From Linyphia triangularis (lineage: Eukaryota > Arthropoda > Arachnida > Araneae > Linyphiidae), in NCBI GenBank assembly GCA_963978545.1, contig OZ021727.1, forward strand, positions 49,924,487 to 49,988,486: a DNA stretch of 64,000 nt, in the 5' to 3' direction. Under the pieces are notes generated by a model. The model was given only the letters and a program-made list of their open reading frames with translations. It was not told the origin of the DNA and did not search any database. Made by a program: the position numbers and the translations under genes. Below, one piece after another: positions 1 through 64,000 of this stretch. How positions within the stretch are numbered: position 1 is the stretch's first letter; each line of letters starts with the position of its first letter.

Positions 1-2638
1 ATTTCAGCACACAGTCCTTTGGAGTCGGCATCTTGATGCGTTGGGGTGAGTGCTCGTTACAGTACGGGACATGTGCTTTAAGAGTCTCCTCCTTGGCAAA
101 ACGATGAAGACAGCTATAACAATAGTGGGTCTTGTGTCCATGCTTAGTGAGGTTGCTGAGAAGCCTGGACATACTCTTAATTAGACAGTAATGCTGCCTC
201 TCTCCTTCTATGATGTAAAGTAGGTTGATAACCTCAGGATCCTCCCTCTTAGAGATGTATAGAGGTAATATCTCATCATCTTCATAGCCGTAGACGTTAA
301 TGCGGAGGTTGTTCAGTGCCTCCACAAAACGAACTTTGCAGGGTTGGACGGGACAGCTTACACTTCCCATTTTGAGCTCCTGCTCGAATTCCAGATAGTG
401 AGAAACTCTGTATGGATGATCTGTATAGCTCATGGGGTGGAGGGCAGCCAGGACAGACCAGATGAAACATTTACTGTCTTCGTTCTGGATGTTGAGAACT
501 GCTTGCTTCGCTGCTAACTTGTTGGGTAACTTGAAGTGGCTAGCAGGGGCTAGAGGTTGATATGTAGCAGTCTTCACCTCCAAATGAATAATTTCATCGA
601 GGACCCATCCAGATCCCCGCTCGATGAATTCATCGAAGGAGGACTTGATTTTGGCGAAGGCTTGGTCGATGTGTTCAGGGAGGACGCTGTCATCCAGCTC
701 CATCTGCACCTTACTCCGGAAATAGGGTGTGGCATATTCCTCGTCTCCCTCATCACTCTTACGAACGAACCGGATCTTGGACACAACATACCACTTAATG
801 GCCCTCTTCTCTCCCAACTCCTCCTGCAGCACATCCTGAACTTGGGGAGTGCTTTCCCTAATGAAGAGAAGCAGGTCTCCAACTGCCTCTTCACTCGGGA
901 ATAAATGGCGGGTGGCAAAGACATCAGACGTCTTCACCTCTACTCTCCTCCTTCTGGGCACAGAGGGTGCAGGTTGAATTCCTCCTACTTGAGCAACTCG
1001 AAGGTGGGTGAGAAGATGTTGCATCATGACATCTTTACGACCGAAACTCTTTCCGCAGTCAGGACAGGCATGAGGGGTAGCAGATTGATGACTCTCCATG
1101 TGTCGATCCAGATCCGATTTTCGAGTGAATGACTTCTGGCATATCTCACAGGTGAAATTCTTCGTGTCAGTATGAATCTTGAGATGGCGAGTTAAATTCC
1201 GCTTCTCCGTAAAGGACTTGTTGCAGATGTGACATATCTGTTGGGAAAAAAAAATTATTGAAGGACACACATTTTTTCCAAAACTTTATTTAAAAATATC
1301 TTCTTCTGGAAAGCTCTCCTGAAAACACATTATTTTCAGAAATATCTAAAAACTTTATTACAAAAATGGATTGAAAATCTTCAAATATATTAACTGAAAA
1401 CATTTTACAAAATATGTCTTCTCTAAAAATTACTTAAATTTGTAAAATATCTGAAAACATTTTTTATTAAAAATACTTTATTTCTATAAACTATCTATAT
1501 ATGTGAAACATACTTTATTTTAAATCAAAGTATCTAAAAACTCTTTCTGCAAAATATAATTTAAAAACTAATACTTACATGAGGTTCAACATTGGAATTC
1601 CTAGCATTGGAAGGTCCAGCAATTGAGGATGCAGCATGTTTAGAGGCTCCGGCAGCAAGTACCTAAGAAAATTATTTAACATTTAAATAAGCTATTTTAA
1701 CATATTCTAAACAATAGTTTATCCTTAGAATGTAATACTTACAGTTTTCTGATGGATTTTCATGTGCCGGGTAAGAGTAAATTTCTGTGTAAAACCCTTC
1801 TGACAGATGGTACAGACCTGTTGAAAATAAAACTTTGAGTAATATGTTTCTTAAAGTTATTATTCTTTCACTTAAATGATAAAAATAATACTTACATGCA
1901 AGTCTTGTGAGGTGGATGCAGCATTAGAAGGTCCAGCAGCAGTAGATTCAACAACAACCTCCTAAAGTAAGATATTGAGAAATTATTCTAAGTTTTTTAC
2001 GTCAGAGAAAAATCGGGTGTGAATTTGGGGCGACTTTGAATAGTTACAACAATGAAAATTGCTAAGTATAAAAGTAATGAAAATTTTGGCGTGAATTTGG
2101 GGCAACTTTGAATAGTTACTGCACTGACAATTACTAAGTACAAAAAGTAATGAAAATTTCAGCGTGAATTTGGGGCGACTTTGAATAGTTACAACATTGA
2201 AAATTACTAAGCAATGAAAATTTTGGCGTGAATCTTATACTAATATTCAAGTGAATGACATTTAGAAAAAATACCAAGTACAAATTTTGGCGTGAATCTT
2301 ATACTAATGAACAACATTTAGAAAAAGTTTTAAGGAATATATTATTGACATGAATTTTAAATATAATTGAGAAAGTTTTAAGTGAACAAATCAATTATGC
2401 GACGTTAAATAACACAGTTTAAAATTTATCTTAGACATTAAACATTCATCTACTTAAAAGCAACAAGTTTAACCTTATTTAAAGAATATTCTTTTAGATA
2501 CATAGTAAGTAATTTTGAAATAAATACAATCTATAAGCATTCAAACATAATTTAAAAATATATTACTAAAAGAACACTTACTTGGTCATTAACTTCCATA
2601 ACGATATCCATGGGAGAAGGAGAACGTGATGATGACAT
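1..2638 (-). CDS. Zinc-finger family B DNA polymerase gene, left copy (5' part, truncated by window edge)
   Basis: This is the mirror copy of the right-hand gene. Exons on the minus strand are 2582-2638 (start codon), 1896-1961, 1743-1817, 1579-1662 and 1237 down to the window edge. Splice sites and sequence look identical to the right copy. The visible part covers the four C2H2 fingers, the central Cys/His-rich region and the sequence up to just before exonuclease motif I. Whether the catalytic half exists to the left cannot be seen. The two copies are transcribed divergently away from the palindrome centre. Confidence 0.85.
2015..2310. repeat. ~71 bp tandem repeat inside intron 1 of left gene
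   Basis: Three units beginning GTGAATTTGGGGCGACTTTG lie at about 2021, 2092 and 2164, followed by two degenerate units. The period is about 71 bp. Confidence 0.8.
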
Positions 2639-2940
2639 TATAAATAACTGAAATTTAAAAAAATATATATAAATATCGAAAGAAAAACATACATTTTCAA
2701 TACAAGTTGGAAATAATTTTTATGTAATACTTGAATCGTCTACTTTAACATACTTAACACATTTTAATATATATATTACTTAAAAGATACTAACATTTCA
2801 CAAATAATAAAAATTTACTTACCGAATAATTCAGATGAAATCAGAAAAAAGCTAAAGTAGCAGCAAAATATGATAAACAAGCACAATAAGCAAATACTAA
2901 GCAAACACGATAAACGTCTTTCGCCCTCAGGAATCTAAGT

Positions 2941-2978
2941 AGAAATGACGAGACGGCAACCGGTAGCGTCTATATATG
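2941..2978 (-). promoter_or_regulatory. Core promoter of left-hand polymerase gene (mirror copy)
   Basis: This is the mirror image of the right-hand promoter, with the TATA box at 2971-2976. The two TATA boxes are about 530 bp apart and fire outward from the palindrome centre. Confidence 0.55.
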
Positions 2979-3188
2979 AGGGGTGATCACGTAACTTCAC
3001 CGACCAATCAGATTTCACGGTAGAGGGCGCTGCTTGGTTCTAACCGATCAGAGCGGGTGGGGAGCGAGACTAGGCATGTTTCAACACGCTTCAACGCGTT
3101 TGCGAGTTGAGTTGTTGATAATGATTGCAAAATATAAACTCATTGGCTTTTAACACATGACGTCATAATGATGATATGGCTGGAATCT

Positions 3189-3292
3189 AGCATTTAAACA
3201 GATAAGGTATTGGCGCTTATTTATTAAATGAATATTTATTTATAGAAAAATTATCACGTGGGTTTTTAACGTTGATACTTGTTGAAATGGAA
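3189..3292. other. 104 bp unpaired spacer at the palindrome centre
   Basis: This AT-rich spacer joins the two arms and is not self-complementary. It contains an E-box-like CACGTG near 3256. It does not resemble a SMRTbell hairpin adapter as I know that sequence, which argues against the simplest long-read artefact. It may be the unique loop of a head-to-head junction (inference). Confidence 0.8.
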
Positions 3293-3502
3293 AGATTCCA
3301 GCCATATCATCATTATGACGTCATGTGTTAAAAGCCAATGAGTTTATATTTTGCAATCATTATCAACAACTCAACTCGCAAACGCGTTGAAGCGTGTTGA
3401 AACATGCCTAGTCTCGCTCCCCACCCGCTCTGATCGGTTAGAACCAAGCAGCGCCCTCTACCGTGAAATCTGATTGGTCGGTGAAGTTACGTGATCACCC
3501 CT

Positions 3503-3540
3503 CATATATAGACGCTACCGGTTGCCGTCTCGTCATTTCT
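3503..3540 (+). promoter_or_regulatory. Core promoter of right-hand polymerase gene
   Basis: A TATA box (CATATATAGA, TATATA at 3505-3510) lies about 30 bp before a TCATTT initiator-like site near 3533. The predicted transcript then has a short leader, a donor at 3659 (CG|GTAAGT), an acceptor at 3833 and the ATG ten bases later. TATA-to-start spacing is what an RNA polymerase II promoter should show. The start site itself is inferred. Confidence 0.55.
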
Positions 3541-3658
3541 ACTTAGATTCCTGAGGGCGAAAGACGTTTATCGTGTTTGCTTAGTATTTGCTTATTGTGC
3601 TTGTTTATCATATTTTGCTGCTACTTTAGCTTTTTTCTGATTTCATCTGAATTATTCG

Positions 3659-3833
3659 GTAAGTAAATTTTTATTATTTGTGAAATGTTAGTATCTTTTA
3701 AGTAATATATATATTAAAATGTGTTAAGTATGTTAAAGTAGACGATTCAAGTATTACATAAAAATTATTTCCAACTTGTATTGAAAATGTATGTTTTTCT
3801 TTCGATATTTATATATATTTTTTTAAATTTCAG
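3659..3833 (+). other. 5' UTR intron of the right-hand polymerase gene
   Basis: Donor GGTAAGTAAA at 3658 and acceptor TTTCAG ending at 3833. A spliced leader exon followed by four small coding exons is a structure expected of a cellular or nuclear-transcribed gene. The mirror copy is 2648-2822. Confidence 0.5.
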
Positions 3834-3842
3834 TTATTTATA

Positions 3843-6800
3843 ATGTCATCATCACGTTCTCCTTCTCCCATGGATATCGTTATGGAAGTTAATGACCAAG
3901 TAAGTGTTCTTTTAGTAATATATTTTTAAATTATGTTTGAATGCTTATAGATTGTATTTATTTCAAAATTACTTACTATGTATCTAAAAGAATATTCTTT
4001 AAATAAGGTTAAACTTGTTGCTTTTAAGTAGATGAATGTTTAATGTCTAAGATAAATTTTAAACTGTGTTATTTAACGTCGCATAATTGATTTGTTCACT
4101 TAAAACTTTCTCAATTATATTTAAAATTCATGTCAATAATATATTCCTTAAAACTTTTTCTAAATGTTGTTCATTAGTATAAGATTCACGCCAAAATTTG
4201 TACTTGGTATTTTTTCTAAATGTCATTCACTTGAATATTAGTATAAGATTCACGCCAAAATTTTCATTGCTTAGTAATTTTCAATGTTGTAACTATTCAA
4301 AGTCGCCCCAAATTCACGCTGAAATTTTCATTACTTTTTGTACTTAGTAATTGTCAGTGCAGTAACTATTCAAAGTTGCCCCAAATTCACGCCAAAATTT
4401 TCATTACTTTTATACTTAGCAATTTTCATTGTTGTAACTATTCAAAGTCGCCCCAAATTCACACCCGATTTTTCTCTGACGTAAAAAACTTAGAATAATT
4501 TCTCAATATCTTACTTTAGGAGGTTGTTGTTGAATCTACTGCTGCTGGACCTTCTAATGCTGCATCCACCTCACAAGACTTGCATGTAAGTATTATTTTT
4601 ATCATTTAAGTGAAAGAATAATAACTTTAAGAAACATATTACTCAAAGTTTTATTTTCAACAGGTCTGTACCATCTGTCAGAAGGGTTTTACACAGAAAT
4701 TTACTCTTACCCGGCACATGAAAATCCATCAGAAAACTGTAAGTATTACATTCTAAGGATAAACTATTGTTTAGAATATGTTAAAATAGCTTATTTAAAT
4801 GTTAAATAATTTTCTTAGGTACTTGCTGCCGGAGCCTCTAAACATGCTGCATCCTCAATTGCTGGACCTTCCAATGCTAGGAATTCCAATGTTGAACCTC
4901 ATGTAAGTATTAGTTTTTAAATTATATTTTGTAGAAAGAGTTTTTAGATACTTTGATTTAAAATAAAGTATGTTTCACATATATAGATAGTTTATAGAAA
5001 TAAAGTATTTTTAATAAAAAATGTTTTCAGATATTTTACAAATTTAAGTAATTTTTAGAGAAGACATATTTTGTAAAATGTTTTCAGTTAATATATTTGA
5101 AGATTTTCAATCCATTTTTGTAATAAAGTTTTTAGATATTTCTGAAAATAATGTGTTTTCAGGAGAGCTTTCCAGAAGAAGATATTTTTAAATAAAGTTT
5201 TGGAAAAAATGTGTGTCCTTCAATAATTTTTTTTTCCCAACAGATATGTCACATCTGCAACAAGTCCTTTACGGAGAAGCGGAATTTAACTCGCCATCTC
5301 AAGATTCATACTGACACGAAGAATTTCACCTGTGAGATATGCCAGAAGTCATTCACTCGAAAATCGGATCTGGATCGACACATGGAGAGTCATCAATCTG
5401 CTACCCCTCATGCCTGTCCTGACTGCGGAAAGAGTTTCGGTCGTAAAGATGTCATGATGCAACATCTTCTCACCCACCTTCGAGTTGCTCAAGTAGGAGG
5501 AATTCAACCTGCACCCTCTGTGCCCAGAAGGAGGAGAGTAGAGGTGAAGACGTCTGATGTCTTTGCCACCCGCCATTTATTCCCGAGTGAAGAGGCAGTT
5601 GGAGACCTGCTTCTCTTCATTAGGGAAAGCACTCCCCAAGTTCAGGATGTGCTGCAGGAGGAGTTGGGAGAGAAGAGGGCCATTAAGTGGTATGTTGTGT
5701 CCAAGATCCGGTTCGTTCGTAAGAGTGATGAGGGAGACGAGGAATATGCCACACCCTATTTCCGGAGTAAGGTGCAGATGGAGCTGGATGACAGCGTCCT
5801 CCCTGAACACATCGACCAAGCCTTCGCCAAAATCAAGTCCTCCTTCGATGAATTCATCGAGCGGGGATCTGGATGGGTCCTCGATGAAATTATTCATTTG
5901 GAGGTGAAGACTGCTACATATCAACCTCTAGCCCCTGCTAGCCACTTCAAGTTACCCAACAAGTTAGCAGCGAAGCAAGCAGTTCTCAACATCCAGAACG
6001 AAGACAGTAAATGTTTCATCTGGTCTGTCCTGGCTGCCCTCCACCCCATGAGCTATACAGATCATCCATACAGAGTTTCTCACTATCTGGAATTCGAGCA
6101 GGAGCTCAAAATGGGAAGTGTAAGCTGTCCCGTCCAACCCTGCAAAGTTCGTTTTGTGGAGGCACTGAACAACCTCCGCATTAACGTCTACGGCTATGAA
6201 GATGATGAGATATTACCTCTATACATCTCTAAGAGGGAGGATCCTGAGGTTATCAACCTACTTTACATCATAGAAGGAGAGAGGCAGCATTACTGTCTAA
6301 TTAAGAGTATGTCCAGGCTTCTCAGCAACCTCACTAAGCATGGACACAAGACCCACTATTGTTATAGCTGTCTTCATCGTTTTGCCAAGGAGGAGACTCT
6401 TAAAGCACATGTCCCGTACTGTAACGAGCACTCACCCCAACGCATCAAGATGCCGACTCCAAAGGACTGTGTGCTGAAATTTAGTCAGTACAAGTTCACC
6501 CAGAAAGTCCCGTATATCATATACGCGGACTTTGAGGCCCTTGTAGAGAAGTTGGATGACACCACCTCCACTTCCACTGTGAAGATAGCTACCCACGTCC
6601 CTTGTGGATATGCGTACGTTATAGTAGGTCCAGATAGTAAGCCGACCAAACCCATCTCTGTCTACAGGGGAGAAGATGCAGTGGACCACTTCATCAGTAG
6701 TATCATTGCAGAGAAGGACGAGCTGGCGGTGAAGCTGACCACCATTGTCCCGATGAAGATCACTGCACAGGATCAAATTACCATCAACGCAACGACTCAT

Positions 6801-9107
6801 TGCGGCCTCTGCAAAGGCCGACTAGGAACTGATCGGGTGAACGACCACGATCACTTGACCGGTCAGTTCCGTCAAGTGCTCCACAATGAATGCAACCTTG
6901 CCTTCAGGTTGCGGAAAATGATTCCCTGCGTCTTCCACAACCTGAAGAATTATGATGCGCATTTGATCATGCAGGGGCTAGGGAAAGTGGCTGATCATGA
7001 CATTGGAGTCATCCCTACAACGATGGAGAAATACATCTCCTTCTCCATCACCAAGAAACTTGACAAGATCCCGGTGACTCTCCAGTTTATTGACAGTCTC
7101 CAGTTTCTGAACGCATCACTTCAGAAACTTGTCGATAATCTGGAGAGAGACAAGTTTCACATTTTGAAGAGTTCTATCGCATCTAACCATGGTACGTAAT
7201 ATAGTCAATGTTAATATTATATAAATGTTCTCTTAACAATATCATTTAATTTTTATTTTTTCCTTAGATCTCTTGCTGAAGAAGGGAGTGTACCCTTATG
7301 AGTATATGGACTCGTTCACTAAATTTCAACAAACATCTCTGCCACCTCAGCAAGCCTTCTATAGCACCCTTACAAACTCCTCCATCACCGATGCAGATTA
7401 TAGTCATGCTCAAGTTGTTTGGGAAGTTTTCGGCATCAAAGACCTTGGCGAATATCACGACCTGTACGTGAAGACGGATGTGCTCCTCCTCGCAGACGTA
7501 TTCGAGAATTTCCGCCGCCTAACTCTGGACTTTTACCAGCTAGACGCCGCTCACATGATGACGTCTCCGGGGTTAGCGTGGCAAGCCGCTCTCAAGATGT
7601 CAGATGTCGGTTTGGATTTATTCACTGACATCGACATGCACCTCTTCATAGAGAAGGGTATTCGGGGAGGAGTCTCCGTCATCACCCATCGTCATAGCCA
7701 GGCAAACCATCCAGGCTGTCCTGAATATAATGCTGCTAAGGAGAAGAAACATATATTGTACCTGGATGCCAATAACCTCTATGGTAAGCATGAATTTACT
7801 TTAAAACTGTCATTTTTTTATTTAGCTTCTATGTTAATATTGAATGATTTAATTGGATTTTTCTTTCAGGTTGGGCCATGTCTCAATACTTACCTGTTGG
7901 TGATTTTCAGTGGGTGAACCCTGAAAACATCCCTACTAAAACCATCTTGGACCAAGCAGATGATGCAGATGAGGGCTTCATCCTAGAAGTGGATCTCGAC
8001 TATCCTGCTGAACTCCACGATCTCCATAATGATTATCCTCTGGCTCCCGAACGCTTCACCATAAAGCCAAATATGCTGTCTCCTACCGCCCTCGAGATTT
8101 TGGAAGAAATGCAGATGAAGCCAGCTTCTTCCAGCGAGAAACTCGTTCCGAATCTTCAGTCAAAGAAGAATTATGTTATACACTATCGTAATCTGAAGCT
8201 ATATCTTTCCTTGGGACTGAAACTAACTAAAGTTCATAGAATTCTAAAATTCTACCAACAACCTTGGCTGAAGGACTACATAGCATTTAATACGGAGCAG
8301 AGAAAACTGGCCAAAACATCGTTTGAAAAAGATTTCTTCAAACTTCTCAACAATGCGGTGTTCGGGAAAACTATGGAAAATCTGAGGAATAGAGTGGATG
8401 TTCAGTTGGTGAACAACCCACATAAAGCCAAGAAACTGGTCGCGTCTCCTGCCTTCCATGCCTTCACTGAGTTTGATAACAGCTTGGCAGCAGTACAAAG
8501 AAAAGTGAAGAGTCTCACACTTAATAGACCCATTTATGCTGGTTTCACCATCTTAGAACTGAGCAAGGTTTTAATGTATGATTTCCACTATAATGTCATC
8601 ATGAAGAAGTATGGAAGTAATGCCCGCCTACTATTCACCGACACAGATTCACTCACTTATGGACTCACCACCCCAGATCTGACTGCTGACTTACATCAGT
8701 TAAAGGGATTTTTTGACTTTTCTGACTACCCATCAGATCATCCCCTACACGATGTGTCTAACAAGAAGAAGATCGGTTACTTTAAGGATGAACTTAACGG
8801 AAAATCTGCTTTGGAGTTCATAGGGCTTCGTTCCAAAATGTATTCCATTTTAAGTGAGTGTGGTGAGAAACAAACGGCCAAGGGAATCGCAAGAGCAGCT
8901 CAAAGACAGCTAAAACATCAGACCTATAGAGACTGTCTTCTCAATCGACAACCTTCGTCTGTGGTTCAGCATCGGATCGGTAGTGAAAAACATTACATTT
9001 TCTCCATCCAGCAAAGAAAGCGAGCGCTCTCGGCATTTGATGACAAGCGATACCTGTTGGAGGATGGTATAACTAGTTATGCGTATGGTCACTACAAAAT
9101 TCCTTAA
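3843..9107 (+). CDS. C2H2 zinc-finger / protein-primed family B DNA polymerase, spliced, complete
   Basis: Seven coding exons join in frame to about 1,327 residues: 3843-3899, 4520-4585, 4664-4738, 4819-4902, 5244-7191, 7268-7783 and 7870-9107, all with GT-AG introns. Four C2H2 fingers lie at about residues 43-62 and 95-178. A Cys/His-rich stretch follows (KCFIWSVLAALHP near 349, a further CxxC-H-C finger near 465). The polymerase has Exo I (YADFEA, ~523), an HNH-like insert (DHDHLTGQFR, ~628), Exo II (HNLKNYDAHL, ~660), Exo III (DLYVKTD, ~808), motif A (LDANNLYG, ~908), motif B (NNAVFGKTMEN, ~1076), motif C (TDTDS, ~1172) and KMYS (~1238). This motif set is that of the viral/organellar protein-primed PolB family found in Polintons and relatives. 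No integrase, ATPase, protease or capsid gene is visible, so the element type is unassigned. Catalytic residues look intact. Confidence 0.88.
4171..4466. repeat. ~71 bp tandem repeat inside intron 1 of right gene
   Basis: This is the mirror copy of 2015-2310 within the other arm. Confidence 0.8.
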
Positions 9108-9914
9108 ATCATTCATTTAATCCTTAATTTTTTTTTTTTTTTTTTTTTTTTTAAACCTTAATTTAACTAAAATATTACTTTAACTAAATTTTTAAAAACT
9201 TATTTAACGTTAATTTTTTTTTCAAGGATTTTGTTAGTGACCATTAAATTTAATTTTGGGAAATATACGTTCTCACAAATCTTCTTTTCAGATTTCCTAA
9301 ATTTCAAAATTGATTAGGATTTGAGGTGATGGTGTCTTCTTAAAAGATATTATTGGATGGTTGGTTAGTGACCTCATATTTCAAGGAAATATACGTTCTT
9401 TGGAATAAGTTTTTTTTTTTTTTGATAGGGTGGAGTGAGGCGGTACCAATTCTTCCTAAAAGAGGTATCGGGCTGGAGGTGGGTCCTCACTTTTAAAATT
9501 TAACTTCAAAATAATTAATTGTAATTCTAAAGTCTTAACTTATTCAAAATTGGTTAGGGAAGGGGGGTGGGTAGATGAGTTACCATGAAGGCAACGTCCG
9601 ATAGTCGATATTTTAACAATTGTTTGGTAAAATATTGAAATGTCACGTGTAGCTCGGGGTTAGGGTTCTTTTTGACCCTTAGCAAATGGCCTTCACTTTT
9701 ATTAAATTTTCAAATTTAACATTTTTTTTTTTTTTTTTTTTTTTTTTATTTGTGTAACTTTGTTGCAGGTATTTTAACTTGATTAAAGGATATGTAAGTA
9801 ACTCGCTAGAAAACCAAACAGTCAATCAGGAGTTAACTTTTGGTCACATGTTTAAAACTTATCAGTCACAAGCGAGCATTTAGCTGACCGATCAGAACTC
9901 GTTGCCAACACCTG
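9108..9914. other. Presumed 3' flank of the polymerase gene; poly-T tracts
   Basis: No coding region is seen. Two long T tracts (9128-9152 and about 9721-9747) and the repeated phrase GGAAATATACGTTCT (near 9259 and 9390) stand out. No AATAAA was noticed near the stop codon. Confidence 0.6.
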
Positions 9915-10622
9915 AAAACTAAATTTGGTATATATCCAATGTTATCACCACTTAAAACGTAAATCTTAACATAGAATGACGTCATACCCACTGTAACGTC
10001 ACTAGTCAAAAATACCTATAACTCTAACTTATTCACTTAGAAGCAGCCCTAAAACAACTCAACTCCACCTGAAAGGTAAATCGAAACTAAAAAGTATTGC
10101 CACTGCTCAAAACTTTTAACGTTAAGCAAGTTATGGCGTCATACTCACTGTGACGTCACTAGTAAAAATATCTATAACTCTAACTTATTCGTTAAGAAAC
10201 AGCCCTAGAACAACTCAACTCCAGTTAACTGGAAACAAAAACTAAAAAGTGTTGCCATCGCTCAAAACTTTGATATAAAACAAATTATGACGTCATACCC
10301 GCTGTGACGTCACGCAATAAAGCCTATCACTCTAACTTATTCGCTAAGAAGCAGTCCTAGAACGACTCAACTCCATCCTAAAGGTAAATCGAAACTAAAA
10401 AGTGTTGCCACCGCTCAAAACTTTGATATAAAACACATTATGACGTCATATCTACTGTGACGTCACGCAATAAAAGCCTATCACTCTAACTTATTCACTA
10501 AGAAGCAGCCCTAGAACAATTCAGCTCCATCTTAAAGGTAAATTGAAACTAAAAAGTGTTGCCATCGCTCTAAACTTTGATATAAAACACATTATGACGT
10601 CATACCTACTGTGACGTCATAC
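9915..10622. repeat. ~154 bp tandem array with paired TGACGTCA sites
   Basis: About four and a half units, anchored by ATGACGTCAT-like sequences at 9976, 10133, 10287, 10440 and 10594 (spacings 157, 154, 153, 154). Most units carry two copies of the octamer TGACGTCA or a one-base variant, about 17 bp apart. Two more lie just outside at 10701 and 10716. TGACGTCA is the palindromic CRE/ATF site in animals. The same octamer occurs at 3158-3165 and 3316-3323 next to the palindrome centre, which hints that the array belongs to the polymerase element (inference). Confidence 0.85.
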
Positions 10623-10913
10623 ACAAACAGCTTATAATGAAACTAAAACAACAGCAGGAGGGGAACAACTCAACTCCACTTCCGGTCACGTGATTTCCGG
10701 TGACGTCATATCCTGTGACGTCATATCCGGTCACGCCCCCATACCATACCATGCCTGCTCCGCTGCTCCGCCATGGCTTCGGATCGGCATTTTCTAACTA
10801 CTTACCACGCTTCTTTTTTAGCACGCTTCCTTCGGCCACTTTTATTATTAAGAAAGCAATGTATAAATGCGTAATTCAAGTAGTAAAATAAAGTCACACC
10901 ACCCTGTACACAA
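10623..10913. other. No gene seen; two further TGACGTCA sites
   Basis: This stretch contains TGACGTCATATCC at 10701 and TGACGTCATATCCGG at 10716 plus related TCCGGTCACG phrases. No coding region is supported. Confidence 0.5.
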
Positions 10914-10931
10914 GTCCTGTCACGGACGCCA
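10914..10931 (-). other. Primer-binding-site remnant of an LTR retrotransposon
   Basis: GTCCTGTCACGGACGCCA is the exact 18-base reverse complement of the primer site of the BEL element at 14079-14096. It suggests a decayed minus-strand LTR element whose 5' LTR would lie to the right, ending near 10,933. No matching pair of LTRs was found. Confidence 0.45.
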
Positions 10932-13429
10932 GATGATCTTAATGCAGACACTTCCCAGAAATAAAGGTCTGTTCGTTTCAGATCCCTATACTATCTTTCA
11001 GTTTAGAAGAGCAAGCCTTTGGTTTACCAGCCATATTCATACAAAATTGATGTCTCAAAATCTTTACCTACCACTTTCACCTTAGAAGAACTCCCAAGAC
11101 TTCGTTAACTCCACACTACAACATTTATTTCTAGCGAGTTAAAAAGACAGTCTATACTAATTACATAGAATACTTCGCTTCACAACATCACAAGTCATCG
11201 CGTATTCAAAGGAATCGAACTGAACCTCTCGTCAAATGTAAATAAACAGTTCGATTGTGGAAGAGCGCTATCTATTGAGGAAAAAGTACACTGTTCCAAA
11301 CTGCAATTTATCTACAAGTGGAGAAAAGTGTATATAAATACACTGTTCTTTGCTTCTATTTTGAAATGCCAATATTGCTTTTTCATAAGTAGAAAGCATA
11401 TTCGTAGGCATATCACAGCTTGACCCAAACATATGTCAAATTATGTCTTTTCTTAACAACGCTACAATACAGTATTCGTTCAAGTACACAAACAAATCTC
11501 ACATAATAAAATCATAATTTAATTTACTTTGAAGGAATAGGGTTCACAGATCAGGCGTCTAATTCCGTAAGCCGCTGACAATTGCACTAGAGGGTTGTCG
11601 GACTGATTCAACAGTAATGTGGGGAAAGGGATATGGGTAAAAAAAAAAACCTTGTAATGTACATAGTACTACTAACTATTCAATAATCATCAATTTCTTA
11701 GGATTTATATTGTAAAAAACATTTATTTTTAGTGTAAAATCATTTAGCCAAAAATTAAGACTTTTTCCAATTTTTTTTTTTTTCGAAAATTCAACCCTCT
11801 TGCAACAGTGTTAATTTTGAAATTCATTTTTTTATTATTTTTTTCCTTAATCTCCATACTATAGAACATCTTTTCCCCGTAGGTAGGATCTGATTAATGA
11901 TAATTTTTTTCTCAATAGAAGAGCGATCCACCCTACTATACACCAATAACGGGACTTCGTAATACGAGACAATGCAGCTAGTCTATAATATAAAAAAAGT
12001 TTAAATTTTGAAATTAATTGTAAATTTTAAATGGCCATTATATTTCAAGGGGTGTGCTTTTCAGAGACAGGTTTTAGCGCTGCAGTGGAAGTAAGAGGAA
12101 ACTTCATAGGTAAACTTATTTTGGGGAATACAGAGGTCGCTAGTAGTCACAACGCACCCTGGTACTCAATAAAGCCAACTAGAAAGTGCACTCCAATTTG
12201 AAGAAATTACACGCACAAAACATATTATTGAAAATTTACTCTTTTTTTTCATTAGCTGCCGTCCCTCGACAGAGAGTTAGTGGAGTTATAAAAAATGAGA
12301 AGTATCATTAGCTGAAAATCTTTGGGTTCAAAGATTTTTTTTTTTTTTTTTACCACATTCTCAGAGTATTTGTACGTTTTAAATATCTTCAAAAAGCTAC
12401 TTCAGCAAATTTGAGCCGCTTTTGTGAATCAAAGTAGATGACCAAATTTATCTCACTTTTTGGCCACAAATCCGGCTACCAAAGTGAAAGTCTTAAAGTT
12501 TTTTGTGTTAGTACAATTCCATTGTGAGTATCTAAATACGGTGTTACTAGCTAATATGTGAATGTTCAAACTCCATAAGAATTATATTTTTGTTAGCAAC
12601 ACACTTTTTATTATACAATATGTGTAAGTTAAAAAATTCTACAAAGAACCATCGGTAAATTCTTTATACACAAATACTATTAATTTGGTTTCACTTTTAT
12701 TACAATGAGTGATACAGTCAATCAGGGTAACATTGAACCACATTTTCAGTATTTTCTTCTTCCCCACTTATGTTTTTATAGTATTTTCAGACTTAATGAC
12801 ATAAAATGTAAGAATAAACCCTAAATTATATTTTAATTTACACAAATTAGTAAATGTTGATGATGAAAGCACCAAATAATAGGAAAATAACCCGGTGCAA
12901 AGTTACACTGGCATTTAGAGTAACTTTGAACCACTATATCAGAACTTTAATATTTTCCTTTTTTTTTCTATTCAGTCTAGGACTATTCAATATTTGAACT
13001 AGTAAAATTAAGTTTCTAAATATTTGAAACATCATCAGCTGCAGTTTTCAACATCCTAAAGTTTGTATACGTTAAATAATACTACAAAGAATATATTAGG
13101 TCGGAACAATGGATGATGAATCACATGAATATGTTGCATAAAAACCTATTTATTGTTCAGTTTAAACATACAAATATAGTGAAAAAACAATCTTCAGTTC
13201 ATTCACTTAAATATAAACTCATTTTATCAATTAAAAATTGAAAAGATAAATAGAAAATAGTAAAACTGATAGGCCGCCCTTATGCAATTAGTTAAGTACT
13301 ATGGAGTTTGCAAGTCACAATATGGCACAAATACGAATATTATATTCTTAATGTTAGAAATAGTATGACAATATAAAAATAAAGTTTAAACTTCATAAAA
13401 TTCCACTTTGGCATCCTTCAGATTAATAG
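10932..13429. other. Gene-poor AT-rich stretch, no supported gene
   Basis: Its left end may contain the LTR belonging to the primer-site remnant. Phrases like GTAACTTTGAACC recur near 12,728 and 12,920, with a related phrase near 23,280, so part of it is a dispersed repeat. No convincing coding region or splice structure was found. Confidence 0.5.
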
Positions 13430-13840
13430 TTTTGCATCAAAGAAAGAATTATTGATCTGGAAAACATCTCGTCTTCTAGCTGGAATAATAATTTCTGGAG
13501 ATAATTATTTTAAACACTCCTAATTTTTCATACCACAGATCACCATTGATATTGGGCCATTTCCAATATGCACCAGATTTCTTCATGAACCACCAAATAT
13601 CACGTTGTCTTTTAAGTCAATTTGATCTGGGTACATTTCTCCATCGTATTGAATAATTATGTGGTCGTAAACTTTGCATATGCCATAACCAAAATCTAAA
13701 ACACTTGCATGCTTTGTGTATAAAATTCCTTTCTCATTGATGTGTTCAACAGCCACCACTTCAATAATCTCTGATTTTTCAGTAACATTCTCCACAACAA
13801 TTTCAGCAGTATAAACCTCTATCATATCCTTATTGTTCAA
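13430..13840 (-). pseudogene. Decayed gene fragment, C-terminal domain of an uncharacterised repeat-linked protein
   Basis: An 85-codon reading frame from 13840 to 13583 is followed, after a +1 shift at about 13,595, by a further open stretch with a GAYWKWP and NGDLWYEK pattern and then by RRRDVFQI. Read together, the series of YDGEMYPDQI, the W-K-W-P block and the R-R-x-F-x-I end resembles a C-terminal domain I associate with uncharacterised arthropod and fish proteins often linked to transposons. The match is from memory of a general pattern and no function is known. At least two disruptions are visible. It ends about 40 bp from the BEL element. Confidence 0.35.
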
Positions 13841-13877
13841 CTTTCACCTTCTCTGAAAATGATAGTGTTGCACATAC

Positions 13878-14074
13878 TGTTAAGTGTCATAATAATTTAA
13901 TTCAGTTTTTTAGTTTCTATCTTGTGACAATGGTATTTGTAAATAAACGAAACGAAAATGAGAAACGCAACGGTTGTTATGGCATCCGTGTCTTTTTATT
14001 TTAATTAGAAGCAGAAAACAGGTAATTATCTACTGCAAATTCTAATATTTAAGTTATCGTTGAGTTATTTTACA
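13878..14074 (+). repeat. 5' LTR of the BEL/Pao element
   Basis: 197 bp, TG...CA ends, matching 22610-22806 except about three substitutions (for example CTTGTGACAA versus CTCGTGGCAA). Confidence 0.93.
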
Positions 14075-14078
14075 TTTT

Positions 14079-14096
14079 TGGCGTCCGTGACAGGAC
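14079..14096 (+). other. Primer-binding site of the BEL/Pao element
   Basis: TGGCGTCCGTGACAGG starts 4 bases after the LTR and begins with TGG, the complement of a tRNA CCA end. CCTGTCACG in its complement resembles the anticodon arm of tRNA-Asp(GUC), which raises the possibility of an internal or half-tRNA primer. The tRNA is not identified with certainty. Confidence 0.65.
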
Positions 14097-14111
14097 AAGA
14101 TAAATAGGAAT

Positions 14112-14194
14112 ATGTTTAGTCAAGTTAAAGGTTTCAAAAAAGAAGATCTAAAAGCCGTTGCGGAAGAAATCGGCGAAAATGTTTCGCCCAATGC
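14112..14194 (+). pseudogene. BEL gag, 5' fragment
   Basis: This starts at ATG 14112 and encodes the first 25 or so residues (KKEDLKAVAEEIGENVSP). The frame is then broken by the hAT-like pair at 14195 and resumes at 18623 in the same reading frame. The block resembles the start of the Gag in the unrelated Gypsy element at 29-35 kb. Confidence 0.75.
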
Positions 14195-14400
14195 CAGTGG
14201 CGGATCTAGGATTTTCCTGAAGGGGGGGGCGCATCACCCCTTAGCCAGGATGAAATCGAATATTTAAAAAAAGTTTTTAAAAAATAAAAAATCTATGCAG
14301 TGTTCTAGAAATATACTTCAAGATAATCCGTATCCATTGATTGACCATTCCCCCCCCCCCCTTTTTTTTGTCACATTTCTGACTCGCTATCTTAGCATAA

Positions 14401-14930
14401 GGTGAAATGCCCAGGTTATACCAAAATTACTTTTCAGTTGGAAAAAAAAACTCCCACTCCAAAGCCCCCCCCCTCCTTCCACTCCTCAAAAAACACCCTT
14501 CTATGCTAGATATTTTTATGAACTCCTTTGTTTCTTTATACTCATGACAAATAAAACGTTTTTGCAAAGTTTCATGAACGGACCAATTTTTTATTTTTTA
14601 ATGTCGTATTTTAAATTTCCTTGAATTTTACATGTGTTTTCGTTTATAAAAAAGAACTGTAACTTTTTTTAGATTAGTTATATCGTTTTGCTTTTTTTTT
14701 ATTCGATTCAGCATTAAAAAAAATACTCTAAAAACATGTGTCACATGCCTAGATTGCTCCAAAATTAATTTTTCAGCCACAAAACCCCCTGACCCTCCCC
14801 CTCCCCCCCCCCCCAAAAAAAAAAAACCTTCTTTGCTAGATATTTTTAGGGACTCATTTAAATATTCATTTTCATGACAAATATAGAACATTTTTGTCAA
14901 GTTTGATCAACGAACCAATTTTTTTGTTTT
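14401..14930. repeat. ~338 bp imperfect tandem duplication within element A
   Basis: The sequence around 14,411 (CCAAAATTACTTTTCAG, a C-rich run, CTAGATATTTTTA, CATGACAAATA) recurs around 14,749 with many substitutions. Its long C runs produce artefactual Gly-rich frames on the minus strand. Confidence 0.7.
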
Positions 14931-14972
14931 TCTTATGGTCTTAGGTACTATTTTACCAGTACTAATATATAC

Positions 14973-15517
14973 AGGGTGTTTCTAAACTCATGGTACAAAC
15001 ACTAGGGGGTGATAGAACACATCAAGACGAGTAAGAGTAAATAGGAAACCAAGGGTCCCAGACGTATTCCAAATTAGATAGGTGCCATCAAAGTTTAGGG
15101 TCCCAAATTGCAAATGATCATAAAAAAGGGAAAAATAAGTCGATTTATTTGCGGTTTTAGCTGAAATCATTCTTTAAATTAGTATTTTCTTTAAAAAAAT
15201 TTTAAAGACAAAGTTCTAAAAATGTCGGTAGAGGGCGCTCTAAACTTTGGAGTACCGAAAAATTACTTTTTTGCCGTTTTTTTTTTTTAAACTGTTTTAA
15301 CTGTTACTAATTTAAAGAATGATTTCAGCGAAAACCGCAAATAAATCGACTTATTTTTCCCTTTATGATCATTTGCAATTTGGTACCCTAAACTTTGATG
15401 GCGCCTAGCTCCTTTGGAATACGTCTACGACTCTTGGTTTCCTATTTACTATTACTCGTCTTGATGTGTTCTATCACCCCCTAGCGTTTGTACCATGAGT
15501 TTAGAAACACCCTGTAT
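14973..15517. mobile_element. Foldback MITE with ~220 bp inverted arms
   Basis: Left arm from ACAGGGTGTTTCTAAAC and right arm ending GTTTAGAAACACCCTGT are inverted copies over about 220 bp with a ~90-100 bp centre. Flanks are TATATA on the left and TATAT on the right. It carries no coding capacity. The superfamily is not assigned. Confidence 0.8.
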
Positions 15518-15659
15518 ATTTGGTGCGATTTTATACTTCCATATTTTTTTTTTACTTTCAATTACCCGTGTGGTATAAAAGTATTGAATTCGGCACACAC
15601 AAAAAATCGATTTTATATCATTTTTACACGTTTTGGAACGTGATGAGTTCAAAAAAATG

Positions 15660-15800
15660 TTTGTGCCTGTTAGTTATCAGCATAACTCCCAAAACGGAAT
15701 GACCTACGATGTTCAATTTTTATGCACAGGTTATTGATGGCCATGGACCTGGCATTACGGTTTCCGTCAAAATTGCACATGTGCATTAAGTAGCTGATAT
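15660..15800 (-). repeat. Dispersed repeat (GAACATCGTAGGTCA family), copy 1
   Basis: TGACCTACGATGTTCAA with a nearby AGCATAACTCCC is the inverse of similar blocks near 35,386 and 40,677. Three copies in one window mark a moderately abundant repeat. Confidence 0.6.
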
Positions 15801-17282
15801 TGAAAAAAATACGTTTTTCAGCAATTACCAAAAAATGGTTTTAACGATTTTGATTAAAATCGCTATGAAAATGCCTTTAAAGGTGTTCTAATCATTCCCA
15901 CCTCCGTAAAAATGAGACAATGCGAAAGCCCATCAACAACTATTTCTGCTCTGTTGCACTTTAAAGAAAGGATAATGCAGTGTTTATTGAAAATCATATC
16001 ACAATTTTCACCGTTTCAGCGGCGTTTTTTTTTAAATAATTGCCAAACTGGGCATTTTTTTAAAATAATGAAAACAAAATAGGTAAATTATATCAATCCG
16101 TGACAAATTAAAAAACATCGCATACTGAAATATTTTGTTCCAATTCTTCAATTAGAACTGGAAGAGAGAGATTGTAGGAGGATCATTGTATTTCAAAAAT
16201 GTTAAGAACTTAATCTTGAGTTGCAATATCATTTTACTTCTTTCACGAAACTTTTGAACAAGAATCAGAAGTTTCATAAAAAATATGTTTTGGAAGAATA
16301 GGCTTAGGATAAAATTAGAGTAAACCTAGCCTTCTCTAAAAGTATGTATATATATTATGCCGTAAGCGTTATAATTACTTAAAGTGCAATATTTCTTGCA
16401 TTAATACTTCTTCAATGCGAAAAAATTAAAGAGGGGGGAAAAAATATTGGAAGCATGTCCATGTGAATATTTCTACAAAACTTTTCAAATTATCGTAAAA
16501 AACATACACATTTATTTTATTAATTCCTTCGTTTAATTTCGTACAGGGTTTGAAAGCGATATTTTTTTTTAATAATTAATTCTGCTGCTGTAGTGCTACT
16601 TTACACAGATAATACTTCTTATAAAATTGTTTATAAGTCTATTTTATGTAAAAAAGCAATTGGCATACCTTTCCAATGTGGTGAGGAGAGAACTGTTAAT
16701 CGAAATTCAAATATGACGCTTATTTACAAGCCGAAGCAGAAAATAGAGCTGGACGAGTTCTTATGCAGTTAATAAATAACCTTTCTCTTCCTTTCTTTCA
16801 AAAGTTTTAAGTTTAACCTATTACCATGTCCAGTTGAATGGGGAGGCCATTTCCGGGGGTAACCCAAATAGTCAACCTCTCATTGTGGTTTTTTTCCCGG
16901 TTGGCGTTGGACATTACGCATGCGAGTCAAAATCTCTTCCTCCCACTCTACAGAAAAGGGATCGGGTATCAGGGGTCCAAGATATCTTCAAGGTCAAGAG
17001 GGTGAAGGTTAAAATACTAGTACAGTCTTCCAACATCCGTTTGTATGGGAAGAGAAGAGAAGGCTATAAATAGAACCTTGGTACAAAAATAAGCTTTTTT
17101 TGTTACTTTTTTCGGAAATTAGATGAAGTGTTAAAATATAATTGTTGCGTGAACTTATTGAAAAAAACTTGGAAAAAAATATATTTTTATTATTATTATT
17201 TATTTATTTCTGTAAATTGTAAAAAAAGATTCCACCTAAGGGGGGGGGCGCGGCCCCCCGGCTGGATCCGCCATTGCCCAAT

Positions 17283-18620
17283 CAGTGGCGGATCCAGGAT
17301 TTTCCTGAGGGAGGGGCGCAACAATTTGTCGTGCCTTAGTCAGGACGAAATTGAATATTTAAAAAAAGTTTTTTTTAAAGAAATCCAAGTAGTGTTAAAA
17401 AAATATATTTCAAGATCATCCATATCCATTGATTGACCCCTCCCCCCCCCCCCCCCTCACTTCATTCGTCACATCTGCGACTTGATAGCTTAGCGTAGGG
17501 TGGTTAACATTGTCCTTTTGTTTGTTCATTAACTATTTTATTCAATAAAAAAATTGTATTCAAAATGTACCGTACGTATTAAACATTTTAGCAAGCTACA
17601 TTTCCGGAGATATCGATTATACTGAAGAAACTACAATGAAAGCGGGAATTTACTACTTTTATTTGTGACTAACTGACTAAGTATGAACCTTACATTATAC
17701 TTACATCAAACTGGGAAATCAGTAATTGTACATCAAAATTTAACCTATTCATAAAATATTAATGCAGTGAGCTTAATAAGTAAAAATACGTAGTTTTACT
17801 GGATAATCCATATATAGCTACTCGAGTATTCTAAAGTATGTAGGGAAAAATTGTTTTCCAAAGAGAATGTATTACTAATAATTATAAGTAATATTTTTAA
17901 TAAGGCAGATAATACTTTTTACAAAACTGTTTGCAAGTCTATTTCTTGTAAAAAATTGGCATACCTTTCCACTGTGGTGTGGCAAAGGAGGATTTTTAAT
18001 CTTAATTCAAACATGGCGCTTATTTACAAGCTGAAACACAAGCACGAGCTGGACGAGTACTTATGCAGTTTATAAACAACCTTATTCTCCTTTCTATCAA
18101 AACTTTAAAGTTTAGCCAATTACCATGTCCAGCTGAATGAAGGTAGCTATTTCCGAGGAGGGAGATTAACCCAAATGGTCAACCTCTCATCCTTTTCCCC
18201 CCGTAGTTGGCGTTGAACATTACCCATGTGAGAGTCAAAATCTCTTCCTCCCAGCCGACAGAAAAATGTATCTTTGGTCCTGGAGGACGGGAAGAATATT
18301 TATTGATAATTCGATCCCAGGATACTTTTAACAGAAAGGGATGTGTTTTGAAGTGTCGTGAAGATGTCTTGAAGATCAAGGGGGTGGAGGTTTGAATGCT
18401 TGTACAGTCTTTCAACGTCCGTTTGAATGAGAAGGGAGAAGGCTATAAAAAGAACTTTGATCCAAAAATAAGCTCTTTTTTTTTGTTTTTCTGTTTTTTT
18501 CGGCAATTAGATGAAGGTCGAAATATGTTTGTTACGTGAACTTATTTAAAAAAAAATATATAGACTCAAGCTGAGGGAGGGGCGCGCGCCCCCCGCGCCC
18601 CCTGGCTGGATCCGCCATTG
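17283..18620. mobile_element. hAT-like element B, adjacent to A
   Basis: Ends CAGTGGCGGATCCAGG and GGCTGGATCCGCCATTG are inverted. It is followed by TG then CCCAATGC, the same flank found left of A. Its sequence at 17,905-18,190 aligns with A at 16,601-16,800, so A and B are members of one family. It has no transposase. Confidence 0.78.
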
Positions 18621-18622
18621 TG

Positions 18623-19546
18623 CCCAATGCTAAAATGGCTGAGATAAAGAACATTATTCTTAGCAGCGAAGAGTATAAAAAGGATCCGGGTTTCACCAAG
18701 GACATTTTGGAGAGTATTATTTCTGAAAGAAAAATTCGTGAAGAACAAGAACGAGAAAGAATTAATCGTGAACAAGAAAGAAATTATGATTTAGAGAAAG
18801 CCAGAATGGAACATGAACTGGAATTGGCGAGAGTTTGTGCCCAGGGACCTTTCCAAAGTGAAATTCAACCGGAAATCGGAAATTCTAAGAGAAAATTCAC
18901 TTTACCTAAATTGGAATTTCGTCGATTTGGCGATGATATTAAGGAGTGGCTTCCGTTTTGGAGTCAGTTTGAACGTATTGATAAAGATGAAGATATTGCG
19001 CCAGAAGACAAGTTCCAATACCTAATACAAGCTACCGTTCCGGAAACCAGGGCAAGAGAAGTCGTAGAGAGTTTCCCGCCAACAAGCGCCAATTACTCGC
19101 AAGCGATTGAAAGTTTAAAATCACGGTTCGGCAGGGAAGAGCTTCTTGTTGAGGTATACGTTCGGGAGCTTTTAAAGCTTATTATATTTGTCCAGAGCAA
19201 GCAGAAGTTTTCGCCAACCTCATTATACGATAAGCTTGAGTCATATCTGCGTGCATTGGATTCATTAGGAGTTACAACCGAAAAATGTACCTCGATTTTG
19301 TATCCTATGGTGGAATCATGTTTTCCTGAGGACTTTCTAAAAGCATGGAATATGAGCTCAATTTCTTCAGGAAAGGAAGCCAAAGAGCGTCTCACTGACC
19401 TGATGTCATTTCTAAAGTCAGAAGTAGAGGGAGAAGAAAGAATCGGTCTTGCGATGGCGGGTTTTGGATTGGCAAAAAATGAACTCCCTCGAGTTAACAA
19501 AAATAAAAAGTATGAATCTGACTTTTGTTTAGAAATAAAACACTAA
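18623..19546 (+). pseudogene. BEL gag, 3' fragment (DUF1759-like)
   Basis: This resumes the gag frame after the nested elements. A charged helical stretch rich in E, R and Q (about 18,720-18,840) precedes the conserved core LPKLEFRRFGDDIKEW, which is typical of BEL/Pao Gag. The core continues for about 190 residues. The frame ends at 19546 soon after the core. Zinc knuckles and protease are missing, which fits the deletion that joins gag directly to RT. Confidence 0.8.
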
Positions 19547-19555
19547 CTGCAGCTG

Positions 19556-20145
19556 GTTTGCTGTCAACAATCACCCTTCTCTAAACCAGTGCTTAGAACG
19601 TGGGCCTAATTTTATCGAGTTAATTCCAGATATTCTGCTGAGATTCAGGGAGCGAAAGATTGGTGTAACAGCTGACATTAAGAAGGCCTTTTTACAGATC
19701 AGCGTGTGTCAAGCCGATAAAGACTTCCTGAGATTCCTATGGTGGGAGAGCAGAGAAGAAAAGAAACTCCAAGTATTTCGTCATACCAGAGTAGTGTTTG
19801 GAGTAAAATGTAGTCTTTTTCTTTTGGTAGCAGTAATAGAACATCATGTCAACTGTTCAGAAGACTTAGAATCTGATTTTAAGGAGAAGCTTCTTAAAAG
19901 TTTTTACGTCGATAATGTAGTGGCTAGTGTTAATAGTGAAGAAGAATTAAAGAATTTTGTGGCGAAATCCAAAGAAGTAATGCGTAAAGGAGGATTTGAT
20001 CTCAGAGGCTGGGAAAACTCTGGAGAAAAATGCAAAGCAGGTGAATCCCCTGAAACTCCCATAGTTGGACTGATTTGGAATCGTCAAGAGGACACATTGA
20101 AAATTAATATGAATTGGTTAAAGGAAGTAAATCTTCATTGTCTCA
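19556..20145 (+). pseudogene. BEL reverse transcriptase, N-terminally deleted
   Basis: The fragment opens at SLNQCLERGPN and includes GVTADIKKAFLQI, which holds the first catalytic Asp. The catalytic box reads YVDN instead of YxDD, so the third catalytic Asp is lost (about 19,900). The frame shifts near 20,140 into the RNase H frame. The fingers and protease are gone. Confidence 0.82.
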
Positions 20146-21007
20146 CCAAACAATGATTTTGTCAGTCGCCCATAAAGTTCATGATCCTGTTGGTTATTCT
20201 TCACCGGTGATGCTTTGTCCTAAATTAATGTTGCGAGAAGCTTGTAGAAAAGGAATCGGTTGGGATGAAGAAATCGCAGGAGACATAAGAAATAAGTTCT
20301 TTCAGTGGTTTGAAGAATTAAAGTTCTTAGAAGAAATACATATACCCAGGTATATTAAAAGCGATCACGAGAAATTGGAAAATTGTGAAATACACTGTTT
20401 TTGTGATGCCACTAAAGATGCCTTTGCCGCTGTAGTTTTCTTCAGAATTGAAACTGAAAATAAGACAGAGTTAGTACTTCTTGCATCAAAATCTCGCATT
20501 GCACCTCTCAAGGGTGGAACTATTCCTCGGTTGGAACTTTTAGCTGCTTTAGTGGGAGCTCGATTGACGAAGTCGGTGATAGATTCCCTGCGATGGGAAG
20601 AAGTAAAATGTCATTACTGGAGTGACTCGACGACAGTGCTCGCATGGATATCTCGAGAAGAAAACTGGTCGGGTTTTTTTTTAAATAGTGTGCAAGAAAT
20701 AAAGAAACTGAGTAGTCCCTCCTCATGGCACCATGTACCTGGTGAAATGAATCCTGGAGATCTACCATCGAGAGGATGTAATGCAAAGCAACTATTGAAC
20801 CTCGCATGGTGGGAGGGTCCACTCTGGCTGAAAGAATCCAGGAATAGTTGGAGTCATGTAGGGATAGAAGAAATTATCAATGAAGAAGAGATTCTCAAAG
20901 AGAAGTTAAAATCTACTACCCTCACAAATGTTGAAGAAAGTTCTGAAGCAAACTGGTATTATGAATACTTCTCAAAGTATCCGCATATTATCCGTCTGGT
21001 TTGTTGA
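20146..21007 (+). pseudogene. BEL RT connection and RNase H
   Basis: HDPVGYSSP opens the connection domain. RNase H shows the acidic residues in CFCDAT, IPRLELLAA, HYWSDST and NPGDLPSRG, so its catalytic set looks intact. The frame ends early at 21007 and the sequence continues in another frame from about 21,008. Confidence 0.85.
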
Positions 21008-22508
21008 ATTTGCCGATTCATTCATAACTGTTCTTCAGCTAAAGAAGATAGAACATTTGGAGAAATTTCAGCCCTGGAGTATGGGAATGCGGAATTAAAA
21101 GTATTGAAGATGATACAGCAACAATCTTTGGTGGCGTTGGAAAATAAAAAGCTGAAAAATCTCTCGACATATAGGGATAATGACGACATTATAAGAGTAA
21201 AGACGCAAATTACTTACAGGAAAGATGAAGAAGACTTTAGAAAACCTGTTCTTCTACCAGCTGATCATGAAGTAGTTAAGAGACTTATACGTTTTCATCA
21301 CGAGAAAAACTCGCATTGTGGTGCTCAAATGTTGTTAAATATCTTACGAGAGAGATACTGGATATTAAATGGCAAGAAAAATGTGAGGAAAATCATCTCG
21401 AGCTGTTCTATCTGTGCAAGATTCTCTTCACGGAAGGTCGAAAGTACAGTTTCCCCGCTTCCAGAAAATCGTGTACGGGATGCTGCAGTCTTCCAGATTT
21501 CAGGAGTGGATTCCGCTGGACCCTTATACCTGAAGGATAATACGAAAGCATGGGTACTCATCTTTAACTGCGCGATATATCGAGCTGTACATCTCGAGTT
21601 GGTCAGCAGTGTTTCTAAAGAAGTTTTTTTGATGGCATTAAGGAGATTTGTGGCCAGAAGAGGTAGATGTTCTACAATTTATTGCGACAACGGTAGTAAC
21701 TTCGTCGGTGCCGCGAACTGTCTACGTATGTTGGACTGGAATAAAATTATGAAACATGGAGCCATCAATAACATTGAATGGAAGTTCAATCCACCGACAG
21801 CTGCGTGGTGGGGTGGTTGGTGGGAGCGGCTCATTAGAATAATGAAAGACCTGCTCAAAAGAGTTTTAGGCCGAGCCCTTCTATCTCAAGAAGAGATTCT
21901 GACAGTGTTGTGCGACTGCGAATCACTGATGAACTCGCGTCCTCTTACATATATTTCGGAGAGTAATGTAGATCCAGTTCCCCTTTCACCATCCATGTTT
22001 CTACAAGACATACCGGAATGGAGAGTGCCAGACCTTGATGCAGTCGATCAGAAAAGCCTAAATCGAAGATTAAAGTATCGGCAGGCTCTACAAAAGGATC
22101 TCCGAAACAGATTTCGATCAGAGTATTTAGGTCTTCTTGTACAGAAGAATAAAAAGGCAGATTCCCGTATCATATCCTTGGGAGATATTGTATTAGTTGG
22201 AACCGACAACAGCAAAACAATAAATTGGCCTTTAGGACGGGTTGTCGAGCTACTACCTGGTAAGGATGGCAATGTGAGGTTGGTCAGAGTGCAAACCGCC
22301 CATTCTAATCTCCTCCGCTCTTATCCAGAGATTATATCCTTTAGAAATTTCTGCAGACTCGGATATTTTAAACTCTGGTAGTAAATTAAACATGAAACTG
22401 AAATCATGGGTGCCTAAAGAAGATGTGCCTGTTGCTACAGCGAATCAACCTAGCCACATCACTAGAACTGGACGGGCTGTCAAGATTCCTGAAAGACTGA
22501 ACTTGTAA
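21008..22508 (+). pseudogene. BEL integrase and C-terminal domain
   Basis: An HHCC zinc-binding region (FHHEKNSHCG and SCSICARF) precedes the catalytic core with VDSAGPLY, YCDNGSNF and AWWGGWWERLIRI, giving D, D and E. A DUF5641-like C-terminal part (GDIVLVG, WPLGRVVEL) follows. The main frame runs from 21,104 to 22,381. The genuine tail, ending GRAVKIPERLNL at 22508, is in another frame after a shift near 22,336. Confidence 0.87.
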
Positions 22509-22594
22509 CCCTTTTGAACTATCTTAAACTCAAATTAGTCTTTTAAGTTTTCTTTGTTAAGTTAATTTAAGCTGAAGTGTTGAGATGCTTCCAT

Positions 22595-22609
22595 CTCAAG
22601 GTGGGAGTA
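22595..22609 (+). other. Polypurine tract of the BEL element
   Basis: AAGGTGGGAGTA directly precedes the 3' LTR, as expected for plus-strand priming. Confidence 0.6.
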
Positions 22610-22806
22610 TGTTAAGTGTCATAATAATTTAATTCAGTTTTTTAGTTTCTATCTCGTGGCAATGGTATTTGTAAATAAACGAAACGAAAATGAGAAACGC
22701 AACGGTTGTTATGGCGTCCGTGTCTTTTTATTTTAATTAGAAGCAGAAAACAGGTAATTATCTACTGCAAATTCTAATATTTAAGTTATCGTTGAGTTAT
22801 TTTACA
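22610..22806 (+). repeat. 3' LTR of the BEL/Pao element
   Basis: 197 bp copy of 13878-14074. Confidence 0.93.
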
Positions 22807-22832
22807 CATGCACTGTCATCTGCACCATCTAG

Positions 22833-22984
22833 TTCAGGTTGGTTGGTTGGTTTATACGCTCAAAGACCTACAGCTTAACGTGGATTCCGAACTACAACGA
22901 ACTTCCATGACTAACCCGGGATTTGAACCCGGCACCTTTGGCATGCGGGGCCTGAGCGCTAGCCACACAGCCATCAGGTGGATC
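22833..22984 (-). mobile_element. tRNA-derived SINE, copy 1
   Basis: On the minus strand, a tRNA-like head holds an A box (TGGCTGTGTGGCTAGCGC) and a B box (GGTTCAAATCC). The body runs to a tail of CCAACCAACC. No target duplication was found. The tail repeat is shared with the SINE at 62.2 kb. Confidence 0.75.
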
Positions 22985-23580
22985 ACCTGGTTTAGGACTT
23001 ATACTCTTGCTTTCTACCAGGAGTTCATATAGTAGAGGACTTTGGACGATCCCCTCATGCCCTTGCTACACATATTCCTTAAATGGAACTTGCAAACAGT
23101 ACTTCAGAATAGCAACTGAATGGCCAAATAAATTATATACTATTTTGCCAATTCATATTCTAAACTATAGACCAAAAATCCAATTTCACAATCTTGCAAG
23201 CATTTTGCAGAAGTGGATCATTAGCAGCTCTTTAAAACCAAATATACTGAAAACTAGGAGGTTGTGCAAAGTTATAATCCTATGGCTCAAAGTTACCCTG
23301 AATGACTGTATGCATCGCAATTCAAGAAAAAGTGCCACGCCAGGGCATTTTTAGTCCATTTTACCTACGCATATGCAGCGGGGTTTTCGGAATTGTTATG
23401 AATTATCATTTTCTATGAGGGTTTTATAATTTTTTTCCTACCGCTGCTTGCGCATATTTTTTTTTTCCGGCGACCTTTAATCGGGTTTTATTTTTTTTAT
23501 TTTTTATATCACCTTTTCTTTAGGTGCTGTTAATCCTTGCATTCCGAAGAATTAGGATTATGGTTTTTCCTTTTGTATGG
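22985..23580. other. No gene seen
   Basis: AT-rich sequence with a GTGCAAAGTTAT / CAAAGTTACCCT phrase related to the repeat near 12.7-12.9 kb. No coding region is supported. Confidence 0.5.
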
Positions 23581-23586
23581 AAATCT

Positions 23587-23684
23587 TAAGTGGTTAACAC
23601 TGCTCTTTGAGATTGCTCTTTGGCAACTCGTTTCATAAGTGATTAACACTGTACTTTGAGATTGCTCTTTGGCAACTCGTGACG
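23587..23684. repeat. 49 bp tandem duplication
   Basis: TAAGTGGTTAACACTG with GATTGCTCTTTGGCAACTCG occurs at 23587 and again at 23636 with few differences. Confidence 0.8.
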
Positions 23685-23989
23685 TCGTATTTGACGGTAT
23701 CAGGTTTGCTGCTTTTCTTGGCAACTTAGAACCTGGGATGGTTGAATGGACTTGGAACGACCTGGCGTGGCACTCCACTCCATTAGGCAATTTTGCAGTT
23801 TATATACGTTATATAATATAGCAATATTTCGTAGTGGTGATAACAAAAAAAAATTAATTTACGGTTATAATAATTTGTTAGATGATAGAATTTATTACCT
23901 TATTCAGAAATGTGTGAGGTGGGGGAAAGAGAATAATTTCCTTTCCTTTATTTCATTATTTATCTCTATTCATTCAAATTTTAATTTTG

Positions 23990-24600
23990 CAATATAGAGG
24001 GCGCTGTAACTAATAAACTTAATTCCTTTCATAATCGATTGTCATTAATATAGTGAAATATACCTTCTTTATAGAAATCTTAAAATATGAAGTTTGTTTC
24101 CTAAATTAAATTTTGTACTTCCTAAAATATAAATTACGTTATCTATTGTACGTTTTAGCATGTCAATATAGATCGGACGATAGCGTTTGGTTGTGGATTG
24201 TTATGATATAATTCATAGAATTAAATATCATAACTTCACAATCTCTTACATTTGTCATATAAGCGATGAAAAAAAATTCACTGAAGCTCGTATTTTGTCT
24301 ATTAAACAAGTAAGATGATTTTATGTAACCAAGATACAATTGTTTTGGATATCAGCGTCAAATAGAGGGCGCTTTGTACAACGTTACAATAACACAATAT
24401 TTATTCATTTTAAGAAAGATTCATATTAAGAGTGCGGACGATGACGTTGGTTGTGGATTGCTATTATATAATTCATACAATTAAATTAATAGCTTCCTTA
24501 TTTCTTGAGTTTATCACATAAACGATAGAAAAAAAATTCTCTAGCTTACATTTTATTTGTTAAACAAGAAAGACTATGTTTTGGACATTAACCTATCAAA
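23990..24600. repeat. ~261 bp imperfect tandem duplication with TAGAGGGCGC motifs
   Basis: CGGACGATAGCGTTTGGTTG at about 24,175 recurs at about 24,436, and downstream GCGATGAAAAAAAATTC recurs as CGATAGAAAAAAAATTC. Flanking TAGAGGGCGCT copies lie at 23,995 and 24,363. The same decamer occurs near other repeats here (about 3,024 and 15,230). Confidence 0.65.
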
Positions 24601-25480
24601 ACAATACCTCGTGAACAATTGTCAATTCAAAAGGTACAACATTTCCAAAAGATGCAAAATTTATTTTGTAAATTTCATTTAGTAGATATCTGGAAGATAG
24701 TGCTGGTGGCGTGCTTGAAGTAGTTGTGAAATAATAAACACATACTTCCATGAGCAAATTTTTTGCAATTTTTACTATACTGATCGTTAATGCAGTTAAA
24801 AAAATATTCAATCAACATCAGGGCTTACATTTTTTAACGTATACGAAGTTTTTTTGTGAACGGAATGCAGTATGGTTGTTTTTTAATAGAGCACAGAATC
24901 GACAAATAAAGGACGCTTACACAAAATTTTACATTTGCAACATTTTTATTTAATATAAGTAAGGCAGAGCACAACGATAGTATGGTGCAAAAACATGGGC
25001 ACCGGTAGATTTACTTCCAGGGAGATGCAGGATGACACTCAAAGGGGGTGAAATGCGGGGGGAGGGGTTAAATCTTGAGAGGATCTATACTTTAATTGAT
25101 CCTCAATATCGTTTCCGAAACTTACTTGAATCAGTTGTCACGATAAAGTTACGAGTCGTAGTGAGATTCGAAATCAATTATTTTTACTATTTACTCGAAT
25201 ATTTAAAATTCGCATTTATTGAATCCAAGATATTTTAGTAAGCAAAAATAACGTTCTGATATCAATATAATTATATTATATTCACACACATAGTCAATGC
25301 ATAATGATAACTTTGCTTAATCTAGTTTACAAGTGAATGTACAAATTATAGATTTACAGTTAAAAAAAAAATGATTCAACACCGATTTTATCATTCAAAA
25401 CAACTACTATAAGATAAAGTGTTTAAGGGTGATCGGCAGTCATTCCTTGGCCTATGCTGCTAATGTTAAATTTAAAAATC
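24601..25480. other. No gene seen
   Basis: AT-rich sequence with small random frames. A purine-rich patch near 25,050 (GGGGTGAAATGCGGGGGG) may belong to an old repeat. Confidence 0.45.
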
Positions 25481-25487
25481 ATTCTAT

Positions 25488-25830
25488 CGAATTTGCTATT
25501 GCTCGGATCTTTTCCATATTTTTTTTCTATAATAGATATGACTTGTTTCTTTTACGCCACGTAATTTTATTTGTGATATTTGTTTTCTATTTTTTTTTTT
25601 TTTTTAATTTTAAACTTTCGCATTTTTTATTCATTTAGTTTATTAGCACTCCACCAAAATCATTCCACCGAATTTTCTATCGCACGGATCTTTACCCTAT
25701 TTTTTTCTATGATATATATAACTTCGTTCTTTTATGCTACGTAATTTATTTATTGATATTCATTTTCAATTTTTTTTTTATTTAATTTTAAACTTAGATA
25801 TTTTTTGTTTATTTAGTTCCCTAGCTATAA
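25488..25830. repeat. ~181 bp imperfect tandem duplication
   Basis: CGAATTTGCTATTGCTCGGA at 25,488 recurs as CGAATTTTCTATCGCACGGA at 25,669. T-rich tracts follow in both. Confidence 0.75.
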
Positions 25831-26423
25831 CCAGATGGCGTCACTAGCACCATTATCTCCTGGATCACTTCAGAAGTGATTTATTTTCGACTAATTCCTT
25901 AATTTTTGGCTAATTATTCCCAATTCTTTAGTGTTAATAAATTCATCTATTACTACTTAAACATGTCTTAACAATATTTCTTTGATCAAACCTATATTTA
26001 GTTAGATTCTTGGGTTTTTCCATGGCAAAACGAAGATCGTTATGCAGAATATAGCAACCCTATAGGAGGATAAGTGAAGAAACTCAAGTCCTTAGCCGCC
26101 TAACTCGTCACCCTGTGGCAATTTTCTGAAACGTGAAACTCTTGACAATTGGCTTTTGTGGACTGGACAGCAGTGACTGATTTACATGGTCAGCAAAAGG
26201 GGAGCATAGTGAAGAGATGGTCCCCATTTGACCCCAAAGGTCACATTGACAAGAAGTTAATTGCTTTCTTTTGCCCGGGGAGGGGCAGGAACCTAATCGA
26301 GAGCGCATTTCACGTTTCTAGCGTTTTTCAAAGGCCCGATGCTACCTTCTGGAAACGTCACAAACGGGGTCTGTATGAACGGGATCTGACAACAGGCAGC
26401 AATCACCATTAATACTTGTTATA
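25831..26423. other. No gene recognised; two overlapping short frames only
   Basis: Locally less AT-rich (26,100-26,400). Frames of 87 residues (plus) and 66 residues (minus) overlap here, but neither resembles a known family and no splice or promoter context is convincing. Confidence 0.4.
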
Positions 26424-26611
26424 AGCTTGGCGTCCACTATCGCTAAGCAGAGCAGATCAGAGCGGAGTGGATTAGAGCCAATTACAAGGCTTTCAACGTC
26501 CATTGTAGTTCAAGGCTCGTGCTATAGTAGACATTGGCAGCATTGTAATTGGCTCCAATCTACTCCGCTCTGATCTGCTTTGATCTGCTTAGCGATAGTG
26601 GACGCCAAGCT
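26424..26611. mobile_element. Foldback element, 64-69 bp inverted arms
   Basis: AGCTTGGCGTCCACTATCGC at 26424 pairs with GCGATAGTGGACGCCAAGCT ending at 26611. A 55 bp centre separates the arms. No coding capacity. Flanks are TATA-rich, so the target duplication is unclear. Confidence 0.85.
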
Positions 26612-28153
26612 ATAGTAGCACATTGTTTTTTAATGTGATGTTTTGAAGATATAATGCTGCTTTATTTTAAAAAGATAGCCGCATCTTTTACCTGGCCGGC
26701 TACCAAAACATAATTAAGTAGTAAACATAACTAAAAATAGAAACAGCAAATAATTTCGCAACGGAACAATATTATTGTTTACATTTTCTGTGATCAGAAC
26801 GTTTTGGTGTTCTTTTACATTAAACATACGTCAATATTTCCTGTCAGAAGAAAAGTAATCCTTCAAATTTCTACACTCTACAAGCACATATTAGGACATT
26901 ATCATCTATAAAATCATAACAAAAATATCTTAAAAATACAATCATGTTTACTACTTCATTCTATTCATATTGAAACAAAATTTCAATTTAATAGACTTTG
27001 TATATGTTATTACTTTGCTTTTCGCACAATTTTGATAAAAAACTTTTCCTACAGAAAGAATAACAATTTTAAGATGTATGAACTTTTAATTGCTCATTAA
27101 GAGTATGTTATTTTAAAAATTTGAGATTGTTATAAAAGGAGCCCTTTTTAATTATTTAACAAATATTTATTTTTAACCAGAGTGAATTTGAAACCTTTGT
27201 GTAAAAACTTTCTACCTTCATAATTGCTAGATTTATATTTTATACTTTAATTTTATTTATTCTGATGTAGATGAAACTTAAGCATAATTTACTTACTGTT
27301 GTGTTATAAATAAACACTAATATTAACTGCAATTTTTAGCAATAATTAACTGCACATTTAAAATTAAAATCTGTTTAGTAGTTCAAATGTAAATAGTAAC
27401 AATATTATTTTAAATATTTTAAAAGATCGAAGGATTTTTATAGTATATTTTCAATATTGAAGACAGAAAAATAAGTTCCATATTTTATTTACATCTTAAC
27501 CCTCGAGATCACGCGCTGATGTGTTTCTATGGGAATATATATTACGATGGGGTCTATTGGACCTCCTCGCGGGACAAAAATCTAATTGATCCCGAAATCA
27601 AATTCTTTATGAATTGCATTGCCAAAAAAAGATAATTTAAAATTTTCCATAATTACGAATACGAATATTAGATTCCGTAAAACGAATATTAGACAAAATT
27701 TTAATTATAAATTTTTAAAAGTAAAAAAATATATATTTAAATGCTTCTTTCAATCAAGTTTACTTCATGCAGTAGAAGTCTATGTTATACATGCGATGTC
27801 TTTTTCATAAAGATGTGACTTCCAAGTATTGTAAAGTTCACAACTTCATGTTTATTAGCTTGAGAGGGGCGCTGAACAATATCTCTCCAGACATAGAGTA
27901 ATGATCTTTTAGGCAGTGGTGTCCCACAGTAAAACCAGGTGTAAGTAGCCCAAAAGGACAAAGAGAAAGAAAATTCCATTTCCAGTTTCTGCGAATGGAA
28001 AAGCGTTGGGATTTTGAGAAGCTTACAATGCTGACTCTTTGAGATGATTTCAGTTTCACTTCGCTGTATCACAGTATTAGACCGTAGTATATCATTGTTT
28101 CTTTTATCAGGGTATTTAAAGCAGTATTTAATTTTGTTTTCTGAAAGTTAGAG
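26612..28153. other. No firm gene; possible piggyBac-like end near 27,498
   Basis: TTAACCCTCGAGATCACGCG near 27,498 has the TTAA target and CCC start of a piggyBac-like end, and GGGGTCTATTGGACC follows. No partner end was found. A minus-strand frame at 27,785-28,072 shows no recognisable domain. Confidence 0.35.
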
Positions 28154-28284
28154 ATGGGAAAACCAAAAAATAACAAATATCGTCCTCGTAAAAAGACAAA
28201 ACGTAGCAAGATTGTACAAACATTAGCTTTCCGAAGACCAAATGGAAAGTCTGACTTGGAAGAAAGGAATGAATTTTCAGAAAG
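28154..28284 (+). CDS. Candidate first coding exon of an unrecognised basic protein
   Basis: ATG 28154 opens a strongly basic stretch (MGKPKNNKYRPRKKTKRSK) followed by a mixed acidic region. It ends at a good splice donor, AAAG|GTATGA, at 28284/28285, leaving a split codon. The intron begins with a 29-base T run. No further exon was identified in the next 700 bp before the Gypsy element. The composition is unlike the surrounding AT-rich noise, but it could equally be chance. Function unknown. Confidence 0.28.
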
Positions 28285-28289
28285 GTATG

Positions 28290-28323
<34 letters not shown>

Positions 28324-29009
28324 AAATTTGAATTATGAGATTTTGTTAAGTAGAATTATTTTTAACAAATTATTTGGTATACATGTACATTTGAGATGTT
28401 TTTCTTTAATTATTATGTTAGAATTTCCGAATTTTATACAATATATCAGAATGAAAAACAAAACATTTTTACAAATAAATTTTCTATGTGTATTAATTAT
28501 TTAATTAGTTATTTGAAATTTAAATGACTAATTTTGCCATTGTGAGAACGAACAGAAATTAACTTATAGATATGATTTTTATTTCAAATAAAATATATTA
28601 TATTCATACTTGTTTCATACAAGAATATTAAATTTAGCTTAATCATTATAAATTTATTTAATTATAATTGTTTTAATTATTACATTTATTTAATTATAAA
28701 AAATATAATTAATACTTATTTGGTTATAAATTTTAATGAAAAAGTTTGAAAAATTACGTAGTGTTTAGCAAAAAATTTAGATTAAAAGATATATAAAAAA
28801 AATTGTTTTAAAAAAAATATATTTTAGATTAGGCATAAAACATACTTACAGCTATTTTCTACAAAAACATAATCAGAGTTTTTTTACAAATCGGATCATG
28901 TTTACTGAAGTTATGTCTGTTGGAGTCGTATAATACCACCAAAATGTAATTCTTCAGAAAACAAGTTTAACGTTTACTACACTAATTAATGTGATACAAA
29001 ACAGGAACC
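28285..29009. other. AT-rich intron-like stretch, no gene
   Basis: Poly-T at 28,292-28,320 and very AT-rich DNA up to the Gypsy insertion at 29,010. Confidence 0.55.
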
Positions 29010-29241
29010 TGTGGTATCGTGGTCGAGTAAAAATTTCATTTTGAACGAAAACAAAACACATTTATTTTAAGAACTTCACAAGGAGCAGGTGTTAGTGTTC
29101 CATTTCTGAATCGTCTGGTCTCTCTCGTCTCTCATAGGAGACTAATCAAAAAAACAACATAACAAAATACAATCTTCAAATAACTGTTTTGTGGCGCCCT
29201 CTATATTTTACAACAGCAATTAACAATTACAATACGTTACA
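29010..29241 (-). repeat. 3' LTR of the Gypsy element
   Basis: TG...CA ends in minus-strand reading. Identical by eye to 34601-34832. It contains the GGCGCCCTCTATATTTT block. Confidence 0.94.
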
Positions 29242-29260
29242 GCTATTAATTCCTCCCCTC
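29242..29260 (-). other. Polypurine tract of the Gypsy element
   Basis: On the minus strand GTGAGGGGAGGAATTAATAG lies directly before the 3' LTR. Confidence 0.5.
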
Positions 29261-29394
29261 ACAGAAAACTTTTCTCTAAGAGAAAAAGGAGAAAAGTTTG
29301 TAAAATATTTACAACAAAAGAACATAAACATAATAGCATAAAGAATATGTAAAAATATAAACATGATCAATAAACCAAATGTACAAAAAAATAC

Positions 29395-29739
29395 TAATAA
29401 AAGGAATACGTTTAATTTAAAACTACTCGGATTAGCATTTTTGTTTAGCTTGCCTGCTCGGTGAAAGACATTACAATTAAATGGTTGAAGTGCTAAGGCC
29501 CAACGCATTAAACGTGAATCTGAACTAGCATTTGTTCGTAACCATGTTAATGGGTTATGATCAGTTTTCACCACAAATTTCTGTCCATCCAAATAATAAT
29601 AATTCAATTTTTTTAGCACTTTGTAACATTCAGGAGTCCAGATGATCTCCCGTTTTCTTACTTTTCCTTTAAGTGCATCAGTCAAAGGTGCAGCTATAAC
29701 TGAAAACATAGGAATATAGCGGCTATAGTAACCAGCAAC
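29395..29739 (-). pseudogene. Gypsy RT thumb / RNase H remnant
   Basis: This continues the upstream polyprotein after an in-frame TGA at about 29,737, where a conserved Gly is expected. Visible pieces are AGYYSRYIP and IAAPLTDAL (thumb and connection). After a second deletion come FVVKTDHNPLTWL and the RNase H tail. The catalytic Asp/Glu of RNase H lie in the deleted part. A hydrophobic random tail follows to 29,227. Confidence 0.85.
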
Positions 29740-32700
29740 TCAAAGGAAGGCTCTGACGGCTGTTTTCATTTTAGGCACAGTGAAATTCGTAAAGGCTTCG
29801 ATTTTAATCTCCGAGGGGTTTACTTGATGAATTTGAGTTTCATCTTTCTTTCCATGTAATTCTACAAGGTAGTTTGTTTCAAAAAAATTTCCTGAAATAG
29901 TTCCTGGACCAGGCCAATGAGGAGCGATCTTGTTTGCCTTGGAAGTGGCCACTACGAGAACCAAATCTCCTTCTTGAAATTCCCTCTTGATTGCTCTTTC
30001 ATCATACCATGTCTTGTTCTTGAGCTGTGCAGCTTCCATGTTTTCTACTGCTACTTCTTGACATTGCTTCAATCTGTTGATTAAAGAAAATACATATTCA
30101 GTCACAGGGCTCTCTTCCTCTTCAGGATCCATCCAGTGTTCGAACAGTAAGGTTAACAGTGTTCGTAAGTTTTTCCCATGAACGAGTTCAGCAGGAGTAA
30201 ATCCTGTAGCTGCATGTGTTACAGTTCGAAGAGCAAAGAGTGCAGGACAGATCACCTGTTCCCAATCTGCTTCGGCTTCAAGGCACAAAACTCTTAGAAT
30301 TCGTTTGATTGTTCTATGGAATCTTTCGACAGGATTGCTCTGTGTGTGATACACTGAACTGTGTACTACTTTAATCCCAGTGTTTTCTAGAAAGGTTGTG
30401 GTAAGTTCACTCATAAATGAAGTCCCTTGATCACATTGAAGTTGTTTAGGAAACCCCATTCTACTGAAAATTTGCATCAAAGCATCAATTACTGATGTAG
30501 AAGTGATATCGGCCACAGGAATGGCATCAGGGTACTTTGATGATAGGCACATAGCAGTGATTAGGTAACGTTTTCCACCTGTGGATACTGGAAGGGGTCC
30601 AACCGCATCAACATTAATTTTGGAGAAAACTTCTTGTATAACTGGAACTAATTTCATAGGAGCCTTCTTTCTGTCATTTGGCTTCCCCACACGCTGGCAC
30701 TTATCACAGCTGCGAACGTAGTCTTCAATTTCTTTATAACAGTTAGGCCAAAAAAAATATCTGGAAAGAATATCTTTGGTCTTTGTAACTCCTAAATGAC
30801 CTGATGTACCCTCATGGCATAGAGCCTTTAAACGTTCTTTAAATTTTTCTGGAACAAGCAGCAAAAACCTCTCATTTCCTGTTTTATCAATCCTCCTTTT
30901 TATCAAAAGATTATTCTTACTGATGAGTATATCACTTGACGATCCTTCTTTATTGGTTTTAGAAGCTTCTTCCCAAAATGGCTGTAACTCTGGACTTTCT
31001 CTTTGAGCCATAGCAAAATCAGAAGGTTTCACTTCCAGGAGTGAAAGTGCAGGTTCCTGTTGAACTTGAACTGGGGGTAACATGATCTCGTTATCCTTAC
31101 TAAGATTTAGCACTGAACTTTCCGGTGTAGAAACTTCATCTGCTTCGGCGTCTTCTCCTTTTCCTAGATCAGCTACAGCTTCTTTCTCTCGGTTGGCGAT
31201 TTCCTTCAACCTTCGCTGAGCTCTGGTTTGGATGGCGTTAACTTCTTCAGGATTAATTCCAATTTCTTTCCTTCTACCTTCAAGCAATGCAGCAGTTCGA
31301 TTTCCTAACAGATATCTGCCTTGATCCAATGGGTTCTGAATCACAGCTGCTTTTGCGAGAATATTCCCCAACTCACATTCTATCTCTACTTCAGCAATCG
31401 GTAGGCAGGACATACTTTCATCCAGAAGATGCCGCACCCAAACTTGTTCTCCAGTCATCATATCTGAAGTAACATACTTCTGGCAGATCACATCAATAGT
31501 TGAACCAGTGTCTCTGAGAATAGACATGTCTGTCCCATTCACCTTTCCAGACAGGATAAAAGGATTCAATAACTTGTCCTCTGAACTGAAAGTTATTCTA
31601 TTTATAGAAGCAGTTGTGGTTGATTTCTTCTTTAATTCAGGACAATTTGGTCTCAAATGCTGAGTTGAGTCGCATTCATAACAACGTAATTGCCTTCGTG
31701 TTTCCATATTTTGTTCATTCCTGGAATTTCTTTTAATCTCTGGACTACCTTGAACTTGATTTCTGAAGGGAGTAGAGTTTTCTATTCTGGCTTTGGAATC
31801 AACTGGAAGTTTTGTTCGCCACTTAGGAATATTCTTTTCCCCATTTCTCTCGGGAATTTTTCTCTTAAAGTTCCCATGAACGTTGTCATAAGCATCAAGT
31901 TTTGAAGCTAATTCTATAGGAGAAGTTATGTTTCCCCATTCTTCCACGAAATGATCCTTCACTTCGTTAGGCACACGACGCTTCAACTGGTCCACCACCA
32001 TAAGACCCAAAAGTTGTTCGTAAGTAGTTATTTCTAAGCCAGTCACCCATTCTTGACAGTAATTGTGAAGTTCATATGCAAAGTCACTCCATGTAGATTC
32101 TGCATTTTTTTTGTGTCGAACAAACATCTGCCTAAATCTCTCTGGACTTAACTTAAATCTCTTAAGAAGCAGCTTTTTAACATGGTCATATTCTTTTGCC
32201 AATTCAGATGGCTCACGGGCAATCAATTGGGTTATGTCAGATGGTAACAGTCCTATCAGATGAGATACCCAATCCGTCGATGGGATCCCAGCCCATTCTG
32301 CTTGCCTTTCAAAGAGTAACAAATACAGACTGATGTCGGTTTGTTTATCATCAAACTTCTGCATGAGGTGTCGAAGCTCAACTTTTGATCTTTGCGGATC
32401 ATTTTGCATAACTATAGGTCCTCTATCCGATTCCAACTGGAGTTTTTGCAGCTCGTATTCTTGTTGTAGTTTTAATCTTTCCTGTTCTTGTTCAAACTTT
32501 TCTTTTTCAAGTTCACGTTGCAATTTCAGTCTCTCTTGTTCTTGTTCGACTCTTTCTTTTTCAAGTTCACGTTGCAATTTCAGTCTTTCTTGTTCTTGTT
32601 CGAATCTTTCTTTTTGTAGTTTCGCTTGTTTGTTTGCATGTTCTGCTTCCTCACGTTCTTTCCTACTCTCCATTACTACAATTATCTGTTCCTTAACGTA

Positions 32701-32883
32701 ATCTTCGTCATAATTAACACTTGTAGTGATTAATTTCTTAAGATCTACCAGTTTAAGACCAGGTGTTACTCTTTCACCTAACTCTTCTGCTAACACCCTC
32801 AAATCTTCTTTCTTAGCACGACCCAAAAAAGACATTTTTAAATGTAATAATTTACTAGAGAATTTATATTCTTCACCCAACAC
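29740..32883 (-). CDS. Gypsy Gag-protease-integrase polyprotein, 3' end fused to RT thumb
   Basis: The open frame of 1,047 codons is uninterrupted. The second Met, at residue 17 (MSFLGRAKKEDLRVLAEE), is the likely start. Domains in order: an SAP/HeH-like helical module (~17-50), a coiled coil with three 18-residue repeats (~80-150), Gag core (~180-340), one CCHC knuckle (CYECDSTQHLRPNCP, ~400), aspartic protease with LRDTGSTIDVI (~456), an HHCC zinc site (GTSGHLGVTK and SCDKCQR, ~690-727), and integrase core D-D-E in VDAVGPL, CDQGTSF and NPVERFHR (~757, 814, 849). Its end runs from HQVNPSEIK straight into the RT-thumb phrase FTVPKMKTAVRAFL, marking a precise deletion of the RT palm. Gag, protease and integrase look potentially functional. 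Confidence 0.92.
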   Translation of the reverse strand: MLGEEYKFSSKLLHLKMSFLGRAKKEDLRVLAEELGERVTPGLKLVDLKKLITTSVNYDEDYVKEQIIVVMESRKEREEAEHANKQAKLQKERFEQEQERLKLQRELEKERVEQEQERLKLQRELEKEKFEQEQERLKLQQEYELQKLQLESDRGPIVMQNDPQRSKVELRHLMQKFDDKQTDISLYLLLFERQAEWAGIPSTDWVSHLIGLLPSDITQLIAREPSELAKEYDHVKKLLLKRFKLSPERFRQMFVRHKKNAESTWSDFAYELHNYCQEWVTGLEITTYEQLLGLMVVDQLKRRVPNEVKDHFVEEWGNITSPIELASKLDAYDNVHGNFKRKIPERNGEKNIPKWRTKLPVDSKARIENSTPFRNQVQGSPEIKRNSRNEQNMETRRQLRCYECDSTQHLRPNCPELKKKSTTTASINRITFSSEDKLLNPFILSGKVNGTDMSILRDTGSTIDVICQKYVTSDMMTGEQVWVRHLLDESMSCLPIAEVEIECELGNILAKAAVIQNPLDQGRYLLGNRTAALLEGRRKEIGINPEEVNAIQTRAQRRLKEIANREKEAVADLGKGEDAEADEVSTPESSVLNLSKDNEIMLPPVQVQQEPALSLLEVKPSDFAMAQRESPELQPFWEEASKTNKEGSSSDILISKNNLLIKRRIDKTGNERFLLLVPEKFKERLKALCHEGTSGHLGVTKTKDILSRYFFWPNCYKEIEDYVRSCDKCQRVGKPNDRKKAPMKLVPVIQEVFSKINVDAVGPLPVSTGGKRYLITAMCLSSKYPDAIPVADITSTSVIDALMQIFSRMGFPKQLQCDQGTSFMSELTTTFLENTGIKVVHSSVYHTQSNPVERFHRTIKRILRVLCLEAEADWEQVICPALFALRTVTHAATGFTPAELVHGKNLRTLLTLLFEHWMDPEEEESPVTEYVFSLINRLKQCQEVAVENMEAAQLKNKTWYDERAIKREFQEGDLVLVVATSKANKIAPHWPGPGTISGNFFETNYLVELHGKKDETQIHQVNPSEIKIEAFTNFTVPKMKTAVRAFL

Positions 32884-34600
32884 AGAACACCCTCAAATTT
32901 ATAATTATTCTTGTAAATATAATATAAATTTTATACCACTTAACCACTACAAAATATTCAAGTATGAAAATTTATCATAGAACAGGAACATAAATGTTTT
33001 AAAAAGAATTCAACATTTTCACCACTTAATTTCAGCAATTGCAATTTTTAAAACTCAAATCAAATTATTTGCATCTAGTTAAAGTATATAGCAATCACAT
33101 TTTTTTAAAAAAGAGAACATGAAATAAAATATTCAGAAATAAACTTCAGATCAAGAACAAAAAATATCTAGAACTAGACTTCACTTAAAACCAATTTTTT
33201 TACAACTTGTAACTAAAATTAGATTCAAATTACTTTTGTTTTAGTAATTTCCAATTCTTTGAAACGTTAGCACAAACCCAAAGCATTGGTTATAACTGGT
33301 ACCTAAATAAGTGTTCTTGTTACAAGAATCTTACCAGATATTATATTATGGTATATATATAATTATAGTAGCACAAATAATCAAATATAGCATTAAATTC
33401 ATACCATGTTAAAAGAAGACCTTCAAAAGATATAAATTCAAATACTATCATTATTTAAATGCATGTACCAGATACTAAACAAAACTAGTTTTAAATAAAT
33501 TTCAAAGAACTTAAAATCAACTATGAAGCTGAAAATCATAAATTACAATTATTTTCACTTTAATTGTAATTATATCCGAGGGCCGGATAATTCCTTTGAT
33601 TTTCTTCACCAGAAAATGGACTTGCTCCACCACCAGTTTTAAAATCACTCTTGATCTACGATGAGTAAATAATTATAACTCACGTCAGATGAGGCAAATT
33701 AATCACTTGAATACTGCACACAAATGATATATGTACACACTCCACAAGTAATCATTACATTATTTTCATTTGAAATATTGCACACAAATGAAACTAGAAC
33801 CTTGCTCGGAATCGAAACTAAACACCTCTTGAATAACTCAAGCACTAAATACCAACCACAAATTAGCACTTTCGATAAATTACACTTGAATTACAAACAT
33901 TGAAACTCGCAACGTATCACCAATCTTGAAGTATTGCACTCCATTTAACCACTTTTAAAACAGAACTTATGATTCACGAAGCACTAAACACGAACACCAC
34001 TCTTGAATCAAAACACCACAAAATCTTCAAAATGAAGTATTCTTTTCTCTTCTCCGGACAGGATGTCACTGGCGATCTTCAGGACGAAGAAAAATTATCA
34101 ATCTGGAGGGATGTCCATCAAAATCTGTAGAAACAGAACTTGTCATTCACTAATGCTGACAACGAAACACAAACACCACTCTTAAAAGAAAAAACACAAT
34201 ATCTTCAGGATGAAGGGGGTTCTTCTTTTCTCAGGACAGGATGTCACTGGTGATCTTCAGGACGAAGAAAAATTATCAATCTGGACGGATGTCCATCAAA
34301 ATCTGTAGACCGGATGTCCACACTGAATCGAGGCTTTTCAGTTAATTTAATAAGCAAATTGCAATGCTTACCATTCTACACGACGAGTGTCCATACACGG
34401 ACATTTATGGGTTTCAGCAAACACAAGAAATATATAAGCAAGGCTTGCTTCATATTCCACACGATGGATGTCCATCAGGTACTCTTCGCGCCAAAATAAC
34501 GGTCGTTATTCATTTCGTCGTTAAAATAAAACTTACAGTTCTTTTTCAAAACAACGGTTGTTTCAGGTTCAAAAATCGCACCGCTGGAACCAATCTTAGC
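32884..34600 (-). other. Leader of the Gypsy element, with primer site
   Basis: No coding region. On the minus strand TGGTTCCAGCGG (plus-strand 34581-34592) lies 8 bases after the LTR and could be the primer-binding site; the tRNA is not identified. Most of the leader is AT-rich. A tandem duplication occupies 33,960-34,307. Confidence 0.55.
33960..34307. repeat. ~173 bp tandem duplication in the Gypsy leader
   Basis: GGACAGGATGTCACTGG, GATCTTCAGGACGAAG and GATGTCCATCAAAATCTG occur in both halves (starts near 34,056 and 34,234). The two halves differ by scattered changes. Confidence 0.85.
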
Positions 34601-34832
34601 TGTGGTATCGTGGTCGAGTAAAAATTTCATTTTGAACGAAAACAAAACACATTTATTTTAAGAACTTCACAAGGAGCAGGTGTTAGTGTTCCATTTCTGA
34701 ATCGTCTGGTCTCTCTCGTCTCTCATAGGAGACTAATCAAAAAAACAACATAACAAAATACAATCTTCAAATAACTGTTTTGTGGCGCCCTCTATATTTT
34801 ACAACAGCAATTAACAATTACAATACGTTACA
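34601..34832 (-). repeat. 5' LTR of the Gypsy element
   Basis: 232 bp, same as 29010-29241. Confidence 0.94.
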
Positions 34833-35340
34833 AACCCCAAACTTGTTATAGTTTAAAAGAGTATTCATTAGAGAGTTCATTATATAACTATTTGTTCCTT
34901 CTACAATATATTTATTTAATTTCTTCAACTACTTATTCATTACGCAATATATTTGCTCATGCATGATATCCAGGTGCGTGTTGGCCATAGGGTTGTCCGG
35001 TGCAATCACCGGGCCAGTCAGTGTTTGGAAAACATAATTTTTTAATTTTTGTGTCGATGTCAGTAGTATAAGGCTATAGTTTATTTAAGTTTAAAACGTA
35101 ATTGGAAATATTAAAAGAGGACACAGGGTTCAATTTAACTACAACTGTCAAAGATTTTGGGCCCCTAAACTATTCGGCATTCAACTATTTTTCAAAAGAT
35201 ATGAGAAATTTGAACTCGCACATAAGTGTTTGACAAGAAAAAATGGTAGACGTTTAGAAAATACTATAAAAAATTTCATTTCGAGGGAATAATAAGCTGT
35301 GTAATTCAGACTTTTGCGCAATCATAATTTTGACGAAAAC
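34833..35340. other. No gene seen
   Basis: AT-rich DNA between the Gypsy element and a dispersed repeat. Confidence 0.5.
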
Positions 35341-35425
35341 CTCAATGACAGGCCCCATTTCTACCACTAACCAGTATACAAAAGTTGAACATCGTAGGTC
35401 AATGTATTCAGAAGTTATGCTGACC
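35341..35425 (+). repeat. Dispersed repeat (GAACATCGTAGGTCA family), copy 2
   Basis: TTGAACATCGTAGGTCAATG followed by AGTTATGCTGACC. Matches 40,600-40,720 and, inverted, 15,660-15,800. Confidence 0.65.
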
Positions 35426-35464
35426 ACAGACAGACATTTTTTCTAAACCACTTTTCTAAAGACA

Positions 35465-36290
35465 GTATGTTCCAAATTTAAAATTGAAAAAGTTACATTA
35501 AGTAGAATATTGAAAAGTTAGGAAATCCCATCTGAAACTCGTTATCAATGGGTTCGAACCCAACCAGGATTTCGGGGATGGGTTTCTGAAGGATAGATCA
35601 GTAACAAATTACCAATCCATCCTCGAACCCCGACGCATCCCACTGCAAGACAGAAAGTCAAATAAATACATATATATATAATTAACATTACACTTATAAT
35701 AAAACATCTTACCAAAAACAGCAACCAACCGCTCCAAGCAGAAATTGTAACCTCTTCCACGTGACTCATCAAACCGCACTAATAACCCAAAAAGAAACCA
35801 ATCCCGCACTTTCGAAAAACAAAATAGCTTCGCACTTAAAGAAAAACAATATCCAATCTGATTATAGATAAAAACAACATGGCATAACATAAAACATTAT
35901 GATTATAGATGGCAATATTGTTTTTCTTTAAGTGCGAAGCTATTTTGTTTTTCGAAAGTGAGAAATTGGTTAGCGCGGTTTGATGAAAGTCATGTGAAAG
36001 AGGTTACAATTTCTACTTGGAGAGGTTTGTTGCTGTTTTTGGTAAAATGTTTTATTATAAGTGTAATGTTAATTTTATATATATATTTATTTGACTTTTT
36101 GTCTTGCAGTGGGATGCGTCGAGGTTCGAGGATGGATTGGTAATTTATTACTGATCTATCCTTCAGAAACGCTTCCCCGAAATCCTGACTTAGTTCGGAG
36201 AATCCTTTGATAATGACATGCAGTCGGGATTTCTTAACTTTTCAATCTTCTGCCTAATGTAACTTTTTAAATTTGATGTATTTTCAGATT
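35465..36290. mobile_element. Large foldback, ~390 bp imperfect inverted arms
   Basis: The left arm (about 35,465-35,855) and right arm (about 35,905-36,290) are inverted copies, meeting around a ~50 bp centre near 35,880. Paired blocks include CGAAGCTATTTTG and GGGATGCGTCGAGGTTCGAG. Several short frames on both strands are by-products of this symmetry. Arms have diverged by a few per cent. Confidence 0.85.
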
Positions 36291-36507
36291 TGAGTATTCT
36301 ATTTTCATGCAGCATTGCGCTGAAGTTGAATTTTCAAAAATTTTTACAGTATTTCAGTATGACAATAGTTTTGTACTTCACTTTTATATTTGCTCAGTAA
36401 TATCTAGGCTGTTTTATCGGTGATTTTTCTGTGTTGGGGATACTTGAAACACTGCCCCATGTGTTCCTTTTGATATAACCATTTCGAAATTCCTTTATTC
36501 TCCTTAA

Positions 36508-37130
36508 GCAACGCAACCATGTTGTTTCAATGTGGTGTCAACGTTAAATACCAACATGCACAATGTTGTTTCAACGTGGAACTGCAACGTTGTTTTCAAG
36601 CGGAAGTGTTCACTTAAAGGAGCGTGGATTCAACGTTGAGTGCCAACGTTGTTTCTACGTAGATATATCACACTGCTTCCACATGCTAGCTTTTGCCCAC
36701 GTGGTTTCAATGTTGAATGTCAATATTGTTTCAACGTGGATTTGTCACATTGTTTCCACATGAGAGTGTTCATTTTTGCCCATGTGGTTTCCACGTTGAA
36801 TGTCAATGTTGTTTCAACATGGATGCATCCCATTGTTACCACATGATAGTGTTCACTTTTACCAATGTTGTTTAAACATGAATCTTCCACATGAGTGTTC
36901 AATATTGAATCTTGCCAATGTTGTTTCAAGACACACATCCCATAATGCTGTTTTTACAGCACTATAGTTCTCGAGCCCAAGAACTAGTGCTGTAGAAACT
37001 GTTTTTCTGGAAAGTATTTATTGAAACAACATTGGCAAGAATCAAGATTGAACACTCATGTGGAAGATTCATATTTAAACAACATTGGTAAAAGTGAACA
37101 CTATCATGTGGTAACAATGTGGAACACCCA
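36508..37130. repeat. Minisatellite of ~18-20 bp TTGTTTCAACGTGG units, with inverted half
   Basis: Many variants of AACGTTGTTTCAACGTGG fill 36,519-36,940. A short palindrome lies at about 36,957-37,005 (ACAGCACTA...TAGTGCTGT). The section 37,017-37,125 is the inverse of 36,838-36,935. Short frames on both strands arise from the repeat. Confidence 0.85.
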
Positions 37131-38044
37131 TGTTAAAACAGTATTGCTCATATTTTTCATATTCACATACATATATTACATATTCATAATGGCTCATATT
37201 TTTCGGAAGAGGTTATGAAATTAAAATTCAAAATACCATTTAAAGTTGCAATTTTAAGCAAAACAAATTATTGATTTTTGTATTTTAATAGATAACAGAA
37301 AAAATTTGGAAGCGAATGTATCCTGCCTACTTTCCTAAGCGCTTGTTTTGACACATATTTTTTTCACATGAATGTGTTTAGTTTTATTAACACTGTAAAG
37401 TTTAAGAGTATATGCATTATAGAATCTCTCATTTAATGAAAAGAAAAAGTTAAAACTAAGATATTTTCCAAGTATTGGCTTTATGAGTTTCCAACTACTG
37501 TTACACTATGTATCATCTTTTAGTAGGTAGAATATCATTTTGTGAAAAATTAAACTTTCTTTTTATATGCAGAGTATTATTCTGTAAAAAAATTTAATTT
37601 TGCTCCAATGAACCAGAATTAAAATTACTTATAATATCTGCTACTTAATTATCTCTGAACTAATCAAATTTGAATAAAAATTATATATATTTTTTAACTG
37701 TAAAAATAAATCATTACATAATGTTCAAAATAATTTTATTTTAAAAATAGCACGCATAACATTAAAACAAATGTTAATAAAACAAATATTAATAATTACA
37801 TGTGACAGTAACAGACATGGTCCTAACACAATTACATAGATACAAATACCTTTCAAATTGTTTCTAAGTTCACACTTTAAACCAGCAAATAGAAAATTAT
37901 AAGATGATTAAATATATATGTGCTAATTTTTAATGACATATCCCATTCAGAGCAACAGTAGGATCTTAACTTCAAGACCCCATTTAATGACAGTAAAATA
38001 AGAAAGGAGATACAAAACAATTATTTAAGTTTATGAACCATATG
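37131..38044. other. No gene seen
   Basis: Very AT-rich, no supported coding region. Confidence 0.5.
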
Positions 38045-38169
38045 TTATAATCCATGTTTACAATCCACAATATCATTCCCAAAAATATTCCACATCTCTG
38101 TCACAATCAGCAGCCTTAATGTCACTCCACGAGCTTCTTTCGCCTCCTCATTGGTTGTTTTCATAATCT
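38045..38169 (-). CDS. Candidate terminal exon of a small unrecognised gene
   Basis: On the minus strand a polypyrimidine-AG acceptor (TTTATTTTAG) opens a frame of about 41 codons (EIMKTTNEEAKEARG...), ending at the stop at 38,045. The amino-acid composition is protein-like, but I do not recognise it. If joined to the exon at 40,211-40,305, no long shared frame results. It may be the 3' exon of a short-protein gene or of a non-coding RNA. Confidence 0.25.
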
Positions 38170-38903
38170 CTAAAATAAAATTACCTTTATTTAATACAAT
38201 AAACCATTCAAACATATATTTATATAGATATAACTGTTTTCCAATTTTTAAAAGTAGACGCCATATATTAATCAAAATAATATCCCTTTTTTATGACTTA
38301 AAAAAATCCCTCTCTCGCGTTGAAAGCGATCCCCTTGTTTTGGATGGTTTTAAGTCAATGCCAGTATGCAGAAGCACCCTTCATATTATGGTTTGCACAT
38401 AGGACTGACCAAAGATCACACGACCATTTAAGGCAATAACTGACTTATTTCAGAATATCATGCAATGACAATACACAATATAGTTTAATCAAAAGTAGAT
38501 TATGTAAAAAAAATTTGAAGGCAGATGCAGAATACCAATGTTGCCTACTCCCACCCAGTATTTGAAAACAAAAATGAAGAGTAGAAAAATTTACAGGAAA
38601 AACATATAATATAGGTTTTTAATGAATGTTATATTTCAATAGGAAACCAATTATAATTTTTGAAAATTCTAGATTTAAACAACTTAGTTGCCTTTTACTC
38701 TTCGGTATACTTTTAGAAAAATTTACTGTATCATACAAATTTTGCTTTAAATTCAAAAACACTCTTTACTACTTTGAGGATAAATTAAATGAGCTGCTGC
38801 AACCAAGTTGAAGCCATGCTTTCTATTGGTTTCCAGTTCAAAGTTAGGAACCCTTTTTTAAAAAAAAGTTGCCTGGAGGTTAAAATAGTCAATTAGGATA
38901 TTT

Positions 38904-39098
38904 GGTACTTACGTATTAATGCCACCGCAGCTACAGATTTGGAGGTTTTTAATTACTTACAAGGAATTACAGTTTTATACTTACAAGGAATCCAAAAGAT
39001 AACTGCATGCAAACAACAAGATTGCTCTTTATTGGCGGCACTTAAAAACCATCAAATCTGTAGCTGCGGTGGCGTTAATACGTAAGTACCGATATTTT
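38904..39098. mobile_element. Small foldback MITE, ~50 bp inverted arms
   Basis: ACTTACGTATTAATGCCACC on the left pairs with GGTGGCGTTAATACGTAAGT on the right. On either side is a direct repeat of about 35 bp (AAAAGTT...CTGGAGG(T/C)TAAAATAGTCA at about 38,862 and 39,108). Confidence 0.8.
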
Positions 39099-39149
39099 TC
39101 TTACCAAAAAAAGTTTTCTGGAGGCTAAAATAGTCATTTTAGTAAACGC

Positions 39150-40210
39150 CACTAGCAGCCTTGTTATAATAATACTGCCATAATTCAGACATCTTCACAA
39201 CAGCAAAACTAATTTAAAAAGAATAAAGACATTATACACTTAATATATAAATTATAGAGATTGCCCCCTCCCCCCCCAAAAAAAGGTGTTTTTTTGTGTG
39301 TTTATACTGGTTTTTTAAAAAAAATCCTTTTCTTATTAAATGTATACATATTTATAAATAAAATTTGACATTATAGCTAGAATAATTAATGTTCAAATAA
39401 CAATTAATATTCCTTCTGAAAATAATTTAAACTAAGTAAATAAACAATTGCTACTTATATGGACAATCAAATCATATTAAATTTTAATATTATATTTAGA
39501 GATATGTTTTTTTAAATTCAATGGAAACAATATAATACAATAGTAATTGTTTACTGTTTCTACATGGAATATTGCTCTTATATTCATCAGTAATGGTGAT
39601 AAGTTGTACAAAATTATATTTTTAAGGCTAATAAGTTATTTAAGCACAAAACCTCTATTTCACAAATAAATTTAAAATGCAGCATATAATTTAATTCATA
39701 ATTTTGAATAATTATGAAACAATAATAAAAAGCTTAGATTAATATAAAAAGTTATTTTTGATACTTATAAAAACTTCTATAGTTTTTCATTATAAGATTT
39801 ATTTTAAAAAGTTATTTACAACAACAAATAATTTAAAAAAATCTAATTATAAATAAACAAATAAAAATACAATTTTAAATTAGTCTTTAAAAAGAGGGAA
39901 AAAAAACTATTTGGTTTAAATCATGCCAACCCTGTTTGACTGTATAACAAAAAGGGAGATCTAAAAAAAATTTAACAGAATATTTTTTGTAAAAGAACGG
40001 AATTACACTTTCTAATTTTAGTTTTTTAGAAAGTTCTTAAGGATTTGACAAGTTTACCAGGTATAGATATTTCTTTGCCTTTTTTTCCCCCGGATAAATG
40101 CTGTTTCTGGCAACAGGTTTTATTTTAGTTACTGTGTTTTTAATTTTTGTAAATTTTTAAATAGCCAAATATCCTAACCTGTACTACATCTGTTCCATTT
40201 ATCAAATTAC
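39150..40210. other. No gene seen
   Basis: AT-rich, with a C-run at about 39,267-39,277. No coding region supported. Confidence 0.5.
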
Positions 40211-40305
40211 CTGAAAAGGGTAGTATTCAGTTGTTAGAAGCCAGCGATCAGATTCCAGACACTACCCGTTCTGCATTCCACAGGGTAGTACATGGTGGCA
40301 GTAAA
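40211..40305 (-). other. Candidate internal exon (minus strand)
   Basis: The block has an acceptor (ATATTTTCAG) and a donor (TTTTCAG|GTAATT) on the minus strand. It holds a strong start context, GCCACCATG, opening a 19-codon frame MYYPVECRTG... that ends at a TAA. It is less AT-rich than its surroundings. It might be a short-peptide frame or part of an untranslated exon. Confidence 0.25.
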
Positions 40306-40599
40306 CTGAAAATATGATAACTATTATAAAATGTATCATCCTTATGTACATGTATATATTTACACTGATGACACAGGTAAAATGGACTAACTAGCATGAA
40401 GACATCTTTTTAAAACCTTATATTGAAATATCGATTTGATTACCAGGTGGGATAAGGAAAAATTCTCAATTTGTTATCCGTAGCTTAAAAAAAAATAACG
40501 AAAGAAAAACCTTAAGAGGCATTAGCCCAGCGATTTATTAAAATCATTAGAGCCGTTTTTTAGCAATTACTGAAAAACATGATTTTTTCAATGGCAGCT

Positions 40600-40760
40600 A
40601 CATTTTGCGCATGCACGATTTTTAAGAAAACATTAATGGTAGGTCCCTGTGCCACCACTAACTTGCACACCAAATTTGAACATCGTAGGTCAATTTGTTC
40701 GGGAGTTATGCTGACCTCGTACACAGAGACAGAATTTTTTTCATGATTAATTTTTTGAAA
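40600..40760 (+). repeat. Dispersed repeat (GAACATCGTAGGTCA family), copy 3
   Basis: ATTTGAACATCGTAGGTCAA then GAGTTATGCTGACCT. Similar to the copy at 35,341 over more than 100 bp. Confidence 0.65.
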
Positions 40761-42050
40761 TCCAGATGTTCCAAAATGTGGAGAAATGCAACAAAAAAAA
40801 AAAAAAAAAAAAATTGATTTTTTTTTTTTTGACCGAATGCTATACTTTCATTACCCTATGTATACATATGGGTAATTGATAGTAATAATATGCCAACTTT
40901 TTACAAAAAATGTTTCGGTGGTAATGAAAAGTTTAAATTATTCTACAACATTAAACTACTATTGATTACCACCACAATTATTCGGATAAATGGCGCCAAA
41001 ATATGGATGAACTGGGAGATGTACATTTAGAAAAAATACAATTTCTCTGATTTTCGTGAAATTTTAAAAAGTTCCCCGACAATTCCCTGATTTTTCCCAG
41101 AATCGGAAAGCCCCCTGACGTTTCTCAGATTTCCATGTTCCGAGGCCACTCTGTTCCACATAGAGCTATTTTCACATCTTCATTATAAGACTATATTACC
41201 ACACTAAATGCTGTACTGGAAAACAACTACGTTCCTGGTGAAATTAATTTGATTCTGAAGCCTTTCCGTTACAATTACAAATGACGTAGTGCAAAGACAA
41301 TTACGACAGATATGGTCTCGGCTTGATAAACAGGTTATCTAGTGGAGCGGAATTTCTCTTATTTAAAAGTGGTGTCCTGTAAAATACGTCTACGAAAATG
41401 TTTCCTTGCGATTTCTAATGCAAACCCAGCCTAATTTGATTTAAAACAATCATAATTATTAGTATTGAGACAGCGTTGTCTTTTAATACTTAACATAATC
41501 ATATAATTAATAATTTTTTATTCTCCTTAAAGGAAGTTGAGAAAAATTCCCATGTATACAATTATGAATTATTTTTATTGTAAAAAAACATGAGAGAATG
41601 AATTAAAAAAACTAGGTTTTATATTTTATAAGCCAAAAAAAAAAAAAAAGATTTTATATTCCACCTGAAATAAATACCTGGCCCTGCATTTGTAATACTA
41701 TTACGGTGGAGGTTTTTTTTTTTTTAAGTTAATTAGTTCATTTAATTACCGTAAAAATTCTTTCAACAAATATAGAAATAATATTTATACAGCATGTTTA
41801 GTTCTCAGTGATCAATCGTTTTAGAAAAACATACTTTTACAAGACAGCCCATTCAGTTTTATAGCTCATACAAAACAAGTGAAATATAACCTTAGGTTTA
41901 TTTATGTCACACGTGTGTCCCAAAAATCAACAAACCTCACTGATAAGAACATCATTCATTATCTAATTTCATTTATAAATAGAAAAACATCTAATTTAGA
42001 AAACCGCTAAATAATAGAGTACAAATTAATAATGTAATGAAGAAAACTTA
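40761..42050. other. No gene; repeat fragments
   Basis: A-rich run at about 40,793-40,813. A small inverted motif, CTTTCATTACCCTA...TGGGTAATTGA, occurs near 40,847 and again near 44,280. CCCTGATTTTTCCC-type phrases near 41,080 look like an old repeat. Confidence 0.45.
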
Positions 42051-42051
42051 C

Positions 42052-42190
42052 CAGAAAAGGCATTAATCCATTTGTCAACAGACAACGTCAAGTTTCAAAT
42101 CAAGTTCAAAAGTGACGCTAGCTACGTCATCACTGAAAGGTAAAAGCGTATCGCGCATGCGTCGGATGATGGAAATCGTGGATCAGTGGT
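42052..42190 (-). promoter_or_regulatory. Candidate promoter and first exon with NRF-1-like site
   Basis: A GC-richer patch contains CGCGCATGCGTC (42,152-42,163), close to the palindromic NRF-1 consensus, plus TACGTCATCAC. A donor CTTTTCTG|GTAAGTTTT on the minus strand lies at 42,052/42,051. Together these suggest the 5' end of a minus-strand transcript reaching the candidate exons at 40.2 and 38.1 kb. Confidence 0.35.
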
Positions 42191-42659
42191 GAATTGTTGA
42201 AGTATAGTTGAATTATCATGTTGATGCAATATTATAAAACCACGTTCAGTAAACGGATTTTTTTTTTTTGCTTTCATAAATTGCTTTTACCAAAGTTTTC
42301 AATTAATATGATTCTTGGACAGGATTGGGGTTTTCCAAAAACCAAAGAAGACACTTATTTCATGTCTGGTTGAAATATCACATTGAAACAACATCGTGAT
42401 ATCACATTAAAAAAGTGAAGAAAATGAAATTCTGACTTTATTTTTACTACATAATTTAAACCCCTCAAAAATATACGAAATAAATTGATTTCTGCTAATA
42501 TTTGCTATAAAATATCAGCTTCCTTAAAAAATGCATTGGAATTGCACATTGATACAATATGGTTACAATGTACATTTCTCACTTTCAACGTATCCACCAA
42601 AAAACCACATAGAAACAACGTGAGTGTGTTGCTTGGGTCCTTACGACCTCAGTCCCAAT

Positions 42660-45600
42660 GATGAAATCACTATTAATTAGGAAAAAGACATTTTAAAACA
42701 TTTGTATTCCAATATATATATTAGCATATGAAGTATGCTGTCAGCATAAATACAGGGTTTTTTTTAATAAAAAATCAGCATTTACTTTGAAAATGCTAGT
42801 GATGCTCGCAAAAATTCCTTGAAATTTAGCATATATATCTTTAAGAAAAATATAACTTTAGGGTTTAAACATTTAAAAATCCAATGGGGCCCTCGACCAT
42901 TTGCTATCCCCATCAAGAACACAGCCCTAATCAGCTTTAACAAACTTGTAATTTTGAAGCCTACTTAAAAAATGGGCATATAATTAACGTTTCCTTGCTA
43001 TAAACTTAACTCTAAAGTGGTTTCTAAACATAAAGTATTTCACCTATCCGCAACTCCTTGAAACGACATTTAAATATTAAATCCAACCTCGAAACAATCT
43101 TGGTTACTACCCTCAGTAAAATTTATTCTAATGATCTTATTTACAATGGGAAAATTATCGTTTTTAAAATTAAAATTGATGCAGTCGTATTTAATGTAAA
43201 AATTTTTACTGGAATGTTATTGCAGATCATCTACTACGGCAATTGAAAACAACATTCTAAGTACGATTGATTTTTGTAGTTATTTCTGAAAGAATCCGTC
43301 AAAACAAATTAAAGCTAAAAAAAATTTACATTCTTTTCTTTTTTTTTTACATAATATATGTCTTAATTTAATATGAGCAGAATATGTTTTAATTGTAAAT
43401 CCTTATCAAATCTGGCTATTTTAAAACCAAATACATACTATTTTTCCTTGTAGTTTTATAAGACATATCTTTCACAAATATTTGCTTTTTCATTTCTATA
43501 ATTTTAAGCGTCTATAGATGGAACCTCATAATAATATAAATGTTTCGGGACAATATATAATTCTACAATACAAAGGGTAATGAAACAAAAACTCTTACCA
43601 TATGTTTAATTTGTTTGTGAAGTATCACTTGTCATGAACGAAAACTTTAGCAAGTTAAAAGAAACCATGCTTCAATGTTTTCCATCTCCAGAGACACAGA
43701 AAATCTCCCCAAAACTGACTATTTTTTGGACTATTATAAACGATGTAACATTTAAAAGGGGCAAGTGCTTTTTCATTATTATTTTTGTTAATATCTTATG
43801 GAGACCACCCAGTAAACTGCATATGCCCTTGAGAAGCACGTAAGAGCAATAGACCTCTTTGCGACAGAAAGTGTAAAAATATATATCCACTCTGAGATAG
43901 TTGGCAGACGAATTGCTTCAGGGTCAACTAATTCCTGGAAACAATACCCCCCACTCCCTCCATTCTCTTTTGTTCTGTTGTCACATGGGAGGGAGAGAAC
44001 TTATTTAGTTGCTGAAAAAAGCGAAGTGGTAATTTGGATGTTGTCGGGGCTAGCGGTATTTGGCTATCAAGAGTTGAGACTATTTAATTGGATATGTGCA
44101 AAAAAATCATAATTATTGAAAAATATTTTTTTTTTTTTTTAAATGTGAAATTTCACAACTATACACTTTAAAAAAGGAAATCAAAATTCATTCCCCGACG
44201 AAAATCTAATTTTCCACCAATGGGGAGACTAAGCTTGTCTGACGGAGTGCTACAGACCCCCCGCTGGCACCACCTCTTTACTTTCATTACCCTATATTAA
44301 CAAATGGGTAATTGAAAGTAAAATTGACTTCAACATAATTGTAATTAAAAAGTTACTTTAATGTATTTGTCTACAAAATTACAATACTGAACAGTCTTGT
44401 ATACTTATCACGTCTTAAGGACTTGTTTTATCTTTAATGAGAACAATTTGTATTGTTAGAAACCAAATTGAAATTATATATATTAATAGAATTAACTTAA
44501 ATGGTTGTTTGGCACCAAAATCTTCATTGGTATTTGTGGTCTTTCTTAGCAGTGATTACATGGCATAAAATTGATGTCTAATTATATAACAGTTCCTAAA
44601 ATAAGTAAAATTTAGGTTTGAAGTTAGGGTCCTTTCAGTAAAATTTCATTTAATGACTTTCCATTTTATCAAATGCATCACATACCACTACAATTTGTAT
44701 TTAAGTATTCACTTATTTATCATGAACTTCTTACCATCACAGACCCATTAAATAGAAAATAGAATTTGTATTTTGATATTCACTTTTACCATGAAGTAAT
44801 AATGATTTACTGAATTATTTACATCCTCAGAAGAAATTGGGGTTATGTGCTCCTACCTCAATATCTCACATGTTCGTTCATGAGGCATAAATGCAGTTGT
44901 TAAAATTTAACTTAAAAATTTAATTAACTCATTCAAACTTAGCTTATAATTTTACATCTTATCAAAGAAAGTGTACAAGCCATACCTTCGATTAATTAGT
45001 TTTTCTATTATTAAGTTTGCCCTTAGAATAGAAATACAAGCTAGATACAATATACAAGCTAATTGAAATAAAAAATTAAAACTTGTAAAAGGTAAAATAA
45101 CACATTTTACATTCTCAACTTTTACAAAACCTTGAACTTAGTTGAAAATAAAGTGGGGGGGGGGGGGTAACCAAGTCAGCACTGTTCAAAAAAAATTCCG
45201 AGAAACCACCATTTATTCAGAATAAGTTATCTCAACAATCAGTTGTCACATTTAGTGGATAGTTACCATCTTCCAATATAGCCATGCACTTTTTAACTTG
45301 TATAAAATCTTCAATATGATAATATCCCCTTAATTTTGTAGAATTACTTAATTTAGCTCCCAACACATACTTGACACTTATGAAATGAACTTCACGTTTA
45401 ATCTACGAGCAAATATTTTGGCTGAGTGAAAATTTACTGGTGCAATTAATCAATGTTGCACTAGTATATTAAATTATTAAGATTTTACATTTAAAAAAGC
45501 AGGTGATGATAACATATTACTCAATTATAAATGCCCCTCACATTGAACACTGATAATAGCAACATAGACTAAAACATTTCCAATCTTTGACTATGTAACA

Positions 45601-45830
45601 TCATTTGAAATAATAATTTGAATTACAATTATTATGAAATAACTCATAAAATAACATTTCTAACGTAAAATAGAAAAGTTAATAATTTCCAACGAGATAG
45701 GAAAAAAGAATGTAGTATAAAGAATCATTTGGAGAAAGGAAACTTACAAAAAATTTCATTTTGTTAAAGGTGTACATTTTAAAAAAAAAAAAAGAAATAC
45801 TACATGAGTTAGAAAAATACTTTTTATTAT
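42660..45830. other. No gene seen; 3' flank of MCCC2
   Basis: AT-rich with many A and T runs and a 13-base G run at 45,155-45,167. A short frame at 43,634-43,843 has no recognisable domain. Confidence 0.5.
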
Positions 45831-45832
45831 AA

Positions 45833-45838
45833 AAGTAT
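45833..45838 (-). terminator. Polyadenylation signal of MCCC2
   Basis: TTTATT on the plus strand is AATAAA on the minus strand, about 72 bp past the stop codon. Placement fits a short 3' UTR. Confidence 0.6.
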
Positions 45839-45909
45839 GCAAGCGTAAAACACAATATATATTATATTTACAATTTTACTTTGTAGAACTATGTTCAGCC
45901 ATCAACAAA

Positions 45910-46027
45910 TTACATGCGAAACACACCAAATTCTGTATCCAGGATTCTTGAATTTAAAGCTGCACTTAGACTGAGTCCAAGTATTTTTCGAGTATCAACA
46001 GGGTCAATAATTCCGTCATCCCAAAGC
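45910..46027 (-). CDS. MCCC2: MCCC2, last coding exon (methylcrotonoyl-CoA carboxylase beta subunit)
   Basis: Methylcrotonoyl-CoA carboxylase is a mitochondrial biotin enzyme of leucine breakdown. Its beta subunit is the carboxyltransferase. This exon encodes the C-terminus: [18 protein letters not shown], then [18 protein letters not shown] and a stop at 45,910-45,912. The [11 protein letters not shown] block and the terminal F-G-x-F-R-M are diagnostic of this subunit. The acceptor is ATTTCAG at 46,028-46,034. The split Arg codon (AG|G) fits the exon at 56,651-56,736. The intron between them is 10.6 kb. Confidence 0.95.
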
Positions 46028-46034
46028 CTGAAAT

Positions 46035-46161
46035 ATATATATATATATATTTAGTCATTTATTTTCTAGCTTTCTAAAAATGCAAATAAACATCTTACAT
46101 CATTGCAAGGCAGTTAAAAAATTTAAAAATCTTCTAATTAAACTATTTTTGTTTTATAACT
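46035..46161. other. Start of the MCCC2 last intron
   Basis: Short AT-rich stretch with an (AT)n run at about 46,032-46,050, before the LINE insert. Confidence 0.6.
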
Positions 46162-47427
46162 TACTCAAGCTTAAAGCAGACTGTGGGTTCACAGCAACTG
46201 CACTAAAGAAGTTGTTTGATACAATATGGAAAGAAGAGAAAGTGCCAAAAGAGTAGAAGGAAGCAATAATTGTCAAAATATCAAAAAAGGGAAACCTTAC
46301 TAATTGGGACAATTGGAGAGGCATTAGCTTACTGTCTATCCCTGGAAAAGTATTTTCGAGAATTCTACTAAACCATATGAAAGGTGAAGTAAATGAACAC
46401 ATAAGGGAAGAACAAGCTGGCTTCCGCAAAGGGAATAGTACTACGGGAGGGAAGGGAGCATACAGCAAATTTTTGAACTGGAAACATCATCGAGCAAAGT
46501 CTAGAGTTCAATGCTCCTTTGAATTTGAACTTTGTCGATTTTAGTAAGGCTTTTGACTCTGAATAGCGATAAATTATGGAGCATTTTAAAGAATTACAAA
46601 ACACCTGAAAAAAGTTCATGAACATAATTTAAGATCTTTATCATAACAGCAAATCAAGCGAGGAAGTGAATGGAGTTCTAACCGAATTTTTCGAAATAAA
46701 AACTGGTGACAGATAAGGATGTGTACTTTCGGGGTTCCTATTCATCCTTGTGATTGATTGGATTCTAAGAAACACAACTGCAGACCAGAGTAGAGGTATG
46801 AGATGAAGATTTAGCACCTTCCATGAAGATCTGTATTTTGCAGACGATATTGTGCTTATACCATTGTGGCGACATCAAATAACAGATCAAACTTCTGTGC
46901 ACTGGAGTACTCTTTTGCACAGGGGTAAAGTATCTATTCCGAGACATCATGGTCCTCGGTTCAAACCCTGTTCTTCGCCCATTGAAAGCTGTATACGCTT
47001 TATTGGTGACTGGACTAAAAATGATTCATGCTGCCATCTATCGGTGCTTCTGAAAAGGAGACATTTCATCGCAACCAGCCAACTCTCACACAACGATGCA
47101 ACAAGCATCTCCAAAACCTCCAACTCCGATCAGACATTGATCAACAGCATCGCTCCTTCGTCACTGGGAGGGGGCTATATGTGGCGACATCAAATAACAG
47201 ATCAAACTTCTGTGCACTGGAGTACTCTTTTGCACAGGGGTAAAGTATCTATTCCGAGACATCATGGTCCTCGGTTCAAACCCTGTTCTTCGCCCATTGA
47301 AAGCTGTATACGCTTTACCATCAAGATATATTGACTTGGAAAATAAAATATAGTTATTTAATAAATATGCAAATTGTGTGGGATTACATATAAATGAAAA
47401 GAAAACCCAAATAATGAGAATGAATGC
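46162..47427 (+). pseudogene. LINE reverse transcriptase remnant, interrupted by SINE dimer
   Basis: On the plus strand, broken frames spell non-LTR RT blocks: NWRGISLLSIPGKVF, EEQAGFRKGNS, FVDFSKAFDS, GFLFILVIDWILRNT, and the FADD box near 46,845. After the SINE insertion comes GLHINEKKTQIMRMN, ending at 47,427 where a Copia LTR begins. Several stops and shifts are present. The C-terminal end of the same kind of protein appears at 53,640-53,945. The clade (CR1- or RTE-like) is not settled. Confidence 0.85.
46866..47317 (+). mobile_element. tRNA-derived SINE in dimeric form, inserted in the LINE
   Basis: Two 137 bp units (46866-47002 and 47181-47317) appear identical and enclose a 178 bp centre. 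Each holds an A-box-like TTGCACAGGGGTAAAGT and a B box GGTTCAAACCC at tRNA-like spacing. The cassette sits between the RT FADD box and the GLHINEKK block. TACCAT occurs on both sides and may be the target duplication. Confidence 0.75.
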
Positions 47428-47630
47428 TGTTGGATATATCAAAATATCCATGTAACTTCAACTGTAATATCTTTTGTATCTGTAAGCACTGCAACTTCTT
47501 CTCTGTTCTTTCTTCTTGCCATATTGTTACCATATGTTATGTGAATAGTGATAACTGCATTTAAAGTATTCTTTTCATTCCTTCAATGAACTAGTTATAT
47601 TTCTAGCCAATTTAAACTAGCAAATATAGC
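47428..47630 (+). repeat. Putative 5' LTR of the Copia element
   Basis: TGTTGG start, ATAGCA end, and a copia-type primer site 14 bases later. The partner LTR is missing, so the 3' end is approximate. Confidence 0.5.
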
Positions 47631-47825
47631 AATAATTATATTAGGTTATGGGCGTATCACGTTTTTACTGTACAAAATTTTTTGCGTAAACTTTTAACAG
47701 CTGTTAAAGTGTAATTAGGCCTAGTTTAATGTGAAGTTTCAGTTTTGTTTTGAAATCTACGAAATCGTTTAACGAATTTTTTTATTTGCTTTGAGTGATT
47801 GCTATCATCAAAGGGAAATGAGAAA

Positions 47826-48691
47826 TGGATTTTAAGGCCCAGATAAAGAAATTGGACGAAATGGAGACAACAGGTGGAACTTCTGTTGCGGCATCATGAT
47901 GTGCTTGACATCGCCATGGGCGAGAAGAAGCAGCCAGAGGGAGAAAACACAACTGCCGAGACAATTAGTGCGTTCAAGAAGAGAGACGCTCTCGCCCAGC
48001 TTATTTTTGTTGGAATTATAGATTATTCAAACTGCAAACTGACGTCCACTTGCGATACTGCACATAAAATTTGGGAGAAGCTGTTATCCATTTAAGAACA
48101 GAGTTCGGGTCAGCGAGTTGATTGCTTGATGGAGAAGTTTTTTAGCAGTAAGAAGATTTCAACAAAAGATATGGCCACTCAGATTGTACGGCTGCAAAGA
48201 AACTTTTGTGAGCTGAATGACGAGCTAAAGAGGTTAGTAGAAACTGAACTTCCTGAATTGCTGCTTATGAGCAGGATTATGTCTACACTTCCGCCGAAGT
48301 ATTTTGAATTCAAGAGTGTATGGGAATATATTTCCATTGAAAATCTTACTGTCAACAAACTGACTGAGAGATTACGATTAATTGAAATGAGACTTCCTGG
48401 AAATCCAAAGGAATGCACCGCATTTGTCGCCAAGATTGCTCCAAAATCCAGTCATCCAAAAGGTGGAAAGCACAATAAAAGATGTTTCAAATGCAATAAA
48501 AGTGGACATTTTGCTAGAAGCTGCACCAAAGTAATTGAAAAGCCCACAGATGCAACAAACAAATATTCAAAACAAGGAAATGCCTTTGTCTGCACAAAGG
48601 AAGGTGTTTCAGAGGAGGAAGTTTGGATAGCAGTTTCTAGGGCCTCTGCACACATGACAAGATTTAAGAATTATTTCATAAGCTACGAGTG
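47826..48691 (+). pseudogene. Copia Gag and start of protease
   Basis: The N-terminus starts at ATG 47826 (MDFKAQIKKLDE), shifts frame near 47,865 and has a stop at about 48,094. The UBN2-type Gag core follows (MEKFFSSKKISTKDMATQI). The CCHC knuckle CFKCNKSGHFARSC is intact. The protease site, normally D-S-G, reads AVSRASAHMTRF, so the catalytic Asp and Gly are lost. Confidence 0.85.
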
Positions 48692-49845
48692 ATTTGCTTC
48701 ACCAAAACAAGTTCAGATAGAGAACAATAGCACAATTTTAGCCTATGGTCAGGGTGTTGTTAATGTAGAAATGAAAATTAATGGCAAATAGGAAAATAAT
48801 CATCTTTCTGATGTTTGGTATGTCTCTGAAGTTAGAAGAAATTTATTTTCCATTGGCCAAACTATTGACAAGGGCTACAATTTTCAAGCAGACAACATGA
48901 AGTGCATGTTCACCAAGGACAATGATGTCCGCCTTGTGGGGAAAAGATCTCACAAAGGCCTTTATGCTTTGCAATTGAGGGTGTGTTTACCTGAAGTAGT
49001 TGCTGAAGTATATATTGCCACGAAGGATGAAACTGCACAGCTGTGGCATGAATGACTGTGTCACCAGAATAAAAGACATGTTCAGAAAACCTTGAAGAAA
49101 TTTGGCATTAGTGTGGATGTCATAAATGAAATGTGTACAAGCTGCATATTTGGGAAACAGCATCGTACAAGTTTTGGAGTCCAACCAAGTCGACCTACAG
49201 TGGCAGGAGCATTAATTCACGCTGACTTATGTGAACCCATGCAAGAAACTTCAGTGGGTGGTTCCAAGTACTTCCTGAGCTTTAAAGATGATTTCTCCAA
49301 GTTTCAATGAGTATTTTTTATTCGTAGGAAGGATGAAGTCAAAGACTGTCTAAACATCTTCCTGAATGAAGCACAAACATACGGAATCACTATTAAAGAG
49401 TTCTTAAGTGATGGTGGAAAAGAGTTTGACAATACAGGAGTTAAAAAAATTCTTCAGGGCAGAGGAATCAATATTCAGATCACTATGCCCTACTCCCCCG
49501 AGCAAAACTACACAGTTGAAAGGGAGAACCGAACCTTGGTTGAAAGTGCTAGATCCATGTTGCAACCAAAGAGTTACCTATCAAGCTCTGGGCTGGAGCA
49601 GTAAATACTGTAGTTTACACTTTGAATAGGACTGGACCTACTACAGTTGAAGGCAAAACCCCTTCAGAATTGTGGCTTGGCAAAGATATTGTAAACATTG
49701 ATCACTTACGAATCTTTGGAACTAAGTGTTTTGTCCATGTACCCAAGCAAAGAAGACTAAAGTGGGACAAAAAGAGTGTCGAAGGATATTGTGTTGGCTA
49801 TTGTAGTGATCGAGATGTTTATCGTGTGTGGCTGCCAAATCAGGG
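48692..49845 (+). pseudogene. Copia integrase, decayed
   Basis: Pre-integrase HHCC pattern: LWHE...LCHQNKRH and CTSCIFGKQH. The integrase core shows IHADLCEPM (D), LSDGGKEFDN (D) and YTVERENRTLVE (E). The later conserved block FGTKCFVHVPKQ is also present. In-frame stops interrupt it, for example near 48,790, 49,052 and 49,307. It ends where unrelated sequence starts at about 49,845. Confidence 0.85.
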
Positions 49846-50132
49846 GTCGCAGACGTTCTATAAATCCTATATATTTTTAAAAATTGGGAAAAACGTCCTA
49901 TATTGTCCTATATTTTTTAATTGTCCTAGACTGTGTGCAGTTAACCAAACTTTAAAAAGTTCAATAGCAACCTCATAATATTATCTCATATTTGGATTCA
50001 ACATCCAAAAAAATGTTGAAATACAAAAATTCGTAATTTTTTAATGAATGGTTTGTAATTTAAATGATAAAAAGAAAATGATAAATTAATGTTAAATAAA
50101 AAAGTTGGCTTTTTGGCCATAAATAATTAATA
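49846..50132. other. No gene; repeat-like AT-rich DNA
   Basis: CCTATAT phrases recur at about 49,866, 49,897 and 49,908. No coding region. Confidence 0.5.
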
Positions 50133-50134
50133 TA

Positions 50135-52022
50135 CAGTAAAAGCCCGATTATCCGGAATCGCCGGGAAATTAGGATTTCCGGATAACCGAATTTTCCGGT
50201 TAATTAAATGTCGACGTTTTTTCGCCAAATTTAAACGGCAAATAACGCTAATGACCGCTCCTAACATTAAAATCGTCACAACCGGAATATTTAAAAAATA
50301 TTTTACTTAGCTTTTTGAGTTAAAATAATGTTATATTTTACCCTTACAATCGGCAATAATTTTAAATATGCTACCAAAATTAAATCATTTTCATATCAGA
50401 AATTCCGTAAAAAAAAATAATAGAAGGTTAAGCATTGTAAAATATGTAAAAAAAAAAATATATAAAAAATAGAGAGGTCTCTTGATTGTACCGATTCTAA
50501 CCGAACCTATATTTTAGGGTTACAGGACGGACAAAGTGGACTATCTATCGCTATTTCAGTTCCAGAGGGGAAGTTTTCTTGTGTGCGTTTTCACGGTCAG
50601 ATTCCGAGAATTCTAGAAAAGTAGCTTTTGTACTTGGAAACCCCGGTGATTCCATTGTCTTTCGCCCTCCCCACACACAACCTACTTTGTACCCTAAAGA
50701 AAAATATGCTCGGGAAGACGACCTCGTATTCAAAGATCGACTACTTTGTTGTATAGAAAAAAGTAATACAAGAATTGTAATGCAAATCGCCACGGAATTC
50801 CGGATAATTTACGGACTATTAAGTTTTGAATTTGATTATCTGGTTGTCGGCTAACCTAAAAATAAATATTATTAAAATAAAGTTACAGCGAAACAGATTT
50901 AGTTTTTGATTGCAAAACACGTTAATAGTATACAATAAAATATAACCCATACTTTTTGTTCACAAAAAAGAAAAAGAAACATTTTCCGTTGTGTGTACAA
51001 AATGGTTGACTAGCCTACAAATCGAAACTTTGATTGGGATTATAGGGGGAAATGCATTTAAATGGATGCAATTAGGTTTTATTCTGATTGATCGTGAAAA
51101 ACTGATATTTGGTGATAAAAGAATAAAATGTTTAGAATAGTTGAATTCGGCCGAATTGCACATTTTCCGGATGCGGTTGAAAATTTACAAATTAAATCGC
51201 GGGTATAAATGAATTATGGATGCATCGATACTATATGGTATAGAATGTTATCCGTTATACATAATTTTAAATTTTGTGAAATGCATGATCCATTTGTAGA
51301 TCTAGTCTACAAACCGAATGCTTATTTTATCCGGATTTTGGTCAAACCATTAAAAAATTTTGAATTTCATTATTACTCTTTGCCGGATGCGGTTGAGAAC
51401 GTAATTTCAAGTGGAAAATCACCTTTCTTTTTTATAATTACAATAAAAGTAGTCAATAGATTTATAGATTCCGCACATACAAATTACACATATTCCGGAA
51501 ACGAATATACATTTTTATGCAATAAACGATGCAAGATTAAATGGATGCAAAATGTGTATTTTTTTATTAGAATTCTGGATAAACCAAATTATCTACTGGA
51601 GAATGTTTTTATTAGAATATTTTTTATTAGAATTCTGGATAAACCAAATTATCTACTGGAGAATGTTTTCCCGATGCTCTGGATAATGAAATTTCGATTA
51701 CGAAACCCTCTTTCTTATACAATTGAAACAAGCTACTTTTGTTAATAGATTCGGCAAATAACCACAGTATATTTATTTTTCCGGATATATTCCGGAAAAA
51801 AACATTTTCAATTAAGAATATTAAGGTATTTTGCTGAGAATTCACAGTTGTTTGAATAAGAACTTCGGCATTCCGGATAAACCGGAATAAATAAAAAAAA
51901 TCACTTTTTATGATAATACTATATTCATTTCTAATCAGTGCAAATTCAGCTATTGCGCCATTACAAATTAAAAACCATCAAAATAAAGAGGGAAAAAAAC
52001 ACTCAACTTCGAAATATCAAAT

Positions 52023-52055
<33 letters not shown>

Positions 52056-52179
52056 TTGGCGACTCATCGCCGTTTTTTGGCAAAATAATGCCAATTTTCT
52101 CGTCAAACTTGATTTTCAAAAAATTCCGGTTGATTGAGCTTTCCAGTTAATTGAATGCCGGATAATCGGGCTTTTACTG
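50135..52179. mobile_element. pogo/Tigger-like (Tc1/mariner superfamily) element, decayed
   Basis: Terminal inverted repeats CAGTAAAAGCCCGATTATCC at 50135 and its inverse ending at 52179. TA dinucleotides flank both ends (50133-50134 and 52180-52181), as expected for this superfamily. The interior has short frames only (for example 50,579-50,854) and no recognisable transposase. CCGGA-containing pieces like those of the ends recur through the interior. Confidence 0.88.
51551..51670. repeat. 60 bp exact tandem duplication inside the pogo-like element
   Basis: TTTTTATTAGAATTCTGGAT with ATTATCTACTGGAGAATG occurs twice with a 60 bp period. Confidence 0.9.
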
Positions 52180-52181
52180 TA

Positions 52182-53600
52182 TTTCATGAATTTTTTTTTT
52201 TTTTTTTTTTTTTTCAAAAGATAGTTTGTAAATTGCCAAACATAAATAGCAATTAACTTTTGCATCCATTTCTTTTTTAATAATTATTTATCAATTAATA
52301 AAGCAATTTAAAAAATTGTTTGAATAGAAACATATATTTTTTTTTGTTTGTTTTCATTAGATTTACCATGGTCTAAAACCCCCACACAATTTTTTTCTTT
52401 CCATTTTGACTTTTAATTCTTGATTTTTTAGCGAAAATGTAAAAAACGCTCACTTTAAGGGAGCGTATAATAGACGACTATTTGAAAACTATCAAAGATT
52501 AATTCAAGGTAAACTAAAGGTGTGGAAAATCGCACAAAGTTGGATTATCGTAAAATGGGGTGAATAGGAACAGCGGGGTGAATCGGAACAAAATTTCTTG
52601 AAATTACAAAAAGAAATATTATTTTATACAAACAAAGCAGTTTTATTTTTTATGTATATTTTTTTAATCTGTCTAACGTGTTTGGAATCGTGGAACATAT
52701 GTTTTGTGTGGTTTTCAACAGTTTTCTTTTTTTTTTAAATGCTTTCTTAAATTACATTTATTTAAAATAACATTTTTTAAGCAATTTCAATAAGTTATCC
52801 TTTAAAAATTTTACTGAATCATGTGATTTTTTTATTTTATAAATAATTTCAACAATCAAGTTACATTTGTGTTTACAGTGAAATGTTTCTGTAAAATAAC
52901 CACGCTTTGCTGAATACTGTTTACTAATGCCTACATTTTATATTTATTAATTTTCTAATTATCAGTAGTATACGTTATACTTCTGCAATTACAGTTTTCG
53001 ATATTTTATTTATTTCGTGTGAAGAATGCACATCTTTAACGTTGTAAATAAATTATGTTACTATTGCGTTTACTTGCTATTTTTGTATTAATCTTAAGCA
53101 TGACACTATAAATCCAAGTAGTTTCTATGCAGTTTTAGACTAATATTTGTATTTTTTAACGTTGTGAAACGCCACACTGACTGTTCGATTTCTCCCGCTG
53201 TGAAGTAGAACCTTATAAATACCTTTTGTTTTATGGAAATTCTCCCTGAAGATCGATGAAAAAATGGTCAAAACATTTTCGCTCATAAGTGACCTGTTTT
53301 TCAACATATTGCATTGAAATTATGTATATAGAGCAAATGATGTATTCTAAAGCAAATGAAATGATAAAAAATAGGGGTTCGTATTGAAATTTTCAAAGAT
53401 AGCGTTACTTTAACTTAGTAATCGGTCCCTTAAGGAAAAAAATTGTATCAGATATATAGCAAATCGCAAGCAAAACATTTTGGTGCAAACCGTAAGATTC
53501 TACGATAATTAAAACCGAAGATATAGCCATTGTTCTGATTTTTTTGGGGGTACTGTACTACAGAAAATCAGACTTTCAAAAACTTGGAAGTTTTCCAAAA
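52182..53600. other. No gene; AT-rich repeat remnants
   Basis: Poly-T at 52,191-52,214. GGGGTGAATAGGAACAG and GGGGTGAATCGGAAC near 52,557 look like the end of an old DNA transposon. No coding region. Confidence 0.5.
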
Positions 53601-53639
53601 TAATTGTATAAGTAAAATCCTCAAAATCTTTTGGCCTGT

Positions 53640-53945
53640 TAACTTTAGTAACATAGCAATTTTAGAAAGGGCAGACATTACTTCGATAGAGGAAGAAATC
53701 GGTAAGAGAAGGTGACAATGGACGTGTCATGTGTTAAGAATGTCAAAAGATAATCTAACACATATTTCTCATTCCTGGGCTCCTGGTGGCAAGAGGATAG
53801 CCTAGGACAACTTGGCAAAGACAAATGCAATCAGACTAAGGCTCACTTAAATGGTAAAGAGGAAGCAAAATCCCTGGCAAAAGATAGGAAGGCATGGAGA
53901 GGTAGGCAGGATGCTGTATGCGGCGTGAAGAGCCTAAATAAGTAA
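53640..53945 (+). pseudogene. LINE polyprotein C-terminal remnant
   Basis: LLERADITSIEEEIGKRR, CHVLRMSKD and WAPGGKR match the standard C-terminus of CR1/RTE-type LINE proteins. Two stops are visible. Same strand as the RT remnant at 46,162-47,427 and probably its other end, separated by about 6 kb of nested insertions. Confidence 0.7.
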
Positions 53946-54235
53946 ATAAAGAACTTTCTCATCCTATATTTGTCACATCCATGTCTTCAATATTTTTGCA
54001 GTTTATTTATATATCACCTAGATATGCCAAAATATTATAACAGTTTTTGAGTAATAAAAAACAATGCAACATCGAACCCAATATACTTGTATTATCTAGA
54101 TCTCATATTTCCTAGATTATAAATTAAAGTGAAATGTTTCTTGTTTAAAATCAATAGAAAAAGGCTAATATTTCAGGTAAATGGACAAACTAATATCAGG
54201 CTAATTTTACTATATATTTCTTCTTCTTTAGTTGT

Positions 54236-55690
54236 GCGACAGCCCTGGGTTGGCCCAAGCCTTCTCAAGAATTATTTTCTAGACCTCTCTTTTTTTTTTT
54301 TTTTTTTGCCATTAATCACTCTCAGAGTGGTGAAATCCATTTCTAGGCAGTCAACCCATCTGAGGTTGGGCTCTTGTTCCAGTGGGTTTGGCCAAAAATA
54401 TTTTCTGTGTTGAGCATTCTCTGTTCATTCTAATGTGACCAGCTCATTTAATTCTTTAGATTTTTATGTATTTGATAATGTTGGATTCCTTGAAGGCACG
54501 ATAAAGTTCTAAATTTGAGCGTCTGTGCCAAATGCCATCAACTTGTGCTCCTCCAAAAATAGCTCTTAGTATCCGCTACTCAAAGATATTAAGAACATTT
54601 TTATCTTTTTGTGTCATTATCCAAGTTTCTGATGAGTATGTGAGTATAACTCTGATTAAACATTTATAAACTAATATCTTGGTTTTCCTTTTAATTAAGT
54701 TTGATTTTAAATACTTTTTTTAATCCATAAAAGCATCTATTGACAGCATTGATTCTGTATTTATCTGTATTTCGGGTGTGATATTGTTATTAATGTTAAT
54801 CTCAAAGCCCTGATATGTAAAGCTATCAACTTAATAGCAACTAACTATCAACTTAATTTCAGAACCAGATACGTAAAGCTAAAAATGCCCGTTTCAGATC
54901 AGAAGGTGTTTTTGCAATAATGTCTATATAATTGGCAAATACAAAAATTTACACCAATTTGTAAAAAATGGTTCCTCTTGTGTTGATCTTTGAGTCACAA
55001 ATAACCTTCTCAAATGCTATGTTGAAGAGAAGGCATGCCAGTGCATCGCCATGTCTAACCCCATTTCTAATTTCCATTGGCTCTGAAAAATTGCCCTGAA
55101 TTTTAACTCTTTTGCATGGGTTTACTTAGCGTAAGAGAAGTGAGTCTTACAAACTTTTCTGGGATATTGAATTCTCGCATAACTTCAATGAGTAGTTTTC
55201 TATTTACACTATCATAAACAGTTTTGAAATCCACAAATAGATGGCGAGTTCCAATTCAAATTCTTTGGGTTTTTTCTAAAATCTGTCGGATGTTAAATAT
55301 TTGATCAGTTGTAGATCTTCCCTTCCTGAATCCACACTGATAGTCAACGACAATGTTTTCCACATATGGATAGAGTACTAAACAAAATGTTTGAAAATAT
55401 TTTATAAGCAGTACAGAGAAGACTAATTCCTCTGAAGTTTAAATATTCAAGAATGTCTCCTTTTTTGTGTATGAGATATACTATGCTAAATCTCCATTCC
55501 TGTGAAAGTGTCTCGTTGTCTCACACTGATAAAAGAAACATAGTATAATGTTTTCACCCCATCTGGTCCCGAGTTTTTGATGAATTCTGACGATATTAAG
55601 TCTGGGCCAGGGGCCTTGTTATTTTTAAAAAATTTCATTCCCTCTTCAACATCAATTAATGAGCAAGGTGAAATACTATCTTGATTAATG
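54236..55690 (-). pseudogene. Second LINE reverse transcriptase remnant
   Basis: On the minus strand, broken frames read in order: LNFRGISLLCTAYKIFSN, a frame-shifted Q-C-G-F-R-K-G block, HLFVDFKTVYDSVNRKLL, EVMREFNIPEKFVRL, then IDIIAKTPSDLKRAFLAL of the palm region, and at the end LRWVDCLEMDFTTL. Many stops and shifts. It is a different LINE from the plus-strand one (RT block order and wording differ). Confidence 0.82.
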
Positions 55691-55694
55691 TAAG

Positions 55695-55998
55695 GTGAGC
55701 CGAACTCTTCAGTTTGCTTACTATATATTTATGGCACTTTAAATACAAGCCATGTAACACTGAAACACTATAACAACAACATTTGAAAAACAGAAATATC
55801 CATATTTTTACATTTCTTTGAAATGTCATTATATATTGGGCATGAATAGACAAATGTTTTGATGCCAGGTGACTCAAAAGTCTGTAATTTATTTCAAAGT
55901 TTGCAGACTTAATAACTACTTTTGTGTGTTATGGTAGGCCAACTCTGAGTGAATAATGGTAGTTTAGAAACGTATGTTATTAAAATTATTTACGATTG
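55695..55998. other. No gene seen
   Basis: AT-rich stretch upstream of the second LINE. Confidence 0.45.
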
Positions 55999-56125
55999 TT
56001 AAGTATTTCCTCTTTAATCATAGCAAATCACTGGAATGTTAGGTGATTTGTTATGACACAAGGGGATCCTAGGAGGGTTGACCCCCCATAAACCCTCCCC
56101 TTGGTTCACGCCTGATATAACTAGC
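55999..56125. repeat. Dispersed repeat, inverted relative to 61,860-62,040
   Basis: GGGGATCCTAGGAGGGTTGA and CCTTGGTTCACGCCTG match, with divergence, the reverse complement of 61,866-61,925. Confidence 0.55.
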
Positions 56126-56642
56126 ACTTATACTACCATCATAAACATAAAGGTATCATAAATTCAATTGTTGATCAAAAAAAAATATTTAACTAATACT
56201 ATTAAGTTAGAAGTAGCAAAAATTGAAAAATGGAGCAATATAATTCCTTTGAATACACAAAAAGGCCAATTTAAATAAGTCATAATTTTGAAGCAGTTGA
56301 ATTCATGCAATAATTGGAAATTTTTAAACGATATTTAATTTACAAAAGGTTTTATAATTTAAAAAAACTAATTATATTCCTTATTTCTAATTTGTGCAAG
56401 TAATACTAAAATTAATAGTCGAGTCAAATTATAAAATACATTGCTTATCACCAAAATAACTCCATTTTGGTAACGAAATATCTCCAAAGTAACAAGATTT
56501 TTATAAGAATCGTTTATTTCCACATCAAAATTGGTGTTCAAATAAAGTAGTTTTAGAGTTTTTAGCAAATTGAAGTATAAATGATGAATTGGAGCAATTG
56601 ACAGGTGAGATGCAACACCCCTGTACCAATTATAAAAGAAAT
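56126..56642. other. No gene; MCCC2 intron
   Basis: AT-rich intronic DNA without recognisable repeats. Confidence 0.5.
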
Positions 56643-56650
56643 ATATTTAC

Positions 56651-56736
56651 CTCGCAGATGAATAATATGGATGTCCTTCTTCTTCAAACCTTTCAATAAT
56701 GGGTTGCTTAAGAGCTTTCTCCTCTTCATCAGTCCA
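56651..56736 (-). CDS. MCCC2: MCCC2, penultimate coding exon
   Basis: 86 bp encoding WTDEEEKALKQPIIERFEEE and GHPYYSSA plus the first two bases of an Arg codon. The P-I-x-x-x-F-E-E-E-G-x-P-Y-Y-S-S-A-R block is conserved in the carboxyltransferase beta subunit. Acceptor TTTCCTTAG and donor GTAAATAT flank it. Phase agrees with both neighbours. Confidence 0.95.
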
Positions 56737-56738
56737 CT

Positions 56739-57982
56739 AAGGAAATTTCATACAATTAATACAACGAATATATAAGCAAGATGCTGACAGTTAAAAGATT
56801 CTGTTGAATTTTGTAAACAAAAAGTTCTAAATACAAAAAGTAAATGTAGCATAAAATAAAAGACTAAAGGTAAAATTAGCCAATTTGAATTACAAGCAAA
56901 CAGATCCAAAAAATATATACTATCATCATTTCAATTCTAAAAAATAACAACCATAAGCAAAGCTTTATGCGCAGAAACTCAATATTTACAACTCGCTAAA
57001 CTTTCAAAACTAGAAATTTTAAAGATAATAAACTGACATGAAACCTTTGTGAATGTTTTTTATCAGAGTAATAGCCAGACATTTTTTTCGTGATGGGATA
57101 TGAAATTATAAGTATAGAAATTATAACATTCCTTTTTGTTATTAATGTCACATATGTTTAGTAATCAAGGTAACACATATTTTTACTATGTATGTTTAGA
57201 AATGTAAAAATATTTTAAATAAATTTATCATTTTAAACAAAAAAAAAATTCTTAAGTTTTGCATTCCAATAGCAAACAGAGAAATTTCGGGAGCAGATAT
57301 ATTCTCATATCCCTCCTCTGTCTATGCACCTGACAGTAATCAATTCTTTTCCTGCATCAATTCCTTTTCATTGGTATTTTAAAAATTAAAAAAATAGTTT
57401 ATGCATAGATCTGTAAAACATTTTTCAGCAAATAATAAATTAAAATTCCTTAGATATCATCAGAAAACATAAGCTGTAACAATACTCAATACATCTCTGT
57501 GAAAATTTTTATAAAATGTAATTTAGTAATTATAATAATAAACACTGCATTCAAAAGAATGATTCTCAAAGACTTCCCACAAACAAATTGGATTAACACT
57601 TTTTAGAGTTACCAATCATGATGAAAGATATCTTTATATACAACAAAGAAAGGGGCTAAATTATTCATTTCATTATAAGCACAATAAAACATTTATATTT
57701 TGTTCTACAAAATGAAGGAAAAATCATTTTCTAATGACAAAATAATTAAAAAATCATAAATTTTTTTATTTCTTCACAAAATACTAACATTCAAATTGAA
57801 CATAACACCTATAACTTAAAAAAAAAATTAAAGGATAAAATCACATAACAATCAATCATACCATTTTAAATGCATTAAAATAAACTATAAAGGTTGTTTG
57901 GAAAACAAAAAATTTTGTAATGCCTGTCAACGTAATTTTTAGCAACACAAATTTTGTCATTCATAGAATTAAAACAACTTAC
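56739..57982. other. MCCC2 intron, no inserted gene seen
   Basis: 1.2 kb AT-rich intron, donor GTAAGTTG at its right end. Confidence 0.75.
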
Positions 57983-58097
57983 ACTCTTTCCATCTCTTTT
58001 TTTCTGGTCTCTTGTAATCTGTGCAAGAACTCCAGCAGCCTGTTCCCCTCCCATCACTGAAATCCTTGCATTGGGCCACATGTAGAGAAATCGAGGC
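57983..58097 (-). CDS. MCCC2: MCCC2, internal coding exon
   Basis: 115 bp encoding [20 protein letters not shown] and [33 protein letters not shown] is a hallmark of propionyl-, acetyl- and methylcrotonoyl-CoA carboxyltransferase subunits. The next exons identify it as methylcrotonoyl-CoA carboxylase. Acceptor TTGTTTCAG. The exon that would encode the preceding Gly-rich block was not found up to 64,000, so the gene continues beyond the window. Confidence 0.95.
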
Positions 58098-58305
58098 CTG
58101 AAACAAGCAAATTAAATTGAATTTCACATTTTCTAGCACAAGACAGCTGTACCGGAACTTTGTTTCAATATGATCTAGACTACTGAGAGTTGTCCAAGTG
58201 TAAGTGCGGAAACACCTTCTAGGAGATCTTTCAAATGACGCTTAAACTCATTTGCATCTTGAATAGGAGAAACCCCGGCCAACTGCCAGTAAACAGCCTG
58301 ACCAT
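58098..58305. other. MCCC2 intron; old sequence split by a hAT insertion
   Basis: The stretch 58,170-58,305 and its continuation at 60,746-60,800 formed one sequence before the insertion. A broken minus-strand frame is visible but no family is recognised. Confidence 0.45.
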
Positions 58306-60737
58306 TAGGGTGGTTCAAAAAACTTTTTTTTCAGCTACAAACCAAGACACCCCCTATTTTTTTTACATTTACCCATAGTATTATTCTCCTAAAATTTTAG
58401 CTTCCTACTCCTATAAGAAGACGGCGCTCAATGACCATTCCTTTTTGTACTTTTTTGTAATTTCGCATAATTTTCGAGTTTTATGCTGATACGAACGCAT
58501 GGCTACATTTTTACAAAAAAAAAGTTTTTATGGGTTTTAAATACATGTAATATAGTTTGGCAACAGTTATCTACTGTATCTGGCAACATCCATATTATCA
58601 AAAACAACGTATGATCGTGAAGCATTTCGTTTGATTGTTCCAGTAGTCGCAGCTTTGGGGCATGTTCCTCGAGCATTTCCTCTTTAAAGAGGGGTCAAAA
58701 ATCGAAACCTAGAAAAGAATACGCTGATTTAAGCAATGGATAAATTCAAATCTGACTGTCCTGTAGCCCTTCATTGGAACGGCAAATTTCTGCTAAAATC
58801 TTTTGGATTAAGAAAGATTGACCGTTTGTCTCTATGTTTCGAGAGATGGTATTGAAAAACTTCTTAGTGTCTCAAAGTTGAGTGGTGGAAGAACAGCGAA
58901 ATATATTTCCAAAAACTGTTTTTATGCTAGACAATGGCAAGTTGAGGATTAAATTTGGACAAAGTTTTGATACTACAAGTATGACTACTGCTTGTGTATA
59001 AGAGGCATGCATTAATTTGGAGAAAAAATCGAACGTGAACTATTGTGGCTAGCCTGTTGACACCATGTCATGTAATTAATATTGGCAAAGTTATTTTAGT
59101 TGTGCTATGGACCATCATGTTTCACAGAGGTTTCTCTTCAACAGATTTAAAGCCGTTTGAAAAAGAATTGCACAAACAAACTTTCAGGATTTAGAACTGA
59201 AAAAAGACGTTAAAAAGTTTAAACTTTCAACTGTAGCCTTTCTTTCATCTGTGTATAAATCTATAATAATTAGAGATGATTATAAAGAAGTAATCGAGTT
59301 GAAAGTAATCGTTTTGGGCAATATACCAGAGAAAATCAATTGCAGAGTAGTTTCATCAATTCATTACACACAGTGGATAGCTAAACTCCTGTACATTTTT
59401 AAATCCTTCTATTCAGAGACCAGCAAGAGGGTTTCCGTATAACTAATAGAGAAGAAATGCAGCTCCAGCTATTTGTACAGTTCAATGCTTTTTTTGTACA
59501 GTAAAAACATGGATAGAAGCCCCACTTGCTTCTGGTGGTGACCTGAACTTGTGGAAAAATGTTAAAAAGTATAAGATAATGGATTTTAAAATTGGAATCG
59601 CCGCTGGAAAAGCTTATGTGGTATCTTACAAATGAATTGGTTGGTTAAACCATATTTTCACTTAAAATTACAGCAAAGGAAAAATTAAAAAGTATTTCAG
59701 ATATGAATAACACAAAAGATTCCAGAAATATAAAAAGGTGCGAGCTATAAAAATGTTGAAAGATAACGCCAGTCTTTGAGAATTTGTAACAAAAAGAACT
59801 CTTGATATTTACTTTTTACTTAAAAAAAGAACTCTTGATATGGTAATTTTTCAATGTTTCGTTATCGAACATGTCTCTACAATGACAGTGGGTTACGATA
59901 ATCTGAATGGCACCATCTACAGGATTTATGTTGTTTACAATTTCCATACCCAACCCATATTTTTTAGATGTTATTAACTATTCATTCGATTGATTTCAAT
60001 TGGATGTTGTTCTTGGTAGGAGATTGAGTGTCGTTTGAAAATTTTCATTAAGTACAGCTATACATTTAGAAACTTTGAATAGAGCTGAAAGTTAGAAACT
60101 ATTTATACTTGCTAGTCCACTATTTATTGAGTGATAATTTTATGATTTGAAATTATATTTTTGTATTTAGATAATTTCCGATCGACCATCTTCGGCTTAC
60201 AAAAAATGTAGCCAAGTGGTAGTGTAATGCTTGGTTAAATGATGAAATAAACACCACTACTGATCTACATAACACCACACTAATTATTCATTTCGTATTT
60301 TGGTGTATTAATAGCTTATTTTGAATGCTTTTTAGGATTTTATACCGCCTAATTTATAGGGGCAATATTATCAGAATTTAAAAAGATAATGGAGTAGCAC
60401 AGGGGATTAACGAGCGTTTGTGAGCGGGGGTAGAGCCCTCTACAGTTTAATTATTTCATAAACTTTTACTAACTTATTTAAAAAAATTTAATTATGGTAT
60501 AAATAAAAACTTTCTTTAAGAAATTTGCTTTCAATTTTACTTATTACCAAATCCACTACAAATACCCAAAAACGCACAAAATACGAAATTTTACTGTTCA
60601 TTGAGCGCCATCTTTTAATTGGAGTAGGATTCTGAAATTTTGCTAGAACATTTGTATGGGTAGATGTAAAAAAATGAGGGCGTGTCTTGGTCTCTAGGTA
60701 TAAAAAAATTTTACCCATATATTTTTGAACCACCCTA
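58306..60737 (+). mobile_element. hAT-type DNA transposon with decayed transposase
   Basis: Terminal inverted repeats TAGGGTGGTTCAAAAA and TTTTTGAACCACCCTA, with an exact 8 bp target duplication CTGACCAT (58298-58305 and 60738-60745). The 8 bp duplication and the TAGGG start fit hAT. The interior contains the remains of a plus-strand protein at about 58,600-59,760. Confidence 0.85.
58600..59770 (+). pseudogene. Transposase-like pseudogene of the hAT-type element
   Basis: Broken frames spell ALHWNGKFL, GLRKIDRLSL, KLSGGRTAK, a degenerate FDTTS, DHHVSQRFLFNRF (from CRHH-like), then IIIRDDYKEVIELKVIVLG and SIHYTQWIAKLLYIF. These correspond in order to a protein family common in arthropod and cnidarian genomes and usually annotated as uncharacterised (W-D-G-K, FDTTASN, CRHH, RDDYRELLEL, HHARWMAK). 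Many stops and shifts. Placement as the transposase of this element rests on position and the family's repetitive nature. Confidence 0.6.
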
Positions 60738-60745
60738 CTGACCAT

Positions 60746-61184
60746 AAACTGGAGATTACCTGTCACAACTACTGAACTGCTCATCTTTTAAATCAGAGAT
60801 TGCAGAGAAAAAACAAAAACAGATATTAATCACTTTCTAGTCAAACATTTGTGCCTGAGCCATGAAGTTGATCAACAGAATTAAAAGATAAAGCAATGGT
60901 GTAAACTTTTTAAGTTCAACTTCATTGTAAAAAATTTGCATCTAAAATATAACTACATTTATTTACAAAGTAAAAGGATACTGGTGATAAATCAATTGAG
61001 TGCAAAACTAACTACTAGTTAATTCTATATGTTCAGAAGTTTCAAACAACCATAGAAGAAAGTTACTCTGCCAACGCAGTCCCAATTTCTAATTGGTTCG
61101 TGGTATTTGATTTTTCAGTAGGGCAGTAGTAACAATTGAGCAATATTATACAAAGCACCGTAGCACCATTTGAACAATGACAAG
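60746..61184. other. MCCC2 intron, no gene seen
   Basis: Continuation of the pre-insertion sequence, then AT-rich DNA up to the next transposon. Confidence 0.5.
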
Positions 61185-61859
61185 CAGGGGTGTAGTGGAA
61201 CGGGAAAGCATGGGGAACAGTGATCATTTACCTTTTTGGAAGGAGGAACAGCGTTCCCTCACCTAAACATTTTTTAAAATTAAATTGTGGGTTATTTTTT
61301 GGTTTTTTCTTTCTTTACACAGCATTTAACGGAAAGTCAAGTAAGTAAATGAAATAGTTCTTTTGTGAACAATGCTTTTGTTTTCAATCCACAACTTCAG
61401 AGCTGAGCAGGCAAGTTCAAATATTTGCAAAACACTTGAAAAAGGCACAGCAACATGCAGATGGCCATTCCATCTTGCATAAACAATCCGACACATACAT
61501 TAGAACCCTCCTCCTCTGATCTTTTTTAAACTCTAGTGATTTTGATGGCAGTATCACATAAATTTTGCAGTTAGCTTTCTCCTCTGATTCATACCCACTT
61601 TTGACGATCATTACCGTCACCACTGTTGAAATGACAAACCGAACTGGATAAGATTAAAAAACCAGGAATGTCCCAAAATAATCATACGTCTGGCAAGTGA
61701 TGGGTCTACATTTGGTTATCCCTCTTAAAATTAGAGATGATTGGGATGCTACACAAATTAATGTTTTATCAAGAAATTTAAAATAGACTGATGGATTTTA
61801 ACTTTCCAATTGATATTCTTCTAGTTGTTAATTTCATTTTAATTAATGGAGCGCATTTT

Positions 61860-62040
61860 GTCTATCAAGCAGGCGCACAACCAGGGGAAGGGATTTTAGG
61901 GTCAGAACACCCTAGGATCCCTAACATCCCGGTATTTTGTAATGATTGAATAAGAAACTCTCTGCAATCGTAAATAATTTCAAAATAATACTTTTTAATC
62001 TACCATTATTCAGACAGAGTTTGCTTACCGTATCACAATA
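61860..62040. repeat. Dispersed repeat, inverted copy of 55,999-56,125
   Basis: CAGGCGCACAACCAGGGGAA and CACCCTAGGATCC correspond inverted to the copy at 56 kb. Confidence 0.55.
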
Positions 62041-62192
62041 AAGTAGCTAAACATCCAAGAACTTGGAAATAAATAATGGATTTGTGAATCTCCAACCTTC
62101 TTAAGCAATATTTTTTGTCTACTTAAGTTCAATATAAAGTGTTGTTTAAAAGAAATGTAAAACCATGTATATTTCAAATATAGTTATAATTG

Positions 62193-62373
62193 GTTGGTTG
62201 TATTCAGATTACCTGGCGCTGTCAGCAACACGAGGGCTATAATGCGCCGAAACATTCGTCATTAGACAAGCCAACATACATTTACAAACACCCATGCCTA
62301 ACACGGGGGACTCGAACCTGCAACCTCGCAGTCTAGAAGCTAGCACGCTAACCACTATACCATTTTGGTCGGC
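62193..62373 (-). mobile_element. tRNA-derived SINE, copy 2
   Basis: On the minus strand, the A box TGGTATAGTGGTTAGCG and the B box GGTTCGAGTCC match pol III promoter consensus. The 3' tail is CAACCAACC. A 12 bp target duplication TAGTTATAATTG lies at 62181-62192 and 62374-62385. Confidence 0.92.
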
Positions 62374-63490
62374 TAGTTATAATTGATTTAAGGTATTGCT
62401 GATATATGCCCTTGAATTTAAAGGGCCAAAAATATATAGTAAAATCAGCCTGATATTGGTGTTTGTTCGTTAACCTAAAATAGTATTCTTTCTGTAATTG
62501 AATTTAAATAAACGAAAAAATTTCCTATTAAATTATAATCTAGAAAATATGGATAGTATGGGATCTGTATAAAATGTTGTCCCATGTTAGATTGTTTTGT
62601 ACAACTTGAAAACTGAACAAAAACTATTTTAATATTTTGTCATAATGTAGGTGACAGTTTAAGAAACTGCAAAAATATGGATGACATGTGACAAATATGG
62701 GAGGAGAAAGCTTTGCATGAAAATTGTTTTTATTCAGAGAAATACTGGAACAAACTTAGTTAAAACCCTTCCAACAAAAATTTTCTGGTTGTGCCACTAC
62801 TATCAAAAAAGAAAAACTTCTCTACATCTTCATTTCGAGAGGCAGAAAAACCATAAAACTCTCAATTGACATCTGTAACAATCGCAAGCTTTTTAATTCA
62901 TTTAGAAAACAGATTTCGAGAAGCTACAGAATCTGGGAATTTATCCGAATTGCATGTAAAGGCATCTCTGAAATTCTGGAAGTCAAATGATTATGTTAAA
63001 TCTAGGCTCCGAAAACACTGATCAAATGTGATTGAATAGAAACTCGATCTCTTATGGAAATTTTTCTAAACAAAAATTGTTAAGAAAATCATGTAAATAA
63101 TCTGTTTAAAATGTATTGCAAGTAATCTGTTTAAAAATTGATCTGTAATTATCTGTAAAAAATCTGTTTAAAAATTTGTGGTAGTAATGTGTCTTATAAT
63201 CCATTTATAAAGTGTTAAATAATCTATTAAAATGAGTTGTGCAAAGCAAATTGTTTAAAAATCCATATAGCTTAATAGTTTAAAAAAATTATTTAAATTA
63301 AAAATGTCTAAACATAAATGTTTTTCTTTTAAATTTTTGAGGTTTCCATAATCTGTTTTGAGATCATTAAAGTAGTATTAATAAAGTTATTTATTCTTAA
63401 TTGTTCCCCCTCACAGAAAAAAAAGTATACGTTTATTGTAGTGGCGCGACATAGTGTTCACACACCTTTTTATTTTACACTACACCACTG

Positions 63491-64000
63491 ATGACAAGCA
63501 ATGTAAAATTCAAGGTAAGAACTATTTTATGCAGCTTTTAAAGGGGAACTATTCCCGAGAGAACCCTGAAAACACCTACCTGGTAGGGATGAGCCATATT
63601 TTAATAACAGTTAAAAGTTATTGATACTTAAACTCACGCGAACTAACAGTTACCTAATTTTCTAAGTAACAGTTATTCATTTATTATAAATGCAATAGAT
63701 GGCGCTAGTATGTCCATATATTTCTGTTATTGAAGATCATAATATCAGAATCACGAAATAAAAATATATTTTTCCAATAACGGTGATTCGGAAAAATATA
63801 TTTTTCTAATAACGGTGAACGGAAAAATATATTTTTTTATCGTGATTCTGATATTAGGATCCTGGTCGTTATTCCTGGAATAACTAACTGTATCCATCGA
63901 AATAACTTGTCTGAATGGATTAACGTGTCCGATTGGTATCAGTTGATATTGACATAATTTTCAATAAAAGTAGATATAATTGTTATAAGATATTGACAGA
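63491..64000. other. No gene; small foldback with 30 bp tandem units
   Basis: TAGGGATGAGCCATATTTTA near 63,587 and AATAACAGTTAAAAGTTAT resemble the end of a hAT-type MITE. At 63,735-63,862, GATCATAATATCAGAATCAC pairs inverted with GTGATTCTGATATTAGGATC. Between them AATAACGGTGA plus GGAAAAATATATTTTT is repeated with a ~30 bp period. Confidence 0.6.

What the first reader, a model, noticed from the sequence alone, without database searches (positions are those of the whole stretch)
1..6480. A >6.4 kb near-perfect palindrome of a DNA polymerase element with a 104 bp loop
Two arms of at least 3,188 bp match with no indel or mismatch seen, although they hold introns and AT-rich DNA that should diverge fast. 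A head-to-head arrangement with promoters firing outward is what a linear element that replicates through hairpin ends or head-to-head concatemers would leave behind. Other explanations are very long terminal inverted repeats, recent inverted duplication kept by gene conversion, or a foldback assembly artefact.
Basis: partly seen in the sequence, partly recalled or inferred. Interest (0 to 1): 0.85.

Follow-up and report, generated by a model that had tools for sequence, protein, structure and literature searches.

The report
Mirror-image twin DNA polymerase genes
What is probably a spider genome carries, or has been assembled to carry, two near-identical back-to-back copies of a virus-derived DNA polymerase gene; this is either a recent inverted duplication or an assembly fold-back, and the sequence alone cannot tell which.

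Summary
The palindrome is real as sequence. Arms 1-3188 and 3293-6480 flank a 104-bp spacer; they differ at one base (1549 versus 4932, in an intron), no indel. The left arm runs off the window, so its true length is unknown. The right arm holds the promoter region and first half of an intact-looking gene (my model: seven coding exons, 3843-9107, 1327 codons by length). It combines C2H2 zinc fingers with a protein-primed-type family-B DNA polymerase. Relatives include spider proteins and two viral contigs (43-44% identity), one with an A32-type ATPase and an rve integrase, i.e. Polinton-type. The spacer is not self-complementary beyond chance and the arm end has no partner in the window, so hairpin telomeres or a short-TIR transposon end are not supported. 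Best reading: a young inverted duplication giving divergent copies, like the C. elegans F44E5.4/F44E5.5 pair (2207-bp arms, 126-bp spacer). An assembly or library fold-back is nearly as likely: the mirror reaches the window edge, and the genome search was unanswered in 10 of 10 tries.

The parts
1..3188 (-). left arm: second copy of the 5' half of the zinc-finger/PolB gene with its promoter region, oriented leftwards; cut by the window edge
   Evidence: 3187 of 3188 bases complementary to 3293-6480
3189..3292 (.). 104-bp asymmetric spacer, 26% G+C
   Evidence: no self-complementarity beyond chance
3293..6480 (+). right arm: promoter region, 5' exons, zinc fingers and N-terminal part of the PolB gene
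3335..3510 (+). promoter-like stretch: CCAAT 3335-3339, inverted CCAAT 3473-3477, TATA-like 3504-3510; TGACGTCA lies just before it at 3316
   Evidence: read; TGACGTCA; not tested for function
3659..3833 (+). possible intron in the 5' untranslated region (GTAAGT ... CAG)
   Evidence: read; donor listed; not confirmed by transcripts
3843..9107 (+). intact-looking zinc-finger/PolB gene, seven coding exons 3843-3899, 4520-4585, 4664-4738, 4819-4902, 5244-7191, 7268-7783, 7870-9107; six GT-AG introns, no internal stop, 1327 codons by length
   Evidence: my exon model, exons checked apart, not joined; no transcript evidence; homologs
5244..7191 (+). exon with C2H2 fingers and the N-terminal polymerase region; sub-threshold Endonuclease_7 match
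   Evidence: run on the ORF 5211-7196
7878..9107 (+). polymerase C-terminal part including TDTDSL; top structural match phi29 DNA polymerase
4932..4932 (+). the only base that differs between the arms (partner 1549), inside intron 4903-5243
9976..10735 (.). 154-bp tandem array (4.2 copies, 9976-10619) and 15-bp repeats (10681-10735) downstream of the gene, with ten TGACGTCA sites

Best explanation
A genuine, very young inverted (head-to-head) duplication of an intact, intron-bearing zinc-finger/PolB gene unit of Polinton-type origin in an arachnid, probably spider, genome. It most likely arose by fold-back or template-switch DNA synthesis around a point about 0.2 kb upstream of the TATA-like box, leaving a 104-bp single-copy spacer and two divergent genes, each with its own promoter region. 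The arms are alike because the event is young or because the arms convert each other. Shown: sequence, arms, single mismatch, open exons, family. Inferred: that it exists in the living genome, how it arose, that the left copy is complete, and that both copies are expressed.
For: Arms differ at 1 of 3188 bases with no indel. At a recalled Drosophila rate of 2.8e-9 per site per generation one difference means about 56,000 generations, Poisson range 1,400-310,000, a plausible age. The right copy looks intact: 7 coding exons, 6 GT-AG introns, no internal stop. The fold point lies upstream of promoter-like sites, so both copies keep theirs. The spacer is asymmetric and not self-complementary beyond chance, as in a duplication with a spacer. 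A natural precedent has the same shape: C. elegans F44E5.4/F44E5.5, divergent genes, 2207-bp arms, 126-bp spacer, 99.7% (PMC1803023, passages). Fold-back priming that leads to large palindromic duplications is described in PMC7999016 (passages).
Against: The left arm reaches the window edge without ever leaving the mirror, which is also what an assembly fold-back would show. No reads, no flanking contig and no second assembly could be examined: the genome search was unanswered in 10 of 10 tries. Nothing shows gene conversion or expression.
Confidence: 0.5

Rival explanations
1. Assembly or library fold-back: a strand or read folded on itself near 3189-3292, and the left arm is an artificial mirror of a single gene copy at a contig end.
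For: The mirror extends to the window edge. One mismatch and no indel in 3188 bases is what one accurate read or a polished consensus would give (inference). Fold-back reads make up about 0.55-0.6% of ONT genomic reads (PMC12870357, passages and Discussion section). After whole-genome amplification 45.8% of reads of one PacBio set and 11.8% of another held palindromes, against 0.5% in a non-amplified control, and inverted duplications entered an assembly (PMC6218980, passages).
Against: The fold point lies just upstream of promoter-like sites of an intact-looking gene, an unlikely spot for a random break, though this was noticed after the fact. [quoted passage not shown] An unpolished noisy read would give many differences, not one. 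Whether the window starts at a contig end is unknown.
Confidence: 0.4
2. Long terminal inverted repeats or a foldback-type element whose body is the 104-bp spacer, or two transposon copies inserted head-to-head.
For: A polymerase relative sits in a Polinton-type viral contig. TGACGTCA sites (12 of 12 in the window) lie only between 3158 and 10716, near both ends of the gene unit.
Against: The arm end ATATGGCTGGAATCT matches only itself in the two arms and a 2-mismatch site at 59717; 32 of 100 shuffles give as many matches. Comparison of 3189-3700 with 9101-14000 in both orientations gives scores within the range of shuffles (28 and 30; shuffle maxima 34 and 35). No target-site duplication was assigned.
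Confidence: 0.07
3. A linear replicon with hairpin ends, or head-to-head concatemers made during its replication.
For: The polymerase is of the kind that includes protein-primed enzymes, and replication through hairpins would leave exact head-to-head arms.
Against: The spacer is not self-complementary beyond shuffles (z -1.08 as DNA, 33 of 200 shuffles fold as well; z -0.76 as RNA, 36 of 200; 116 and 186 of 1000 shuffles align as well to their own complement, and 290 of 1595 other stretches of the window do). Protein-primed polymerases start at open ends bearing a terminal protein rather than at hairpins (recalled). The gene has six introns by my model and no partner genes in view.
Confidence: 0.03

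Closest known systems
Divergent inverted gene pairs of Caenorhabditis, e.g. F44E5.4/F44E5.5 (PMC1803023, passages)
   Same: Two homologous genes head-to-head, arms of kilobases including coding and intergenic DNA, near-identical, spacer about 100 bp (104 here, 126 there)
   Different: Gene is a mobile-element-derived DNA polymerase; arms at least 3188 bp and 99.97% identical; no orthologous locus seen; locus not confirmed by reads
Polinton/Maverick elements and adintoviruses (PolB)
   Same: Family-B polymerase with phi29 polymerase as top structural match; a related viral contig, L002, has an A32-type ATPase, an rve integrase and a sub-threshold capsid match
   Different: Here a gene with introns and C2H2 fingers; no integrase, capsid or ATPase seen downstream of it; no terminal repeats found
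Sex-chromosome palindromes kept by gene conversion
   Same: Human Y palindrome arms exceed 99.9% similarity (PMC3723533, search listing)
   Different: Human Y palindrome arms are 8.7-1450 kb (PMC6218980, passage), longer than what is seen here; chromosome unknown
Library and assembly fold-backs (PMC12870357, PMC6218980)
   Same: Near-perfect mirror around a small gap
   Different: Not established that the window starts at a contig end; one clean mismatch

Membership tests
Divergent near-identical inverted gene pair (Caenorhabditis type) | Two homologous genes in divergent orientation | tested here: met
   left copy seen only up to the window edge
Divergent near-identical inverted gene pair (Caenorhabditis type) | Arms include coding and intergenic DNA at high identity, short spacer | tested here: met
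   3187 of 3188 bases, spacer 104 bp
Divergent near-identical inverted gene pair (Caenorhabditis type) | Structure present in the living genome and kept in related species | not testable with these tools
   no reads; the genome search unanswered in 10 of 10 tries
Polinton / adintovirus | Family-B protein-primed-type DNA polymerase | tested here: met
   DNA_pol_B_2 below cut-off on 7273-7914 and no Pfam match on 7878-9104; homologs carry PF03175; phi29 polymerase is the top structural match, E 3.5e-3, probability 1.00, TM 0.39, no match at E 0.001; no sequence match to solved structures. Priming by protein itself not tested
Polinton / adintovirus | Integrase, capsid and packaging ATPase in the same element | tested here: not met
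   none on the visible side: no ORF of 80 aa or more at 9108-12000, none of 90 aa or more up to 14627; the side beyond position 1 is not visible
Polinton / adintovirus | Terminal inverted repeats bounding the element | tested here: not met
   a left end outside the window cannot be excluded
Polinton / adintovirus | N-terminal OTU-like domain of PolB plus hexon (adintovirus definition in PMC11071296, passage) | not tested
   no structural test of the N-terminal part was run; no hexon gene in view
Hairpin-ended linear replicon | Self-complementary terminal hairpin at the centre of head-to-head copies | tested here: not met
Assembly or library fold-back | Mirror continues to the contig end and lacks reads with unique flanks | not testable with these tools
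   mirror reaches the window edge; contig position and reads unavailable

The most novel reading that the evidence does not exclude
The zinc-finger/PolB gene is an autonomous single-gene element that multiplies through head-to-head intermediates, so that palindromic pairs with a shared spacer are its normal product and recur through the genome.
Probability: 0.04. Interest if true: 0.75.

Novelty: new member of a known kind. Interest (0 to 1): 0.3.

Why it matters
If real, it is a young, near-perfect palindrome with two divergent copies of a Polinton-type polymerase gene, a convenient case for seeing how long inverted duplications arise and persist in animals and whether lone viral polymerase genes are still spreading in arachnids. 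If an artefact, it is a warning that gene copy numbers of such families can be inflated by fold-backs in assemblies.

Tried and rejected
Hairpin telomere at the centre: rejected on folding and self-alignment of the spacer against shuffles. Short-TIR transposon end at 3188/3293: no partner in the window above chance. Exact spacer letters in viral contigs: 0 matches. Sequence match of the polymerase C-terminal piece to solved structures: none by single sequence or by profile. TGACGTCA clustering as an element boundary: left open; it may just be CRE-like promoter sites (name recalled). The viral relatives' own repeats: L001 has, among inverted repeats, only short ones (longest about 110 columns, at 2731-2832), L002 only direct ones; neither shows a head-to-head gene pair, but each locus is only part of its contig. 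Literature: (Polinton, palindrome, head-to-head) listed one plant-transposon review; (PF03175, expansion, gene family) listed none; some searches were seen as listings, and passages were read of PMC11071296, PMC5765664, PMC12870357 (outline with abstract; passages; Discussion), PMC6218980, PMC1803023 and PMC7999016. I make no claim that such a pair is unpublished.
Full report
Observation. The inverted repeat is present at the stated coordinates: arms 1-3188 and 3293-6480, spacer 104 nt. A base-by-base comparison finds one mismatch, 1549 versus 4932, and no indel. The inner error-free stretch is 1639 bp per arm; apart from this palindrome the longest exact inverted arms in the window with copies less than 3 kb apart are 46 bp, and chance cannot account for it. 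Because the left arm ends at the window edge, the palindrome is at least 6480 bp long and its left limit is unknown.

The gene. The right arm and what follows hold a complete-looking gene. In my exon model seven coding exons between 3843 and 9107 have GT-AG introns, consistent phases and no internal stop, 3984 nt in all; there is no transcript evidence. A possible further intron in the 5' untranslated region (3659-3833) and TATA- and CCAAT-like sites upstream are visible by eye. The ORF 5211-7196 carries C2H2 zinc fingers (PF00096, E 2.4e-15) and a sub-threshold Endonuclease_7 match; the 7273-7914 piece matches DNA_pol_B_2 at E 2.9e-4, 20.3 bits, below the curated cut-off of 25.8; the 7878-9104 piece has no Pfam match. 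Homology supports the name. For the 662-aa piece 270 of 6400 candidates match, the best by E-value being Araneus ventricosus and Larinioides sclopetarius at 49-50%. A 13-row alignment keeps the TDTDSL block. A model of moderate confidence (pLDDT 69.7, residues 358-409 poor) has phi29 DNA polymerase as its top structural match (E 3.5e-3, probability 1.00, TM 0.39, rmsd 8.0; no match reached E 0.001). Sequence searches against solved structures found nothing.

Host and kin. Of 62 listed hits to a Gypsy-type polyprotein of the same window, 51 have a name, and 50 of these are spiders (34 Trichonephila, 14 Araneus, 2 Stegodyphus) and one a damselfly (the database may be rich in these spiders). The polymerase groups with Larinioides and five unnamed sequences (support 100/99, 7 of 33 rows); the host is probably a spider or another arachnid. 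Two viral contigs carry relatives at 43-44% identity; their polymerases have long, unsurely placed branches and no Pfam polymerase match themselves. L002 (8 ORFs scanned) has a Pox_A32 ATPase, an rve integrase, a GIY-YIG protein and a sub-threshold capsid match beside its polymerase; L001 (7 ORFs scanned) has a phospholipase A2-like and a tail-fibre-like gene but no integrase or ATPase match in the part held. I infer that the gene derives from Polinton-type elements; here it stands alone on the visible side: no ORF of 80 aa or more at 9108-12000 and none of 90 aa or more up to 14627. Of the 9 ORFs listed in 1-12000, 3 were run through Pfam; the others are short frames over or against the same gene.

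Centre of the palindrome. The spacer is 26% G+C. It does not fold better than shuffles (DNA z -1.08, 33 of 200 as good; RNA z -0.76, 36 of 200) and does not align to its own complement better than shuffles (116 and 186 of 1000) or than other stretches of the window (290 of 1595 as good). There is thus no sign of a hairpin telomere or of the decayed core of an older palindrome. The arm end has no partner elsewhere in the window above chance, and 3189-3700 shares no significant stretch with 9101-14000. All 12 TGACGTCA sites of the window lie between 3158 and 10716, two at the arm ends and ten downstream of the gene; this may mark the unit or just be promoter-type sites.

Real or artefact. For a real duplication: the fold lies upstream of promoter-like sites, the gene looks intact, one clean mismatch sits in an intron, and a natural precedent exists in C. 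elegans with 2207-bp arms, a 126-bp spacer and 99.7% identity (PMC1803023, passages). Fold-back priming as an in vivo route is described in PMC7999016 (passages). For an artefact: the mirror never ends inside the window; fold-back reads are known at about 0.55-0.6% of ONT genomic reads, though virtually absent from the HiFi data examined, and assemblers screen for them (PMC12870357, passages and Discussion); whole-genome amplification makes palindromes that enter assemblies (PMC6218980, passages). One difference in 3188 bases fits a single accurate read, a polished consensus, or an event of 1,400-310,000 generations (mutation rate recalled). I put a real duplication at 0.5 and an artefact at 0.4; these odds are judgement, not computation.

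Verdict. A confirmed sequence feature of a known kind, of uncertain reality, with no evidence found here for an unusual replication mode.

Noticed in passing
9976-10735: 154-bp tandem array (4.2 copies) and 15-bp repeats rich in TGACGTCA just downstream of the polymerase gene; all 12 TGACGTCA sites of the 64-kb window lie between 3158 and 10716.
   Followed up: partly
2019-2211 and 4270-4462: 73-bp tandem repeat (2.7 copies) inside an intron, present in both arms without difference.
   Followed up: no
14967-15519, 26420-26614, 35481-36274, 63735-63861: Smaller self-palindromic stretches, 82-85% identity to their own complement, possibly MITE or foldback elements, more diverged than the main palindrome.
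   Followed up: no
29009-34832: Gypsy-type retroelement, minus strand, with identical 233-bp direct repeats at 29009-29241 and 34600-34832, which suggests a recent insertion.
   Followed up: partly
18575-22381: BEL/Pao-type retrotransposon: DUF1759, Peptidase_A17, Integrase_H2C2, DUF5641.
   Followed up: partly
48096-49978: Copia-type gag piece (zinc knuckle; Retrotran_gag_2 below cut-off); the piece 49311-49601, which looks integrase-like by eye, had no Pfam match.
   Followed up: partly
L001 451-6283, L002 601-12955: Viral contigs carrying a distant relative of the polymerase: phospholipase A2-like and tail-fibre-like genes (L001); GIY-YIG, Peptidase_S74, A32 ATPase and rve integrase (L002).
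   Followed up: partly
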